Below are positions 1-49,838 of a stretch of DNA of 49,838 bases, piece by piece. The stretch is taken from the NCBI GenBank assembly GCA_017961365.1, contig JAGCXI010000026.1, forward strand, positions 1 through 49,838. The letters run 5' to 3'. The notes beneath the pieces were generated by a model. It searched no databases. It saw nothing but the letters and a program-made list of their open reading frames with translations, and was not told the origin of the DNA. Made by a program: the position numbers and the translations under genes. The stretch is from Clostridia bacterium. Its GTDB lineage: Bacteria > Bacillota > Clostridia > Christensenellales > CAG-1252. How positions within the stretch are numbered: position 1 is the first letter of the stretch; each line of letters starts with the position of its first letter.

Positions 1-3000
1 ACGGAAGATTATTATCTTGCGCATACGCTTTATGTGAAAGAGGATGGCGCCTTCAGAGTCGTCGATCTTGCCACCGAGGCTTTCTCTCCGAGCGAGACAT
101 ATTATAGCTTCGAGTCACAAGGCGAGGTCTTCGTCGGAAAGAACAGCTTCACTTGGGGTGAGGAATTCTCCTCCGAGGGCATCATCGTCTATCTCCTTTA
201 TTCCAATGGCGGCAGAGTGCTTCTGACGGAAGAGGATTATAAGGTCGACGTCGGGAGCTTTGAGCCGCATAATAGCGGCGAGTATCTCATCACGGTGAAA
301 TACGCCAAGGATGAGACGATCAAAACCACGTATCCCGTGACGGTGGGCGGCGTGAAGGACATCTTCGGCGAGCTTTATCCGCATGGAAACGTAAAAGTTT
401 ATGCGCCTGCGACGAGTTATATCAACCACGCTGCGGCGCTTGCCTCCAACGTGGATCTCGTGGCGTATACGCCGAAGGAATGCCTCGATTACGCTGAGGA
501 TCCCGATCAGCAGGGCGCATATATCGTGAAGGGATATAAAGCGGAGAGCACCTGCGCGCAAACGGTGAAGGACTATGTGGACGGAGCCGTCGTGGAGAAG
601 GGCAGTCATAAGACGCTCATCATCCCGAGCTACATCCTGAATCAGCCCGTGCGCGCCATTGCGGCGGAAGCCTTTAAGAATTCCGCGATTACCTCCGTCA
701 CCCTCTTGGATGAGATGGAGAGCATCGGGGCGGGCGCCTTCGAGCGTTGTTCCGATCTTGCGAATATCACCATTTCCTCCACGGTGAATTCCATCGGGGC
801 GGGCGCCTTCGTATATCTCCCGTCTCTCGTGAATTTCACGCTGGTGGATAATGCGAGTTACTATCTGAAAGACGGCGTCTTGTACAGCACGGACGGCATG
901 TATCTCCACACGGCGTTCGACGCTTTCGTCGGCACGGTCTTCGAGACTTCGGAGGAAGTGGAAGAAGTGATGGATCGCGCCTTTGAGGGCGTCTCCAAAG
1001 TCCGTTATCTCACCGTCCCGTACGGCACGATGGTGGTCGGGGAAGCCGCCTTCAAGAATATGCAGTCTCTCGAAGAGCTGTATTTCTGCAATGAAGACGT
1101 GACCTTCCGTCCCTGCAATGAAGCGGAGATCGCAAAGGGCGGCGCCGTGCGTTACGACATCCTTTCCGGCTGCATGGCGGGTCTCGTCATTTACGGACCC
1201 AAGAGTCAGAATATCGAGAGCTTTGCGAATAAGAGCGGCGTCTCATACATCGCTTGGAATGATAAGACTTGCTTCGAGTATGATTATATCCTCGGCGCGA
1301 ATGAATATAAGATCACGAAGCTCAATAAGTCGGGTCATGACAATAGCGGCGACAGCCATGTCGACGTCGTCGTCCCGATGTATATCGACGGCGTGAAAGT
1401 CACGGCCATCGACGAGAACGCTTTCAGCGGAAATAAGGATCTCGTCTCCGTCACGTTGCCCACGAGCATCAAGAGCATCGGGAATAATGCCTTTGAGGCT
1501 TGCAGCGCCCTCGCATATATCTCCATCCCGTATAGTGTGACCGCCATCGGGGACAATGCCTTTATGAATTGTTCTGCGCTGGATCAAGCGGTCTTCGGCA
1601 CGACGAATATCACTTTTGGCGAGTATGTCTTCAAGGCGACGAAGATCTCGCTCACCCTCTTTGCGGAGAGCAAGGAAGGCGCGGTGAAAGACATCGCGAC
1701 GGCGGAAGGCATTAAATATAATGTCGGCACGCCGTATTCCTGCTTCCTTGTGAGCAAGATCGGCGATTCCGTCAGGATCGACGCTTTGAAGCCCCATGTC
1801 TGCGGCTATGATCATACGAATATCGTGATCCCCGCTTTGATCAAGGGCGCGAAGGTCACGCAGATCAAGGACGGCGCCTTCGCAAATGAGACTTCCCTCG
1901 TCTCTGTCACCATTCCGGAATATGTCAAGAGTGTCGGCGTCGGCACGTTCAATGGCTGCACGAAGCTTTCGTCTGTCGTCATCGTCGAGGGGAATAGCGA
2001 GCTCAGCATCGAGAACGGCTTGATCTATAACAAGGATAAGACCACCCTCAAAGCCATCGTGGATTCCATCGCGAGGGAAGAGGTCACGGTCAATGAAGAC
2101 ACCACGATCATCGCGGAAAAGGCGCTCTATGAGTCCACTTTGCAGACTTTGCATCTGAATAAAGCGCTCATTTCCATCGGGACGGGCGCATTCTCCGGCG
2201 CGAAGAACCTCAAGACGATCACCGTGGAGGAAGGGAATAAGAACTTCCTTGCGGAAGGCGGTGTTTTGTATAATTACAGCAAGACGGCGCTTTATGTCTA
2301 TCCCGCGGGGCTTGAAGCGGAGAGCTTCACCGTGCCCGACGGCGTCATTGTGATCGGGAACAGCGCATTCGGAGGCGCGCATTATCTCAAGAATGTCGAG
2401 ATCCCCGTCAGCGTCTCGAATATTTCCACGGACGCTTTCCGCGGCGCTTCCTCGCTCATCAGTTTGCAAGTCTATGGCTTGATCTCCACTATCGACGACA
2501 ATGCCTTCACGGATACCGCGGAGACCCTCGTCGTGACGGGTTATTCCGAAGGCGCGCTCGAGCTTTATTGCATCGATAACGGCGTGCGCTTTATGGATCT
2601 CACGCCCAAGACCTGCTTCTTCTACAGCACGGCGGATATGGAGGAAGGCACGGCTTGCATCACGGGTCTGAAGACGCATACTTGCGAGTATCACGAGAAT
2701 GTCCTCATCCCGATGTATATCAACGGCTTGCGCGTGACCAAGATCGCGGATTATGCTTTCTCGCATAATCAACAGCTCAAGAGCGTCATCATCCCGCAGA
2801 CCGTGACGGATATCGGCACGGCGGCGTTTGCGGGCTGCAAAAAGCTGCAATACGTCTATCTCTCGGAGTCCGTGACGTATGTCGCTTATAAGGCATTTGC
2901 GGCGTGCGAGTCGCTCGAAGAGGTCTTCATCGACGCGAAGTCCGAGCTCATCCTCAGAGAGAATGTCTTCGAAGAGTCCGGTTATGACGTCTTGAAGGTC

Positions 3001-6000
3001 TATCTCTCCGACAAGCTTGGCGGCAGGGAGGAGATCAAGTCCGCTCTCTATGAGAAGAATATCCCCGTTTATTCCGTGGAGAAGGACACCATCTGCTTCA
3101 AGACCACCGTGATCAACGGCAATGAGATCGAGATCACGGGCATCTCCTCGCATGTTTGCCCGCAAGGTCATAACGGCGTCGTGATCCCGATGTATGTCGA
3201 CGGAAAGAAGGTCACCTCCATTGCGGAGAGCGCCTTTGAGGATAATTCCGACATCGTGAAGATGTTTATCCCCGCCACGATCTCCAAGATCGGCTTGAAA
3301 GCCTTCGTCGGCATGAGCCAGCTCCGTGACATCGATTTCTATACCTATGATGAAGAAGGCAATATGGTTCTCTCCGAATCGAGCCCGTACTTTGCGATGG
3401 ATGGCGGCGCGCTTTATACGGCGGACTTCAAGACGCTTTATAATTATATGATCGCGCGTGACGATATCTATATGAACGTGCATGCAGACACGCGCTATGT
3501 CTTGGATTATGCTTTTAAGGGCGCGATGAACTTGCGTTCTGTCACCTTCATTTATAACGTCTATAGCATCACGCAAAAGGCATTCGGCGACGTCACGGAT
3601 ATGCAGAACGAGGACGAGAATGTCATCGGCGTCGCGCTGGATGTCAGCCATAATCTCGTGATCTATGTGCCCACCTTAGAGGACGGCACGATCTTCAAGA
3701 CGGCGTTTGCTTCCGTTATCGCGCGTGAAGGAAATGGCGAGATCGTCTATACCTTGCGCCCGGCGACGCCCATCACTTCCTTCACTTTCGAGAATCTGGA
3801 GGATGAGGAGAATACCGTGATGATCACGGGACTTGCCGCTACCGTTCTGCCCAACTCCTTCGGCTCGAGCGCCTCTCTCGTGATCCCGCAATACATCAAT
3901 GGCAGAAAAGTCTCCGCCATCGGTGAAAATGCCTTTAAAGAGGCGAATATGGGCGCCGTGGTCTTCCCCGAAGGGTTGAAGAAGATCGGCGTGCGCGCCT
4001 TCGCAAACTGCAAGAACCTCACGAATATCATCTTCCCCGAGTCTTTGGACATCATAGAGGACTTCGCCTTTAATGGATGCAGTTCGCTCTTCGAAGTGTA
4101 TTTCCTCGGCAGCGTCACTTCGCTCGGCATGGAGATCTTTAATCTGACAGAGTCCACGAATGACGTCACGACGAATGGCGTCGAATTCGGCGCATATGGC
4201 CCCAACGTGGAGTATATGGAGAAATATTTCGCGCGCTATAATATCGCGTATAATGACAGCGTCCCGCACAGTGACTTCGATTATTATTACAATTCGAAAG
4301 AGGGATATATCGTCATTAGCGGCATCGATAAGCATACCGCTTTCGCGAATAATAAGCGCATCCTGTTGCCCGACGCCATCGACGGAAAGCCGGTCAAGAT
4401 GCTTGCCAATGATCTTTTCAACGGCATGACGACCTTGGAAGAAGTGAGGCTCCCCTCTAAGCTTCTCGCCGTCTCGCCGAATCTCTTTAAGGATTGCAGC
4501 TCGCTGCGCTCGATCCGCATCCCGAGCGACGTGACGTCCATCGGCGCGCATGCCTTTGAGAATTGCGTCTCCCTGTCCGAGCTCATCCTCTCCGACGATC
4601 TCATCTCGATCGGGGAGTACGCCTTCAAGAATTGTAAAGCATTGACGGAGGCCGTCGTGCCCGCCCAGGTCTCGGCGCTCGGGGCGGGCGTCTTCTCCGG
4701 TTGCAGCGCTTTGGAGCTCGTCACGCTTCCCGCGCTCGCCGCGATCCCCGATTATCTCTTCGACGGCTGCGTCTCTCTTGCCACCTTGCGTTATAAAGAG
4801 GGCAATGCGATCTTCTATGGTTTGTATACGGACATCGCGAAGGTCGGCGCATATGCCTTCTATGAATGCTCGAGCCTCTCTTCCGTCTTCCCGGCGACGG
4901 AATATGCGAGCCTTTATTCCATCGGCGAGAAAGCCTTTGCTTATAGCGCCATCTCGAATTTCACGATGACGGCGAAGCTGACCGACCTCGGTTACGGCGC
5001 CTTTGCGGGCTGTAAGGATCTTACGCTCGAGGATGACGGCTGTATTGCTTATTCGTATGATGAAGACCAGAAGATGATCTATCTCTCCGAAGAGATCGTG
5101 GTCGAGGCAAGCGATTCTTCGAATCCCACGTCGGATACTTTCGAGATCCATTCCGGATCGTTGAAGCCCGAGAGCCTCTTCCTCGAAGGATATAACAATG
5201 GCTGGACCAGCAGTGTTGAGTTCTATCACAGCGAGACGTATCAGGCATCTGATAGTTACAATCCATTTAATCCAGCTACCTATACTACCCAAACCTACAC
5301 ATATAATACGCATTATAACGTCTACGAATGGCATAAGCTCACTTCTTCGGAGAGCACGTCCGATGATCCCACTCAATTTGTTTATGAGCATAGAGTGGTG
5401 AAGGGGGAGGGGAGCAACAGCCGCCCGAATAACGTGGAGAATGCCTTCCTTGCGGACTTCGAAATCATAAACGAAGAAACTTGGGAAGTCAAGATCAAAG
5501 CGAACGCTTACACGGATACCTTTAAAGAAGCGGGCACCTATGTCGTGCATATCCAACATCACTATAAGAAGGTAAATCGCGGCACGGACGATACCAAGGA
5601 TTGCGATGCTTATGTCAGCTTCACCATCGGAGCAGTCCAAGAGGTGTATTACGTGCATGTGGACGAGGCGGAAGTCGAGGCGGATTCAACTGCGGTGGAT
5701 CCCTCCACGGGCGGCATCAGCAAAGCTTGGCTCGAAGCGAAACTCGGCGATCCCGACGCGAATGCCGAATGGATCGCGGATCATTATGTCGCGCTCGGCG
5801 TGAAGCCCGGCGATAATTATTTCGCGAAAGACGACGGCTGGTTCACTTACAATCCCAAAAACGGTCAGACTTCCGTGAATTTCAATCACGATGACTTCAA
5901 GGATCTCTCCGGTTATCTCGTGGTGTATCTCAGGACGACGGGCGGAGAAGCCTATAAGTCTTATCAGCTCAGCTCGATAAAGCGCGGCGAATTCTCGCAT

Positions 6001-9000
6001 AGCACCGTCATCCATTCCGTCCTCCCCGGCACGGCGGATTCATATGCGATCGATTTCGATTCCGATCTCGATGTCAAGGTAGAATCTTTCGAGTATTGGA
6101 GTGCGGTGAAATACGGTCGTCACGATAATAACGCCGATAATAATAATTACAATCGTTATCTGGGCTCTTCGTCCTATGTCCGCTTTGCCCGCGTGGCGGG
6201 AAGCGCTGAAGGAAGCGTCAAGATGAAGGTGTCCGACGCGATCACGAACGGTTATCTCCAAGTGACCGAAGCGACGACGACCTTCACCATCGAGTATAAT
6301 CTCTCGAAGATCGCCCAAGCGGTCGAGGCGACGGATTTCATGTACGTGTATTTCTATTCTTCCGATCCCGGCGCGGCATTCGGCAATACGGTCAGCGGTC
6401 AGCCCTCTTATAATGAGAGATTCACAATCGCCGCGAGCCGTCTGACGACGAACCCCGGCTATAAGAAGGTAGTCATCGCCGATTATCAAGGCAGCAAGAT
6501 CCATGGCGTCGAGGATTCTTTCGGCAAGATCACTTTCTCCAATTCCAAGCTGTATAACGAATGGAATTCGCTCGGCGGAAGCACGGAGGTCCTCTCGCAT
6601 ATCAGGACGATCTATCCCTTCGCCTTCGAAGGATGCGACGCTTTGATGGTGCTCGAGATCCAGAAGGATATTTCCTCCATCGGAGAGGGCACTTTCGTGA
6701 ATGCTTCGAGCTTGGAAGACGTCAAGATCGATAAGGAGAACGTGCATTACTCCCTCATCAGGATCGACGAGAACGATCCGAGATATACCGCGAAGGGCGG
6801 CGCGCTCTTCAAGAAATCGACGAATGCGACCACGCATGCCGAGGAGCTCACGCTTCTTGCCTTCCTTTCCACGAATATCGTGACGGAGTACGTGGTGCCC
6901 GATAATTGCGTGGCGATCGCGAGCTATGCCTTTGCGAATTACACCCTCCTTGAGAAGATCGATCTCAAGAACGTCCGCGTGATCGGTGATTACGCCTTCG
7001 CGGGCTGTACGTCCTTGCATTATATCGAGTTCTTGCCCTCCGCGATCGGCAGTCACGCTTTCGACGGCGTGCCTTTCGACACGGTGTATTTCAATGATAA
7101 TAGCGATAATCCCGGATCGTATGTCTATAGCTTCGGTTCGGAAGCGGTCTTCGGCGAGTCGCCCACCTTTACGGCGTTCGCGCCTTCCGAGATGGCGGAG
7201 CTCACGACTTATCTCGACAGCATCAAGATCGAGTGCAATATCTGCGAGCCTTATAAGAATTTCGACACTTTGCCGGTGAATGACGGAGAGGCAAAGATCA
7301 CGAAGTATAAAGGAACTTCCTCCAAGGTCGTCGTGCCCGAATATATCAAGAATAAGCGCGTGACGAAGATCGGCACCTCCGCCTTTGAAAAGACGACCGC
7401 CGTGCAGATCGATTTACCGGCGAGCATAAATCTCATCGGTTACACCGCTTTCTTGGACGCGACGAATCTCCGCGAGCTTTACGTGAAGTCCAATCCGTTG
7501 CTCGGCAAGGATGCGCAAGATGATTCCGCCACCAATCCGGCGCTGAATCTCTTCGAAGGTTGTAATTTCGATGAGCTCATCGTCTACGGCTTGACGGCGA
7601 GCAACCTCGATCAATATTGCGAAGAGCAGGGCATCACCTTTAATCTCGGCACGACTTGGGAGTGCTTCGATTGTACGGTGGGTGAGAGCAGCGTGACCAT
7701 CAATGGCCTCTTGGATCATGTCTGCAATTCTTCGCATAAGAATGTCGTCATTCCCACGAAGATCAATGGAAAGAATGTCGTCGCGATCAAGGCGGGAGCC
7801 TTCGAAGATAATGCGGAGATCGAGTCCGTGACCATTCCCACCTATGTGACCTCTATCGGGGATGATGCCTTCAAGGGCTGTAATCTGAAGAAGCTCGTCT
7901 TCCAGAATACGTCCATTACTTCGATCAGCGGAGACGACACCTTCGGAAATCCGGTCGGGCTGAAAGTCTATGCGGCGGAGCTCTCCGGCTACGGCGTAAA
8001 GAATTATTGCTCCGCGCATAATATCACGTATATCCCGGTGACGACCTACATCAATAACAGCACGAGCACGTCCTTCACTGCCGTGCCTTCCGATGACGGC
8101 GGCTATGAGATCACGGAGTACATCGGCACGGCGACCACCGTCATCTTGCCCGATATGCTGAATGATAAGAAGATCACGAAGATCGCCGCTTATGCCTTCC
8201 AAGGCACGCAGGGCAAGAAAGTGACCTCCGTGAAGCTCGGCGCTTATGTCAAGGTCATCGAGGATCATGCCTTCAATAAGTGTGTGAATCTGCATACCGT
8301 GATCCTGCCGGACACCTTGAGGACGATCGAGGATCACGCCTTCTATGGCTGTACTTCGCTCCGCGCGCTATTTATCCCTGCCACGGTCAATACGATCGGC
8401 GATGGGGCGTTCAAAGGCTGTACGGCGCTTACGCAGCTCCGCTTCCTCGGCGACGTCGAGAATATCGGCGAAAAGATCGTGGATGACGATAGCCTCGTTT
8501 ACGGGCTGAGCGCCACGGTCCGACTCTTGCAGATCAGGAAGAGCGCGGAGCATCTCAAGCAGTATTTCTTGGATAGCTATCGCGCGACGGTGACCATCGT
8601 GGATGATATGGACGACTATCGCAGGTGGGAAGAATGCTTCGAGTACGAAGTCATCAGCAATGCTTATTCCGGCGTCGCCATCCGCATCCTCGGACTCAGA
8701 GATCATATCTGCGCGAACGGCGGACATTCCAAGGTCTTTATCCCCGCGACCATCGGCGGACTTTACGTGAAAGAGATCGCGCCGAGAGCCTTCGTCTCCG
8801 AGACGAGCATTGCGTCCGTCTCCATCGAAATGAACGAAGTGACGGACAGCCGCCTCTCCAAGATCGGAAAGGAGGCGTTCCTCGGCTGTACTTCTCTCGG
8901 AAAGGCGGAGCTCGGCGGTGTGATCGACATCGGAACGGACGTCTTTAACGGCTGCGTCTTGCTGAATGAAGTGACCTTCTCGTCCGACCTTTACAATATC

Positions 9001-12000
9001 GGAAATAATAACGACGCCGATTATGCGACGATCTTTGCCGGTTGCTCGAATTTGAAGCATGTGATCGGCTTGGACGGCAGCGGCTATTATAAGGCGACGA
9101 ACGGCGTCTTGTATGTCCGCGATAACGGTTGGAGAGCTGTCTATGCGTATGACGTCAGCAGCAGCGTCTTGAATCTGGACGAGGCTTCTTCCGTCTCTGC
9201 GGCAGCCTTCTCGGAGCAATGCCTGAAGAATGTGAAAGTGATGAATCTGCCGGCTTCCTTGAAGGCGATAGACGCTTCCATCCTCTCTCGCTTCACCGAC
9301 TTGCAGGAGATCAATGTCGTCGCGAATATCAAATTTACGGGAAGCGCCGCGCTCTCTGCCGCGCTCTATTATCCCGATGACACGACGCCGACGCATCCTA
9401 CCGTGACCTTCGGCGGCAAGCATAGCTATTGCGCCAATAAGTACTTCACTTTCACGTATGTGGAAGAGAAGGGCGGCGTGGAGATCGCGGCGTCCGAAGA
9501 ATGGGCGAAGCTCAGCGATGTTTCGGGCACGATCACGCTCACTTTGCCGCGTTACGGTTATGCGGAGAACGGCGTCTGCTATAAAGTGGTCGGCATCGCG
9601 GAGGACGGCTTCGCGCAAAGCGTTTATGATTATGAAGTCGAAGGAAAGAATGTCTTCGCCGGTATCTTGCATATCTCGTCGATCCAGCCGATGAGCGTCA
9701 CGTATATCGGCGCTCGCGCCTTCGACGGATGCTCGGGCATTACGAGCATCGACCTTGCGGATTCTCTCGTCGATACGCTCGAGGAGATCGGAGAGGACGC
9801 TTTCCGCGGCTGTGACGGCGTGATCTCTGTCACGCTCGGCAAGTCCCTGAAGACTTTCCACGGAAATCCCTTCGGCGATTGCACGAATATCGATGAAGAT
9901 AACTTCACCATAGAAGACGATAACCGTTACTATACGTCAAAGATCAGCGGCGCGAAAGTCCCGATGATCCTTTCGAAGGATCTTGTCACCCTCTATGCTT
10001 CTTATGAGCAAGGGGACGTCGTCGTGCCGGACGGCGTGGTGAATATCGCGGCGGGCGCCTTCAAGGGTAAAGGCGTCACTTCCGTCACGATCCCCGCTTC
10101 CGTGCGCAAGATCGCGGATGACGCTTTTGTGGATTGCGAAGACCTCAGATCCATCATCTTCCTTGCGGAGAATGTGACCTTGGGCAGCTTCGAGCCGGAC
10201 GTCCAGCAGGCAAACCCGGAGTTGGGCGCGGCGTTCTCCGCGGCGATCATTTCGGCTTCTTCGACCTCGAAGAAAGCGAAGGCGGACACCTTCACGGTCT
10301 TCGGCGTGGAGAAGACGGTCATCGAGAATTACGCCACGGCGTATGGATTCCCGTATCGTCCCGTCGTCTCGAGAGGCGCGATCAAGATCATTGAAGAAAA
10401 GATCGATTCCGAGACGACGATCGTAAAGATCGTCGCGACGGATACTTCGAAGATCGGCGAGATCTTCATCATCCCGGACGGCGTGAATGTGATCCCCGAT
10501 AAGACCTTTAAGAATGTCAAGACGGTGAAAGAGCTTTATATCCCGGCATCCGTCACGGAGATCGGGCAGGCGGCGTTCGCCGGCATGAAGAATCTCGAAA
10601 GAGTGGTCTTTGTGGGGAATACCGATGAGGTCGATATCGGCGCGAATGCTTTCCAGAATTGTACGTCTTTGAATGAAGTCTATATCGAAGGCTCCACGTA
10701 TTTAATGACCTTGGATGACGACGTCTTCGAGGATTGCGGCAAGAATCTTACGGTCGTAGCTCCCTTTAATACGCTTTCCGAGACCTTTGCGGATATGAGC
10801 TATGCGACGGGATCCGGCGGTACTGTCCTTTTGGAGACCGATCCGCTCGTTTCCCGCGTGAACGGCGTGAAAGCCTTGCTCAAAGTGACGTCGAGACTGG
10901 TCCCCGACGACAGTACGACGCAGAGGCTCATCGTGGAAGCGAAAGATGCGAATACCGCCAAGCTCGTCGGCATTCAGGCAGGACTCACGGAGCTCAAGAT
11001 CCCCGCTTATTACGACGGAATGAAGATCGTCGAGATCGCCATCAAAAACGGCGCGAATACGTCGAGCTTGACTTCGCTTTATATCCCCGAAACGGTCACG
11101 GAGATCGCCGCGGGCAGCTTTGTGGGATCGCAGCTTTCCGAGATCGTGATCCCGGGCAGCGTGAAGAATATCGGTGACGACGCCTTCAAGCTTGCGACCG
11201 CGGTCAAGGTCTATATCGAAGGCACGCCCGTCCTTGGGACGAATGCCATCACTTCGACCGCGAATTCCGTGACGATCTATGGATCCAAGTACGAATCGCT
11301 GACTTCCTACCTTGCGGCGCATACGACCTTTACCTATTATGAGGTCACGGCTTCCGAGCACTTTACGTATTCCGTCGTAAATGGTCTCGAGGTTTCGATC
11401 GACGCCTTCGACGGCTCGGATATCGAGAATATCGTTCTCCCGACCTATTTGAAGGGCAGAAAAGTCACGACCATCGGCGACGGCGCATTTGCGCACCTGC
11501 CGAAGCTCAAGAGCATTCGCCTTCCGGAATATCTCACCACGATCGGAAACTATGTCTTCGTCGGCACCTTTGAGAATATAACGAGCGTCGCTACGCAGGA
11601 GATCATCTCCACGAATTCGAATTTCGTGTATACCGCGCAGAACGGCGTTCTGAAGACGCTGTACGATTCGGGCGAGAAGACCTTGTATGCTGCGTTCTCC
11701 ATCAGCGGAAAGAGCGCCACGTTTACCGTGAAGCCTTCGGTGACGGAGATCAAGGAAGGCGCGCTCGCGGGTCTCACGCAAGTGACGGCGTTCTATACGA
11801 ATTCGAGCAGCTTTGCCACCGACCGCATGAATACGATGCTCATCACCAAGACCGGCGTGATCAAAGTGCTTGCCGTCGCCGCTTCCGCGACGAAGGTGAG
11901 CTGGCCCGATCTCTATGTGGACAGCATCCGCAAGATCGGCGCATATGCTTTCTATAATGTTTCCAAGGTCACCGATCTGACGTCCATCCCGTCCGGCGTG

Positions 12001-15000
12001 ACGACGATCGGCGAGGGCGCCTTCGAGAAGTGCGTGGCGTTGGAGAGCGTTGCGCTCCCGCGTATCACGAAGATCAGCGACAGGCTCTTCTATGGCGACA
12101 GCAGTCTCGAATCGGTGAATATCCCCGAGACCGTCGTCTCCATCGGCGCTTATGCATTCACCGGATCCAAGATCAGCACCTTGCCTTTCCCGGAGAATTC
12201 GATGTTGACGGAGATCGGTGCTTATGCCTTCGCGGGCTGCGCTGCGCTCGATGAGGTGGATTTCAGCACGACGAGCATCGTCTCGATCGGCGATTATGCC
12301 TTTGCGGATTGTACGAGTCTCTCCACAGTGTATCTCGGCGCCGTGAAGACGGTCGGAAAGGGCGTCTTCTCGAATACGGCGCTTACGGAGATCTTGCTGC
12401 CGAAGAGCCTCTCGAATATCCCCGACGAGCTCTTTAGGAATGCGAAGTATCTGCAGACGGTCACGGTGGAGGACGGCGGAAAGATCCTTTCGATCGGTGA
12501 TTACGCCTTCGCGGGCACGAGCTCCCTCACGGCGCTCCCGGGCGACGCCTTCACGCTCTATGTGAAGACCCTCGGCGCTTACGCCTTTGCGGAGAGCGGG
12601 CTTGTCTCCGTCGTCATTCCGCAGAATGTCAAGGAGATCCCCGAAGGTTGCTTTAAGGACAGCAAGTATTTGACCTCGGTCACCTTTAAGTCCTCCGTGC
12701 GCAAGATCGGCAAGTATGCCTTTGAGGGCACGGACGGAAAGATCAGCATCAAAGCGCAGGAAGATTCTTCCGCGATCGAAGTCTTCAAGAATGAAGTCAC
12801 CGTTTATGAGGACGGCATGGACGCAAGAGAGGTGAAAGTCACGACCAAGAGCGGAAGCACGTTCCAGACCATCGTGAATGGTTATGAGATCCATGCGATC
12901 GAGGGCCTCGGCGAGTGGAAGATCTATGTCAATGGCGGCATCGCTTCGAGCGTCCTCCTCCATGACAGCGAGGGGAATGCTTATCGCGAAGCGATCGTTG
13001 ACGACCTCCGAATCATCTTGCGCGAAGAAGCCGGTTCGGCGCGTCTCCGCATCGAGCTCACGAAGTCTGCGCGCGAAGACGGGAAGACCTTGGATCTGAA
13101 TGTCAGCTATGGTCTTGCCAAGATGTCGCTCGGCATTCGCGTGACCGAGATCGGAGAGAGAGCCTTCGCGAAGACGGCGCTCACTTCCGTGAATATTACG
13201 GACAGCGTGGTCGAGATCGGCGAGGAAGCCTTTGCGGAGAATGCCGCTTTGCAGACGGTCATCATCGGAAGCAGCCTTGAGAAGATGGGCGCGGGCGCCT
13301 TCCGCTCCACGCCGCTCCTCACGGGTGTGGAAGTCAGCAAGAAGAATGCGTATTTCCGCAATGACAGCGACAGCGTTCTCTATATGAAGCAAGCCTTCGT
13401 GGATGAGAATGATAATGTCTATTATAAGTGGCAGTTGAAGCTTTATCCCGCCGCGCGTGTGCCGCTCACGGACGACGCCTCTTACGTGATCCCGCAAGAC
13501 GTCTATTCCATCGATGCTTACGCTTTCGACGGATGCAGCTTGCGTCACGTCATCGTCTCCGACAGCGTCACCGAGATCAAGAAGGGCGCCTTCAATAATA
13601 CGGGCAATCTCGAGTCCATCTTCTTCGATGATGACATCGTGATCACGGAGAAGGGCATCTTCGACAAGAATGTCGTGCTCGACGTGCCGATGTACGGCGC
13701 GCTTGCAGACTATGTCGATGAGAATAAGGATACCTTGAAAGCCATCTTCCATACGCCGAAGACCTGCTTCGATGTCAAGCTCCGTGAGAATTATGCGGAG
13801 ATCCTCGGCTTGAAGACCTGTCACGATCATTCGAATGTCGTGATCCCCGCTTATATCAACGGCCGCGAGGTCACGGCGCTTCGCGCTAATGCTTTGGCGG
13901 AGAAGGGGATCACTTCCTTGACGCTCTCCAAGTATCTGCGCAATATCGATGACGGCGCCTTCTTCGGAAATGAGCTTAGCTCGATCGACCTTGTCGGCAC
14001 GAAGAGCGAGACCTTCTCGGAGGAGGGTGGTGCGTACTTCAAGACCGTCACGGTCACGAACGGAACGTACACTTTGATCTCTTATTACAGCGTGGTGCTG
14101 AATGAGGATTGGGAAGAGACTTCTTCCGCTTTGCAATACGCTTATCTCACGGACGGAGAGACGCTCCTCTTCTTCCTGACGGGCGAGGCGGATAGCTTCA
14201 CCCTCCCGAAGGGGACAAAAGCGATCGGTTACGGCGCCTTCTATAAGAGCGGCATCTCCGAGCTGATTCTGGACGAGGCGACGGACACCATCGGTGACTA
14301 TGCCTTTGCGGATTCTTCCGTCAGTGACATCGTCGGGCTGGAGAATGTCGTCTCCTTGGGCGCGCATGCCTTCCGCAATGACACGGCGGTCACGTCGCTT
14401 TCCTTCGGCGAAAGCATCGCTTGGATCGGCGGCGGCGCGTTTGCGGGCGCGAGCAACCTTGCGGAGATCACCTTCGGCGAGGATTATGACAATGGCTATT
14501 ATCGCTATGAGTCCGGCATCCTTTATGAATATCTCAGCGACGTCTCCGTCAAGCTCCATAGCGTCTTGCAGAGCTATGTGGCGGCGGATGCGCATTACGC
14601 AGATACGGACGGCGAGGGTCGTTACGTGCTCGTCACGCCCTCGAAGATCATGCCCGATAAGGCGGATTATTCCGTGACGCAGATCGGCGCGTATGCCTTC
14701 GTCGGACTCACCTTCGAGAAGTCCTCCGTCATCGTGGTTCCCTCCGAGGAGATCACGGTCTTCGACGAGGCGTTTGCGAATGCGAATATCACGGAGGTCC
14801 ATTTCGAGGGCAATGCGTCCGGCACGAATGCCTTCCTTTCCTCGACGTACGTCTATTATCCCGACGGTTCGGATCTCGCCCGTGCGCTCAAGACGCATGA
14901 AAAGGCAGTCAAGGTCACGAGCAAGAATGACTTCGAATACGACGACAATGACGGTAAAGCCGCCACCTTCACGGTCACGAGGCTGAAAGTCAGCGTGGAT

Positions 15001-18000
15001 ACTTTCGTGATCCCGATGTATGTCGGCAAGGAGAATGTCGATGGGACGTACCTGGTGAAATACGTGACGGCGGTCGGCAATGCGACGACGAAGGCCTCCG
15101 TCTTCTCCGGCGGCATGGCGGATCACCTCGTCCTCCTCAAGAATATTACGACCATCGCCCCCGGCGCATTCAGGAATAATACCGCGCTGCAGACGGCGAC
15201 GCTCGGAGACGGCGTCACGGAGATCCCCGAAGAGGCATTCCGCGGCTGTACGAATCTGGGAACGGTCAAGATGTCTGCGTATGTCAAGAAGATCGGCGCC
15301 TATGCCTTTGCGGCGAATAGCTCCTTGAAAGCGCTCCCCGTGGAGGTCTCGGCAGGCACGTCCAAAGTGACGATGATCGGCAAGGGCGCCTTTATGGGCT
15401 GCGCGGCGATCGAGACGATCGAGCTCTGGAATGTCGCAGATGACGATGGCGGTCAGCTGTATATCGGCTCGGAGGCCTTCTCCGGCTGCAACGCCGATTC
15501 CTTCTCGACGCTTTACATCCCGAAATCCGTCGTCTATATCGGCGAAGGCGCCTTCTATAGCACCACGTCGTATATCACGTACGTCCTCTTCGAGAATGAC
15601 GTCTGGGCGAATGTCGATGACGATCTCTGGAGAGAAGCGGAGAATATTCCGTCGGTCGAAGATGAGGAGGAAGAGCCGCAAGGCTTCGACTTCGACGCAT
15701 TGATCGAAGGCACCGCCATCTTTAATCTCTCTCCCGTGGTGACGGAGGGTGAGCATATCAAGATCGATGTGCCGATGAATGCGAATAACGTCATCATCTA
15801 TTTCGAGGCGAAAGATCCCGATATGAATGCTTGGAACCTCTTCACGCCTTACGTTGCCTTTACCTGGGATACGGTCGACGGGTTCTGCGCGATTATTGGC
15901 CTTACGGAGGATGCGGAAGGCTACGTTAAGAATAAGAATATTCCCGAGTCGCAAAAGTTCACGACGGACGAGGAGACCGGCAAGAAGAGGGTGAATATCG
16001 ATTATTATAAGAACGGCACCCTTTATATCCCCGAGTATCGCCTCGGAAATCCTGTCCGCGTCCTCGGTCTTAAACTCGGCGGTGACGGGCTCGGCACGAA
16101 TGACTTCGTCGAGAAGGTGAGCATCCCGAATACCGTGAGGACCATAAATCGCAATGCCTTCAAGGGCTTCTCGGCGCTCACTTCCGTCGTCTTCGGCGCG
16201 GGCAGTGAGATCGAGAGCATCGAATATCGCGCCTTCTACGGCACGAAGATCACTTCGCTTACGATCAATGGCAAGCATGACGTGACCATCGGCGAGGAAG
16301 CCTTCGCCGAGACAAAGCTTACCTCGGTCTCCGTCGATAAGGTGGCAGAGATCGGAAAGAAAGCCTTTGCCGATATCTCGCTTTCTACCTTCACCGCCGA
16401 ATTCGGCAGCGTGGAGACCATCAGGGAAAATGCGTTTAAGGATAGCGCAATGACCGCGCTTACGGTGGAGTGTGGCCTCAAGACTGTGGAGCAGAACGCC
16501 GCGGACGGCTGCACGATGCTTGCCTCCGTGAGCCTTGTCTTCGCCGCCGGCGAGACCTCTTCGATCGACGACAAGACCTCTTCGATCGGCGCATCGGCGT
16601 TTAAAGACGCTACGGCACTTGCCTCGCTCATGATCGAGCTGCAGCCGGGCGCGCATCTCACGATCGGCGCGTCGGCATTCTCCGGCGCCGTCGCCCTCAA
16701 GACCCTTACGATCGCGCTTGGAAATGGCGCCCAGGTGGACGAGATCGGAGATTATGCCTTCTATCAGGCAGGTCTGAACGTCACTTCCGAGACGGCTTAC
16801 TCCATCGACAGGAACGTCGAAAAGATCGGTGATTATGCCTTTGCGGAGAGCAAGATCTCCGCGATCCCGTCCAAGGTGAAAGAGATCGGAGATTATGCCT
16901 TCTATAAGGTCGCCACGCTCTCGGATGTCTCCGTCTTGGAGGTCAATACGGTCGGCAAGGCGGCGTTCGCGGATAGCAGCATCTCGTCCTTTGCCTTCGG
17001 CGCGGCGCTTAAGAGCTTTGCGGAAGATAATGCGGAGGGCGAGGGCAGCTTGCATAACACGCCTTACCTCCGCGAGATCAAGTCCAATTCCACGAGCGGC
17101 GATTATTACGCTGTCAATGACCTCCTCATCAAGAGGAAAGATGCGTCGAATGTGACCGCAAGTGCGGTGGCGATCAAGTTCGCAGAGCTCTCGACGAAAG
17201 GTCATGTCGAAAAGGTCGGCGAGGATCTCGTCGGTCAGCCCTTCGAGGATTATGCGATCACGCGTGTGGCGTACGCCGCCTTCCGCGGAAATAAGAGCTT
17301 CAATGCAGGCGAATTCAAGATCTTGAAAGTCATCGACGATTACGCCTTCTATGGCTGTACGGCATTGCAGTACTTCGGAACGGAGTTCTTCGACGAGGAG
17401 AATGAGATCGGCTTGAAGATCAGCGGTCAGCCCTCCAAGATCGGCGCTTACGCCTTCGCGGGCACGAGCCTTATCCGTGTCACGATCAAGACGGCGAGTA
17501 GCCTCGAGATCGGAGAGAAAGCATTCTTCGGTTATTATGAGGACGCGAACGGCGCTTATAAGTATGAAGCGGGCGAGTACAGCCTGATCTCCGGCGCATA
17601 TAGCGGCACGAGGTATTCTCGCAGCGCCACGCTTGTCGAAGTCTATATCGGCGACGGCTTGAAGAGCATTGCGAAAGACGCATTCGGAAAGTGCTCGAAT
17701 CTTAAGCTCGTGACCATAAATTCCAATGATATGACCATAGCGGCGGGCGCCTTCTCCGGTGCGATCATCTTTATGCCGGACACGGCGGTGAATAAGGGCG
17801 ACATCGAGACGAATCTCGGCAGCAATAATACGCTTGTCTGGTATACGCCGGTGAATTGTCTCAGCATAGACGCCGACGGAAACTTTGTCGGAATCAATAA
17901 GTATTGCACCCTCCATGCGGGTGAGTCCCATGGCGACGTGACCCTCCCGATCTATTATGCCTTCAATAAAAAGATCGCGGGCATCGTGGCGACAGGCGGC

Positions 18001-18120
18001 ATGCTCCCGGACGGAAATAACAGCCACATTTCGAAGATCATCTATCCGAGACTGACGGGGTATGCGTCGTATTCCGCCCCGTCGGGAACGGGAACGGCCT
18101 TCGAAATGAAGTCATTGTAA
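1..18120 (+). CDS. Giant BspA-like LRR_5 surface protein, 5'-truncated by the window
   Basis: The frame is open from base 1, so the true start lies upstream; 6039 residues are visible before the TAA at 18118-18120. From about base 655 to the end the protein is built of BspA-like leucine-rich repeats with the signature 'IG..AF..C..L..v.IP.sV..I'. These are grouped in larger modules that each begin with a CF-containing strand, a His-x-Cys...His motif and an '(I/V)IP.yi.GkkVt.I' segment. Non-LRR stretches interrupt the array at about 5035-6600, 12800-13140 and 15600-16080. In known families such proteins are secreted and act in adhesion or host and polymer binding; the exact ligand here is unknown. 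No LPXTG signal, transmembrane anchor or SLH domain is visible at the C-terminus, which ends just after an LRR unit ('AFEMKSL'). The pilC-like gene starts 41 bp downstream with no terminator between. Confidence 0.9.
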   Translation, partial: TEDYYLAHTLYVKEDGAFRVVDLATEAFSPSETYYSFESQGEVFVGKNSFTWGEEFSSEGIIVYLLYSNGGRVLLTEEDYKVDVGSFEPHNSGEYLITVKYAKDETIKTTYPVTVGGVKDIFGELYPHGNVKVYAPATSYINHAAALASNVDLVAYTPKECLDYAEDPDQQGAYIVKGYKAESTCAQTVKDYVDGAVVEKGSHKTLIIPSYILNQPVRAIAAEAFKNSAITSVTLLDEMESIGAGAFERCSDLANITISSTVNSIGAGAFVYLPSLVNFTLVDNASYYLKDGVLYSTDGMYLHTAFDAFVGTVFETSEEVEEVMDRAFEGVSKVRYLTVPYGTMVVGEAAFKNMQSLEELYFCNEDVTFRPCNEAEIAKGGAVRYDILSGCMAGLVIYGPKSQNIESFANKSGVSYIAWNDKTCFEYDYILGANEYKITKLNKSGHDNSGDSHVDVVVPMYIDGVKVTAIDENAFSGNKDLVSVTLPTSIKSIGNNAFEACSALAYISIPYSVTAIGDNAFMNCSALDQAVFGTTNITFGEYVFKATKISLTLFAESKEGAVKDIATAEGIKYNVGTPYSCFLVSKIGDSVRIDALKPHVCGYDHTNIVIPALIKGAKVTQIKDGAFANETSLVSVTIPEYVKSVGVGTFNGCTKLSSVVIVEGNSELSIENGLIYNKDKTTLKAIVDSIAREEVTVNEDTTIIAEKALYESTLQTLHLNKALISIGTGAFSGAKNLKTITVEEGNKNFLAEGGVLYNYSKTALYVYPAGLEAESFTVPDGVIVIGNSAFGGAHYLKNVEIPVSVSNISTDAFRGASSLISLQVYGLISTIDDNAFTDTAETLVVTGYSEGALELYCIDNGVRFMDLTPKTCFFYSTADMEEGTACITGLKTHTCEYHENVLIPMYINGLRVTKIADYAFSHNQQLKSVIIPQTVTDIGTAAFAGCKKLQYVYLSESVTYVAYKAFAACESLEEVFIDAKSELILRENVFEESGYDVLKVYLSDKLGGREEIKSALYEKNIPVYSVEKDTICFKTTVINGNEIEITGISSHVCPQGHNGVVIPMYVDGKKVTSIAESAFEDNSDIVKMFIPATISKIGLKAFVGMSQLRDIDFYTYDEEGNMVLSESSPYFAMDGGALYTADFKTLYNYMIARDDIYMNVHADTRYVLDYAFKGAMNLRSVTFIYNVYSITQKAFGDVTDMQNEDENVIGVALDVSHNLVIYVPTLEDGTIFKTAFASVIAREGNGEIVYTLRPATPITSFTFENLEDEENTVMITGLAATVLPNSFGSSASLVIPQYINGRKVSAIGENAFKEANMGAVVFPEGLKKIGVRAFANCKNLTNIIFPESLDIIEDFAFNGCSSLFEVYFLGSVTSLGMEIFNLTESTNDVTTNGVEFGAYGPNVEYMEKYFARYNIAYNDSVPHSDFDYYYNSKEGYIVISGIDKHTAFANNKRILLPDAIDGKPVKMLANDLFNGMTTLEEVRLPSKLLAVSPNLFKDCSSLRSIRIPSDVTSIGAHAFENCVSLSELILSDDLISIGEYAFKNCKALTEAVVPAQVSALGAGVFSGCSALELVTLPALAAIPDYLFDGCVSLATLRYKEGNAIFYGLYTDIAKVGAYAFYECSSLSSVFPATEYASLYSIGEKAFAYSAISNFTMTAKLTDLGYGAFAGCKDLTLEDDGCIAYSYDEDQKMIYLSEEIVVEASDSSNPTSDTFEIHSGSLKPESLFLEGYNNGWTSSVEFYHSETYQASDSYNPFNPATYTTQTYTYNTHYNVYEWHKLTSSESTSDDPTQFVYEHRVVKGEGSNSRPNNVENAFLADFEIINEETWEVKIKANAYTDTFKEAGTYVVHIQHHYKKVNRGTDDTKDCDAYVSFTIGAVQEVYYVHVDEAEVEADSTAVDPSTGGISKAWLEAKLGDPDANAEWIADHYVALGVKPGDNYFAKDDGWFTYNPKNGQTSVNFNHDDFKDLSGYLVVYLRTTGGEAYKSYQLSSIKRGEFSHSTVIHSVLPGTADSYAIDFDSDLDVKVESFEYWSAVKYGRHDNNADNNNYNRYLGSSSYVRFARVAGSAEGSVKMKVSDAITNGYLQVTEATTTFTIEYNLSKIAQAVEATDFMYVYFYSSDPGAAFGNTVSGQPSYNERFTIAASRLTTNPGYKKVVIADYQGSKIHGVEDSFGKITFSNSKLYNEWNSLGGSTEVLSHIRTIYPFAFEGCDALMVLEIQKDISSIGEGTFVNASSLEDVKIDKENVHYSLIRIDENDPRYTAKGGALFKKSTNATTHAEELTLLAFLSTNIVTEYVVPDNCVAIASYAFANYTLLEKIDLKNVRVIGDYAFAGCTSLHYIEFLPSAIGSHAFDGVPFDTVYFNDNSDNPGSYVYSFGSEAVFGESPTFTAFAPSEMAELTTYLDSIKIECNICEPYKNFDTLPVNDGEAKITKYKGTSSKVVVPEYIKNKRVTKIGTSAFEKTTAVQIDLPASINLIGYTAFLDATNLRELYVKSNPLLGKDAQDDSATNPALNLFEGCNFDELIVYGLTASNLDQYCEEQGITFNLGTTWECFDCTVGESSVTINGLLDHVCNSSHKNVVIPTKINGKNVVAIKAGAFEDNAEIESVTIPTYVTSIGDDAFKGCNLKKLVFQNTSITSISGDDTFGNPVGLKVYAAELSGYGVKNYCSAHNITYIPVTTYINNSTSTSFTAVPSDDGGYEITEYIGTATTVILPDMLNDKKITKIAAYAFQGTQGKKVTSVKLGAYVKVIEDHAFNKCVNLHTVILPDTLRTIEDHAFYGCTSLRALFIPATVNTIGDGAFKGCTALTQLRFLGDVENIGEKIVDDDSLVYGLSATVRLLQIRKSAEHLKQYFLDSYRATVTIVDDMDDYRRWEECFEYEVISNAYSGVAIRILGLRDHICANGGHSKVFIPATIGGLYVKEIAPRAFVSETSIASVSIEMNEVTDSRLSKIGKEAFLGCTSLGKAELGGVIDIGTDVFNGCVLLNEVTFSSDLYNIGNNNDADYATIFAGCSNLKHVIGLDGSGYYKATNGVLYVRDNGWRAVYAYDVSSSVLNLDEASSVSAAAFSEQCLKNVKVMNLPASLKAIDASILSRFTDLQEINVVANIKFTGSAALSAALYYPDDTTPTHPTVTFGGKHSYCANKYFTFTYVEEKGGVEIAASEEWAKLSDVSGTITLTLPRYGYAENGVCYKVVGIAEDGFAQSVYDYEVEGKNVFAGILHISSIQPMSVTYIGARAFDGCSGITSIDLADSLVDTLEEIGEDAFRGCDGVISVTLGKSLKTFHGNPFGDCTNIDEDNFTIEDDNRYYTSKISGAKVPMILSKDLVTLYASYEQGDVVVPDGVVNIAAGAFKGKGVTSVTIPASVRKIADDAFVDCEDLRSIIFLAENVTLGSFEPDVQQANPELGAAFSAAIISASSTSKKAKADTFTVFGVEKTVIENYATAYGFPYRPVVSRGAIKIIEEKIDSETTIVKIVATDTSKIGEIFIIPDGVNVIPDKTFKNVKTVKELYIPASVTEIGQAAFAGMKNLERVVFVGNTDEVDIGANAFQNCTSLNEVYIEGSTYLMTLDDDVFEDCGKNLTVVAPFNTLSETFADMSYATGSGGTVLLETDPLVSRVNGVKALLKVTSRLVPDDSTTQRLIVEAKDANTAKLVGIQAGLTELKIPAYYDGMKIVEIAIKNGANTSSLTSLYIPETVTEIAAGSFVGSQLSEIVIPGSVKNIGDDAFKLATAVKVYIEGTPVLGTNAITSTANSVTIYGSKYESLTSYLAAHTTFTYYEVTASEHFTYSVVNGLEVSIDAFDGSDIENIVLPTYLKGRKVTTIGDGAFAHLPKLKSIRLPEYLTTIGNYVFVGTFENITSVATQEIISTNSNFVYTAQNGVLKTLYDSGEKTLYAAFSISGKSATFTVKPSVTEIKEGALAGLTQVTAFYTNSSSFATDRMNTMLITKTGVIKVLAVAASATKVSWPDLYVDSIRKIGAYAFYNVSKVTDLTSIPSGVTTIGEGAFEKCVALESVALPRITKISDRLFYGDSSLESVNIPETVVSIGAYAFTGSKISTLPFPENSMLTEIGAYAFAGCAALDEVDFSTTSIVSIGDYAFADCTSLSTVYLGAVKTVGKGVFSNTALTEILLPKSLSNIPDELFRNAKYLQTVTVEDGGKILSIGDYAFAGTSSLTALPGDAFTLYVKTLGAYAFAESGLVSVVIPQNVKEIPEGCFKDSKYLTSVTFKSSVRKIGKYAFEGTDGKISIKAQEDSSAIEVFKNEVTVYEDGMDAREVKVTTKSGSTFQTIVNGYEIHAIEGLGEWKIYVNGGIASSVLLHDSEGNAYREAIVDDLRIILREEAGSARLRIELTKSAREDGKTLDLNVSYGLAKMSLGIRVTEIGERAFAKTALTSVNITDSVVEIGEEAFAENAALQTVIIGSSLEKMGAGAFRSTPLLTGVEVSKKNAYFRNDSDSVLYMKQAFVDENDNVYYKWQLKLYPAARVPLTDDASYVIPQDVYSIDAYAFDGCSLRHVIVSDSVTEIKKGAFNNTGNLESIFFDDDIVITEKGIFDKNVVLDVPMYGALADYVDENKDTLKAIFHTPKTCFDVKLRENYAEILGLKTCHDHSNVVIPAYINGREVTALRANALAEKGITSLTLSKYLRNIDDGAFFGNELSSIDLVGTKSETFSEEGGAYFKTVTVTNGTYTLISYYSVVLNEDWEETSSALQYAYLTDGETLLFFLTGEADSFTLPKGTKAIGYGAFYKSGISELILDEATDTIGDYAFADSSVSDIVGLENVVSLGAHAFRNDTAVTSLSFGESIAWIGGGAFAGASNLAEITFGEDYDNGYYRYESGILYEYLSDVSVKLHSVLQSYVAADAHYADTDGEGRYVLVTPSKIMPDKADYSVTQIGAYAFVGLTFEKSSVIVVPSEEITVFDEAFANANITEVHFEGNASGTNAFLSSTYVYYPDGSDLARALKTHEKAVKVTSKNDFEYDDNDGKAATFTVTRLKVSVDTFVIPMYVGKENVDGTYLVKYVTAVGNATTKASVFSGGMADHLVLLKNITTIAPGAFRNNTALQTATLGDGVTEIPEEAFRGCTNLGTVKMSAYVKKIGAYAFAANSSLKALPVEVSAGTSKVTMIGKGAFMGCAAIETIELWNVADDDGGQLYIGSEAFSGCNADSFSTLYIPKSVVYIGEGAFYSTTSYITYVLFENDVWANVDDDLWREAENIPSVEDEEEEPQGFDFDALIEGTAIFNLSPVVTEGEHIKIDVPMNANNVIIYFEAKDPDMNAWNLFTPYVAFTWDTVDGFCAIIGLTEDAEGYVKNKNIPESQKFTTDEETGKKRVNIDYYKNGTLYIPEYRLGNPVRVLGLKLGGDGLGTNDFVEKVSIPNTVRTINRNAFKGFSALTSVVFGAGSEIESIEYRAFYGTKITSLTINGKHDVTIGEEAFAETKLTSVSVDKVAEIGKKAFADISLSTFTAEFGSVETIRENAFKDSAMTALTVECGLKTVEQNAADGCTMLASVSLVFAAGETSSIDDKTSSIGASAFKDATALASLMIELQPGAHLTIGASAFSGAVALKTLTIALGNGAQVDEIGDYAFYQAGLNVTSETAYSIDRNVEKIGDYAFAESKISAIPSKVKEIGDYAFYKVATLSDVSVLEVNTVGKAAFADSSISSFAFGAALKSFAEDNAEGEGSLHNTPYLREIKSNSTSGDYYAVNDLLIKRKDASNVTASAVAIKFAELSTKGHVEKVGEDLVGQPFEDYAITRVAYAAFRGNKSFNAGEFKILKVIDDYAFYGCTALQYFGTEFFDEENEIGLKISGQPSKIGAYAFAGTSLIRVTIKTASSLEIGEKAFFGYYEDANGAYKYEAGEYSLISGAYSGTRYSRSATLVEVYIGDGLKSIAKDAFGKCSNLKLVTINSNDMTIAAGAFSGAIIFMPDTAVNKGDIETNLGSNNTLVWYTPVNCLSIDADGNFVGINKYCTLHAGESHGDVTLPIYYAFNKKIAGIVATGGMLPDGNNSHISKIIYPRLTGYASYSAPSGTGTAFEMKSL
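655..18110 (+). repeat. LRR_5 repeat array inside the giant gene
   Basis: Dozens of roughly 23-residue units follow the pattern I-G-x-x-A-F-x-x-C-x-x-L-x-x-V-x-I-P-x-x-V. At DNA level many units share near-identical stretches, for example the 17-base string gattatgcctttgcgga near 12292 and 16832. Larger modules of about 130-280 residues restart with a CF / HxC...H / IP header near 1270, 1741, 2620, 3091, 7662, 8634, 13763 and 17860, and with degenerate headers near 470, 3780 and 4270. Confidence 0.9.
5035..6600 (+). other. Non-LRR insertion within the giant LRR protein
   Basis: About residues 1680-2200 (counted from base 1) lack the LRR signature. The region is rich in Ser, Thr, Tyr, Asn and Asp and contains beta-strand-like sequence resembling immunoglobulin-type or carbohydrate-binding modules; no family is recognised. 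LRR units resume near base 6600. The first part, about 5221-5480, uses codons rare elsewhere in the gene (CCA, ACT, ACA, GCA) and is visibly more A+T rich. Confidence 0.6.
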
Positions 18121-18161
18121 GGTGCATTCGGCTTTAACGGAAAAGGAAAAAGGAGGATATC

Positions 18162-19349
18162 ATGCAGAAATACAGTTATCAAGCGTTGACTCCGGACGGC
18201 AAGACCGTTCGGGGCACGATGATCGCGAATAATGATGAAGAGCTGAAGCAGCTCGTCGCGAAATCGGGCAATACTTGTGTGAAATTCACCAAGCTGTCCG
18301 GTGATTCCGGAGGCGGGAAGCCGCTTCCGCTCAAAGCGGTGGGGAATTTTTGCAGTCAGCTCGCCGCCATTTTGAAGGCGGGTCTTCCGCTTGCTTCCGC
18401 GCTCGATATGCTTTACGGTAAGCTGGATAAAGGTCCCCTCAAAGAGTCCCTCGGGAAGATCTATGAAATGGTGCAGAAAGGTAATTCGCTTTCCGACGCG
18501 CTCAATGCGCAGGGCAGGGCGTATCCTCCTCTTATGTTGAATATGGTGAAAGCGGGCGAGATGAGCGGTGATCTCGATAATAGCTTGAATAAACTGGCGG
18601 ATCACTTCGAAAAGGAGCAAAAGACGCGTAATAGCGTCAAAGCCGCTCTGCGATATCCGAAAGTGCTCGCTTTCGTCACGCTCGGCGTCGTCATCCTGAT
18701 GGTGGCGGTGGTCTTGCCGAAGCTGACCTCCACGATGGAGAAAGAGTCCTTGCCCACCTTGACCAAGATCCTGATGGGGCTTTCGGACTTCATCGTGGAT
18801 AACTTCATCTTCATCGCGGTCGGCGTCATCTTCCTCATCATCATCGTCCCGATGATCAAGAATATCGAGAAAGTGCGATATAAATTGGATAAATTCAAGA
18901 TCACGATGCCGAAGATCGGAAAATTGATGCGGATGATCTATACGGCGCGTTTCGCCCGCTCGCTCGCGACGCTTTATGATGGCGGCATCCAGCTCTTGGA
19001 CGCCATGCAGATGTGTACGGCGATCGTCGGAAACGTCTATGTCTCGGAGAAGATGGAAGACGCCATTTATCGCGTGAAAAAAGGTGAAAGCATCTCGAAA
19101 GCGATGGCGTCCATCGACGTCTTCGACCCGATGCTGACGAGCATGATCTTCGTCGGTGAAGAGTCGGGCGTTCTCGGCGAGGTGCTCTTGCGCGTGGCGG
19201 ATTATTTCGATGAAGAGTCCGACGCCGCCACCAAGGCGCTCACCGCGCTTTTGGAGCCCGTGATGCTCATCGTGATGGCAGGCGTCATCGTGCTTATTAT
19301 TTTGGCTATCTTGTTGCCGATGTTCTCATCGTACAACATGGAAGTATAA
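18162..19349 (+). CDS. pilC: Type IV pilus inner-membrane platform protein (PilC/GspF family)
   Basis: A 395-residue polytopic protein of the PilC/GspF (T2SSF) family, the membrane platform on which the assembly ATPase PilB drives pilin polymerisation. The N-terminus has the usual 'Y.A...G....G...A.....' layer (residues 1-45). Two cytoplasmic T2SSF helical domains follow, at about 58-165 and 255-360, each with the typical 'QL..ll.aGlpl..al' and 'faR.la.L...Gi.ll.a' motifs. Transmembrane helices lie at about 168-187, 215-234 and 364-390, matching the family's three-helix plan and usual length of about 400. The start is fixed by an AAGGAGGA ribosome binding site 5 nt upstream of the ATG. It follows the giant LRR gene by 41 bp and precedes the pilM-like gene by 15 bp, so an operon is likely. 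Confidence 0.95.
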   Translation: MQKYSYQALTPDGKTVRGTMIANNDEELKQLVAKSGNTCVKFTKLSGDSGGGKPLPLKAVGNFCSQLAAILKAGLPLASALDMLYGKLDKGPLKESLGKIYEMVQKGNSLSDALNAQGRAYPPLMLNMVKAGEMSGDLDNSLNKLADHFEKEQKTRNSVKAALRYPKVLAFVTLGVVILMVAVVLPKLTSTMEKESLPTLTKILMGLSDFIVDNFIFIAVGVIFLIIIVPMIKNIEKVRYKLDKFKITMPKIGKLMRMIYTARFARSLATLYDGGIQLLDAMQMCTAIVGNVYVSEKMEDAIYRVKKGESISKAMASIDVFDPMLTSMIFVGEESGVLGEVLLRVADYFDEESDAATKALTALLEPVMLIVMAGVIVLIILAILLPMFSSYNMEV

Positions 19350-19364
19350 ACGGAGGGAAGAACT

Positions 19365-20273
19365 ATGCTATGTGTCAATATCAGCGATGATAAGATTAAG
19401 ATCGTCGACGGCAAGTCGAGCGGCGGCAAGATCATCATCAATAAGTGTTACGAGATCGATACGAAAGTGGGATCGATGGAAAGCGGAAATATCAAGGATC
19501 TTATGGCTTTCTCTCAGGTCTTGCAGGAATGTATCACGTCGGGCGGGATCAAGAATACGAATCTCACGTACGTCTTGGATAATCCGCGCGTGATCTTCCG
19601 TGAGATGAATGTGCCGGACGTCTCCGAGGATAAAGTCAAGCTCATCGTCGCGAATGAAATATTCAGCGACAGTAAGATGGCGAATAATACCCTCGATTAT
19701 ACGGTGGAAGGCGTCTTCAAGAATGAAGAAGGGAAGAAGAGAGCCCGCATCACCGTGACCTATGTCTCCAATGACGCGATCGACAGCTTGCATATCGCGG
19801 CGACGGAGCTCGGGATGCGTCCCACCGTCCTCGACATCGCGCCGAACAGCATGAGCAAGCTCATCGAGCGCTTCTGCAAGACGAATAAGAACGTCTTGGA
19901 GGATACGTTCGTGCTTCTCGATTATAAAGGGAGCTTCATCTCGCTTTACGTCTTTGACTCCGGCGTGAGGAAATTCTCCAAGAGCAGCACGATGTATGTC
20001 GGCGAAGGCGCGGATGCGAGAGCCATCCTTTCCGAGCTCACGAGCAATGTCAAGAGCGTGATCAATTTCTATGAGTCGCGCGCCGGCGTGAATGTCACGG
20101 CGATCTACGTGACGGGCAATGTCGATTCCCTCGACGACGAAGTCCTGCAAGGGCTCGCGGAGTCCATGAATATGATGATATCCCACCTTCCCATTCCCTC
20201 CTTCGTGAAAGGCGTGGACGTCCTCGATTTCAATAAGTACAGCGGCGCGATCGGCGCTTTCCTGAGGAGGTGA
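19365..20273 (+). CDS. pilM: Type IV pilus assembly protein, PilM-like actin fold
   Basis: A 302-residue protein with the PilM/FtsA-like actin-fold layout. In known systems PilM is a cytoplasmic ring protein that binds ATP and the N-terminal peptide of PilN, linking the ATPase to PilN/PilO. It is called PilM from its length, its two-subdomain pattern (a second 'LLDYKG...SLYVF' strand pair at about 185-200, and 'IYVTGN' near 250) and its place between pilC and a pilN-like gene. The first phosphate loop, normally D-[IL]-G-[ST]-x-x-[IV]-K, reads N-I-S-D-D-K-I-K, so two key positions are changed and nucleotide binding may be altered. The start has a GGAGGG ribosome binding site 8 nt upstream. Its last codons carry the ribosome binding site of the next gene, consistent with coupled translation. 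Confidence 0.85.
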   Translation: MLCVNISDDKIKIVDGKSSGGKIIINKCYEIDTKVGSMESGNIKDLMAFSQVLQECITSGGIKNTNLTYVLDNPRVIFREMNVPDVSEDKVKLIVANEIFSDSKMANNTLDYTVEGVFKNEEGKKRARITVTYVSNDAIDSLHIAATELGMRPTVLDIAPNSMSKLIERFCKTNKNVLEDTFVLLDYKGSFISLYVFDSGVRKFSKSSTMYVGEGADARAILSELTSNVKSVINFYESRAGVNVTAIYVTGNVDSLDDEVLQGLAESMNMMISHLPIPSFVKGVDVLDFNKYSGAIGAFLRR

Positions 20274-20277
20274 CAGC

Positions 20278-21405
20278 ATGAAGAAGAACGATATAAACCT
20301 GTTTAAAGCGGCGGGCGGCGAGAGAGCCAAAGGGAGCAAGCGCTCCGGCTTCTTCTATGTCGTCGTGCTTGCGATCGTGGTCTGCGTCGTCGCGATCGGC
20401 GTGGCGGTGTATTTCAATATGCGCGTTTCCACAGAGAAGGCAAGCTACGCCGCGAAACAACAGACCTTGAATAATTATCAGGTCACCAAGAAGAATAAGA
20501 CGATCATCGAAAAGTCGAAGAAATATCAGAGCGTCATCGCGAATACCGAGACGGCGGGCGCCATCGACTCCTTTACGGAGAGTGAGTCCAGGATGTATCC
20601 TCACGCCACGCAGACGGAAGTAAATGCCGTGCATGACGCCATCCTCTCTTATAATGGCGGCGGCTTCTCTTTTAATGATATCGATCCCGAGAGCGAAGAG
20701 CGTTTCACGCCGTGGGATTATGCTCAGGTGCGCAAAGATCTTTATTCCAAGGAGGATAGTAATGCGACGGACATCGAAGAGTCGGAAAAGTCCCTCTTCT
20801 ATTCCGCCTTGGAGAAGCTCGAGAAGGCGCAAAAAGAGGAGCCTGAGACCAATATCTGGCATGGTTATTATCGCGGATATATGGTCATCGTCTTCACGGG
20901 CGACGATTACGGCGTGGCGTCCCTCGCGTCGGATCTGATGAATGGCTCGATCTTGGAGGGGAATTCGCCCTTTATGAAGCTCGATATAGACGGCATTTCC
21001 ATCCAGAAGACGGGCTATATCGTGAGCCGCGACGTCACGTATAACGTGATGCTTTGCCCCGTGAAGAGCGTCTTCAATCGTATGTTCGACATCTTGGAGG
21101 CGCATTCCAATGACCTCAAGACGCAACAAGGGCTTTCCGACGCGCAGACGGATTTCGTCTCTTACGCCGTGGATGAGCTCACGTACCTCCTGCCGGATCT
21201 CGAGGAAGCGTCTGATAAGACGGAGCCGAAGCTCTCTTTCAAGCTCCTTCTCCCTAAGGAGAATGACCTCCCGGGATATTTGGATTGCTTCACGAGCTCG
21301 CCCTTCTTCAAGGTGGCGAATCCTGTAAAGGATTCGGCGGAGACGAGCGAAGGAAGCGAATATTACATTTACACGGTAGAACTGCAGTTCACGGGTGAGT
21401 ATTGA
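20278..21405 (+). CDS. pilN: PilN-like alignment-complex protein, extended
   Basis: A 375-residue bitopic membrane protein. The N-terminal 'NDINLFK' resembles the conserved 'INLLP' peptide by which PilN docks on PilM. One transmembrane helix lies at about 25-46, followed by a coiled-coil-like stretch (about 50-80) and an extracytoplasmic part. PilN proteins are usually near 200 residues, so this one is long. Two beta-alpha-beta-beta-looking blocks, about 195-263 and 315-375, suggest tandem ferredoxin-like domains of the PilN/PilO type separated by an acidic helical linker. The ATG is 4 nt after the pilM stop and its GAGGAGG site overlaps that stop. Sequence similarity to PilN is weak; the assignment rests on topology, the N-terminal peptide and gene order. 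Confidence 0.75.
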   Translation: MKKNDINLFKAAGGERAKGSKRSGFFYVVVLAIVVCVVAIGVAVYFNMRVSTEKASYAAKQQTLNNYQVTKKNKTIIEKSKKYQSVIANTETAGAIDSFTESESRMYPHATQTEVNAVHDAILSYNGGGFSFNDIDPESEERFTPWDYAQVRKDLYSKEDSNATDIEESEKSLFYSALEKLEKAQKEEPETNIWHGYYRGYMVIVFTGDDYGVASLASDLMNGSILEGNSPFMKLDIDGISIQKTGYIVSRDVTYNVMLCPVKSVFNRMFDILEAHSNDLKTQQGLSDAQTDFVSYAVDELTYLLPDLEEASDKTEPKLSFKLLLPKENDLPGYLDCFTSSPFFKVANPVKDSAETSEGSEYYIYTVELQFTGEY

Positions 21406-21421
21406 TAAGGAGGGTGAAGAA

Positions 21422-22189
21422 ATGAAGATTACGCAGAGAGATAAAATATTATTGGTCGTCCTTGCCATCGTCTTTGTCGTCGCCCTTGCGATCGTGATGC
21501 CTTCGGTGGGCGTCTTGGACTGCCGCACCGAGCTGCAGAATATCGCCACGGCGACGGAAGAGCTGAATGAGAAGCTTGCGGCGGAGCTCGCCGAGCTTCG
21601 CGAAATGGGCATAAATTCCTCCGACGCGGAGAATGTCCGTCAGGCGCAGGATCACCTCGACGATAAGACCAAAGAGAAGATGGAGGAAGCGGCTCGCATC
21701 GCGAATAGCATCATGGCGTATGCCGAGACCTATAATGTCGACACGCAGTGGATCAATTCCTTGCAGTATATCGGCGGCGTGCAGAGCAATAACCCCGAAG
21801 ACAGGCTTCTGGACTTCGAGGACGTCACGGATACGAATAAAGAGGAGAATGTCGAAAAGGTCATCGTCGTGGGAAATTCGGAGTATACCATCACGGTCGC
21901 GAAGCGTGCCATCGAATTCAGCGATATGGAAAATCCCAAGGCGTCCCTTGAGCTTGATTTCACCTTGACCGGCTTGAATCAGGATCATTTCGGCGCGCTC
22001 ATCCTTTATCTGCAGCAGGTCGCGGCGAAAGGCTCCTTGCATGTCACGGGCGTGAATTACCTCACCGGCGAAAAGACGGGCACGATCACGATGTACGCCT
22101 TGATGACCGCGAATAGCGATCTCTTGACGTATGCCGACGAGCTCGAGCGTCTCAACGCGCCGGAAGAAGAAGGGGAAGAAGGGGAATAA
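21422..22189 (+). CDS. pilO: PilO-like alignment-complex protein
   Basis: A 255-residue bitopic protein with a short basic cytoplasmic N-terminus, one transmembrane helix (about 9-30), a Glu/Leu-rich coiled coil (about 36-75), and a C-terminal block at about 180-240 with the beta-alpha-beta pattern of PilO/PilN ferredoxin-like domains. PilO heterodimerises with PilN and helps align the pilus machine. The ATG at 21422 is preferred over an in-frame upstream GTG at 21395, because AAGGAGGG sits just upstream of the ATG while the GTG lies inside the pilN end with no such site. The C-terminus is a short acidic Glu/Gly tail. It is followed by a 93-bp A+T-rich gap containing an inverted repeat before the giant pilin gene. 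Confidence 0.75.
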   Translation: MKITQRDKILLVVLAIVFVVALAIVMPSVGVLDCRTELQNIATATEELNEKLAAELAELREMGINSSDAENVRQAQDHLDDKTKEKMEEAARIANSIMAYAETYNVDTQWINSLQYIGGVQSNNPEDRLLDFEDVTDTNKEENVEKVIVVGNSEYTITVAKRAIEFSDMENPKASLELDFTLTGLNQDHFGALILYLQQVAAKGSLHVTGVNYLTGEKTGTITMYALMTANSDLLTYADELERLNAPEEEGEEGE

Positions 22190-22248
22190 AAGTATTACGA
22201 AACGATTAAATTTCGAAGAAATTATGTTAGTAATTCGAGGCTGATCAT

Positions 22249-22270
22249 TAATCATTATGTATAATGATTA
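22249..22270. promoter_or_regulatory. Perfect 10-bp inverted repeat upstream of the giant pilin gene
   Basis: TAATCATTAT (22249-22258) and its exact reverse complement ATAATGATTA (22261-22270) are separated by GT. The repeat lies 2 nt upstream of the GGAGG ribosome binding site of the gene at 22283, in an A+T-rich gap that contrasts with its neighbours. It could be an operator for a dimeric regulator, or a hairpin controlling access to the ribosome binding site. A TATAAT string (22260-22265) lies inside it, but no convincing -35 element is positioned for it. Confidence 0.5.
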
Positions 22271-22282
22271 TGGAGGTGGCGT

Positions 22283-25200
22283 ATGACGCTTGCGAAATGC
22301 TGTAAGAATAAAAAGGGCGTCGCCCTTACATACGCGGTGATGGTGCTGTTTCTCTTAGCCACCGTCATCGTCGCCATTACAGCGCTCGCTTCTTCCTCCG
22401 TCAGCGAGGCGGTCCTGACCGCGTCGGATGACCAGAGCTATTTCTATGCCAAGTCCATCGGGCTCGCCATCAAAGAGCAGTTTAAGGACGGCTATAATAT
22501 CAATTCCATCATTGAGACCTTGGACGCGCAGATCGCGGAGGATGAGTCTTCCCCCTGCGTCACGGGCAAGTATTACGTCGAGGACGATTCGCGCACGGAG
22601 CTTGTGGAAGGCACGGTGCGTATCTCTTATGCGAAAGACAGCGCCGGCAATGGTTATAACGATCATGTGCTCGAGGTCAAGGTCGCTTGCGTTTATAATA
22701 ATTCGCTTTCCATCGTCACGTCGGTCTTCAGCTGTGAGGAAGACGCGGAAGAAGTCATGCCCAAGCTGAAGAATGCTTTCGATAAGTATGACGTGATCCT
22801 GACGAATAAAGACGAAGTCAGCTTCGATTTCGCGGATACCAGCGCCTCCACCCCCATCAACGTCTATGTCTATGTCGGTGAGGACGATACGGTGAAGAAT
22901 TCGCCTTTCTATCTCGGCGTGGATATGAATGGAAACCTGACGACGACGGGCGACACCAAGATCTACGGCGGGACGAAGAGCGCCGAGACGCAGAAGTCCA
23001 TCAAAGGAGACCTTACCGCGTATGGAAATCTTTCGCTGAAGAACGTGAAAGTTACGGGCACGAACGGCATCCATTGCGACGCGAATGTCACCATCAATAA
23101 GGGCAGCTTCGTGACGAATAGCATCTTCGCCCGCGGAGATATCACGCTCAGCGATGAAGAGATTTTGATGCATAATCATATGGTGAATTCCGCAGGGTAT
23201 GTCGAGACCGCCACGGACGGTTCGGCGGACCTTCCCACGGTCAGCACGCAGCGCAAGGCGGTGAATCTCGTCGCGATGGGCAATGTCACGATGGGCGAAT
23301 ATTGTTACATCACGGGCAGCATCTATGCGCGTGGCGACGTCACGATCAAAGGTCACGATATGCTGCATGTCTATAATACTTGGGTGGATGGCAGCGTCTA
23401 TGCGAATGGCGCCGTCACCATCTCGAAAGGCGCCGTCGTGATGGGCGACGTCATCGCCACGGGAAAGGTCACCATTCAGAGCGGCGCGATCGTCTTCGGA
23501 AACGTGCAGTCCAAAGGGGATGTGACGGTGAATGCGGGCGTCGTCGGCGGCAAGGTGGAATGCATCGGCAAGCTGACTTTGAAGACGAATACCACGTATG
23601 GAAATTGGCTCGCGCAGAAAGGTGCCACGCCGCAATACGAGATCCTCTTCGGCGGCATCGGCATCTTCAGAGGATATAATAATGCGCACAGCGCGAATAA
23701 GATCATCCATACTTGCGGCTCTCTCTCGCTCGGAGATACCGACGAATGGGTGAGGATCATCGGCGACATTTACGTGGAGAATTCCAGCGCAAGCGGCAAG
23801 TACACGCCGCTCACTTCGGTCTGGATCCCCTTCGACAGTATTTATCTTTTGAATTCCCGCGCCATTTTCGGCGCCGCAGCGGATCAGACCGTGACGAATG
23901 GTTATCAGAATCAATTCGGGAATCCGCATGTTTATATCCATCGTCTCTGGCAGAATGGAGATCTTTATTACACGTCGGGCGAACATCTCGTCAATATGAA
24001 CGGCGCAAAGCTCGATATCATCCAAGCGGGCGATCAGGGCGCCCCGCGCGACGTCTGCCTGACGAATGGCACGGTCACGACGCAGATCATCGGACGTTGC
24101 GGCGAGCTCAAGATGATGGATATCGCGTATTGCCTCGTCGAAATGAAGCAATACTTGAAAGTCTATGGAGACGGTTCCACGAGCCCCCTCGTCACGAATG
24201 GGATCACGATGCTCCGAAGCGGCTCCCAGCTGAACGTAAATTGCGAGACGAGCGGAAAGGGCAGTCTCACGAATAATGAGGTCGGGCTTGAGATCGGGCA
24301 GTACGTGAATATGCTCGCGGGCTCCCAGGGGAGAGTCGGCTCCGCCTCTACAGCCGCGAGCAAAGGCAAAGTCATCCTCGGCTCCTCCGCCGCGGCGAAT
24401 ACCTATCTTTTCGGAAATTATTACATCCATGCGAAAGAAGTCGAGCTGAATGCCGGCGCGCATCTGCGCGTCCCCAGCGGCTCCGGCACGTCGGCGGCGG
24501 TGATCTATGCGGACGTCGAGACTTTCACCGTGAAGGACACCTCTTCTTTGTCGACGAACCGCACGGCTTCCGTCCTGTATCTCAAAGGAAATCTGGTCCT
24601 GCAAGGAAAGATCTTCTCCGTCTATCATTTCTCGGGGAATCTCACGATGACGGGAAATGGCAGCGTCGCGGGCACGTATTGGAGCAAGTCGAATGGGAAG
24701 CTGCAGTTTAAAGGCACTTTCGGCTCCATCGAGGCGTCGGATGCGGGCTGCACCGTCGAGCTCTCGGGCGCGCTCAACGTCACGAATGATCTTCGCGTGA
24801 ACGGCACGCTCGTCAGCGGTAATTATGATCTCGTGGTCGGGAAAGACCTTTATGTGCGCGCCCTTGCTTCGGGCACGCTGAGCAAAGTGACCGTGAATGG
24901 GAATATGACCATATCCGAGGCGCAGACCTCTTATACGATCGGCGCAGGCTGCGTCGTCGCGGGCACGCTGACTTGTACCGGCTCCGCCATCACGCTTGAT
25001 TCCACGGCAAAGGTGGGCGGCGTGGCGAGCAAGAGCCTCGTCATAAAAGGAAATGCCGTTTTGGGCGGAAATAACGCCAAGAGCAAAGTCACGAACGGCA
25101 TCACGATGAGCGGCGGCACGATGACCGCTTGTAAGGTCCAATGTTATAACTTTACGCAGACGGCGGGCACGCTCTCTTCCGTGGATATGTATGTCGGCGG

Positions 25201-28200
25201 CACGGGAACGGTGATCAATGTCAGCGGCTCTTCGAAAGCCACGGCGGCGCATCTTTACGCGCCGAATGGCGCTTTCTCTTTCTCGGGCGGCTCTTCCGTG
25301 CAGTACACGGGCGGCGAGAATACCCTGCAGGCGAAGACAGGTAGCACGCTGAAAGCTCGCTTCGAAGGCGGCGTCACCGTCACGGGCGGGAATCTTGCGG
25401 TCGGCGCGGCAGGAGAGAGCGGCACGTATAACGTGGGCAGCTCGGGCAAGACCATCTATGCTTCCGGCACGCTGACTTGGCTGGGCGGCGCGCGCAGTCC
25501 TTATGATGCGGATCCTTCCGGCGGCGCGCCCAATATCTCTGCGGGCGGCAATATCACGATAGGCACCTTTAGTTCTTCCGGCGTCCCCTCGGGGGATCCG
25601 ATCAAGGGATATTTTAATTATATCACGTCCTCCTCCGGCAGGGTCTGGGCTTATGTGGAGGCGGTGGTCAAGGGCGCTTACGCTTCGGGCGACGTCACGA
25701 TGAAGGTCTCCAAGAGCTTCGGAAATAAGGTGAATGACAAGAGCGTCGGCATCTATACGACGGGCGGAAATATCAATCTTTACGCTTCCGCGAATACCAT
25801 TCGTTATAAAGGGTACTATATCACGCCCAAGACCTTTACGGTGGCATCCGCGCTCTCGATGACCGCCGCGGTGAAGTGCTCGGACGCTTCCGGATTGAAT
25901 AATATCCGAGAAGAGACGGCTTCCGGTCTCTCGAATCAGAAAGCCATCTTCCTGTCTCTCCAGATCACGGGGTCTTCTTCCTCGCGATTCTCCTTGGAGC
26001 GCAGTCTTGCGAAGGATTCCACGGGCACCACGGGCTCCATCACCCTCGAAAATCGCGGTTTGACCCTTTCTTCCGGCAAGCACGTCGAAGGCATCATCTA
26101 TGTGAACGGCATCTATTATTACGGCACGAGCAGCGTGGACCTTGATTCCGTCGGCGGACTGTATTGTAAGAATACGGAGGTCAACACCGTAAATCTGAAA
26201 GGTGATATCGAGCTTCCGAACGTGACGAGCGTCATCATCGGCAGCTCTATCACGAGCTTGAAGGCGGATAAAGTCGCATCCGTTACTTTGGGACAGAATT
26301 TCCCGGGTTCTTTGAACCTGCCGAATGTCGGCACTCTCACCGTGAATAGCGGCATCACTGTTTCGGGTGCTTTGGAGATCGGCGGCACCCTCGAAAATAA
26401 AGGCACGATCAACGGCGGCGCAAAGTGTAAGAAGTATACGGGCTCCGGCGTCGTGAAAGGAAATCTCATTATCACGGGCTCGGAGCAGAGCGAGATCACG
26501 GGCAACGTCGCGGCGAATATCTATTCTTACGGACCGCTTCTTTTGAAGAACGCGACGAATCTCGGTGCGTCCGGCGGCTATATCTTCAGCAAGAGCAATA
26601 TCGACGCTGAGTACGTTACTTTCCGCAGTGACCTCAGCTATATCATGTCCAATGGCGGGTATCAAAAGTATTCGTACTGTAAGCAGCTCCCGAATGTTCG
26701 CGCGCTTTCCGGCGCCACGTACATACAGTTTATAAATAATACCGATTGTAAAACCACGATCAAGAGCGTGTGGAGCAAGGGCACGTCCATTCAGTTCGGC
26801 ACGAGCACCTCAAGCAATTATCAGACGATAACGGGGGATCTCGAATGGAGCGGCACGATGTCGAGCGGCACGACGCAAGGCATTTATATTCGCTCTAAGA
26901 ATACCGTCATTCAGGGGAATGCGAAGTTCACGGGCACGGGTTACGTCCAGTTCTACGGTCAGTGCGATAAGGACGTCCTCTTCTATAATACTTCCAAAGT
27001 TATTTTAGGTAATTCTTCGTTCCCCGCCCTTGTTAAAGGGAATGTTTACGTCAATACGCAGAGCAATAATACCGCGAGCGTAAAAGTCACGAATTTCGTC
27101 TATAATGCGGGCGAGATCCAGAAGGACCTTTATTATTACGGCTCCGGTCAGAGCGTCACGGTGAATGGCTCCGTGACGGGAATGCTCCGTGCGGATAACG
27201 TGCATCTCACGGTCGGCGGATCTCTCGGTTCTCTCTTGCATACGGCGTCTTCCGCAGGGTATAAGGTGAATCTCGGTTCGCTCTCGAATCGTCCCAAAGT
27301 GAATGGAAGCATCCGCGTGCGCGGAGTCTTGTTTGATAATTCCGAGAATCACGACACTATCAATGTTTACGGAGCTTATTACGGTGACGTGAATAAGATT
27401 TATAAGTACTGCACGGGGATCAAGGTGACGGCGGAAGATTCCGGCGCGAGCACAGGCTGGACTTGGATCTTCGGCGGTCCTTCCGCCGACTATATCAGCG
27501 GCAACGTGGACGTAACGGGCTGGCTCTTCATTTATTCGAATGCCAATGACGCGAAGTTTGAGATCAAGGGGAATATCTATTGCAACCTGCTCCATATCAA
27601 TAATTATTGGTATGTGAACGGCGGTTGGACGAATTATTATCCGATGTCGGGACATAAGAGATTTGATTCGAGCACGCAGATGGTGGATATCGTGAGCGCG
27701 GGGTTTCTCCCCGTGCAGCCGGATTACGAAGCGGCGATGTGGGCGAATCAGAGCACCACGCGTGATCTCGTGACGGTGCGTCAAGTCCATGTCAAGGCGG
27801 GGAATGGCAAGCTCGGCGCGGCGTATTGCGCCAATACCAAGATGCAGCATCTTCGTACGGACGGTCAGATCTGCTTGACGTATTGTTATCTGACGTCCAA
27901 GAATTTCGATCAAACGAAATATAATAACACCGGCGAGCATTGTGGTAATCACTCGAATTCAAATGGAATCTCCGTCAAAAAGAATGCGGACGGGGATTAC
28001 GATGGCTCGATCATCGCCCATAACGCAAGCACCGACGCGGGCTGGAATATGTTCTGGGGCACAAAGACAGTGAGTAATGTCTCCTTGATCTATGGTTTTA
28101 CTTGCACGAACGGCGATGGTAGCCTTGCGGACAAGAAAGGCTGGACGGACTTCGAAGGTTCGGTGAAGGAGAATGTCGGCACGGGCGTCACGGGCAGCGT

Positions 28201-30760
28201 CGCCACCAAGCTCTTCTATTTCGGCGGCGGCCTCGCGATGTATGGATATTCTCGCATCAATTCGGCGCGAAACGGAGATACCGGTGAGTTTAAGGCGGAT
28301 TTGGCGCGTACCATCGTCTGGATCGGGAATGGCGACCTGTATGTCGGCGTCGGATGCGGCGTCGGACATGATAAGACCGATCTCAGCAGAACGCGTGTGT
28401 CTTCTCACCCCGGCGTCTTCGTCTCGAACGGAAATGCCACCATCGACGGTTATGTCACCCTCGATATGATGGTGAAAGGGAATCTGACGGTCACGGCGAA
28501 TGGTGAAGTCTTGGGAAAAGACAGCGGTGGCTCGTCTTATCGGGCGGGCGTCTTCCTCGTCGGCGGAAGCCTCAGTGAGGTCAGCAATCATTTCCGCTTG
28601 AAGCATGCCTATACATCTTCGGCGCTTCCTGCAAGAGCGTATGAGACAAATTGGGGTGGCGATTGCTATACGCCGGACGCCTCCGGATACGTCTCTTATA
28701 TGACAGGGAAATTGGTGAAGATCTCCGGCACGAACGCGGCGAATCTCGCGCAATGTTATAAGCCCAAGAATACGGCGGTCACGGTTTCTTCGCCTTCGGG
28801 CGCGGGATCTTCCACCTCGCCCTTTAAGATGAGCGGACGTTCCGCGGCGGAGAATGCCACGATGAGCACCTCCGTCAGTTCTTATTCCGCGCCGACCGAG
28901 CCTACGCTCTCGGCGGGAGCGGGCACGTCCATCGGCACGGGCACGGCAAGCGTGCCGAAGCTCGCGCTTTCCGGCACGATTGCCCCCGTGGCGGCGGGCG
29001 ATTATAAGGTCGCGGAAGTCACCGTGCCGACGGTCACCGCGGCGGAGACCAATAAGACTTTCTCCATAAAATATTCGATCCCTTGGGCGGAGGTCACCTA
29101 TGGTCAGCCCTCCTTCGCCGAGCGATGGGCGACCGCGGAGGGCGTGGATTACACGACGCTGGCGGAGAGCTGGGAGAAGGGGAAAGTCGCGGTGGGCAGC
29201 GTGAATTATTCCCTCACGCAGCATCTCGACAAGTCGAATAGCTCGCTTTGGGGGCCGCGCGTGATCCCGCAGACCTGGCAGCTGCCTTATGAATATACGA
29301 ATTCTTCCGGCGGGACGACCGAGACGCCCGCAAAGAGAGTCCTCGTGGGCAAGATGATGGACTCCGCAGGCATCAATCTCTCGGACGTCAGCTCGTCCGT
29401 GGCGAACGAAAAAAAGTACGTGACGGAAGATATCTATAATTCCGGGAGCAATTCCTTGAAGAGTTATAATCAAAATACCGTCATCAGCGATAGAAAGAAG
29501 ACGAGCGACACCTCTTACGCGGGGACGAATAAGCTCCTTGATTATATTATGAAGAAATCCACGTCCGGCGTGGACCGTTGCTCCGATCTTTTGGTCTTCG
29601 AGAGCGGCGAATTGCCTTACAGCGCTTTCTATATGTCCGCCACGGATGACTTCACGGTCTGGAGTCGCATCGGCCGCGGACACGTGGGCGAGAAGCATGA
29701 TTGGAAGAAGCTCGGCGTCACGATCTCCAGCTGGGAGTATTTCTATTGGAAGTACATGATGGACGGGAATAGCGACGTCCCGGATCGAGACGACGAAAGC
29801 ACCTTTAAGAATAATTACTTCACGAATTCCAAGAATATCCCGTATTCCGCTTATCACGGGAATTCCGAGAAGAAGATCGCGGGGCAGTATCAAGACGCTT
29901 GGTTTTGGGGATCTGAAGAGCGCAGCACCTATGACGTGAACTGGATCTTCTATGCCTGTAAGGATCCTTCCAATCCCTATGACAGCGCCGCGAAGGACCT
30001 CCACGTCGTCCTGCCGAAGGGCATCGGACTGGAGTTCTTCCGCGATATCGATAATAAGATCCTCGTCATCGGCAGGGGAAGAGTCTTCCTTTATCTGACC
30101 TCGGGCGACACCCTTTATTTCCGCGGCGATATCAAGAGCGATAATAATCCCACGACCTGGGTGGTCGGCGGCTTGACGAATAAGGACAGAAGCGGAAAAT
30201 ATCTCTCTTCGGATAAGCAGTATAAGCGTCCGCAGCTTTATATCATCGGCGCGGGCACGAATATCGACCTCATCGTCCGTGAGCTCCAGCTTTTCGCTTA
30301 TGTCTATATGCCTTTCGGCACGAATGGCAGCTTGTATAATGCTTCTACGGGCAGGTTAAAGTCCTATAATATCTTTAAGAACGCGGAGGGGGGCAAAGCG
30401 AATCCGAATAGCGCCGGGTCTGCCTCTTCCGCCGTCACGGACGTCAAGCGAAATTCTCTGATGTTCGTTTGGGACGCCGCGAAGAGCAAGCGATATATCT
30501 ATGGCAGTATCGTCGTGGATAACTTTAATTTCACGACGGGTTCGGACAAGAATCTGGAGTTTAAGGCGCGCGCGGTGGATCGTTACGGTCCCGACTTCGG
30601 CGATACGAAGATCTATGGCGCGAGCACGTATTCCGGCTCGACGGTGTATTTCAGCACGAATTACGTGGAAGTCTCGCTGACCTCCTTTATGTCCCAGCCG
30701 CCGGGCTTCTCGACGACGATGCTGAACTGGGACTATGTCGGCATAAAGGTGGTGTCGTGA
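22283..30760 (+). CDS. Giant prepilin-like protein with bactofilin-like beta-helix repeats (PilX-type tip adhesin candidate)
   Basis: A 2825-residue protein. The N-terminus is a class III prepilin signal: a basic leader ending K10-K11-G12, a predicted cleavage before V13, and a hydrophobic helix to about residue 38. Position +5 is Tyr17, not Glu, as in PilX- and GspK-type minor pilins that sit at filament tips. After a small globular part (about 40-225) comes a very long region (about 226-2112) of short beta-strand repeats such as 'GDVTI..G..V.GsV.A.G.VTI', like polymer-forming bactofilins and other right-handed beta-helices. A Ser/Thr/Ala/Pro-rich linker (about 2165-2250) leads to a mixed C-terminal domain. 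That domain ends in a segment (about 2575-2815) resembling the C-terminal domain of PilX-like proteins ('AYVYMPFG', 'YGSIVVDNF'). GGAGGTGG precedes the ATG. It stands between pilO and two ordinary prepilins. Function as adhesin or tip protein is inferred. Confidence 0.85.
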   Translation: MTLAKCCKNKKGVALTYAVMVLFLLATVIVAITALASSSVSEAVLTASDDQSYFYAKSIGLAIKEQFKDGYNINSIIETLDAQIAEDESSPCVTGKYYVEDDSRTELVEGTVRISYAKDSAGNGYNDHVLEVKVACVYNNSLSIVTSVFSCEEDAEEVMPKLKNAFDKYDVILTNKDEVSFDFADTSASTPINVYVYVGEDDTVKNSPFYLGVDMNGNLTTTGDTKIYGGTKSAETQKSIKGDLTAYGNLSLKNVKVTGTNGIHCDANVTINKGSFVTNSIFARGDITLSDEEILMHNHMVNSAGYVETATDGSADLPTVSTQRKAVNLVAMGNVTMGEYCYITGSIYARGDVTIKGHDMLHVYNTWVDGSVYANGAVTISKGAVVMGDVIATGKVTIQSGAIVFGNVQSKGDVTVNAGVVGGKVECIGKLTLKTNTTYGNWLAQKGATPQYEILFGGIGIFRGYNNAHSANKIIHTCGSLSLGDTDEWVRIIGDIYVENSSASGKYTPLTSVWIPFDSIYLLNSRAIFGAAADQTVTNGYQNQFGNPHVYIHRLWQNGDLYYTSGEHLVNMNGAKLDIIQAGDQGAPRDVCLTNGTVTTQIIGRCGELKMMDIAYCLVEMKQYLKVYGDGSTSPLVTNGITMLRSGSQLNVNCETSGKGSLTNNEVGLEIGQYVNMLAGSQGRVGSASTAASKGKVILGSSAAANTYLFGNYYIHAKEVELNAGAHLRVPSGSGTSAAVIYADVETFTVKDTSSLSTNRTASVLYLKGNLVLQGKIFSVYHFSGNLTMTGNGSVAGTYWSKSNGKLQFKGTFGSIEASDAGCTVELSGALNVTNDLRVNGTLVSGNYDLVVGKDLYVRALASGTLSKVTVNGNMTISEAQTSYTIGAGCVVAGTLTCTGSAITLDSTAKVGGVASKSLVIKGNAVLGGNNAKSKVTNGITMSGGTMTACKVQCYNFTQTAGTLSSVDMYVGGTGTVINVSGSSKATAAHLYAPNGAFSFSGGSSVQYTGGENTLQAKTGSTLKARFEGGVTVTGGNLAVGAAGESGTYNVGSSGKTIYASGTLTWLGGARSPYDADPSGGAPNISAGGNITIGTFSSSGVPSGDPIKGYFNYITSSSGRVWAYVEAVVKGAYASGDVTMKVSKSFGNKVNDKSVGIYTTGGNINLYASANTIRYKGYYITPKTFTVASALSMTAAVKCSDASGLNNIREETASGLSNQKAIFLSLQITGSSSSRFSLERSLAKDSTGTTGSITLENRGLTLSSGKHVEGIIYVNGIYYYGTSSVDLDSVGGLYCKNTEVNTVNLKGDIELPNVTSVIIGSSITSLKADKVASVTLGQNFPGSLNLPNVGTLTVNSGITVSGALEIGGTLENKGTINGGAKCKKYTGSGVVKGNLIITGSEQSEITGNVAANIYSYGPLLLKNATNLGASGGYIFSKSNIDAEYVTFRSDLSYIMSNGGYQKYSYCKQLPNVRALSGATYIQFINNTDCKTTIKSVWSKGTSIQFGTSTSSNYQTITGDLEWSGTMSSGTTQGIYIRSKNTVIQGNAKFTGTGYVQFYGQCDKDVLFYNTSKVILGNSSFPALVKGNVYVNTQSNNTASVKVTNFVYNAGEIQKDLYYYGSGQSVTVNGSVTGMLRADNVHLTVGGSLGSLLHTASSAGYKVNLGSLSNRPKVNGSIRVRGVLFDNSENHDTINVYGAYYGDVNKIYKYCTGIKVTAEDSGASTGWTWIFGGPSADYISGNVDVTGWLFIYSNANDAKFEIKGNIYCNLLHINNYWYVNGGWTNYYPMSGHKRFDSSTQMVDIVSAGFLPVQPDYEAAMWANQSTTRDLVTVRQVHVKAGNGKLGAAYCANTKMQHLRTDGQICLTYCYLTSKNFDQTKYNNTGEHCGNHSNSNGISVKKNADGDYDGSIIAHNASTDAGWNMFWGTKTVSNVSLIYGFTCTNGDGSLADKKGWTDFEGSVKENVGTGVTGSVATKLFYFGGGLAMYGYSRINSARNGDTGEFKADLARTIVWIGNGDLYVGVGCGVGHDKTDLSRTRVSSHPGVFVSNGNATIDGYVTLDMMVKGNLTVTANGEVLGKDSGGSSYRAGVFLVGGSLSEVSNHFRLKHAYTSSALPARAYETNWGGDCYTPDASGYVSYMTGKLVKISGTNAANLAQCYKPKNTAVTVSSPSGAGSSTSPFKMSGRSAAENATMSTSVSSYSAPTEPTLSAGAGTSIGTGTASVPKLALSGTIAPVAAGDYKVAEVTVPTVTAAETNKTFSIKYSIPWAEVTYGQPSFAERWATAEGVDYTTLAESWEKGKVAVGSVNYSLTQHLDKSNSSLWGPRVIPQTWQLPYEYTNSSGGTTETPAKRVLVGKMMDSAGINLSDVSSSVANEKKYVTEDIYNSGSNSLKSYNQNTVISDRKKTSDTSYAGTNKLLDYIMKKSTSGVDRCSDLLVFESGELPYSAFYMSATDDFTVWSRIGRGHVGEKHDWKKLGVTISSWEYFYWKYMMDGNSDVPDRDDESTFKNNYFTNSKNIPYSAYHGNSEKKIAGQYQDAWFWGSEERSTYDVNWIFYACKDPSNPYDSAAKDLHVVLPKGIGLEFFRDIDNKILVIGRGRVFLYLTSGDTLYFRGDIKSDNNPTTWVVGGLTNKDRSGKYLSSDKQYKRPQLYIIGAGTNIDLIVRELQLFAYVYMPFGTNGSLYNASTGRLKSYNIFKNAEGGKANPNSAGSASSAVTDVKRNSLMFVWDAAKSKRYIYGSIVVDNFNFTTGSDKNLEFKARAVDRYGPDFGDTKIYGASTYSGSTVYFSTNYVEVSLTSFMSQPPGFSTTMLNWDYVGIKVVS
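22960..28620 (+). repeat. Bactofilin-like beta-helix repeat region of the giant pilin
   Basis: Roughly 1890 residues of short G-x-[VLI]-x-[VI] strands with turns rich in Gly, Asn, Ser and Thr. The most regular units lie at 23270-23620, with a period of about 16-18 residues ('G.V...G.VTI..GA.V.GdV'). The pattern is that of a stacked beta-solenoid. Regularity decreases toward the 3' side, where aromatic-rich loops appear. Confidence 0.75.
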
Positions 30761-30761
30761 T

Positions 30762-31121
30762 ATGAGAAAGATGAGACGATTGAAAGGGAAAAAGGGATTC
30801 ACCTTGATGGAAGTCGTCATCGCGCTCGCGGTCGTCGGCATGATCACCGCGCTGATCCTTCCGCTCGTGTCCGGCGCGATCCGTTCTTTCGCCTTGGCGA
30901 AGAGCCTTCGCACGACGGCGACTTCGGCGGAAAAAGCGAATGCCACGGGCAGTTCGTCGAATACCTTGGAGGACATCTATGTCACCGTTCGTCTTTCCAC
31001 GAGCGGCGGCACGGAGACGGCGGAAAGCCGTTATAAATTCACGAGATCTTCGGCAAGCGACGGCAAGTATGACGTCCAAGTGACGTATTACGAATTAAAG
31101 AAAGGCGACGAGAGCAAATGA
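30762..31121 (+). CDS. Type IV prepilin-like protein (small minor pilin)
   Basis: A 119-residue prepilin. The leader ends K10-K11-G12, mature residue one is F13, and Glu17 is the conserved +5 residue in the motif G-FTLMEVVIAL. A hydrophobic helix of about 22 residues follows, then a small beta-rich domain of about 75 residues. The size and 'FTLMEVVIALAVVGM' start resemble GspI/PilV-type minor pilins. The ATG is 1 nt after the stop of the giant pilin, with AAAGGTGG 9 nt upstream inside that gene, so translation is probably coupled. An alternative ATG at 30771 would shorten the leader but has worse spacing. It is processed by the peptidase encoded three genes on and probably co-assembles with the giant pilin. 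Confidence 0.9.
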   Translation: MRKMRRLKGKKGFTLMEVVIALAVVGMITALILPLVSGAIRSFALAKSLRTTATSAEKANATGSSSNTLEDIYVTVRLSTSGGTETAESRYKFTRSSASDGKYDVQVTYYELKKGDESK

Positions 31122-31133
31122 CGAGGTAAGACG

Positions 31134-31910
31134 GTGATTTTCAGACGGCTGAGAAAGGGAAAGAAGGGACTCACCTTGGTGGAGATGATCGTGGCGATCG
31201 CAGTGACCGCCATTCTCGCCGTTTGCCTTTCCACGATGCTCGTCCCCGTCGTGAATGTCTATGGCACGAATAAGACCAAGGTGGAGCTCATGGACGCCGT
31301 GTCCTCTCGTTTGAATGATTTCGCGGCGCAGCTCCGCGGCGCGCAAGGCGTCTATCTTGCGGAAGCGGAGGGCTCTTTCTTCGATATCAATACGCAGTCG
31401 CAGTATGACGGCTGCAGGAAGTTTAAGGTCACGCACGCCATTGCGATGGATAATTATTTTGAAAAGAATAGCCCCAAGATCTCCGGCTATCGTTATCCCG
31501 AGATGAAGTGCTTGGATTATTCGAATGTGAGCAAGCCCGAAGTCGTTTATGCCTCGAAATGGGGAGAGAAGCTGATCTCGGACGAATATCAGGAAGCGAA
31601 TAAGCAGATCTATTGTCCGAATGATGGTTCCAATAAACCCGCTTTTTATATGCTCGTCCGCAAGGATGCCGCGGGGAATGCCACTTGCCTCGAGATGCAT
31701 CTCACGATGAAGAAAGGCGACGTGCGCCAGGAGGGGGTCAAGACCATCACCTGCGAGAATCTCGTCATCCAAGGGAAAGTCGTGTATAAAGCTTCCTTCG
31801 TTTGGAATTCCTCTTTGGGTGATTTCGTCCTTACGCCCGCCGAAGTCAGCACGGGGACGAATGAGACGAAGTGGAAAAAATATTGTTCCGTGTGGTTTTC
31901 CAAGCCATGA
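31134..31910 (+). CDS. Type IV prepilin-like protein (PilW/GspJ-type minor pilin)
   Basis: A 258-residue prepilin starting at GTG with GAGGT 6 nt upstream. The leader is basic and ends K10-K11-G12; mature L13 begins the motif LTLVEMIVAIAV, with Glu17 as the +5 residue. The long C-terminal domain (about 220 residues) and the 'LVEMIVA' start resemble PilW/GspJ minor pilins, which form the initiating tip complex with PilV/GspI and PilX/GspK types. That fits its position after the giant PilX-like protein and the small prepilin. Two Cys in the C-terminal half (in 'MKCLDY' and 'IYCPND') could form a disulfide. Its last four bases overlap the preferred start of the prepilin peptidase gene (ATGA). 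Confidence 0.9.
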   Translation: MIFRRLRKGKKGLTLVEMIVAIAVTAILAVCLSTMLVPVVNVYGTNKTKVELMDAVSSRLNDFAAQLRGAQGVYLAEAEGSFFDINTQSQYDGCRKFKVTHAIAMDNYFEKNSPKISGYRYPEMKCLDYSNVSKPEVVYASKWGEKLISDEYQEANKQIYCPNDGSNKPAFYMLVRKDAAGNATCLEMHLTMKKGDVRQEGVKTITCENLVIQGKVVYKASFVWNSSLGDFVLTPAEVSTGTNETKWKKYCSVWFSKP

Positions 31911-32671
31911 GGATCGCTTTTCTTATCCTGTTTCCCATCCTTGCTTTATTTGCGGGTGGGCTTTTATATCGCCTTGCCTATGCTTATCCGAGACAGAGTT
32001 TCGGCGAGCTTCTCCGTCCTTCCTGCCATGCCTGCGGCGTCCGCCTGCCGATGCGTTATTCGATCCCCGTTTTGGGGACGATCCTTTCCGGCGCACGCTG
32101 TCCCGCTTGCAAGGAGAAGAGGGGAGTGGGGAGCCTTCTTTCCGAAGTGATCTTCGCGCTTGCCACCTTCCTTTTATTCTTCTTTTACGACCTGTCTTTC
32201 CTTTTCCTTGTCTATCTCGTCGCGGCGGCGCTTCTCCTTGTCCTCTCCCTTGTGGATCTTGACGTGAAGGAGGTTCCGCATGGGTTTTTGCTCGTCTTGC
32301 TCCTCCTCGGCGTCTTGCTTTTCATCCTCTCTTTCTTCCCGAAAGTCTCTCTCTCCAAGATCCTTTGGTGGGAGCATCTTGTCGGCGCCGTGGCGGTCAG
32401 CGTTCCGCTCTTTATCCTGATGGTGGTCTCGGGTGGGGGCGTCGGCGGCGGAGACGTGAAATTGATGTTCTGTCTTGGCTTGCTTCTCGGTTATAAGCTC
32501 ATTCTTTTGAGCTTCCTCTTCGGCATCGTTCTTGCGGCGATCTTCTCCGTCATTCTCATCGTCATTTACGGGAAAAACGGGAAGTACGCCCTCCCTCTCG
32601 TCCCCTTTCTTTCCGTCGGAGCTTTCATCGCGATGACAGTGGGGGAGACTTTGCTTTCGCTCTTCTTCTGA
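31907..32671 (+). CDS. pilD: Prepilin peptidase / N-methyltransferase (type IV leader peptidase)
   Basis: A polytopic membrane aspartyl protease that cleaves prepilin leaders after Gly; many members also N-methylate the new N-terminus. The 254-residue form contains the Zn-binding four-Cys cytoplasmic loop (CHAC...CPAC, about residues 40-72). It also has both catalytic aspartates: Asp117 in 'VDLDVKEVP' and Asp183 in 'GGGDVKLM', the family's G-x-G-D-x-K-L motif. Around eight hydrophobic segments are visible. I chose the ATG at 31907, which overlaps the preceding stop as ATGA. A GTG at 31871 would add 12 residues and overlap the previous gene by 40 bp. Neither has a clear ribosome binding site, which suggests translational coupling. 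Its substrates are the prepilins encoded on both sides. Confidence 0.93.
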   Translation: MRIAFLILFPILALFAGGLLYRLAYAYPRQSFGELLRPSCHACGVRLPMRYSIPVLGTILSGARCPACKEKRGVGSLLSEVIFALATFLLFFFYDLSFLFLVYLVAAALLLVLSLVDLDVKEVPHGFLLVLLLLGVLLFILSFFPKVSLSKILWWEHLVGAVAVSVPLFILMVVSGGGVGGGDVKLMFCLGLLLGYKLILLSFLFGIVLAAIFSVILIVIYGKNGKYALPLVPFLSVGAFIAMTVGETLLSLFF

Positions 32672-32736
32672 TCTTTTCTCTTCGCCTCATCATTCTTTTT
32701 CATCCGTAAAGCTTCGCTTTGCGAAAATTTGCCGTC

Positions 32737-32765
32737 TTGACTTCATTTTAGCATTGTGTTATAAT
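32737..32765 (+). promoter_or_regulatory. Strong housekeeping-type promoter for pilB
   Basis: TTGACT at 32737-32742, a 17-nt spacer, and TATAAT at 32760-32765, with an extended -10 TG at 32757-32758. The predicted transcript starts near 32772, leaving a leader of about 30 nt with a GGAGGT ribosome binding site before the ATG at 32802. pilB is thus likely expressed independently of the upstream pil operon. Confidence 0.8.
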
Positions 32766-32801
32766 AATATCTGCGTAAATCACACGCATTTCGGAGGTAT
32801 T

Positions 32802-34475
32802 ATGAGCAAACTCACTTTAGGACAGATCTTACTTCAGAAAGGCTTTGTGAAGCCTCAGGATCTCAAGCAGGCGCGCGAGCTTCAGATCGCGAATCCGTCG
32901 AAAAGTTTGGCGGAGATCCTGATTTCCCTCAATGTTACCAGCGAGGTGAATATTTTGTCTGCGCTTTCCGATCGAATGAATGTGCCTCTCTTGGAAGGGG
33001 CGATCTTCATCACGGATACCGACATCATCAAGCTCGTCCCCGAGAAGGTGGCGAGGAAGCATAATATCATTCCTTATAAGGTGGAGAAGAATAAGCTCAT
33101 CGTCGCGATGCGTGATCCGAGCAATATGGACGCGATCGAGGATATCAAGATGGCTTCGGGCATGGACGTCGGCTTCGTGCTTGCCACCGTGCCTTCCATC
33201 ACGGACGCGATCGAAAAGTATTATGCGAATGTCACCGCGCAGAAGATGGCGGACGATATGTCGCAGGAGGAGCAGGAGAATAATGCGAATGCCCTCAATG
33301 AGATGGACGACAGGGTGGATAGCGCCCCGATCGTCAAGATGCTCAATACGCTCATTCAGCAGGCTTTCGTCACCCACGCGAGTGATATTCATATCGAGCC
33401 TTTCCGTGATACGGTCATCATTCGTATGCGTATCGACGGCGCCTTGCAGGAATATATGCGCATCTCGCCCTCCGCACATAAGAATCTCATCACGAGGATC
33501 AAGATCCTCTCGAATATGAATATCGCCGAGAAGCGTATCCCGCTCGACGGCAGATTCGATTATACCTTCGAGGGCGAGCTCATCGATATCCGTGTGTCCA
33601 CGCTTCCCACGACTTACGGCGAGAAAGCGGTGCTTCGTCTTCTCGGCACGGCGATGGGCGCCGATATCAAGCTGACGGATCTCGGCATGCTTCCCGAGAA
33701 TGCGGAGAAATTCATGCGCGTTTGCGAAGCGCCGAACGGCGTGGTGCTGGTCACGGGTCCTACGGGAAGCGGTAAATCCACCACCCTTTACACCGTCTTG
33801 CAGGATCTGAATAAGCCGACGGTGAATGTCACCACCATCGAGGACCCTGTCGAAAAGAAGGTCTTCGGGATCAATCAGGTCCAGACCAATCACAAAGCGG
33901 GACTGGATTTCGCCTCCGCCCTTCGTTCCATCCTTCGTCAGGACCCCGATATCGTTATGATCGGTGAGATCCGTGATAACGAGACGGCGGACATCGCGAT
34001 GCGCGCCGCTATCACGGGTCACTTGGTGCTCTCCACGTTGCATACGAATGACGCGGTCTCCACGGTCGCTCGTTTGATCGATATGGAAGTGCCGCCTTAT
34101 CTCGTCGCCGCGGCGTTGAACGGCGTCTTGGCGCAGCGTCTCGTGCGTAAGCTCTGCCCGAAGTGTAAGACCAAGGTGGAAGTGACGCAGGCGCAGAGAA
34201 ATATTCTGAAAGATCCCACGCTTACGGAGTGCTACGGTCCGGTCGGTTGCCCGAACTGCAGCTTCACGGGCTATAAGGGCAGGACCTCTATCCACGAGGT
34301 CTTGACCGTGGACACTGGTCTTCGCGAGCTCATCACGAAGAACGCCACCACCGAGGAGCTCCGCGCTTATGCGAAGAAGGAGGGGATGATCTTCATGGAC
34401 GACAATGTCCGCATCAAGATCAAAGAAGGCGTCACGAGCATCGACGAATATATGAGGACGATCTATACGATCTGA
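32802..34475 (+). CDS. pilB: Type IV pilus assembly ATPase (PilB/GspE family)
   Basis: A 557-residue hexameric secretion ATPase that powers pilin extraction from the membrane and polymerisation through PilC. Domains in order: an N-terminal MshEN/T2SSE_N domain (about 1-150), a linker, the N2 domain ('SDIHIEP', about 190-290), and the RecA-like core with Walker A GPTGSGKS at 319-326. An Asp box, a Walker B region ('PDIVMIGEIRD') and a His box ('TGHLVLSTLHTND') follow, then the zinc-binding four-Cys motif C452-x2-C455...C483-x2-C486 found in PilB/GspE but not PilT. The ATG at 32802 is chosen because GGAGGT lies just upstream; an in-frame TTG at 32754 lies inside the promoter. The gene has its own promoter and a hairpin terminator at its 3' end. 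Confidence 0.97.
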   Translation: MSKLTLGQILLQKGFVKPQDLKQARELQIANPSKSLAEILISLNVTSEVNILSALSDRMNVPLLEGAIFITDTDIIKLVPEKVARKHNIIPYKVEKNKLIVAMRDPSNMDAIEDIKMASGMDVGFVLATVPSITDAIEKYYANVTAQKMADDMSQEEQENNANALNEMDDRVDSAPIVKMLNTLIQQAFVTHASDIHIEPFRDTVIIRMRIDGALQEYMRISPSAHKNLITRIKILSNMNIAEKRIPLDGRFDYTFEGELIDIRVSTLPTTYGEKAVLRLLGTAMGADIKLTDLGMLPENAEKFMRVCEAPNGVVLVTGPTGSGKSTTLYTVLQDLNKPTVNVTTIEDPVEKKVFGINQVQTNHKAGLDFASALRSILRQDPDIVMIGEIRDNETADIAMRAAITGHLVLSTLHTNDAVSTVARLIDMEVPPYLVAAALNGVLAQRLVRKLCPKCKTKVEVTQAQRNILKDPTLTECYGPVGCPNCSFTGYKGRTSIHEVLTVDTGLRELITKNATTEELRAYAKKEGMIFMDDNVRIKIKEGVTSIDEYMRTIYTI

Positions 34476-34500
34476 CCTATTTTCCGAAAAGGCAAAAGAA

Positions 34501-34532
34501 AAGTCCCTTGCGAAGCCGCGAGGGACTTTTTT
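34501..34532. terminator. Bidirectional intrinsic terminator between pilB and the convergent prepilin gene
   Basis: AAGTCCCT (34501-34508) pairs with AGGGACTT (34521-34528), with a partly paired inner stem, and is followed by a run of T on the + strand. On the - strand the same stem is followed by TTTTCTTTT, so it can end both the pilB transcript and the convergent prepilin transcript. Confidence 0.85.
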
Positions 34533-34551
34533 CCTGCGCTCTTTTCGAGGG

Positions 34552-34995
34552 TTATATCGAATTCTTCGGTCCGGTGACGGTGTTTCCGTCCGTGGAGACG
34601 TAATACTTTCCGTTGTAATTATATACGATCTTCACGACGGCGTATTTCGAATTCAGATTTCCGCTGTTGACGGAGTATTGGATGTAGATCTTCCCTTTGG
34701 AGACGGAGGAAGGCGCTTTTGTGCTGAGCGTTTGGAGCTTATCGCCCGCAAGCGTTTGCAGCATCGAGGTGGAAGGCGCGCCGCCGAATCCGGAATTGAG
34801 TGTATAGAAATAATTCTCCGTGGATTTCCAGTAAGAAGTGATCGCGGTCTGCGCGCTTTTTTTCTGCGTGGCGGTCTTGACGCTGGACATAGAGATCGCG
34901 GCGATCGTGGCAAAGATGCCGAGGATCGCCACAACGACGATGAGCTCCACGAGCGTGAAGCCTTTTTTGAGTTTTGCAAAGAAAGTTTTTCTCAT
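34552..34995 (-). CDS. Type IV prepilin (major-pilin candidate, GspG/ComGC-like)
   Basis: A 147-residue prepilin read leftwards. The basic leader ends K10-K11-G12 and the motif G-FTLVELIVVVAILGIFATIAA follows, with Glu17 as +5. A pilin helix and a C-terminal domain with Tyr-rich beta strands complete it. The compact size and classical 'FTLVELIVVVAILGI' start fit a major pilin or GspG/ComGC-like subunit. The start is the ATG whose complement is at 34993-34995. A consensus promoter lies so close upstream that the predicted transcript begins at, or one base before, this ATG, and no ribosome binding site is visible. In-frame upstream ATGs (complement at 35002-35004, overlapping the -10 box, and at 35023-35025, in the spacer next to the -35 box) would not be on that transcript. 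The gene ends at the shared terminator. Confidence 0.9.
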   Translation of the reverse strand: MRKTFFAKLKKGFTLVELIVVVAILGIFATIAAISMSSVKTATQKKSAQTAITSYWKSTENYFYTLNSGFGGAPSTSMLQTLAGDKLQTLSTKAPSSVSKGKIYIQYSVNSGNLNSKYAVVKIVYNYNGKYYVSTDGNTVTGPKNSI

Positions 34996-35002
34996 CAAAA
35001 TC

Positions 35003-35031
35003 ATTGTATCACAGAAGTCTTTCATTGTCAA
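35003..35031 (-). promoter_or_regulatory. Promoter of the leftward prepilin gene, leaderless configuration
   Basis: Read on the - strand: TTGACA (complement of 35026-35031), 17-nt spacer, TACAAT (complement of 35003-35008). Seven bases separate the -10 box from the ATG, so transcription should start at the G just before the ATG or at its A. The -35 box lies inside the left arm of the palindrome at 35025-35050. Confidence 0.75.
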
Positions 35032-35050
35032 TATATTATAATATTGACAA
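35025..35050. promoter_or_regulatory. Perfect palindrome shared by the divergent prepilin promoters
   Basis: TTGTCAATAT (35025-35034) and its exact reverse complement ATATTGACAA (35041-35050) flank the six bases ATTATA. Each arm contains one outward-facing -35 box (TTGACA), so the palindrome places the two divergent promoters symmetrically. It could also be bound by a dimeric regulator controlling both prepilins. Confidence 0.7.
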
Positions 35051-35073
35051 GACGGACAGGGAAATGGTACTAT
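35044..35073 (+). promoter_or_regulatory. Promoter of the rightward prepilin gene, leaderless configuration
   Basis: TTGACA (35044-35049), 18-nt spacer, TACTAT (35068-35073). The predicted +1 is the A of the ATG at 35080. A TATAAT at 35074-35079 abuts the ATG; used as a -10 it would start transcription inside the coding region, so TACTAT is preferred. No ribosome binding site is visible at proper spacing. Confidence 0.65.
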
Positions 35074-35079
35074 TATAAT

Positions 35080-35640
35080 ATGAGGAAATTTTCTCGTTTG
35101 TTTTTGAAAGGAAAGAGGGGTTTTACCCTCGTGGAAATCATCGTTGTCGTGGCGCTGATGGCGATGATCTCTTTGCTTGCCGTCCCCAGCCTTCGCGGCG
35201 TCACCACGCGCGCGCAGAAAGATGCGTATAATTCTTATTTCCTCCAAGGGAAGGACGACATGCGTAATTTTATGAATCTTATGAATATGGGCGAGACGGT
35301 TTTCCCCGTCACCTCCTCCAATTATAAAGTGACGGAGGTGGATCTCACGACGGCGGAAGGTCTGACCAAGGCGATGAATTATGCGAATCGCCAGACCGCG
35401 TATCAGTATTATATCATTGGATTCACAGAGTCGAATGCCGCCACGAATCCCACGTCGAAGATACAAGCGGCGGAACTCAAGACTGACGTCATCGTCCCCG
35501 TCTTCGTGAAGAACGGCGACGTGTATGAGTCGCGGGGAATGTGGTATTACAGCGCCGAGAAGGGCACGGTCGTGATGACCTTCAAGATAAAGAATTTGAC
35601 GATGTCGGACGGCTATTCGTCATTGAAATCGACGAAATGA
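35080..35640 (+). CDS. Type IV prepilin (second major or minor pilin)
   Basis: A 186-residue prepilin. The basic leader ends K12-R13-G14 and the mature start FTLVEIIVVVALMAM follows, with Glu19 as +5. A globular domain of about 140 residues contains several Met, Asn and Tyr and lacks Cys, so no disulfide loop is possible. The ATG at 35080 is the only start giving a normal short basic leader; there is no ribosome binding site and the predicted transcript begins at the ATG. It is divergent from the other prepilin, and followed after 12 bp by the transglutaminase-like lipoprotein gene, probably in one transcript. Confidence 0.9.
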   Translation: MRKFSRLFLKGKRGFTLVEIIVVVALMAMISLLAVPSLRGVTTRAQKDAYNSYFLQGKDDMRNFMNLMNMGETVFPVTSSNYKVTEVDLTTAEGLTKAMNYANRQTAYQYYIIGFTESNAATNPTSKIQAAELKTDVIVPVFVKNGDVYESRGMWYYSAEKGTVVMTFKIKNLTMSDGYSSLKSTK

Positions 35641-35652
35641 TAAGGAGCGAGT

Positions 35653-38001
35653 ATGATGCGCAAGGAAGGAAAAAGGGTAGATAGAAAGGTCGCTTTGATC
35701 GGGATGACGCTTTTGCTGATATGCGCAATGGTGCTCGTCTTTACGGCTTGTAGCTTATTTACTTCCGCTTTTGGGGTGGATTTCGGAAAAGGATCTCAAT
35801 ATGCTTCGACTTCGGAGGGCGAAAGCTCGTCTTCCGAGCCTTCTTCCGACGGAGGATCTTCTTCGTCGTCCTCTTCGTCTTCCTCGTCGCAAGGAGGCGG
35901 AAGTTCATCCTCTCTTCCCTCGAAAGTGGAAGACCTCGAGGAGGGCGGCGGTTCGACGGACGCTCCGATCGAAGAGCCCAAGGTGGACGAGCCGGATCCC
36001 GTTTCCGCGAATGTGACGATCTCTTCTTCTTTGATCTATGACAAGACGGAAGCAGGGGATTTCATCATCGACGCCACCCATACGGGCAAGACTTTTTATG
36101 GCGTGATGGGCGCGGGGCTGAAAGAGAGCGATTGGAGCGTGCGCAGTCAGACGACGGGGGCGAGCTCCGTCCTTTTCCGCGAAGCGTATATGCAGTCGCT
36201 TGCGGTGGGGAGCTATGATTTCTCTTATAGCGTTCGCAGTGCGAGCGGCACGTATTACGATACATTCGCTTTTGTCGTGACGAATAGCGATCCTCGTCCC
36301 TCCGATCTGAAGATCGATTATGACGTCGATTTCCCGAATGTTTATGTGACATGGCATTGTGATTGCAATAATAAGCACACCGTCAAGATCGACGACGATA
36401 CGCAGACGGTGGATGCGGGCGTGCGTTCCGTCCGTTGGGGGAGTTGGAGCTCCGCTGTCAAAAAGAACGTGCATTACGCGCAGGTCAAATGCGTCGGAAG
36501 AGAGCCCATCGAGATGGTGACGAAGGTGCAGCCGCTCTCCTCCACTTATGAATATCTGACCTCCACGATCTCCTTTATGGGGAAGGTGGCGGATCGTTAT
36601 ATCGAGGATTTCGACGAAATGGTCTTTGCTTTCCAGTCCATCGTGTATGAGGGGAGCGATACGTCTCTTTCCGTCGCGCTCGCCGCGGACGTCAAGAATT
36701 CTTTGAATAGTAACGAGGCTTTGAATGAGTATCTCCAAAAGGTGAATGACGAGCTTGTGATCCCTTGGAATCTAAATGTGGGAATGGCGCTTTCCGACAA
36801 TATCGCGACGATCCGCGTCTCCGACGTTGCAGGCGGGAACGGCATTTCTTCGGGATATCGGGAAGAGACGGCGTATAGCAGCGCGAATGTTGCTTCGCAT
36901 TATCCCGCGGCGAGTTCCGCTCGTCATTTTGCCATCGACGGGGACTCCGTGAAGGAAACGAATGTCCGCAATGTCAAGGAGCTTCTTGCCGCTGTCGAGG
37001 CAGGTTACAGACCCACGTCCTCGAATGCGGAAGTGACCGCTCTTTATAATAAAGCGCGCGCGATCTGCTCCCTTTATATCACGGATGAGATGTCCGAAGT
37101 GGAGAAGCTTCACGTGATCTATGATTATCTCGCGGGCGAGATCGTTTATGACAAGTCTGCCCTCGCTTTGTATAATATGATCGCGGAGATCAAGACGGCT
37201 TTCGGCACGGCGACGGGGTATTCCATCGACGCCTGTCCCGCGGAGACGGACTGCCTCCTTTCCGACGCTTGGAAGACGAGCATCGAGAATAAGCTGAGCG
37301 AAGCGAGCGCGCCTTTCTCCACGGAGATGAAGACGGCTGTGCGCACGGCGATGGACGGCGAGACCTCGATGAAGCGTTTTTATAAAGCGGTGAATACCGA
37401 TTATCTCCAAAAGCTGAAGTCCTTCTCTCTCGAGGGGGTTCTCGATGATAAGACCGCCGTTTGCGAAGGCATCTCTTATGCCTTTATGTTGCTTGCGAGG
37501 ATCGAAGGGATCGAATGTTATCAGATCTCGGGAGATGCCGTGAATAATGGGAGCCATGTCGCCCACGCTTGGAATAAAGTCGTGCTCGCGGACGGAAAAT
37601 GTTATTGCATCGACGCCACTTGGGGGAATGTGACCCTCAATGAGACGCGCTTCGTGACGCATCGTTATTTCCTCTTGGACGAGGCGAGCTTCTGCGCTAC
37701 CCACCAAGAAGAGGTGGATTCGGAGGCGTGCGTCGAGCGGCTTGCCACGGGCAGTTATGATTATTATGCGCATGAAAGCACTTCCTTCGGGCATACGCTT
37801 TCCGTCTCGAATGACTCGGAATTCACCCACGCTTTGCAGTATTATCACAATGCGGGTAGTAATTATATCGAGGTGCGTTTTGTCTCCGGTTATTCGCCCG
37901 ATAATATCCAATTTACGGTGCGCGCCGTGTACGGATCGTATAGTTCTCTCTACAGCATGTCCCTTGAGAACGGCGTTTATTGCGCTTTCGTTAAGCAATG
38001 A
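35653..38001 (+). CDS. Secreted transglutaminase-like lipoprotein
   Basis: A 782-residue exported protein. A basic N-terminus and hydrophobic segment end in 'VFTAC', where Cys33 is the probable lipidation site (Phe at -3 is not classical). A Ser/Gly/Glu low-complexity linker (about 54-95) then spans the cell wall. Beta-rich, possibly Ig-like, sequence fills about 120-260. The C-terminal half carries a transglutaminase-like core with the full Cys-His-Asp triad: Cys604 in 'AVCEG', His638 in 'AHAWN', Asp654 in 'DATWG'. Members of this superfamily act as proteases, peptidoglycan or isopeptide enzymes, or crosslinkers; the substrate here is unknown. The sequence between the signal and the triad ('VIYDYLAGEIVYD') matches the helical lead-in of these proteins. 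AAGGAG precedes the ATG. The gene sits 12 bp after a prepilin gene and overlaps the next gene by 4 bp. Confidence 0.85.
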   Translation: MMRKEGKRVDRKVALIGMTLLLICAMVLVFTACSLFTSAFGVDFGKGSQYASTSEGESSSSEPSSDGGSSSSSSSSSSSQGGGSSSSLPSKVEDLEEGGGSTDAPIEEPKVDEPDPVSANVTISSSLIYDKTEAGDFIIDATHTGKTFYGVMGAGLKESDWSVRSQTTGASSVLFREAYMQSLAVGSYDFSYSVRSASGTYYDTFAFVVTNSDPRPSDLKIDYDVDFPNVYVTWHCDCNNKHTVKIDDDTQTVDAGVRSVRWGSWSSAVKKNVHYAQVKCVGREPIEMVTKVQPLSSTYEYLTSTISFMGKVADRYIEDFDEMVFAFQSIVYEGSDTSLSVALAADVKNSLNSNEALNEYLQKVNDELVIPWNLNVGMALSDNIATIRVSDVAGGNGISSGYREETAYSSANVASHYPAASSARHFAIDGDSVKETNVRNVKELLAAVEAGYRPTSSNAEVTALYNKARAICSLYITDEMSEVEKLHVIYDYLAGEIVYDKSALALYNMIAEIKTAFGTATGYSIDACPAETDCLLSDAWKTSIENKLSEASAPFSTEMKTAVRTAMDGETSMKRFYKAVNTDYLQKLKSFSLEGVLDDKTAVCEGISYAFMLLARIEGIECYQISGDAVNNGSHVAHAWNKVVLADGKCYCIDATWGNVTLNETRFVTHRYFLLDEASFCATHQEEVDSEACVERLATGSYDYYAHESTSFGHTLSVSNDSEFTHALQYYHNAGSNYIEVRFVSGYSPDNIQFTVRAVYGSYSSLYSMSLENGVYCAFVKQ

Positions 38002-39833
38002 GAGTTTTTCGCGGAGGCGGTCTGGAATTACATTTCGATCCGATGACCTTCGGCGTGGAGCGTCTTGCCGTCAAGGATGACGCTTCGCATTTTTCTTGGG
38101 TAAAAGGGAAGTTTTTCGCCCTTCCTTCGGGGAATAATTTTCTTGTAAAAGGGGATTTCTCTTCTCCGTCTGTTTTTCGAGCGGAGTTTCAGTATTTTTC
38201 CGATATAACGGCGCACGTGACCGTGGATGAATGGAAGGGTGCGGTTCGCCTCTCTTATCTTTTCAAAAACGAAGGGAAAAAGGCGGTCGATCTCGAGGAA
38301 GGAGATCTCGGCGTTTATTTTCCTTTTAACGACGCTTACGATCTTCCCGAAGTGACCTTGAAGCGGAGGGCGCATTCGTTTCTGCGTTTGGAAGGCGCGA
38401 CGTATATTTATAATGTGCGCGTGTCGGGGCAGGAGGGCGCCGTTTCTTTGGTTCAGACGAAAGGGAGCGTCTTTTCTCACGTCACGGATCTCGATCCGCG
38501 TAAGACGGATCGCGGCGAGATCGCCTTCAGCCTCCCCATCCCGCGATTGGAAAAAGGCGAGACCTATCTTTGGGAGTTTTTGCTCTTTTATCACGAGAAC
38601 GAAGAAGACTTCTTTCGGAGAGCGGAAGAATACGGACTTTTGACGGTTCGCGCGAATTCCCTTGTGCTTCGCGAAGGGGAGGAGCTTGTCCTTTCCTCGA
38701 AAGAGGCGAAAGAAGCGCAAGGCGATCCCTTTGTCCTTCCTTTTACGGACGGCGTTTGCCGCCTGCGGGTAAAGGGGGAAGGCGAGCACCTCCTCAAAGT
38801 CACGGACGGAGAGCGGACGAAGGTGGTGCGTTATTTCGTTTTGTCCGATGAGGTCGCTTCCCGTCGAAAGAAACGTCTCATGGAGCTTCATACTCTCTCG
38901 AAAAGTCTCGGGAAAGGTGCTTTTTCCGCTGTCGACGCTTCGACGGGCGCGCCGTGCAAAGTGAAAAAAGAAGCAGCGTTCATCGCCGAAGTCATGCCGC
39001 TCCTTTTCCTTCTTTCGGAAGAAAGAGCGGGTCGAAAAGAGGGGATCGAAAGCCTCATTGCGGATGCGCTTTCGGAGCTAAATGAAAAGATCGGGCTTGA
39101 TAAAAAGAAGCATTCAGGCGAGGAGAATGCCCTTATTGCCACGGTAAAATACGAAGAATATCTGCGAAGCGGCGAGATCATTCCCTTGATGGAGAGCGCG
39201 GCGGCAGCCTCGGAAGCACTTCGTCGTGGAGGGCGGATTACGCCTGCGGGGCGGATCGTTCGTTCTTTGCGTGAAGAGGGGAAAGAGACGGTCGCGCGCG
39301 AACTCTCGGCTTTGTTGACGGAAGCGGCGGACGCTCTTATTTCCGCGGGGAATAAAGGAGCGGGTGAGAAGGTCTTTTCTCCCGAGTCCCTTTGCGGCGC
39401 GCTTTTCCTTTTGTCTGACGCATATCTCTTTTCGGAGAAAGAGTACTATCTGATGAATGCCAAAGATCATCTTGTCCAAGCGGAGGCTTTTTGCCGTCCT
39501 TCCTGCGATTATAGGACGAATGAGATGCCCCTTCTTCTCGGATGGGACGATCGTCTCGGCGTTCGTTACGAGATGGCGCCTTATGTGGACGCCGTCTTTT
39601 TCGCCCTCGCATTCGAGCGTTATGCGAGAGCGTCCGGCGAAGCGAAATATAAAGAGAAGGCGGCGGGGATCTTGAGCGCGCTCGGCACGCTTTTCAGCGA
39701 TGATGGGAGCGCCGTAAGGGGAAGAGCCTTCCCCGCAAGCGCAAGCGCGCTTCCTTCTTTCCGCTGTGAAGAGATTTCTTACGGCGAAGACGTTATTTTG
39801 TATTTGATTAACTTGCTATTTTCACGCGTTTAG
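37998..39833 (+). CDS. Unrecognised protein with beta-rich N-terminus and alpha-helical toroid-like C-terminus
   Basis: A 611-residue protein starting in an ATGA overlap with the transglutaminase-like gene and lacking its own ribosome binding site, so translation is probably coupled. It has no signal peptide or transmembrane segment, suggesting a cytoplasmic location. Residues about 1-270 are rich in beta strands with many aromatic and charged residues, like the beta-sandwich found before six-hairpin glycosidase domains. Residues about 285-611 are helical with repeated hairpins ('LFLLSDAYLFSEKEYYLMNAKDHLVQA', 'DAVFFALAFERYARASGEAKYKEKA') like (alpha/alpha)6 toroids of glycoside hydrolases or cellobiose-epimerase-like proteins. 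The combination suggests carbohydrate-related function, but no catalytic motif could be assigned. The promoter of the transketolase genes lies in its last codons. Confidence 0.75.
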   Translation: MRVFRGGGLELHFDPMTFGVERLAVKDDASHFSWVKGKFFALPSGNNFLVKGDFSSPSVFRAEFQYFSDITAHVTVDEWKGAVRLSYLFKNEGKKAVDLEEGDLGVYFPFNDAYDLPEVTLKRRAHSFLRLEGATYIYNVRVSGQEGAVSLVQTKGSVFSHVTDLDPRKTDRGEIAFSLPIPRLEKGETYLWEFLLFYHENEEDFFRRAEEYGLLTVRANSLVLREGEELVLSSKEAKEAQGDPFVLPFTDGVCRLRVKGEGEHLLKVTDGERTKVVRYFVLSDEVASRRKKRLMELHTLSKSLGKGAFSAVDASTGAPCKVKKEAAFIAEVMPLLFLLSEERAGRKEGIESLIADALSELNEKIGLDKKKHSGEENALIATVKYEEYLRSGEIIPLMESAAAASEALRRGGRITPAGRIVRSLREEGKETVARELSALLTEAADALISAGNKGAGEKVFSPESLCGALFLLSDAYLFSEKEYYLMNAKDHLVQAEAFCRPSCDYRTNEMPLLLGWDDRLGVRYEMAPYVDAVFFALAFERYARASGEAKYKEKAAGILSALGTLFSDDGSAVRGRAFPASASALPSFRCEEISYGEDVILYLINLLFSRV

Positions 39834-39841
39834 ACTATAAT
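39813..39841 (+). promoter_or_regulatory. Promoter of the transketolase operon
   Basis: TTGCTA (39813-39818), 17-nt spacer, TATAAT (39836-39841). The -35 box lies in the end of the preceding gene. The transcript would start about 15 nt before the ATG at 39863, with GGGAGGG as ribosome binding site. Confidence 0.7.
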
Positions 39842-39862
39842 TGAGCAAGGGAGGGCAGAGAA

Positions 39863-40735
39863 ATGTCACTAACGAAAGAACAATGGGTTGCATTGGAGAA
39901 AAAAGCTTCTTACCTCAGACATAAGACGGCTGAAGTCTGCGTTTGGGCGAAGGGTGCGCACATCGGCGGCGCATACAGCAGTGCGGACGTGCTTACCGCA
40001 CTTTATTATAATGTAATGAATTTCAGCAAGGAGAATTATCTTGACGAAGATCGCGATCGCCTCATCATCAGCAAGGGGCATGCAGGCGTGATCACCGCGC
40101 CGATCCTTGCGGATCTCGGCATCGTGGATGAGAGTCTCCTGCCGACGTATAATCATACGGGTTCGCCCTTCGGCGTTCACCTCGATAAGCGGAAAGTCCC
40201 CGGCTTGGAAGCGTCCACGGGTTCGCTCGGACACGGGCTTTCCATCGGTCTCGGGCTTGCGATGGCGGCGAGGCTGAAGAAGAAGGATTATTTCACCTAT
40301 GTTCTCCTCGGGGACGGCGAATGCGACGAGGGCAGCATATGGGAAGCGGCGATGAGCGTTTCGCATTTCAAGGTGACGAATCTCATCACCATCGTGGATC
40401 GAAATCAATGTATGATCGACGGACGCACCGAGGACGTGATGGGCTTGGAGCCCTTTGCGGATAAGTGGCGCGCTTTCGGTTTCACCGTTGTGGAAGTGGA
40501 CGGACATAATATCGACGCGATCATCACTGCGCTGAATGAAGCGAAGGCAAATAAGACGGACAAGCCCGTTTGCATCATTTTGAATACGTTCAAGGGCGAG
40601 GGCGTCGGCTTTATGAGAGATAATTATAAGTGGCATTACGGCACCTTGAATGAGGAGCAGCTCGCGGAGGCTTTCCGTGATCTCGACGCATATGAGGCGA
40701 CGCGCATCGCAAGAGCAGAGAAGGAGGGCAAATAA
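39863..40735 (+). CDS. Transketolase, N-terminal (thiamine-diphosphate) subunit
   Basis: A 290-residue subunit of the split transketolase found in many anaerobes. It binds thiamine diphosphate and Mg2+, and with the next gene product transfers two-carbon ketol units in the pentose phosphate pathway. Seen: the substrate/cofactor histidines in 'SKGHAG' and 'GHG', the GDG motif at 150-152 followed about 30 residues later by Asn in 'DRNQ' (the thiamine-diphosphate and metal site), and the C-terminal 'KGEGVGFM....WHYG' strand characteristic of transketolases. The gene ends exactly where the C-terminal subunit begins, and its 3' end holds the AAGGAGGGC ribosome binding site of the partner. Confidence 0.96.
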   Translation: MSLTKEQWVALEKKASYLRHKTAEVCVWAKGAHIGGAYSSADVLTALYYNVMNFSKENYLDEDRDRLIISKGHAGVITAPILADLGIVDESLLPTYNHTGSPFGVHLDKRKVPGLEASTGSLGHGLSIGLGLAMAARLKKKDYFTYVLLGDGECDEGSIWEAAMSVSHFKVTNLITIVDRNQCMIDGRTEDVMGLEPFADKWRAFGFTVVEVDGHNIDAIITALNEAKANKTDKPVCIILNTFKGEGVGFMRDNYKWHYGTLNEEQLAEAFRDLDAYEATRIARAEKEGK

Positions 40736-41698
40736 ATGAAAGATTTCGCCGTGATCGGTAATGAAGCAAGAAGCACCACGGAGGCTTTCGGTAAGGCGCT
40801 CACCGAGCTTGCGGACGTTCATCAGGACGTATGCGCCCTTTCCGCGGACCTTGCCGGCTCCGTGAAAGTGACCTTGATGCAAAAGAAGTACCCCGAAAGA
40901 GTCTTCGACGTGGGTATCGCAGAGCAGAATATGATGAGCATGGCGGCGGGGCTCGCCTTGGGCGGGTTCGTTCCCTTCGCCGCGACTTTCTCGGTTTTCG
41001 CCTCTTTGCGTGACCTCGATCAGCTCCATACCGACGTTTGTTATCAAAATGCGAATGTGAAAGTGCTCGGCTCTCATGGCGGCACGTCCTTCTCGCAGGC
41101 AGGCAGCACGCACCACGCGCTTGAAGATATCGCGGCGTTGCGTGGTATGGCGAATCTTTCCATCATTTGCCCCGCGGATTATATCGAGACGCAGCTCGCT
41201 ACAAAGGCGGCATATGAAAAGTACGGTCCCATCTATATCCGCATCAACCGCGGCACGGATTATGACGTTTATAATACCTATGATTACGGCTTCGAGATCG
41301 GCAAGGCGGTCAGAATGACCGAAGGAACGGACTTCACCGTCATTGCTTGCGGCAGCATGGTGCATGAAGCGCTCGTGGCGGCAGCTTCTTTGAAGGAAAA
41401 AGGCGTTTCGCTTCGCGTCGTGAATATGCATACGATCAAGCCCATCGATAAAGATGAGATCATTTCCGCGATGAAAGAGACGAAGGGGATCATTACCGCG
41501 GAAGATCATAACGTCATCGGCGCGCTCGGCAGCGCCGTTGCGGAAGTCATCGCGGAGAATGGCGGCGTGAAGGCGTTTAAGCGTCTCGGCGTTCCAGACG
41601 AATTCTCCATCATCGGCGCAAGAAAAGACATTCTCGCTCATTACGAGATCGACGCGGCAGGCATCGAAAAGAATGTTCTCGACTTGCTCGGGAAGTAA
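40736..41698 (+). CDS. Transketolase, C-terminal (pyrimidine-binding) subunit
   Basis: A 320-residue partner of the preceding subunit, equivalent to the middle and C-terminal domains of full-length transketolase. It carries the catalytic Glu in 'GIAEQNMMSMAAGLA', followed by the 'PF..TFS.F' strand of the Pyr domain. The C-terminal transketolase_C domain starts near residue 185. The stop codon of the first subunit is directly followed by this ATG, so equimolar translation is likely. A good intrinsic terminator follows. 1-deoxyxylulose-5-phosphate synthase is less likely, because that enzyme is a single long chain. Confidence 0.95.
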   Translation: MKDFAVIGNEARSTTEAFGKALTELADVHQDVCALSADLAGSVKVTLMQKKYPERVFDVGIAEQNMMSMAAGLALGGFVPFAATFSVFASLRDLDQLHTDVCYQNANVKVLGSHGGTSFSQAGSTHHALEDIAALRGMANLSIICPADYIETQLATKAAYEKYGPIYIRINRGTDYDVYNTYDYGFEIGKAVRMTEGTDFTVIACGSMVHEALVAAASLKEKGVSLRVVNMHTIKPIDKDEIISAMKETKGIITAEDHNVIGALGSAVAEVIAENGGVKAFKRLGVPDEFSIIGARKDILAHYEIDAAGIEKNVLDLLGK

Positions 41699-41715
41699 GA
41701 ACCATTTGCTTTTTC

Positions 41716-41748
41716 GGCGCGTTCTTCGGAGCGCGCCTCTTTTTTTTT
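41716..41748 (+). terminator. Intrinsic terminator of the transketolase operon
   Basis: GGCGCG (41716-41721) pairs with CGCGCC (41732-41737). The inner pairs close on a cTTCGg tetraloop (41724-41729), and the stem is followed by CTC and then a run of T beginning at 41740. Confidence 0.9.
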
Positions 41749-41803
41749 ATTCTTTTATAATCATTATCGTTTTCTCTCTCTTTCCCTTGTCAATAATCGG
41801 CGT

Positions 41804-42682
41804 ATGAGCATTTCCTCTCGACTATTGGAGAAAGCGTTCGTCCTTTCGGGCGCGGCGCGTTTCTCATCTCCGAAAAGTTTCTATAAAAAAATGCGCAAGA
41901 ATGCCGTCCTCCAGAAAAAGGGGGAGAAGATCAAGTCCTGCTTTCTCGGCGTGAAGAAGGAGATCGCCGTGTACTGCGGTATGCGTTATTTCCTCTTTTC
42001 ACCCAAGGAAACGGACGCCTCCGACGTCGTGATGTATTTGCATGGGAGCGGCTATATGAATGCCCATCTTGCGGCGCAGGAGCGCTTTGCGGCAAATATT
42101 GCCAAGCACACGCATCTTGCGGTGTATTTTCCGATTTATCCGAAGATCCCGCTCTCCACGGCAGTTTCGTCCTACGCCGTTTTGAATAATTTTTATTTCT
42201 TTCTTCTGAAAAAGGGAGACGTCCTCCTTGCGGGGGACAGCAGCGGCGGGGCGCTTGCGCTCGCTTTGGCTTCGGAGCGGAAAGAGGCGGATTTTGTCGT
42301 CGCGATCTCGCCCTGGACGGATCTTGCTCTTGACGAGCGAGCGGATAGAATGAAGGAGGACGTCGTCCTTTCCCCTGAGACTTTGCGTCGAGCGGCGCGT
42401 CTTTGGCGCTATGATCTTCCGTTGTCGGACGTCCGAGTCAGCCCGACGTACGGGGATTACACGGGGAAAAAGATTTATCTTTTCGCCGCGGAAAAAGAAA
42501 TATTTTGCCCTTATATTCGAGAATTTTATGAGAAAAATCGGCAAAGCGCGGAGATATTTTATCGGGAGGAGGCGGGACAACAGCACGATTACCCCTTATT
42601 TCCGACGCCGGAGGGGAGGGCGGCAAGAGAAATGATCTATGACGCGATATCGAGCGCGGCGTATAAGAGAGGTGAGAGATGA
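41804..42682 (+). CDS. Alpha/beta-hydrolase, HSL-type esterase or lipase
   Basis: A 292-residue alpha/beta-hydrolase of the hormone-sensitive-lipase/acetylesterase group, expected to hydrolyse short acyl esters. Motifs: an oxyanion HGSG at 80-83 (family HGGG), the nucleophile elbow G-D-S-S-G-G at 144-149 with Ser146 as nucleophile, and His261 in 'QQHDYP' as the general base. The usual acid position ('G..DpL') reads 'AAEKEIF', so Glu may replace Asp. There is no signal peptide or clear ribosome binding site. A TATAAT at 41756-41761 may be a -10 box, but no good -35 was found. The next gene overlaps by 4 bp (ATGA). Confidence 0.88.
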   Translation: MSISSRLLEKAFVLSGAARFSSPKSFYKKMRKNAVLQKKGEKIKSCFLGVKKEIAVYCGMRYFLFSPKETDASDVVMYLHGSGYMNAHLAAQERFAANIAKHTHLAVYFPIYPKIPLSTAVSSYAVLNNFYFFLLKKGDVLLAGDSSGGALALALASERKEADFVVAISPWTDLALDERADRMKEDVVLSPETLRRAARLWRYDLPLSDVRVSPTYGDYTGKKIYLFAAEKEIFCPYIREFYEKNRQSAEIFYREEAGQQHDYPLFPTPEGRAAREMIYDAISSAAYKRGER

Positions 42683-43515
42683 AAACGTATTTGATCGGGT
42701 TGGCGGCGGTCATTGTATCGCTGGTTTTGATTTGTTTCTTCGGGGACGTTTCTTTCGTGCCCGCATTCGAAGAGCAAGCTACGGTTTCCCTTGGGATCGC
42801 GCGCGAGCGTCGCTTTCCCGAGATCGATTTCGAGCAGGCGTTCGTTCGCGCAGAGACGCCTTCGGAAGTGAAAAACGAGGAGCTCTCCGAGCCAAAGGAA
42901 GTCCCGGAAGCGGAGCCTTCGGAAGAGTCAAGCTTCAAAGAAGAGGCGCCTTTCGAGAGCGTATTTACGGCGGATGGACATTATCAGGCGGATCTTCGCG
43001 GCGGCTTTGACGAGGACTTGATCCGGCGCGTGGAAGAAAAGGTCGGATCGCAGGCGGGGGAAAATTATATTCTTTTTTCCGCGCAGGGAAAGATGACCCC
43101 TTTGGCAGATCCTCTTGACGAAAGAGAGCTGTCTTATGTCCTCTCCGAAATGATCGTTTCTTACACCTCCTCACTGCCGATCAAAGGGAAATTGGCAGAA
43201 GTTTCCATCGACAAAAACGGCGATTGCCTCGTGGGGAAGATCAGGGTGGAAGTGCGCTTCGAAGAACTCGCGGAAAAGTATCACATGGATTCCGTTCCCA
43301 CGGAAGCACTCTTTTGTTTGACGATCCCGATCGAGGTCGGAAATTCCGAAATTTCCGTCATTTCCGAGGAAATCGAATTAAAGAGTGAGAGTCGCTCGAT
43401 CCCCGACGTTTTGCTGATATTCGGCTGTAACGCCGTCTTCGGAAAGCAGAATCATCGGGCGATCTTCGCGGGCGTCGTGAAAAACGTTTTGGTGAACGCG
43501 GGAATTTATCGTTAA
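42679..43515 (+). CDS. Unrecognised single-pass membrane-anchored protein
   Basis: A 278-residue protein with an N-terminal transmembrane helix or uncleaved signal (about 4-22), an acidic Pro/Glu/Ser-rich linker (about 52-95), and a globular extracytoplasmic domain (about 96-278). I recognise no family. The linker resembles cell-wall-spanning spacers, so the C-terminal domain probably lies outside the membrane. The start overlaps the esterase stop as ATGA and has GAGGTGAG just upstream. The C-terminal part contains one Cys pair candidate ('FCLT' and 'FGCN'). Confidence 0.7.
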   Translation: MKTYLIGLAAVIVSLVLICFFGDVSFVPAFEEQATVSLGIARERRFPEIDFEQAFVRAETPSEVKNEELSEPKEVPEAEPSEESSFKEEAPFESVFTADGHYQADLRGGFDEDLIRRVEEKVGSQAGENYILFSAQGKMTPLADPLDERELSYVLSEMIVSYTSSLPIKGKLAEVSIDKNGDCLVGKIRVEVRFEELAEKYHMDSVPTEALFCLTIPIEVGNSEISVISEEIELKSESRSIPDVLLIFGCNAVFGKQNHRAIFAGVVKNVLVNAGIYR

Positions 43516-43519
43516 AGTA

Positions 43520-43548
43520 TTGCACGCGCGCGCAAAGTGTGCTATCAT
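43520..43548 (+). promoter_or_regulatory. Promoter of the second giant surface protein
   Basis: TTGCAC (43520-43525), 17-nt spacer, TATCAT (43543-43548), with an extended -10 TG at 43540-43541. A TATAAT also occurs at 43556-43561 but has no matching -35. The ribosome binding site AGGAG lies 6 nt before the ATG at 43584. Confidence 0.65.
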
Positions 43549-43583
43549 TACTATGTATAATTATCTACGCATAGGAGTGCATA

Positions 43584-46500
43584 ATGCGCGCGTTACATAC
43601 AAATAAAAAACATATTTTCTTATTGATCCCGCTATTGCTTTTGACGGCATTGCTCTTCGGCGTAGTGATCGCCCTTCCTTTTGCGCAAGCGGAGCCCGGT
43701 TCTTCCGGTTCTTTGTATATAACCGCCGATATCACCTTTAATGCCGATACCGAGCTTGGGATCTCGGTGAAAAATACGGGCGACGTCCTCCCCGATACTC
43801 TCGTTTATAAGGGCGGCGCGGCGTATGATTTCTCTTTCAGACTTTATGAGAAAACGGAGGCGGGTCATTGCTCGGAGAGCGCGGAAGACGGCGCGAAATT
43901 CGATCTTCTCTTTGACGGACAGTCCACTCCGCCCTCTGCCGTGGGCACGTATACGGCGCAAGTCGTGGCGAATCGCTGGGTGGTCGGCTATAAATACGCC
44001 TCGAAAGGGGAGGATGTCTCGGTGATTTCCGGCGTCGTGATCGGGGAGAAGACTTTCTCCATCGTTCCCGAGACGGTTTCTCTCGTTCTTCCCGCGCTGG
44101 ATGAGAAGACCTCCGTCGTTCGCACGGAAGGTTTGCGCGCGTCGGACGTTTCCGAAGGGCTCGCTGTTCTCGTCGGTTCCGCGGCGCTTTCCGCAGAAGA
44201 GTACGACGTCTCTTTTGAGACGGTGTCGGGCACGCCCGTTACGGCGAGCGATCTTCTTTCTGCGGGTGCATACCGCGTAAACGTTCTCATTCGGGATCAG
44301 GCGCATGGGCTCAGCGCGGCGCATGAGGCTGCGCTTTCTCTGACGGCGTTGCCGTCGAGTCGCACGCTCTCTCGCGAGTTCACGGTCGTGGAATCGACGA
44401 ATGAGTTCGCCTTGTCTCTGACATCCGTTTATGAAAATGACGCTTCGTCGGATGCGGAGGTGTATCTCGCTACGTCGCTCGGCGCGGCGTCTTATACGAC
44501 GTCCGTCTTGAAAGTCGCGGATCCTTCCGCGCAGATGAAAGTGTATAATGTCTTTGCCGCCACAGCGGGTTCCGCCCCCGATCGATATAAGGCGTTTTCC
44601 GCGGGCAGTTATCTTTATCGCGTTACCTTTACGACGAGTTACGATCCTCTCGGTGTGAAAAGCGGAGACGTCATCGATCTGCCTTTTACGGTGCGCCCCA
44701 TTCCTTATGTCGTTAAGTACAGAGTGAATCAGAATGTCAGTGATTTCCTCGATTATTTGGTCATCAATACCGATTCCACCGAGTCCGTCTCGCTGGAGCC
44801 TTATTTCTATGACGCGGAAAGCGGCGCGCCGATCTCCGATTTCAGTAATAATCAAAGCTCGAAATACGAGATCGATTATTTTGAGTACGTCGTTTCTTCC
44901 GGCACGTGGAATCCGACGGCAGATCCCGCTTTGCCCGGGCGCTATAAAGCGGTGGTTCGCCTCAAATCGGGCGAAGTCAATAAAGTCATTTTGGGCGATT
45001 ATACGATCTCCGCGGGCGACACCGTCGACGAGAAAGAATTCCAGATCATTGCGAATGAAAAGCTCACCGTGAGCGCAGCCGATGAGGGCAAGTGTTATTA
45101 TACGGGTGAGCCGCTTCCTCCGACGCTTGATTTCAAGCCCGGCGTGAGTAATTTCGACGTGACCTCGTTGGAAGGGAAATATTCCTTGTCCTATGACGGG
45201 CTCCTTTCCACCCCGAAAGACGTCGGCGCGTATTGCTACACCGTGACCTTTACGGAAGACGTCGAGGCGCTTAACGTCCATGTGGGCGATACCTATCGCG
45301 GGACGTACCGCATCGTCTATGAAACGCTTGGCGTCACGTATGCGGAAGGGGAGGTCTCTTTTACGCATAACGGCGCGGCGTTCGGCGAGCTCGACGCGCT
45401 GCAAAAAGATGTAGATTACACGTTGACCTATTATCTCTGCACGGACGAAGGCGTGCTTTTGCATAAGCTTTCGAGCGCCACGGAGCCCACGGCGGACGGT
45501 TTATACGCCGTTGTCGTAAAGTTTACTTCTTCCGTGAATGAAAATGCGGTTTGTAAAGTTTGCAACGTCAAGAAGGATGACGTCGCGATTTTCCGCTTCG
45601 AGAATAAGACGAGCGCCGCGAGCATTCGTCCTTTTGACGTTTCTTTTGAATATGACGGCGGCGTGAAGATCCCGTCGATCGCTTTTAAATCCATGAGCGG
45701 AGGCGATCTTTCGCTGGCGGAATACGTCGATTATACGGTGACCTATTTTAAGGAGACTACGGTAGGAAATGTCTCCGTATATCAAGCCTGCGGATATCCG
45801 ATGCTTGCGGGGAAATATAAGAGAGTCGTTACCTTCTTGAAGACGGACGAGGCGAAAGGAATCGTCCGCGGCACGTTCAAGGCGCAGGCTTTCACCGTCG
45901 CAGCGCAAGGGATCACCGTTGTTCGCACGGATGCGGGCGGTTTTGTCTATGACGGAGAAGAGAAAGCCGTTACGGTCGAGCTCCGCGTGACGAAGACGGA
46001 TAAGCCTTTTGTCGGCGAGCAGAATGTGGATTACAGCGTTTTGTATAATGCCACCCCCGTGGAAGTCGATTCCGATCCGCTCACGCCGGACGTCATCGAT
46101 CCTTATACCGCCACGGTTTCGATCGGCAAGGCAGGGAGCTATGCGCTTACGGGCGCCACGATCGTTTTCGAGATCGCACCTTTGCGTTTGACCGCCGTCT
46201 TTACGACGCCGACGGGCGCCGACGCGATGTATTCGGGCGAGATCATCAAGCCGACGAGTTTCGAATACAGAGTGGAGAACGGCGAGAAATACAGAGACGA
46301 GCTTTATACGGCTGAGAGTTTGAAGACGGCTTCGGAGAATAAGCTGAATATCGCGGAGTCCGCTCCGGCGTATTCGCCCGAAGACCCGCGAGAGCCCGGC
46401 TGGTATGACTGCACGGTGACGATCGGGAATAAAAACGTCTTCTTCGGATATGATGAGGAGTCCGCTCCCATCCGTTCCGCGACTTGTACGTATCGTATCA

Positions 46501-49500
46501 CGCCTTGCGAGGTAGACGTGGTCTTCCACTTTACGGGGAATTCCGCCACGCCTTATTATACGGGCGAGCAGACGGGCGTCACGCAGGTGGAGTTTTATGC
46601 GAAGAATAAAACGACGCCGCTTTCGCTTTGGGCGTTGGGCACGGATTATACCATCACTTATTATTCTTGCAGCTACGACGGAAAAAAAGATCATGAGTAC
46701 GAGTCCGCGGAAGCTCCCGTGAAATTGGGGTATTATTTTGCCCGTTTGACTTTCAAAGAAGGCTTTGCGGCAGACGCTCGTTATACCCTCGTGAATGGTT
46801 ATGACGAGAATAATGCGCCGCTGTCGAATGTGAAGGCGGGCGCTTATGTCGACGGACGTTATCGCATCATTCCGCAAACGGAGCTTTCCGCGAGCGCCGA
46901 AGTCTTGAATGAGTACGTGGGGAATGATCTTTATAAGTTCGTCGAGATCTCTTATGTCAGCAATGGGTATTTCAAAGTGGATTCCTTGGCGACGAAATCC
47001 GTCTCCGTTTCCTATAATGACGGTGAATCGGTGTCGGCGGCTCCCTTCGAGGCGCGCGACGACGGCATAAAAGTCTTGCAGAGCGATCCCGGTGAATATA
47101 CCGTCACCTATACTTTCAAAAGGAATACGGGATATCGGATCACATCCACGGCGGGCGGCGTTCTCAGCGCGGCGAACGATATCTATATTTCGGAAGACGA
47201 CACCCTCTCTTATACCTATGTTTTCGTTGCGCAGAAGTCGCTCACCATTGATTGGGGCTTCGCGGATGAGGTGTATTATGACGGCGAGCCGAAGGCGTCT
47301 GCGCCCCTCTTCGAGGCTGAGCAGTCCTCGGGCGTCTTCGCTTATGTGAATCTCCAAGAGAGGTCTCATTATCTCATCTATTATTATTCTGTGAAGCAGG
47401 AAGGCGAGAGTAAGGTCTATACCAAGCTTCTTTCCGCGCCGACGGACCCCGGCGATTATGTAGCGGAGTTCGTTTTGCAAGGAGATTTCCCCGCCTATAC
47501 GTACGGCGGCACCGTGCTTCGTCAAGGGAATTTCACTTTGAAAGAGACGGCGGGAGAGGCTGCGACGGCGCCTTCTTATCCCTATACGATCCGAAAAGCC
47601 GAATTGAAAGTCGAGGGCGTATCCGTCGCGGATAAGTATTTCGACGGGACGACGAAAGCGACTCTTTCGGGCAATATCGTTTTGCGCGAAACGGGGAAGG
47701 GAAAGATCGTTTCGGAGCCTGTCTTTACGGGCGTGCTTAAAGGCGCCTTCGAGAGCAAGTTTCCCGCGGCGCAGGTTGCGATCGAGCTGCAGAAGAGCGC
47801 GGAGGGCTTCTTTGCGCTTTCCGCCGCTTCGGCAAAATATTATGTCGTTCTGTTCCCCGAGCTTTCCGCGCGTATCGCGCGCGCAGTCGTCACGGTCACG
47901 CCCATGCAGACGTCGAGCCAATATGATTTTGCCAAGGTGGATAATTACATCCATTACGAAGTGTCCCTTGCGGATGAAACCGTCCTTACGAAATTATCCC
48001 TGACAAAGGAAGATCTTTTGACGGGTGAGCTTTATCGTCAGAGCGGCATTTCCGTCGGCGAATATGATATCTATAGCGATCGTCTCGCTTTTTCGGAAGT
48101 GACTTTGCCGAGCGAATACAAAGACGAAGGAAAGACACTGTCCGATCTCTTTGAGCAGGTCATCGTCGCCAAGAAATATCGCATTTTGCCGCGCGCCGTC
48201 ACCCTTCAGATCCCTTCTTATGAGAAGGCGTACGGTGAAGAGGAACCCGAATATGCGGTGAGTGATCTTGAAGTAAAGAAAGGCTCCTTCTTGGACGGCG
48301 ACGAGCTCATCACCATTCTTGAGCGCACCAAACAAGGGGAGAATGTCGGGAATAATTATTGGGTCGAAAGCGTCGGCGATCTCCGCATTTTGAATGCTTC
48401 GGGCGGTGACGTTACGGCAAATTATTCCGTAACGATCCTTCGAGGCTCTCTGACGATATTGCGCAAGAAGATCAAGATCGCGCCCCCTTCGCAGAATCCC
48501 ACTTATCTCCAAGGCTTCGATCCGAACAATATCGGCGTTTTGGATATGGATCACGACGGGACAAACGTTACGAAAGATTACGTGACAGAGCCCAAAGGGG
48601 ATAGGATCGCGGGCAAGCTTTCTTATAAGCCGACGGATGATCCCGATGTTTTTATGATTACGATCGGCACGGTGCGTATCGTAAATAAGGACGGGAAGGA
48701 CGTCAGCTCGAATTATGACATCACCTTCGCCGATGATCGCACGTATACGATCGCTTCTCAGACGATCAAAGTCAAGATCAAGAGCGACGCCACGCTTGAG
48801 AAGTATTACGGCGATCCCGATCCGATCATCGCTTTCACCCTGGAGGATGAAGAAAGCCTTGGGAGGCTGACCCTCGCTGCCTCTTCTTCCGTCGGACGCG
48901 TCGAAGGGGATGACGTCGGCTTTTATTATCTCTATACCGATAATACCGCTTCTTCCTTCAAGGTGATGGACGCGAGCGAGGACGTCTCGAGATACTTCAC
49001 CGTTGAGGTGACGAATCTTGAGTACGGCGCAAAGACGTTTGAGATTAAAGCGCGCCCCATCATCGTCTTGATCGAGGATGCCACCTTTGAGAATACGGGG
49101 ATGGATATCCGCCCCGTCGTCCGATATTTGAATGAGGCGAGCGGAGATCGGCTTTCCGCCACCCTTCTTTCCAAGTTGAAAGTGCATTACGCCGCGCCGA
49201 GCGGGTTTGAGTATCAGAAGGGCGAGAATGTCGTTACGCCCGTCATCGTAGGCGAGTTGAGTGAAGATCCGAATTTCAGTATTACGATGCGCGCAGGCAA
49301 GATCACGTATGTTTATCTGCAAGATGTGGTGACTGCCACGCCTGTTGCGGAGGATGACGAGGTCTATCAAGAGCATAAATACATGCTAGCGGGCATTATG
49401 CTTTATAAGCCCGTATGCTTCTATAAGCTCAATACGGGGAATGGAGAACAGCCCTCGGAGGCGGTGGAGATTTCTTTGCCCATCGACGGAGAGTTCAAAG

Positions 49501-49838
49501 GCTCGGGTTATGTCGCCGTTGCGTTATATGCGGATGGCTCCCCGAAGGCTTTCTCCCTCACGCAGGCGGGGCGCACGCTTGTCTATACGGATGAAAACGT
49601 TTATTATGTCGCGATTGCGGAAGTGCAGGAATGGTTCTATATCATTCTCGGTGTGATCCTCGTGCTCGCGGGCGTCTTGATCTTTGTCATCGTGTATTTC
49701 TCGGTCAAACTTGCGAGAAAATTCCAGACGCCGGAGAAGCTGGCGGCGAAAGCGGCGGCAAAAGAAGCGCGCGACGCGGAAAAGGCGAAGAAGAGAGCGG
49801 AGACGAAAGGAAAGAAGGCAATGCCTGCCACCGAGCCG
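43584..49838 (+). CDS. Giant secreted MBG/YDG-repeat surface protein with C-terminal membrane anchor, 3' end outside the window
   Basis: 2085 codons are visible and the frame is still open at the window edge. The protein starts with a basic N-terminus and hydrophobic core ending 'FAQA', a typical signal peptidase I site near residue 37. Most of the chain consists of beta-sandwich-like repeats with '(Y/F)DG..K' or 'Y.G' openings, 'DYTVTYY' mid strands and 'Y.I....(I/V)' ends, as in MBG and YDG repeats of bacterial surface proteins. A transmembrane helix lies at about 2017-2040, followed by a Lys/Ala/Glu-rich basic cytoplasmic tail, so it is anchored C-terminally without LPXTG. The start has AGGAG and a plausible promoter. 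It is probably an adhesin or cell-surface stalk; the ligand is unknown. Confidence 0.88.
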   Translation, partial: MRALHTNKKHIFLLIPLLLLTALLFGVVIALPFAQAEPGSSGSLYITADITFNADTELGISVKNTGDVLPDTLVYKGGAAYDFSFRLYEKTEAGHCSESAEDGAKFDLLFDGQSTPPSAVGTYTAQVVANRWVVGYKYASKGEDVSVISGVVIGEKTFSIVPETVSLVLPALDEKTSVVRTEGLRASDVSEGLAVLVGSAALSAEEYDVSFETVSGTPVTASDLLSAGAYRVNVLIRDQAHGLSAAHEAALSLTALPSSRTLSREFTVVESTNEFALSLTSVYENDASSDAEVYLATSLGAASYTTSVLKVADPSAQMKVYNVFAATAGSAPDRYKAFSAGSYLYRVTFTTSYDPLGVKSGDVIDLPFTVRPIPYVVKYRVNQNVSDFLDYLVINTDSTESVSLEPYFYDAESGAPISDFSNNQSSKYEIDYFEYVVSSGTWNPTADPALPGRYKAVVRLKSGEVNKVILGDYTISAGDTVDEKEFQIIANEKLTVSAADEGKCYYTGEPLPPTLDFKPGVSNFDVTSLEGKYSLSYDGLLSTPKDVGAYCYTVTFTEDVEALNVHVGDTYRGTYRIVYETLGVTYAEGEVSFTHNGAAFGELDALQKDVDYTLTYYLCTDEGVLLHKLSSATEPTADGLYAVVVKFTSSVNENAVCKVCNVKKDDVAIFRFENKTSAASIRPFDVSFEYDGGVKIPSIAFKSMSGGDLSLAEYVDYTVTYFKETTVGNVSVYQACGYPMLAGKYKRVVTFLKTDEAKGIVRGTFKAQAFTVAAQGITVVRTDAGGFVYDGEEKAVTVELRVTKTDKPFVGEQNVDYSVLYNATPVEVDSDPLTPDVIDPYTATVSIGKAGSYALTGATIVFEIAPLRLTAVFTTPTGADAMYSGEIIKPTSFEYRVENGEKYRDELYTAESLKTASENKLNIAESAPAYSPEDPREPGWYDCTVTIGNKNVFFGYDEESAPIRSATCTYRITPCEVDVVFHFTGNSATPYYTGEQTGVTQVEFYAKNKTTPLSLWALGTDYTITYYSCSYDGKKDHEYESAEAPVKLGYYFARLTFKEGFAADARYTLVNGYDENNAPLSNVKAGAYVDGRYRIIPQTELSASAEVLNEYVGNDLYKFVEISYVSNGYFKVDSLATKSVSVSYNDGESVSAAPFEARDDGIKVLQSDPGEYTVTYTFKRNTGYRITSTAGGVLSAANDIYISEDDTLSYTYVFVAQKSLTIDWGFADEVYYDGEPKASAPLFEAEQSSGVFAYVNLQERSHYLIYYYSVKQEGESKVYTKLLSAPTDPGDYVAEFVLQGDFPAYTYGGTVLRQGNFTLKETAGEAATAPSYPYTIRKAELKVEGVSVADKYFDGTTKATLSGNIVLRETGKGKIVSEPVFTGVLKGAFESKFPAAQVAIELQKSAEGFFALSAASAKYYVVLFPELSARIARAVVTVTPMQTSSQYDFAKVDNYIHYEVSLADETVLTKLSLTKEDLLTGELYRQSGISVGEYDIYSDRLAFSEVTLPSEYKDEGKTLSDLFEQVIVAKKYRILPRAVTLQIPSYEKAYGEEEPEYAVSDLEVKKGSFLDGDELITILERTKQGENVGNNYWVESVGDLRILNASGGDVTANYSVTILRGSLTILRKKIKIAPPSQNPTYLQGFDPNNIGVLDMDHDGTNVTKDYVTEPKGDRIAGKLSYKPTDDPDVFMITIGTVRIVNKDGKDVSSNYDITFADDRTYTIASQTIKVKIKSDATLEKYYGDPDPIIAFTLEDEESLGRLTLAASSSVGRVEGDDVGFYYLYTDNTASSFKVMDASEDVSRYFTVEVTNLEYGAKTFEIKARPIIVLIEDATFENTGMDIRPVVRYLNEASGDRLSATLLSKLKVHYAAPSGFEYQKGENVVTPVIVGELSEDPNFSITMRAGKITYVYLQDVVTATPVAEDDEVYQEHKYMLAGIMLYKPVCFYKLNTGNGEQPSEAVEISLPIDGEFKGSGYVAVALYADGSPKAFSLTQAGRTLVYTDENVYYVAIAEVQEWFYIILGVILVLAGVLIFVIVYFSVKLARKFQTPEKLAAKAAAKEARDAEKAKKRAETKGKKAMPATEP
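45070..49080 (+). repeat. MBG/YDG-like domain repeats
   Basis: About ten tandem divergent domains of roughly 100-170 residues. Openings are visible as 'YYTGEPL', 'EYDGGVK', 'VYDGEEK', 'MYSGEII', 'YYTGEQT', 'YYDGEPK', 'YFDGTTK', 'YGEEEPEY' and 'YYGDPDP'. The last three to four units, from about 48200, match the classical MBG_2 pattern with 'Y.V.i..g.LtI'. Confidence 0.7.

Follow-up and report, generated by a model that had tools for sequence, protein, structure and literature searches.

A 2,825-residue prepilin with a long predicted beta-solenoid is encoded in a type IV pilus locus of gut and rumen Clostridia

The pilus locus of a Clostridia bacterium of the order Christensenellales encodes a protein of 2,825 residues that is almost certainly a prepilin with a beta-solenoid attached. 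This giant stands at the far end of a size series formed by tip-type minor pilins, i.e. those at the GspK/PilX position, and it is of the same kind as the previously described modular pilins, above all ComZ. It extends the size range accepted for pilins several-fold. The window analysed, a stretch of 49,838 nucleotides, is the entire contig of a 1.40-Mb draft metagenome-assembled genome (MAG) that is 88% complete and in 75 contigs; the features of the locus are collected in Table 1.

Table 1. The giant prepilin, its parts and the surrounding pilus genes, with positions in the window.
Feature	Position	Strand	Basis or remark
pilC, platform protein	18162..19349	+	T2SSF PF00482, 1.4e-61
pilM	19365..20273	+	PF11104, 5.9e-5 (below cut-off); synteny
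pilN	20278..21405	+	position and N-terminal TM
pilO	21395..22189	+	T2SSM PF04612, 1.1e-3 (weak); synteny
Shine-Dalgarno GGAGGT	22272..22277	+	5-6 nt (about six) 5' of the giant's ATG
Giant prepilin, 2,825 aa	22283..30760	+	ORF; intact homologues in independent MAGs
Prepilin leader MTLAKCCKNKKG, 12 residues	22283..22318	+	predicted cleavage after Gly12
Mature-pilin N-terminal helix, residues 13-68, without Glu5	22319..22486	+	AlphaFold2 helix 10-68; dN/dS 0.00 over 1-68
Pilin-like globular domain, residues 69-193, strands 92-150	22487..22861	+	AlphaFold2; structural alignment
Beta-solenoid region, about residues 194-2125	22862..28657	+	models cover 194-1093 and 1726-2125; for 1101-1725 the basis is composition and alternation alone
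Probably disordered region modelled at low confidence, residues ~2100-2325	28580..29257	+	pLDDT mostly 22-45; dN/dS 0.36
C-terminal region, residues 2326-2825	29258..30757	+	most conserved part 2520-2825, dN/dS 0.12
Minor prepilin, 119 aa, KKG^FTLMEV, Glu5 present	30762..31121	+	I-like by position
Minor prepilin, 258 aa, KKG^LTLVEM, Glu5 present	31134..31910	+	PilW/GspJ-like
pilD prepilin peptidase	31871..32671	+	Peptidase_A24 and A24_N, 2.5e-14
pilB extension ATPase	32754..34475	+	TIGR02538, 1.2e-172; PF00437
Prepilin KKG^FTLVEL, divergent pair with 35080..35640	34552..35004	-	
Prepilin KRG^FTLVEI, divergent pair with 34552..35004	35080..35640	+	

The open reading frame contains no internal stop and ends 1 base before the start of its downstream neighbour. 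When the giant was compared with an orthologue of 87% identity (G000 versus G001), dN/dS was 0.21 overall, and by part it was 0.00 over residues 1-68, 0.10 over 69-193, 0.36 over 2101-2325 and 0.12 over 2520-2825. The overall value, together with the zero over the first 68 residues, indicates that the giant is a real protein under selection; its reading frame is genuine, intact and conserved. The gene comes fifth in the order pilC-pilM-pilN-pilO-giant-prepilin (119 aa)-prepilin (258 aa)-pilD-pilB, which is followed by a divergent pair of prepilin genes; position was the main basis for naming pilM, pilN and pilO, which have weak Pfam scores or none. Among the five prepilins of the locus, the giant alone lacks Glu5, which is carried by the four others.

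The N-terminus of the giant reads MTLAKCCKNKKG^VALTYAVMVLFLLATVIVAITAL (over a longer stretch, MTLAKCCKNKKG^VALTYAVMVLFLL). It carries a class III signal, with a basic leader ending in glycine (KNKKG^VALTY) and then about 20 hydrophobic residues, in agreement with the prepilin signal reported in the first-pass annotation of this DNA. Gly12 and Tyr17 (position +5) are invariant among the homologues with a visible N-terminus. In the predicted structure, a long N-terminal helix leads into a beta domain of the pilin type, with middling scores in structural alignments: residues 35-171 were superposed on the minor pilin PilA of Streptococcus sanguinis (7o5y; Z 7.6, 115 of 131 residues) and residues 12-150 on one chain of the XcpGHIJK pseudopilus model (Z 6.9), and ComZ aligned with the model of residues 1-1100 at Z 7.2.

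AlphaFold2 was run on two fragments, residues 1-1100 (14 sequences) and 1726-2825. The first model (mean pLDDT 77) consists of a helix at 10-68, a pilin-like beta domain at about 92-150 and solenoid strands from about 194 to 1093, the latter mostly at pLDDT 80-96. In the second (mean pLDDT 56), the first 400 residues or so again form a beta-helix, which reaches about residue 2125. Residues 1101-1725 lie outside both models, and there the sole direct support for a solenoid is a beta-strand alternation that exceeds that of shuffled sequences. A solenoid of about 1,900 residues had been proposed at first reading; structure prediction returned one at 194-1093 and 1726-2125, and the part between them is indicated by alternation only. 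In the model, the coils near residues 329-430 repeat every ~18 residues, and we estimate a rod of 30-50 nm from ~1,900 residues, 18-28 residues per coil and ~0.48 nm per coil. BLAST of the giant on itself yielded no match at E ≤ 1e-3, so the coils have diverged, and internal sequence duplication was rejected as the source of the length. The bactofilin-like repeats noticed earlier were recovered as Bactofilin PF04519 matches, which exceed the cut-off in the giant (35.8 versus 27.9 bits), though over short stretches only, and reach E ≤ 1 in 9 of 10 giant homologues.

Structural alignment placed the N-terminal solenoid closest to the beta-helix adhesins UpaB (Z 16), EtpA (Z 15) and Ag43 (Z 13.5), a beta-helical antifreeze protein (Z 13.7) and the tapirin C-terminal domain 4wa0 (Z 13.6), annotated as a possible Caldicellulosiruptor adhesin. 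Similarly, the beta-helix of fragment 1726-2825 resembled pertactin (Z 15.6), the tapirin C-terminal domain 6n2c (Z 14.8) and PfbA (Z 12.8). Structures of PL6, GH110, pectate lyase and inulin lyase were also among the fold matches of the giant, and ComZ was present in both Foldseek lists; the Foldseek E-values were weak (best 1.8e-3). A search of solved structures by sequence gave nothing at E ≤ 1 for the giant sequence or its N-terminal profile, a weak best E of 0.024 for the 1-1100 profile (chain CA3 of 7ar9) and a best E of 0.6 for the C-terminal profile. Beta-helix folds are common to enzymes, phage tailspikes and adhesins, so that the fold by itself gives no function.

The last ~300 residues of the giant, modelled at low confidence, form a separate conserved domain, with the motifs AKDLHVVLPKGIG...GRVFLYLTSG...YIIGAGTNIDL...YVYMPFG...WDYVGIKV within residues 2520-2825. 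This C-terminus is distantly similar to that of a prepilin of ~965 residues at the locus of family f31 (hhalign 84%, E 7e-6). A W-x-Y-x-G strand is conserved there and is compatible with an insertion of the ComZ type, but the N- and C-terminal parts were modelled apart. The PilX-like C-terminal segment announced by the first-pass annotation was not recovered, as neither PilX_N (PF14341) nor DUF7305 (PF23981) matches the giant at E ≤ 1; DUF7305 was likewise absent from the sampled genomes of family f1, and the C-terminal profile showed no relation to the DUF7305 pilin of genome G020. Identity with a cytoskeletal bactofilin was rejected too, the giant being a protein of 2,825 residues with a prepilin signal. 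On these results the giant is not to be filed under PilX_N, DUF7305 or the bactofilins. No known ligand-binding domain was found in the giant, and no Pfam enzyme family matched it at E ≤ 1. The search for PF05567, the C-terminal beta-propeller of PilY1, gave no match in the giant or in 10 genomes and was uninformative, its control having matched nowhere.

Homologues of the giant were found in 17 of the 20 genomes of its own family and, by sequence search, in 0 of 41 sampled genomes of other families in the order. They come from Clostridia MAGs of gut and rumen (goat and buffalo rumen, roe deer caecum), several of them labelled Christensenella sp. (UBA MAGs). Intact giants measure 2,825, 2,836, 2,923, 2,942, 2,967 and 3,050 residues in genus g1, and 1,813, ~1,910, ~2,251 and 2,292 residues in the sister genus g3. 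The prepilin motif is retained wherever the N-terminus of a homologue is visible, and all those with visible flanks lie among pil genes, in the same order pilC-M-N-O-giant-I-J-D-B, except that G006 has one more PilW-like gene and that the PilW-like genes of G002 are doubled; orthologues lacking the prepilin N-terminus or placed away from pil genes were looked for, and none was seen among them. Genome G006 holds at least two diverged giants in tandem (L019 = G006:C34 and L027 = G006:C6; 71% identity over the shared 1,562 residues), the 3' end of one lying ~740 bp before the N-terminus of the other. We found no paper on type IV pili of this family; one Christensenellales paper concerns another family and reports type IV pili for a different lineage, UBA9783 (PMC12306168).

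The locus was also read in other families of the order, with pilM as the anchor. The same slot beside the I-/J-type prepilins was occupied by prepilins that lack Glu5 and are of graded sizes: ~354-493 residues in families f2, f17, f21 and f33, ~965 residues in f31 and 1,088-1,240 residues in f3 and f6. Some of those of 354-493 residues have sub-threshold PilX_N and Bactofilin matches, the one of 373 residues in f2 matches DUF7305 (8e-15 to 2.6e-14) and that of f31 has FapA/Bactofilin-type solenoid matches. These graded sizes identify the giant as the extreme of a series and not as a chance fusion. They favour growth of the beta-helix of an existing tip pilin, presumably in the direction of greater length, over a one-off fusion. 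Given these shorter counterparts by synteny, restriction to a single family holds for recognisable sequence and not for the slot. The natural series from 354 to 3,050 residues at one conserved locus could make it possible to trace how a tip pilin grew into a putative rod adhesin. The K-type prepilins of ~965 to ~1,240 residues (L101 7266-10160, L103 9800-12703, L088 9083-12349 and L093 8656-12201) are apparently undescribed large modular pilins too. Minor pilins of 150-300 residues, the range considered normal at first reading, are typical of textbook systems; that range was too narrow for PilX_N frames in 398 genomes of the phylum, which among the 150 matches listed span 98-911 residues (median 402, none above 1,000). 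The giant is more than three times as long as any PilX-type pilin in this sample, among the matches listed.

As in modular pilins, the giant joins a pilin module to a Bactofilin/solenoid module that is not specific to pili. ComZ of Thermus thermophilus (PDB 6qvi) is likewise a type IV pilin with a beta-solenoid module, has a GspK-like pilin fold and was argued to sit at the pilus tip, the position in which we read the giant (PMC6561018). By contrast, ComZ is a DNA-binding protein of ~554 residues; its solenoid, of ~380 residues, is inserted between the last two pilin strands, and its host is a diderm with a secretin (PMC6561018). What sets the giant apart is a rod about five times longer than that of ComZ, a host that looks monoderm, a C-terminal domain that is distinct and conserved, and conservation throughout the family. 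Streptococcus sanguinis PilB and PilC also combine a pilin module with a grafted adhesion module, in a monoderm pilus, but PilB has ~454 residues, a vWA domain and Glu5; the most extreme multi-domain case in the survey of modular pilins was a protein of 860 residues (PMC8179133, PMC9934059). Unusually large components with a prepilin motif, PihD, PihO and PihQ, are described for Pelobacter carbinolicus; they belong to a diderm pilus and are likened to the giant by that description only (PMC3543383).

Other comparisons bear on position and on the presumed adhesin. Minor pilins at the GspK/PilX position share with the giant the lack of Glu5, a gene beside those of I-/J-type minor pilins and a place at the tip, but the extra domain of GspK is alpha-helical whereas that of the giant is a beta-solenoid without a PilX_N match. 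PilC/PilY1 is also a large adhesin that caps a minor-pilin complex; it has a beta-propeller and is a protein distinct from the pilins, whereas the giant would unite pilin and adhesin in one chain. The tapirins of Caldicellulosiruptor are beta-helix adhesins of a monoderm and much shorter than the giant, to which they are likened by fold and not by sequence; their genes adjoin a type IV pilus locus.

According to the accepted HIJK model, these minor pilins form a tip complex that is capped by a subunit without Glu5 and from which assembly starts (PMC10191384). Because it lacks Glu5, the giant would be the tip-capping subunit under that model, and it probably sits at the pilus tip. PilT is encoded in its own genome and exceeds the cut-off in 14 of the 20 genomes of the family. 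Neither a secretin nor Omp85 was found in these organisms, in searches whose positive controls matched, so that no outer-membrane channel would limit what the tip carries; the hosts look monoderm. On the simplest view, these bacteria would be monoderms with a retractile pilus and a rod adhesin on its tip pilin. The giant adhesin of the first-pass annotation has a single support, the resemblance of the fold to known beta-helix adhesins, which suggests both adhesion and the candidate ligands. As a whole, a mechanism in which a modular pilin caps the tip with its own beta-solenoid adhesin appears rather likely to us. The N-terminal helix would enter the membrane along the Sec/prepilin pathway, and the 12-residue leader would be cut off by PilD at the site seen. 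The pilin module may then associate with the products of the next two genes, the I- and J-type minor pilins, the giant coming first as the capping subunit, and PilB and PilC would build the pilus beneath it. The rod would fold outside the membrane and be carried outward through the wall, with no channel to pass. Rod and C-terminal domain may bind a gut surface or polymer (plant fibre, mucin or another cell are candidates), and retraction by PilT would pull the cell to the bound surface. More tentatively, tip initiator and tip adhesin might be merged in one chain of ~3,000 residues with a wall-spanning rod whose length (about 1,800-3,050 residues) is selected; the pilus would then be primed with an adhesin already outside before extension starts. 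For gut and rumen bacteria, the giant offers a testable case of the way in which very large adhesins are displayed by monoderm pili, which lack the PilY1 and secretin route.

Other readings of the giant were weighed against that of a tip-capping pilin. It could be processed by PilD and stay anchored in the membrane, as a wall-spanning surface rod or a biofilm adhesin outside the pilus: with an estimated length of 30-50 nm, the rod is on the scale of a monoderm cell wall, it is difficult to imagine so large a rod at the end of a pilus, and another giant surface protein with leucine-rich repeats adjoins pilC. We consider this unlikely in view of the near-zero dN/dS in the assembly helix, the fixed position beside the I/J pilins and pilD-pilB, and the ordinary-sized K-type prepilins that hold the slot elsewhere in the order. 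The first-pass annotation had left open whether the giant is mounted on the tip or secreted by the pilus. The lack of Glu5 and the I/J-type neighbours speak for the tip, and secretion is the less likely of the two because the pilin helix is near-invariant. Although the locus resembles a pseudopilus operon with I-/J-like pilins, it is quite improbable that the giant is a substrate pushed out in the manner of a type II secretion system and then released, as it has its own pilin helix and domain and lacks a conventional Sec signal peptide, and PilT in the family suggests retractile pili.

Two further readings concern the solenoid itself. The absence of Pfam enzyme families at E ≤ 1 from the giant makes it improbable that the pilus displays the solenoid as an enzyme acting on polysaccharides, be it a lyase or a hydrolase, and adhesin folds score as high as or higher than the carbohydrate-active enzymes among the fold matches, which had raised this idea together with the rumen and gut habitat. 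Bactofilins are cytoplasmic single-domain polymers. That the solenoid assembles into a scaffold as they do, an idea prompted by the PF04519 match, is very improbable: this match covers short stretches only of the ~1,900-residue rod, and the giant, unlike bactofilins, is exported with a prepilin helix. Finally, the source is a draft MAG in many contigs, and an assembly or frame artefact on a chimaeric contig was considered; it has a negligible chance and was ruled out by intact homologues of 1,813-3,050 residues, in the same gene order, in independent MAGs of different projects, in addition to the lack of stops and the purifying selection.

The giant prepilin is not the only large protein encoded in the window. 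A protein with BspA-type leucine-rich repeats, at least 6,039 residues long, occupies positions 1-18120 (+) and is open at the contig edge; a homologue lies directly upstream of pilC wherever the flank is visible, with at least 7,969 residues in G009. Directly 3' of the prepilins, a protein with a transglutaminase core (PF01841, 2e-9) and a lipoprotein-like N-terminus (35653-38001, +) is conserved in the genus. It is followed by a protein of 611 residues without a Pfam match (37998-39833, +), conserved between the transglutaminase gene and split transketolase genes. At the other edge of the contig, a secreted protein of at least 2,085 residues, also without a Pfam match, is open at 43584-49838 (+), and its homologue in place in G007 has 2,338 residues.

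Follow-up and report, generated by a model that had tools for sequence, protein, structure and literature searches.

A conserved pair of divergent prepilin genes with predicted leaderless promoters in uncultured Christensenellales

Two divergent prepilin genes in an uncultured gut lineage of the Christensenellales are, very probably, expressed from truly leaderless, back-to-back sigma-A promoters, which would set the expression of these two accessory prepilins apart from that of the pilus motor. The 84 nt that separate the two start codons hold two complete promoters pointing outward, and 12 of the 13 genomes in the genus (one genome per species) carry the divergent pair. The window, i.e., the whole stretch of 49,838 nt analyzed here, corresponds to a single contig from an assembly of 1.4 Mb with 88% completeness.

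The pilus locus

Both proteins match the Pfam N-terminal methylation motif PF07963 (E=1.8e-8 for the left prepilin and 3.2e-6 for the right), and both have the short leader and G/FTLVE processing site by which type IV prepilins are recognized. A prepilin peptidase and an assembly ATPase are encoded near the pair, as in type IV pilus loci, together with a T2SSF protein and a PilM-like protein, the latter with a score below Pfam's cut-off. The genes and the repeat to which we refer below are the following:

31871-32671: prepilin peptidase (Peptidase_A24 by Pfam)
32802-34475, plus strand: pilB-type ATPase gene (T2SSE/MshEN), with its own promoter (TTGACT-17-TATAAT, ending at 32765), a leader of about 30 nt and the Shine-Dalgarno (SD) site GGAGGT
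34500-34529, no strand: inverted repeat AAAGTCCCT...AGGGACTTT between pilB and the left prepilin gene, with A- and T-runs on its flanks
34552-34995, minus strand: left prepilin gene, 147 aa, Pfam N_methyl, leader and processing site MRKTFFAKLKKG/FTLVE
35080-35640, plus strand: right prepilin gene, 186 aa, Pfam N_methyl, leader and processing site MRKFSRLFLKGKRG/FTLVE
35653-38001, plus strand: transglutaminase-domain lipoprotein-like gene with SD AAGGAG, 12 nt downstream of the right prepilin gene

Structure models of the left and right prepilins (mean pLDDT 85 and 83) each combine an N-terminal helix with a beta-rich head, and fold searches with both models returned no PDB match at E 0.001. 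The inverted repeat, which we read directly from the sequence because its loop is too long for the repeat scan to report, is a probable two-way terminator. On the opposite side of the pair, the transglutaminase-domain gene and the right prepilin gene probably form one operon, and the lipoprotein-like product may be a partner of that pilin.

Several other features of the region were recorded. It includes two giant ORFs, at 34-18120 (6028 aa) and 22283-30760 (2825 aa), the second of which has a PilX-like hydrophobic N terminus (GVALTYAVMVLFLLATVIVAITALA). In the sister genus, a large lipoprotein-like gene also comes after the right-prepilin orthologue of G095 (L165). An RNA element or riboswitch between the prepilin genes was considered and rejected, as positions 34000-36000 have no Rfam match.

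Two promoters between two start codons

The intergenic region contains the following elements:

35003-35008, minus strand: left -10 box, TACAAT, in TGATACAAT, with a 17-nt spacer, a TG ahead of it (extended -10, TGn) and 7 nt to the ATG
35026-35031, minus strand: left -35 box, TTGACA
35025-35050, no strand: palindrome TTGTCAATATATTATAATATTGACAA, which holds both -35 boxes
35044-35049, plus strand: right -35 box, TTGACA
35068-35073, plus strand: right -10 box, TACTAT, in TGGTACTAT, with an 18-nt spacer, a TG ahead of it (extended -10, TGn) and 6 nt to the ATG

These are the two promoters, with their spacers, that the initial annotation had described. The sequence between -10 box and ATG is GATTTTG leftward (ATG at 34995) and TATAAT rightward (ATG at 35080), so that the first T of the -10 box lies at -13 and -12, respectively, relative to the start codon. 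Taking a distance of 7 nt from the final base of the -10 box, we place the predicted +1 on the A of the right ATG and on the base just before the left ATG, in agreement with the earlier prediction that it would fall on or one base before each ATG; as this placement follows consensus spacing, actual initiation may be 1 to 3 nt off. Dinucleotide shuffles of the upstream DNA matched the observed score at the proper distance in only 6 of 20000 trials for the right promoter and in none of 20000 for the left. Neither prepilin start in the window has an SD site, as had been noted, and an SD match of at least 5 nt is present at 11 of the 14 other starts checked in the window; the claim that nearly all neighbors have one was thus too strong, and "most" is the better word.

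Conservation across the genus

The right prepilin gene was found in the same 12 genomes, and the left gene is divergent to it in every case. A comparison of the intergenic region across relatives had been proposed as a check on leaderless initiation; run on these 12 species, it shows that the promoter-to-ATG spacing is kept, which supports leaderless starts. The gap between -10 box and ATG is exactly 6 nt for the right gene in all 12 species and 6 or 7 nt for the left gene, i.e., 6-7 nt at 24 of 24 promoters. Both TTGACA boxes and both TGn motifs are invariant in all 12 by pairwise comparison, and pairwise identity is 80 to 84% in the -10 boxes, 43 to 45% in the promoter spacers and 43 to 46% in the first codons. 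Prepilin identity to the window's proteins is as low as 29%. Shared ancestry, rather than independent events, accounts for part of this conservation. A contig search recovered only two close relatives (Christensenella sp. UBA4247 and UBA3217), while the other matches share mainly the common pilin N terminus.

The base that precedes the start codon varies with the gap: it is a pyrimidine at all 18 pilin promoters with a 6-nt gap and a purine at all six with a 7-nt gap. This is the pattern expected if transcription starts at a pyrimidine(-1)/purine(+1) initiator, and because the preceding base is a pyrimidine, the A of the ATG would be the natural +1 at the 6-nt gap. In the relatives, the -10 box occupies the place where an SD site would sit. 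Altogether, the predicted leaderless start of both prepilin genes is well supported, by its conservation in 12 species and by the genome-wide peak at the same spacing that is described below.

The palindromic core

The -35 boxes are joined in a palindrome whose commonest form in the genus is TTGTCAATATA-G-TATATTGACAA. Its core spans 23 to 33 bp and is AT-rich, and the distance between the -35 boxes is 9 bp in eight species, 12 bp in three and 19 bp in one. The two back-to-back -35 boxes and the common AT-rich core explain most of the palindrome, and the core is possibly a candidate region for alpha-CTD binding.

It is tempting to see in this palindrome an operator for a dimeric regulator of both genes, in which case the leaderless layout would be a by-product of packing two promoters around it. 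The palindrome is near perfect in every species, its core is richer in AT and less variable than the sequence that precedes other promoters in these genomes, and the 8 nt upstream of each -35 box are 75 to 78% identical, compared with 43 to 45% in the promoter spacers. However, two back-to-back TATTGACA boxes alone make up most of the palindrome, the distance between the -35 boxes is variable, and no regulator gene was recognized beside the pair among the genes examined. We therefore consider the operator reading unlikely. A role as the operator of a regulon was rejected separately: in every genome of the genus that carries the palindrome, exact and relaxed searches match it at the prepilin locus alone, and one copy per genome means that there is no palindrome regulon.

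Start codons and initiation modes of related genes

Could the transcripts instead begin further upstream, with normal leaders, and the proteins start at a longer leftward frame (ATG at 35023-35025) or downstream of the annotated starts? Judged from the window by itself, the leftward reading frame does stay open upstream and contains that ATG, which the initial annotation had named as the alternative that would tell against leaderless initiation. But in G012, the closest relative, this ATG has become ATA, and several other species have an in-frame stop just a few codons before the leaderless ATG; stops of this kind rule out a longer start in many species. Furthermore, no candidate start has an SD site, and in several genomes the annotated ATG is the sole usable start. 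Upstream transcription with a normal leader is thus very unlikely, and we retain the leaderless reading of both genes.

Two genes serve as natural controls. The adjacent pilB, 2.2 kb from the start of the left prepilin gene, has a similar type of promoter but a leader of about 30 nt and a GGAGG motif, both in the window and in relatives; in one of 10 genomes its promoter is not recognizable and the SD site is present. A third prepilin gene, located elsewhere in the genome (G000:C72 and its orthologues), has a GGAGG SD site in nearly all genus copies examined, an extra copy in G005 being without one. Both of these are SD-led, so leaderlessness extends neither to the whole locus nor to prepilins as a group.

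Beyond the genus, the left prepilin gene is predicted to be leaderless in all six genomes of the sister genus, with a gap of 6-7 nt. The sister-genus right prepilin has a 3-nt leader in one genome and an SD-led GTG start in another, which counts against strict leaderlessness there. In a third genus of the family, the left prepilin gene has a leader with GAGGTGA and is SD-led, and prepilins of other families in the order mostly have SD sites. The divergent arrangement of two predicted leaderless genes thus characterizes this genus, and leaderlessness of the left gene goes further back. In the sister-genus genomes represented by G248:C16, G095:C47 and G028:C23 (L218, L226 and L222), the gene opposite the leaderless left prepilin gene is another one, a short gene whose product has a hydrophobic N terminus, and no second leaderless promoter is evident in the gap between them.

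A genome-wide class of predicted leaderless genes

We measured the distance from strong promoters (at least 10 of 12 consensus bases) to the ATG in sampled DNA, comprising 368 kb of G000 (including the window), 400 kb of G002, 375 kb of G028 and 200 kb each of G045 and G013. In G000, 11 of 258 genes lie at 6-7 nt, compared with 1.8 per equal bin elsewhere, and in G002, 14 of 261 do, compared with 1.1; these counts are lower bounds, because the gene caller misses the window's own pair, whose longest open frames begin too far upstream. The sister genus has a weaker peak (5 of 239 genes at 6-7 nt and 1.3 per equal bin elsewhere), and two other families, for which samples were smaller, have no strong promoters at this distance (0 each). 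A shuffle test in G002 predicted 0.15 such cases, and 15 were observed. With a strict pattern applied to 13 genomes, about 128 matches have a gap of 6-7 nt, 49 one of 9-10 nt and 25 one of 3-4 nt; the prepilin pairs supply 24 of the 128, and a pyrimidine precedes the ATG in 74 of the 79 strict 6-nt matches. That the promoter-ATG spacing is a chance outcome of short, AT-rich intergenic DNA is hardly credible: such DNA often carries TATAAT-like sequences and some strict matches elsewhere open no gene, but shuffles almost never attain the score, the distance is kept in 12 species, and the genome-wide peak is sharp at 6-7 nt.

By these promoter patterns, predicted leaderless genes are an established minority class in the genus, with a strong leaderless promoter on about 4-5% of sampled genes, and the prepilin pair is one case of a putative leaderless class common to the genus and its sister genus. 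Recurrent members include genes for a CDP-alcohol phosphatidyltransferase, a cytidylyltransferase-like (coaD-type) protein, a tRNA-editing-domain protein, a biotin ligase and a large lipoprotein. Leaderless signals have been reported in 56 of 209 Firmicutes genomes, at a mean of 4.2% in those genomes (PMC3160421), and about 15 leaderless genes are known in C. difficile (PMC7438776). The initial annotation had called such a pair unusual in Bacillota. Given these reports and the share found here, the claim of rarity is only partly right, and what is unusual is a conserved divergent pair with fused -35 regions.

Other promoter features were also recorded. In 12 of 13 genomes (G000:C70:1847-1885 and its counterparts in 11 others of the genus, loci L181, L187, L192 and L256), a leaderless promoter with a conserved GC-rich spacer around CGCGCGTGTAGTA precedes a gene for a very large lipoprotein-like product (2130 aa in G000), the first 500 aa of which have no Pfam match. 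Leaderless promoters of CDP-alcohol phosphatidyltransferase (pgsA-type) genes, near position 1501 in L182, L190, L191 and L199, share a spacer of the type TATAAATTTAGTTATAAAATCTA, which may represent a regulator site that extends over the -10 box. In six genus genomes, the -10 box of one promoter is overlain by a recurrent palindrome of the type GAAGTTATTAAAATAACTTC (G002:C12:19591, G003:C70:3602, G004:C98:4067, G006:C28:2903, G008:C15:4507 and G011:C14:7791), and it looks like an operator.

A model for prepilin expression

In the model that we favor, near-consensus sigma-A promoters with an extended -10 would start transcription at, or one base before, each prepilin ATG, which would yield mRNAs with a 5'-terminal AUG and no leader, whose translation would follow the leaderless, SD-independent pathway. 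To the right, transcription would probably continue into the SD-led transglutaminase lipoprotein gene, while leftward transcription would stop at the hairpin before pilB. Since the -35 boxes are joined in the palindromic core, the promoters, the start codons and both genes make up one compact control unit of about 80-90 bp, which would operate separately from the SD-led promoter of the pilB machine. The initial annotation had suggested that pilin synthesis may be tuned separately from the machine, and pilB's own SD-led promoter is consistent with such putative tuning. We infer, in addition, an independent dosage of the two prepilins.

The predicted start points are 80 to 84 bp apart (91 in one species), close enough for two polymerases to crowd, which makes interference a testable but unproven idea. 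The two leaderless promoters might form an interference module in which polymerases compete or cooperate on the common core and so fix the prepilin ratio, or the choice of prepilin per cell, with neither a protein regulator nor an mRNA leader; we hold this extension of the model to be doubtful.

The uncultured Christensenellales family joins the Bacillota lineages with a leaderless gene class. The prepilin pair offers a compact, conserved test case (two genes, one region of about 90 bp, 12 species) in which leaderless initiation, interference between divergent promoters and pilin dosage can be studied together, with the SD-led pilB and third prepilin at hand for comparison. Within the family, two genera have a leaderless version of one prepilin gene and a third genus has an SD-led one, so that a switch between initiation modes can also be traced at an orthologous gene.

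Comparison with known systems

A literature search of titles and abstracts found no work tying leaderless transcripts to pilins or type IV pili, and one of titles, abstracts and term counts found none tying them to Christensenella pili. The pair resembles the bacterial leaderless (TA-led) genes of Zheng et al. 2011 (PMC3160421), in which, as here, the -10 box (TANNNT) starts about 12 bp upstream of the start codon, no SD site is present, and a TG precedes the -10 box in low-GC Firmicutes; the share of such genes here is also near the Firmicutes mean in that study. However, the Firmicutes leaderless genes described there are from Lactobacillales and Mycoplasma rather than Christensenellales, and the pair differs from them in retaining the full TTGACA -35 box and in having two promoters fused back to back.

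The "-10 region adjacent to ORF" promoters of Deinococcus-Thermus (PMC12340547) likewise have the -10 region at a fixed, short distance from the ORF, and there the spacing matters for expression. Those promoters are described as common in their phylum and are enhanced by an added -35 region, whereas in the Christensenellales genus a consensus -35 is already present and the genes form a minority class. Finally, the locus resembles other type IV pilus gene clusters in bringing together a pilB-type ATPase, a T2SSF protein, a prepilin peptidase and N_methyl prepilins, but differs from them in that two of its prepilins are placed on divergent, predicted leaderless promoters.
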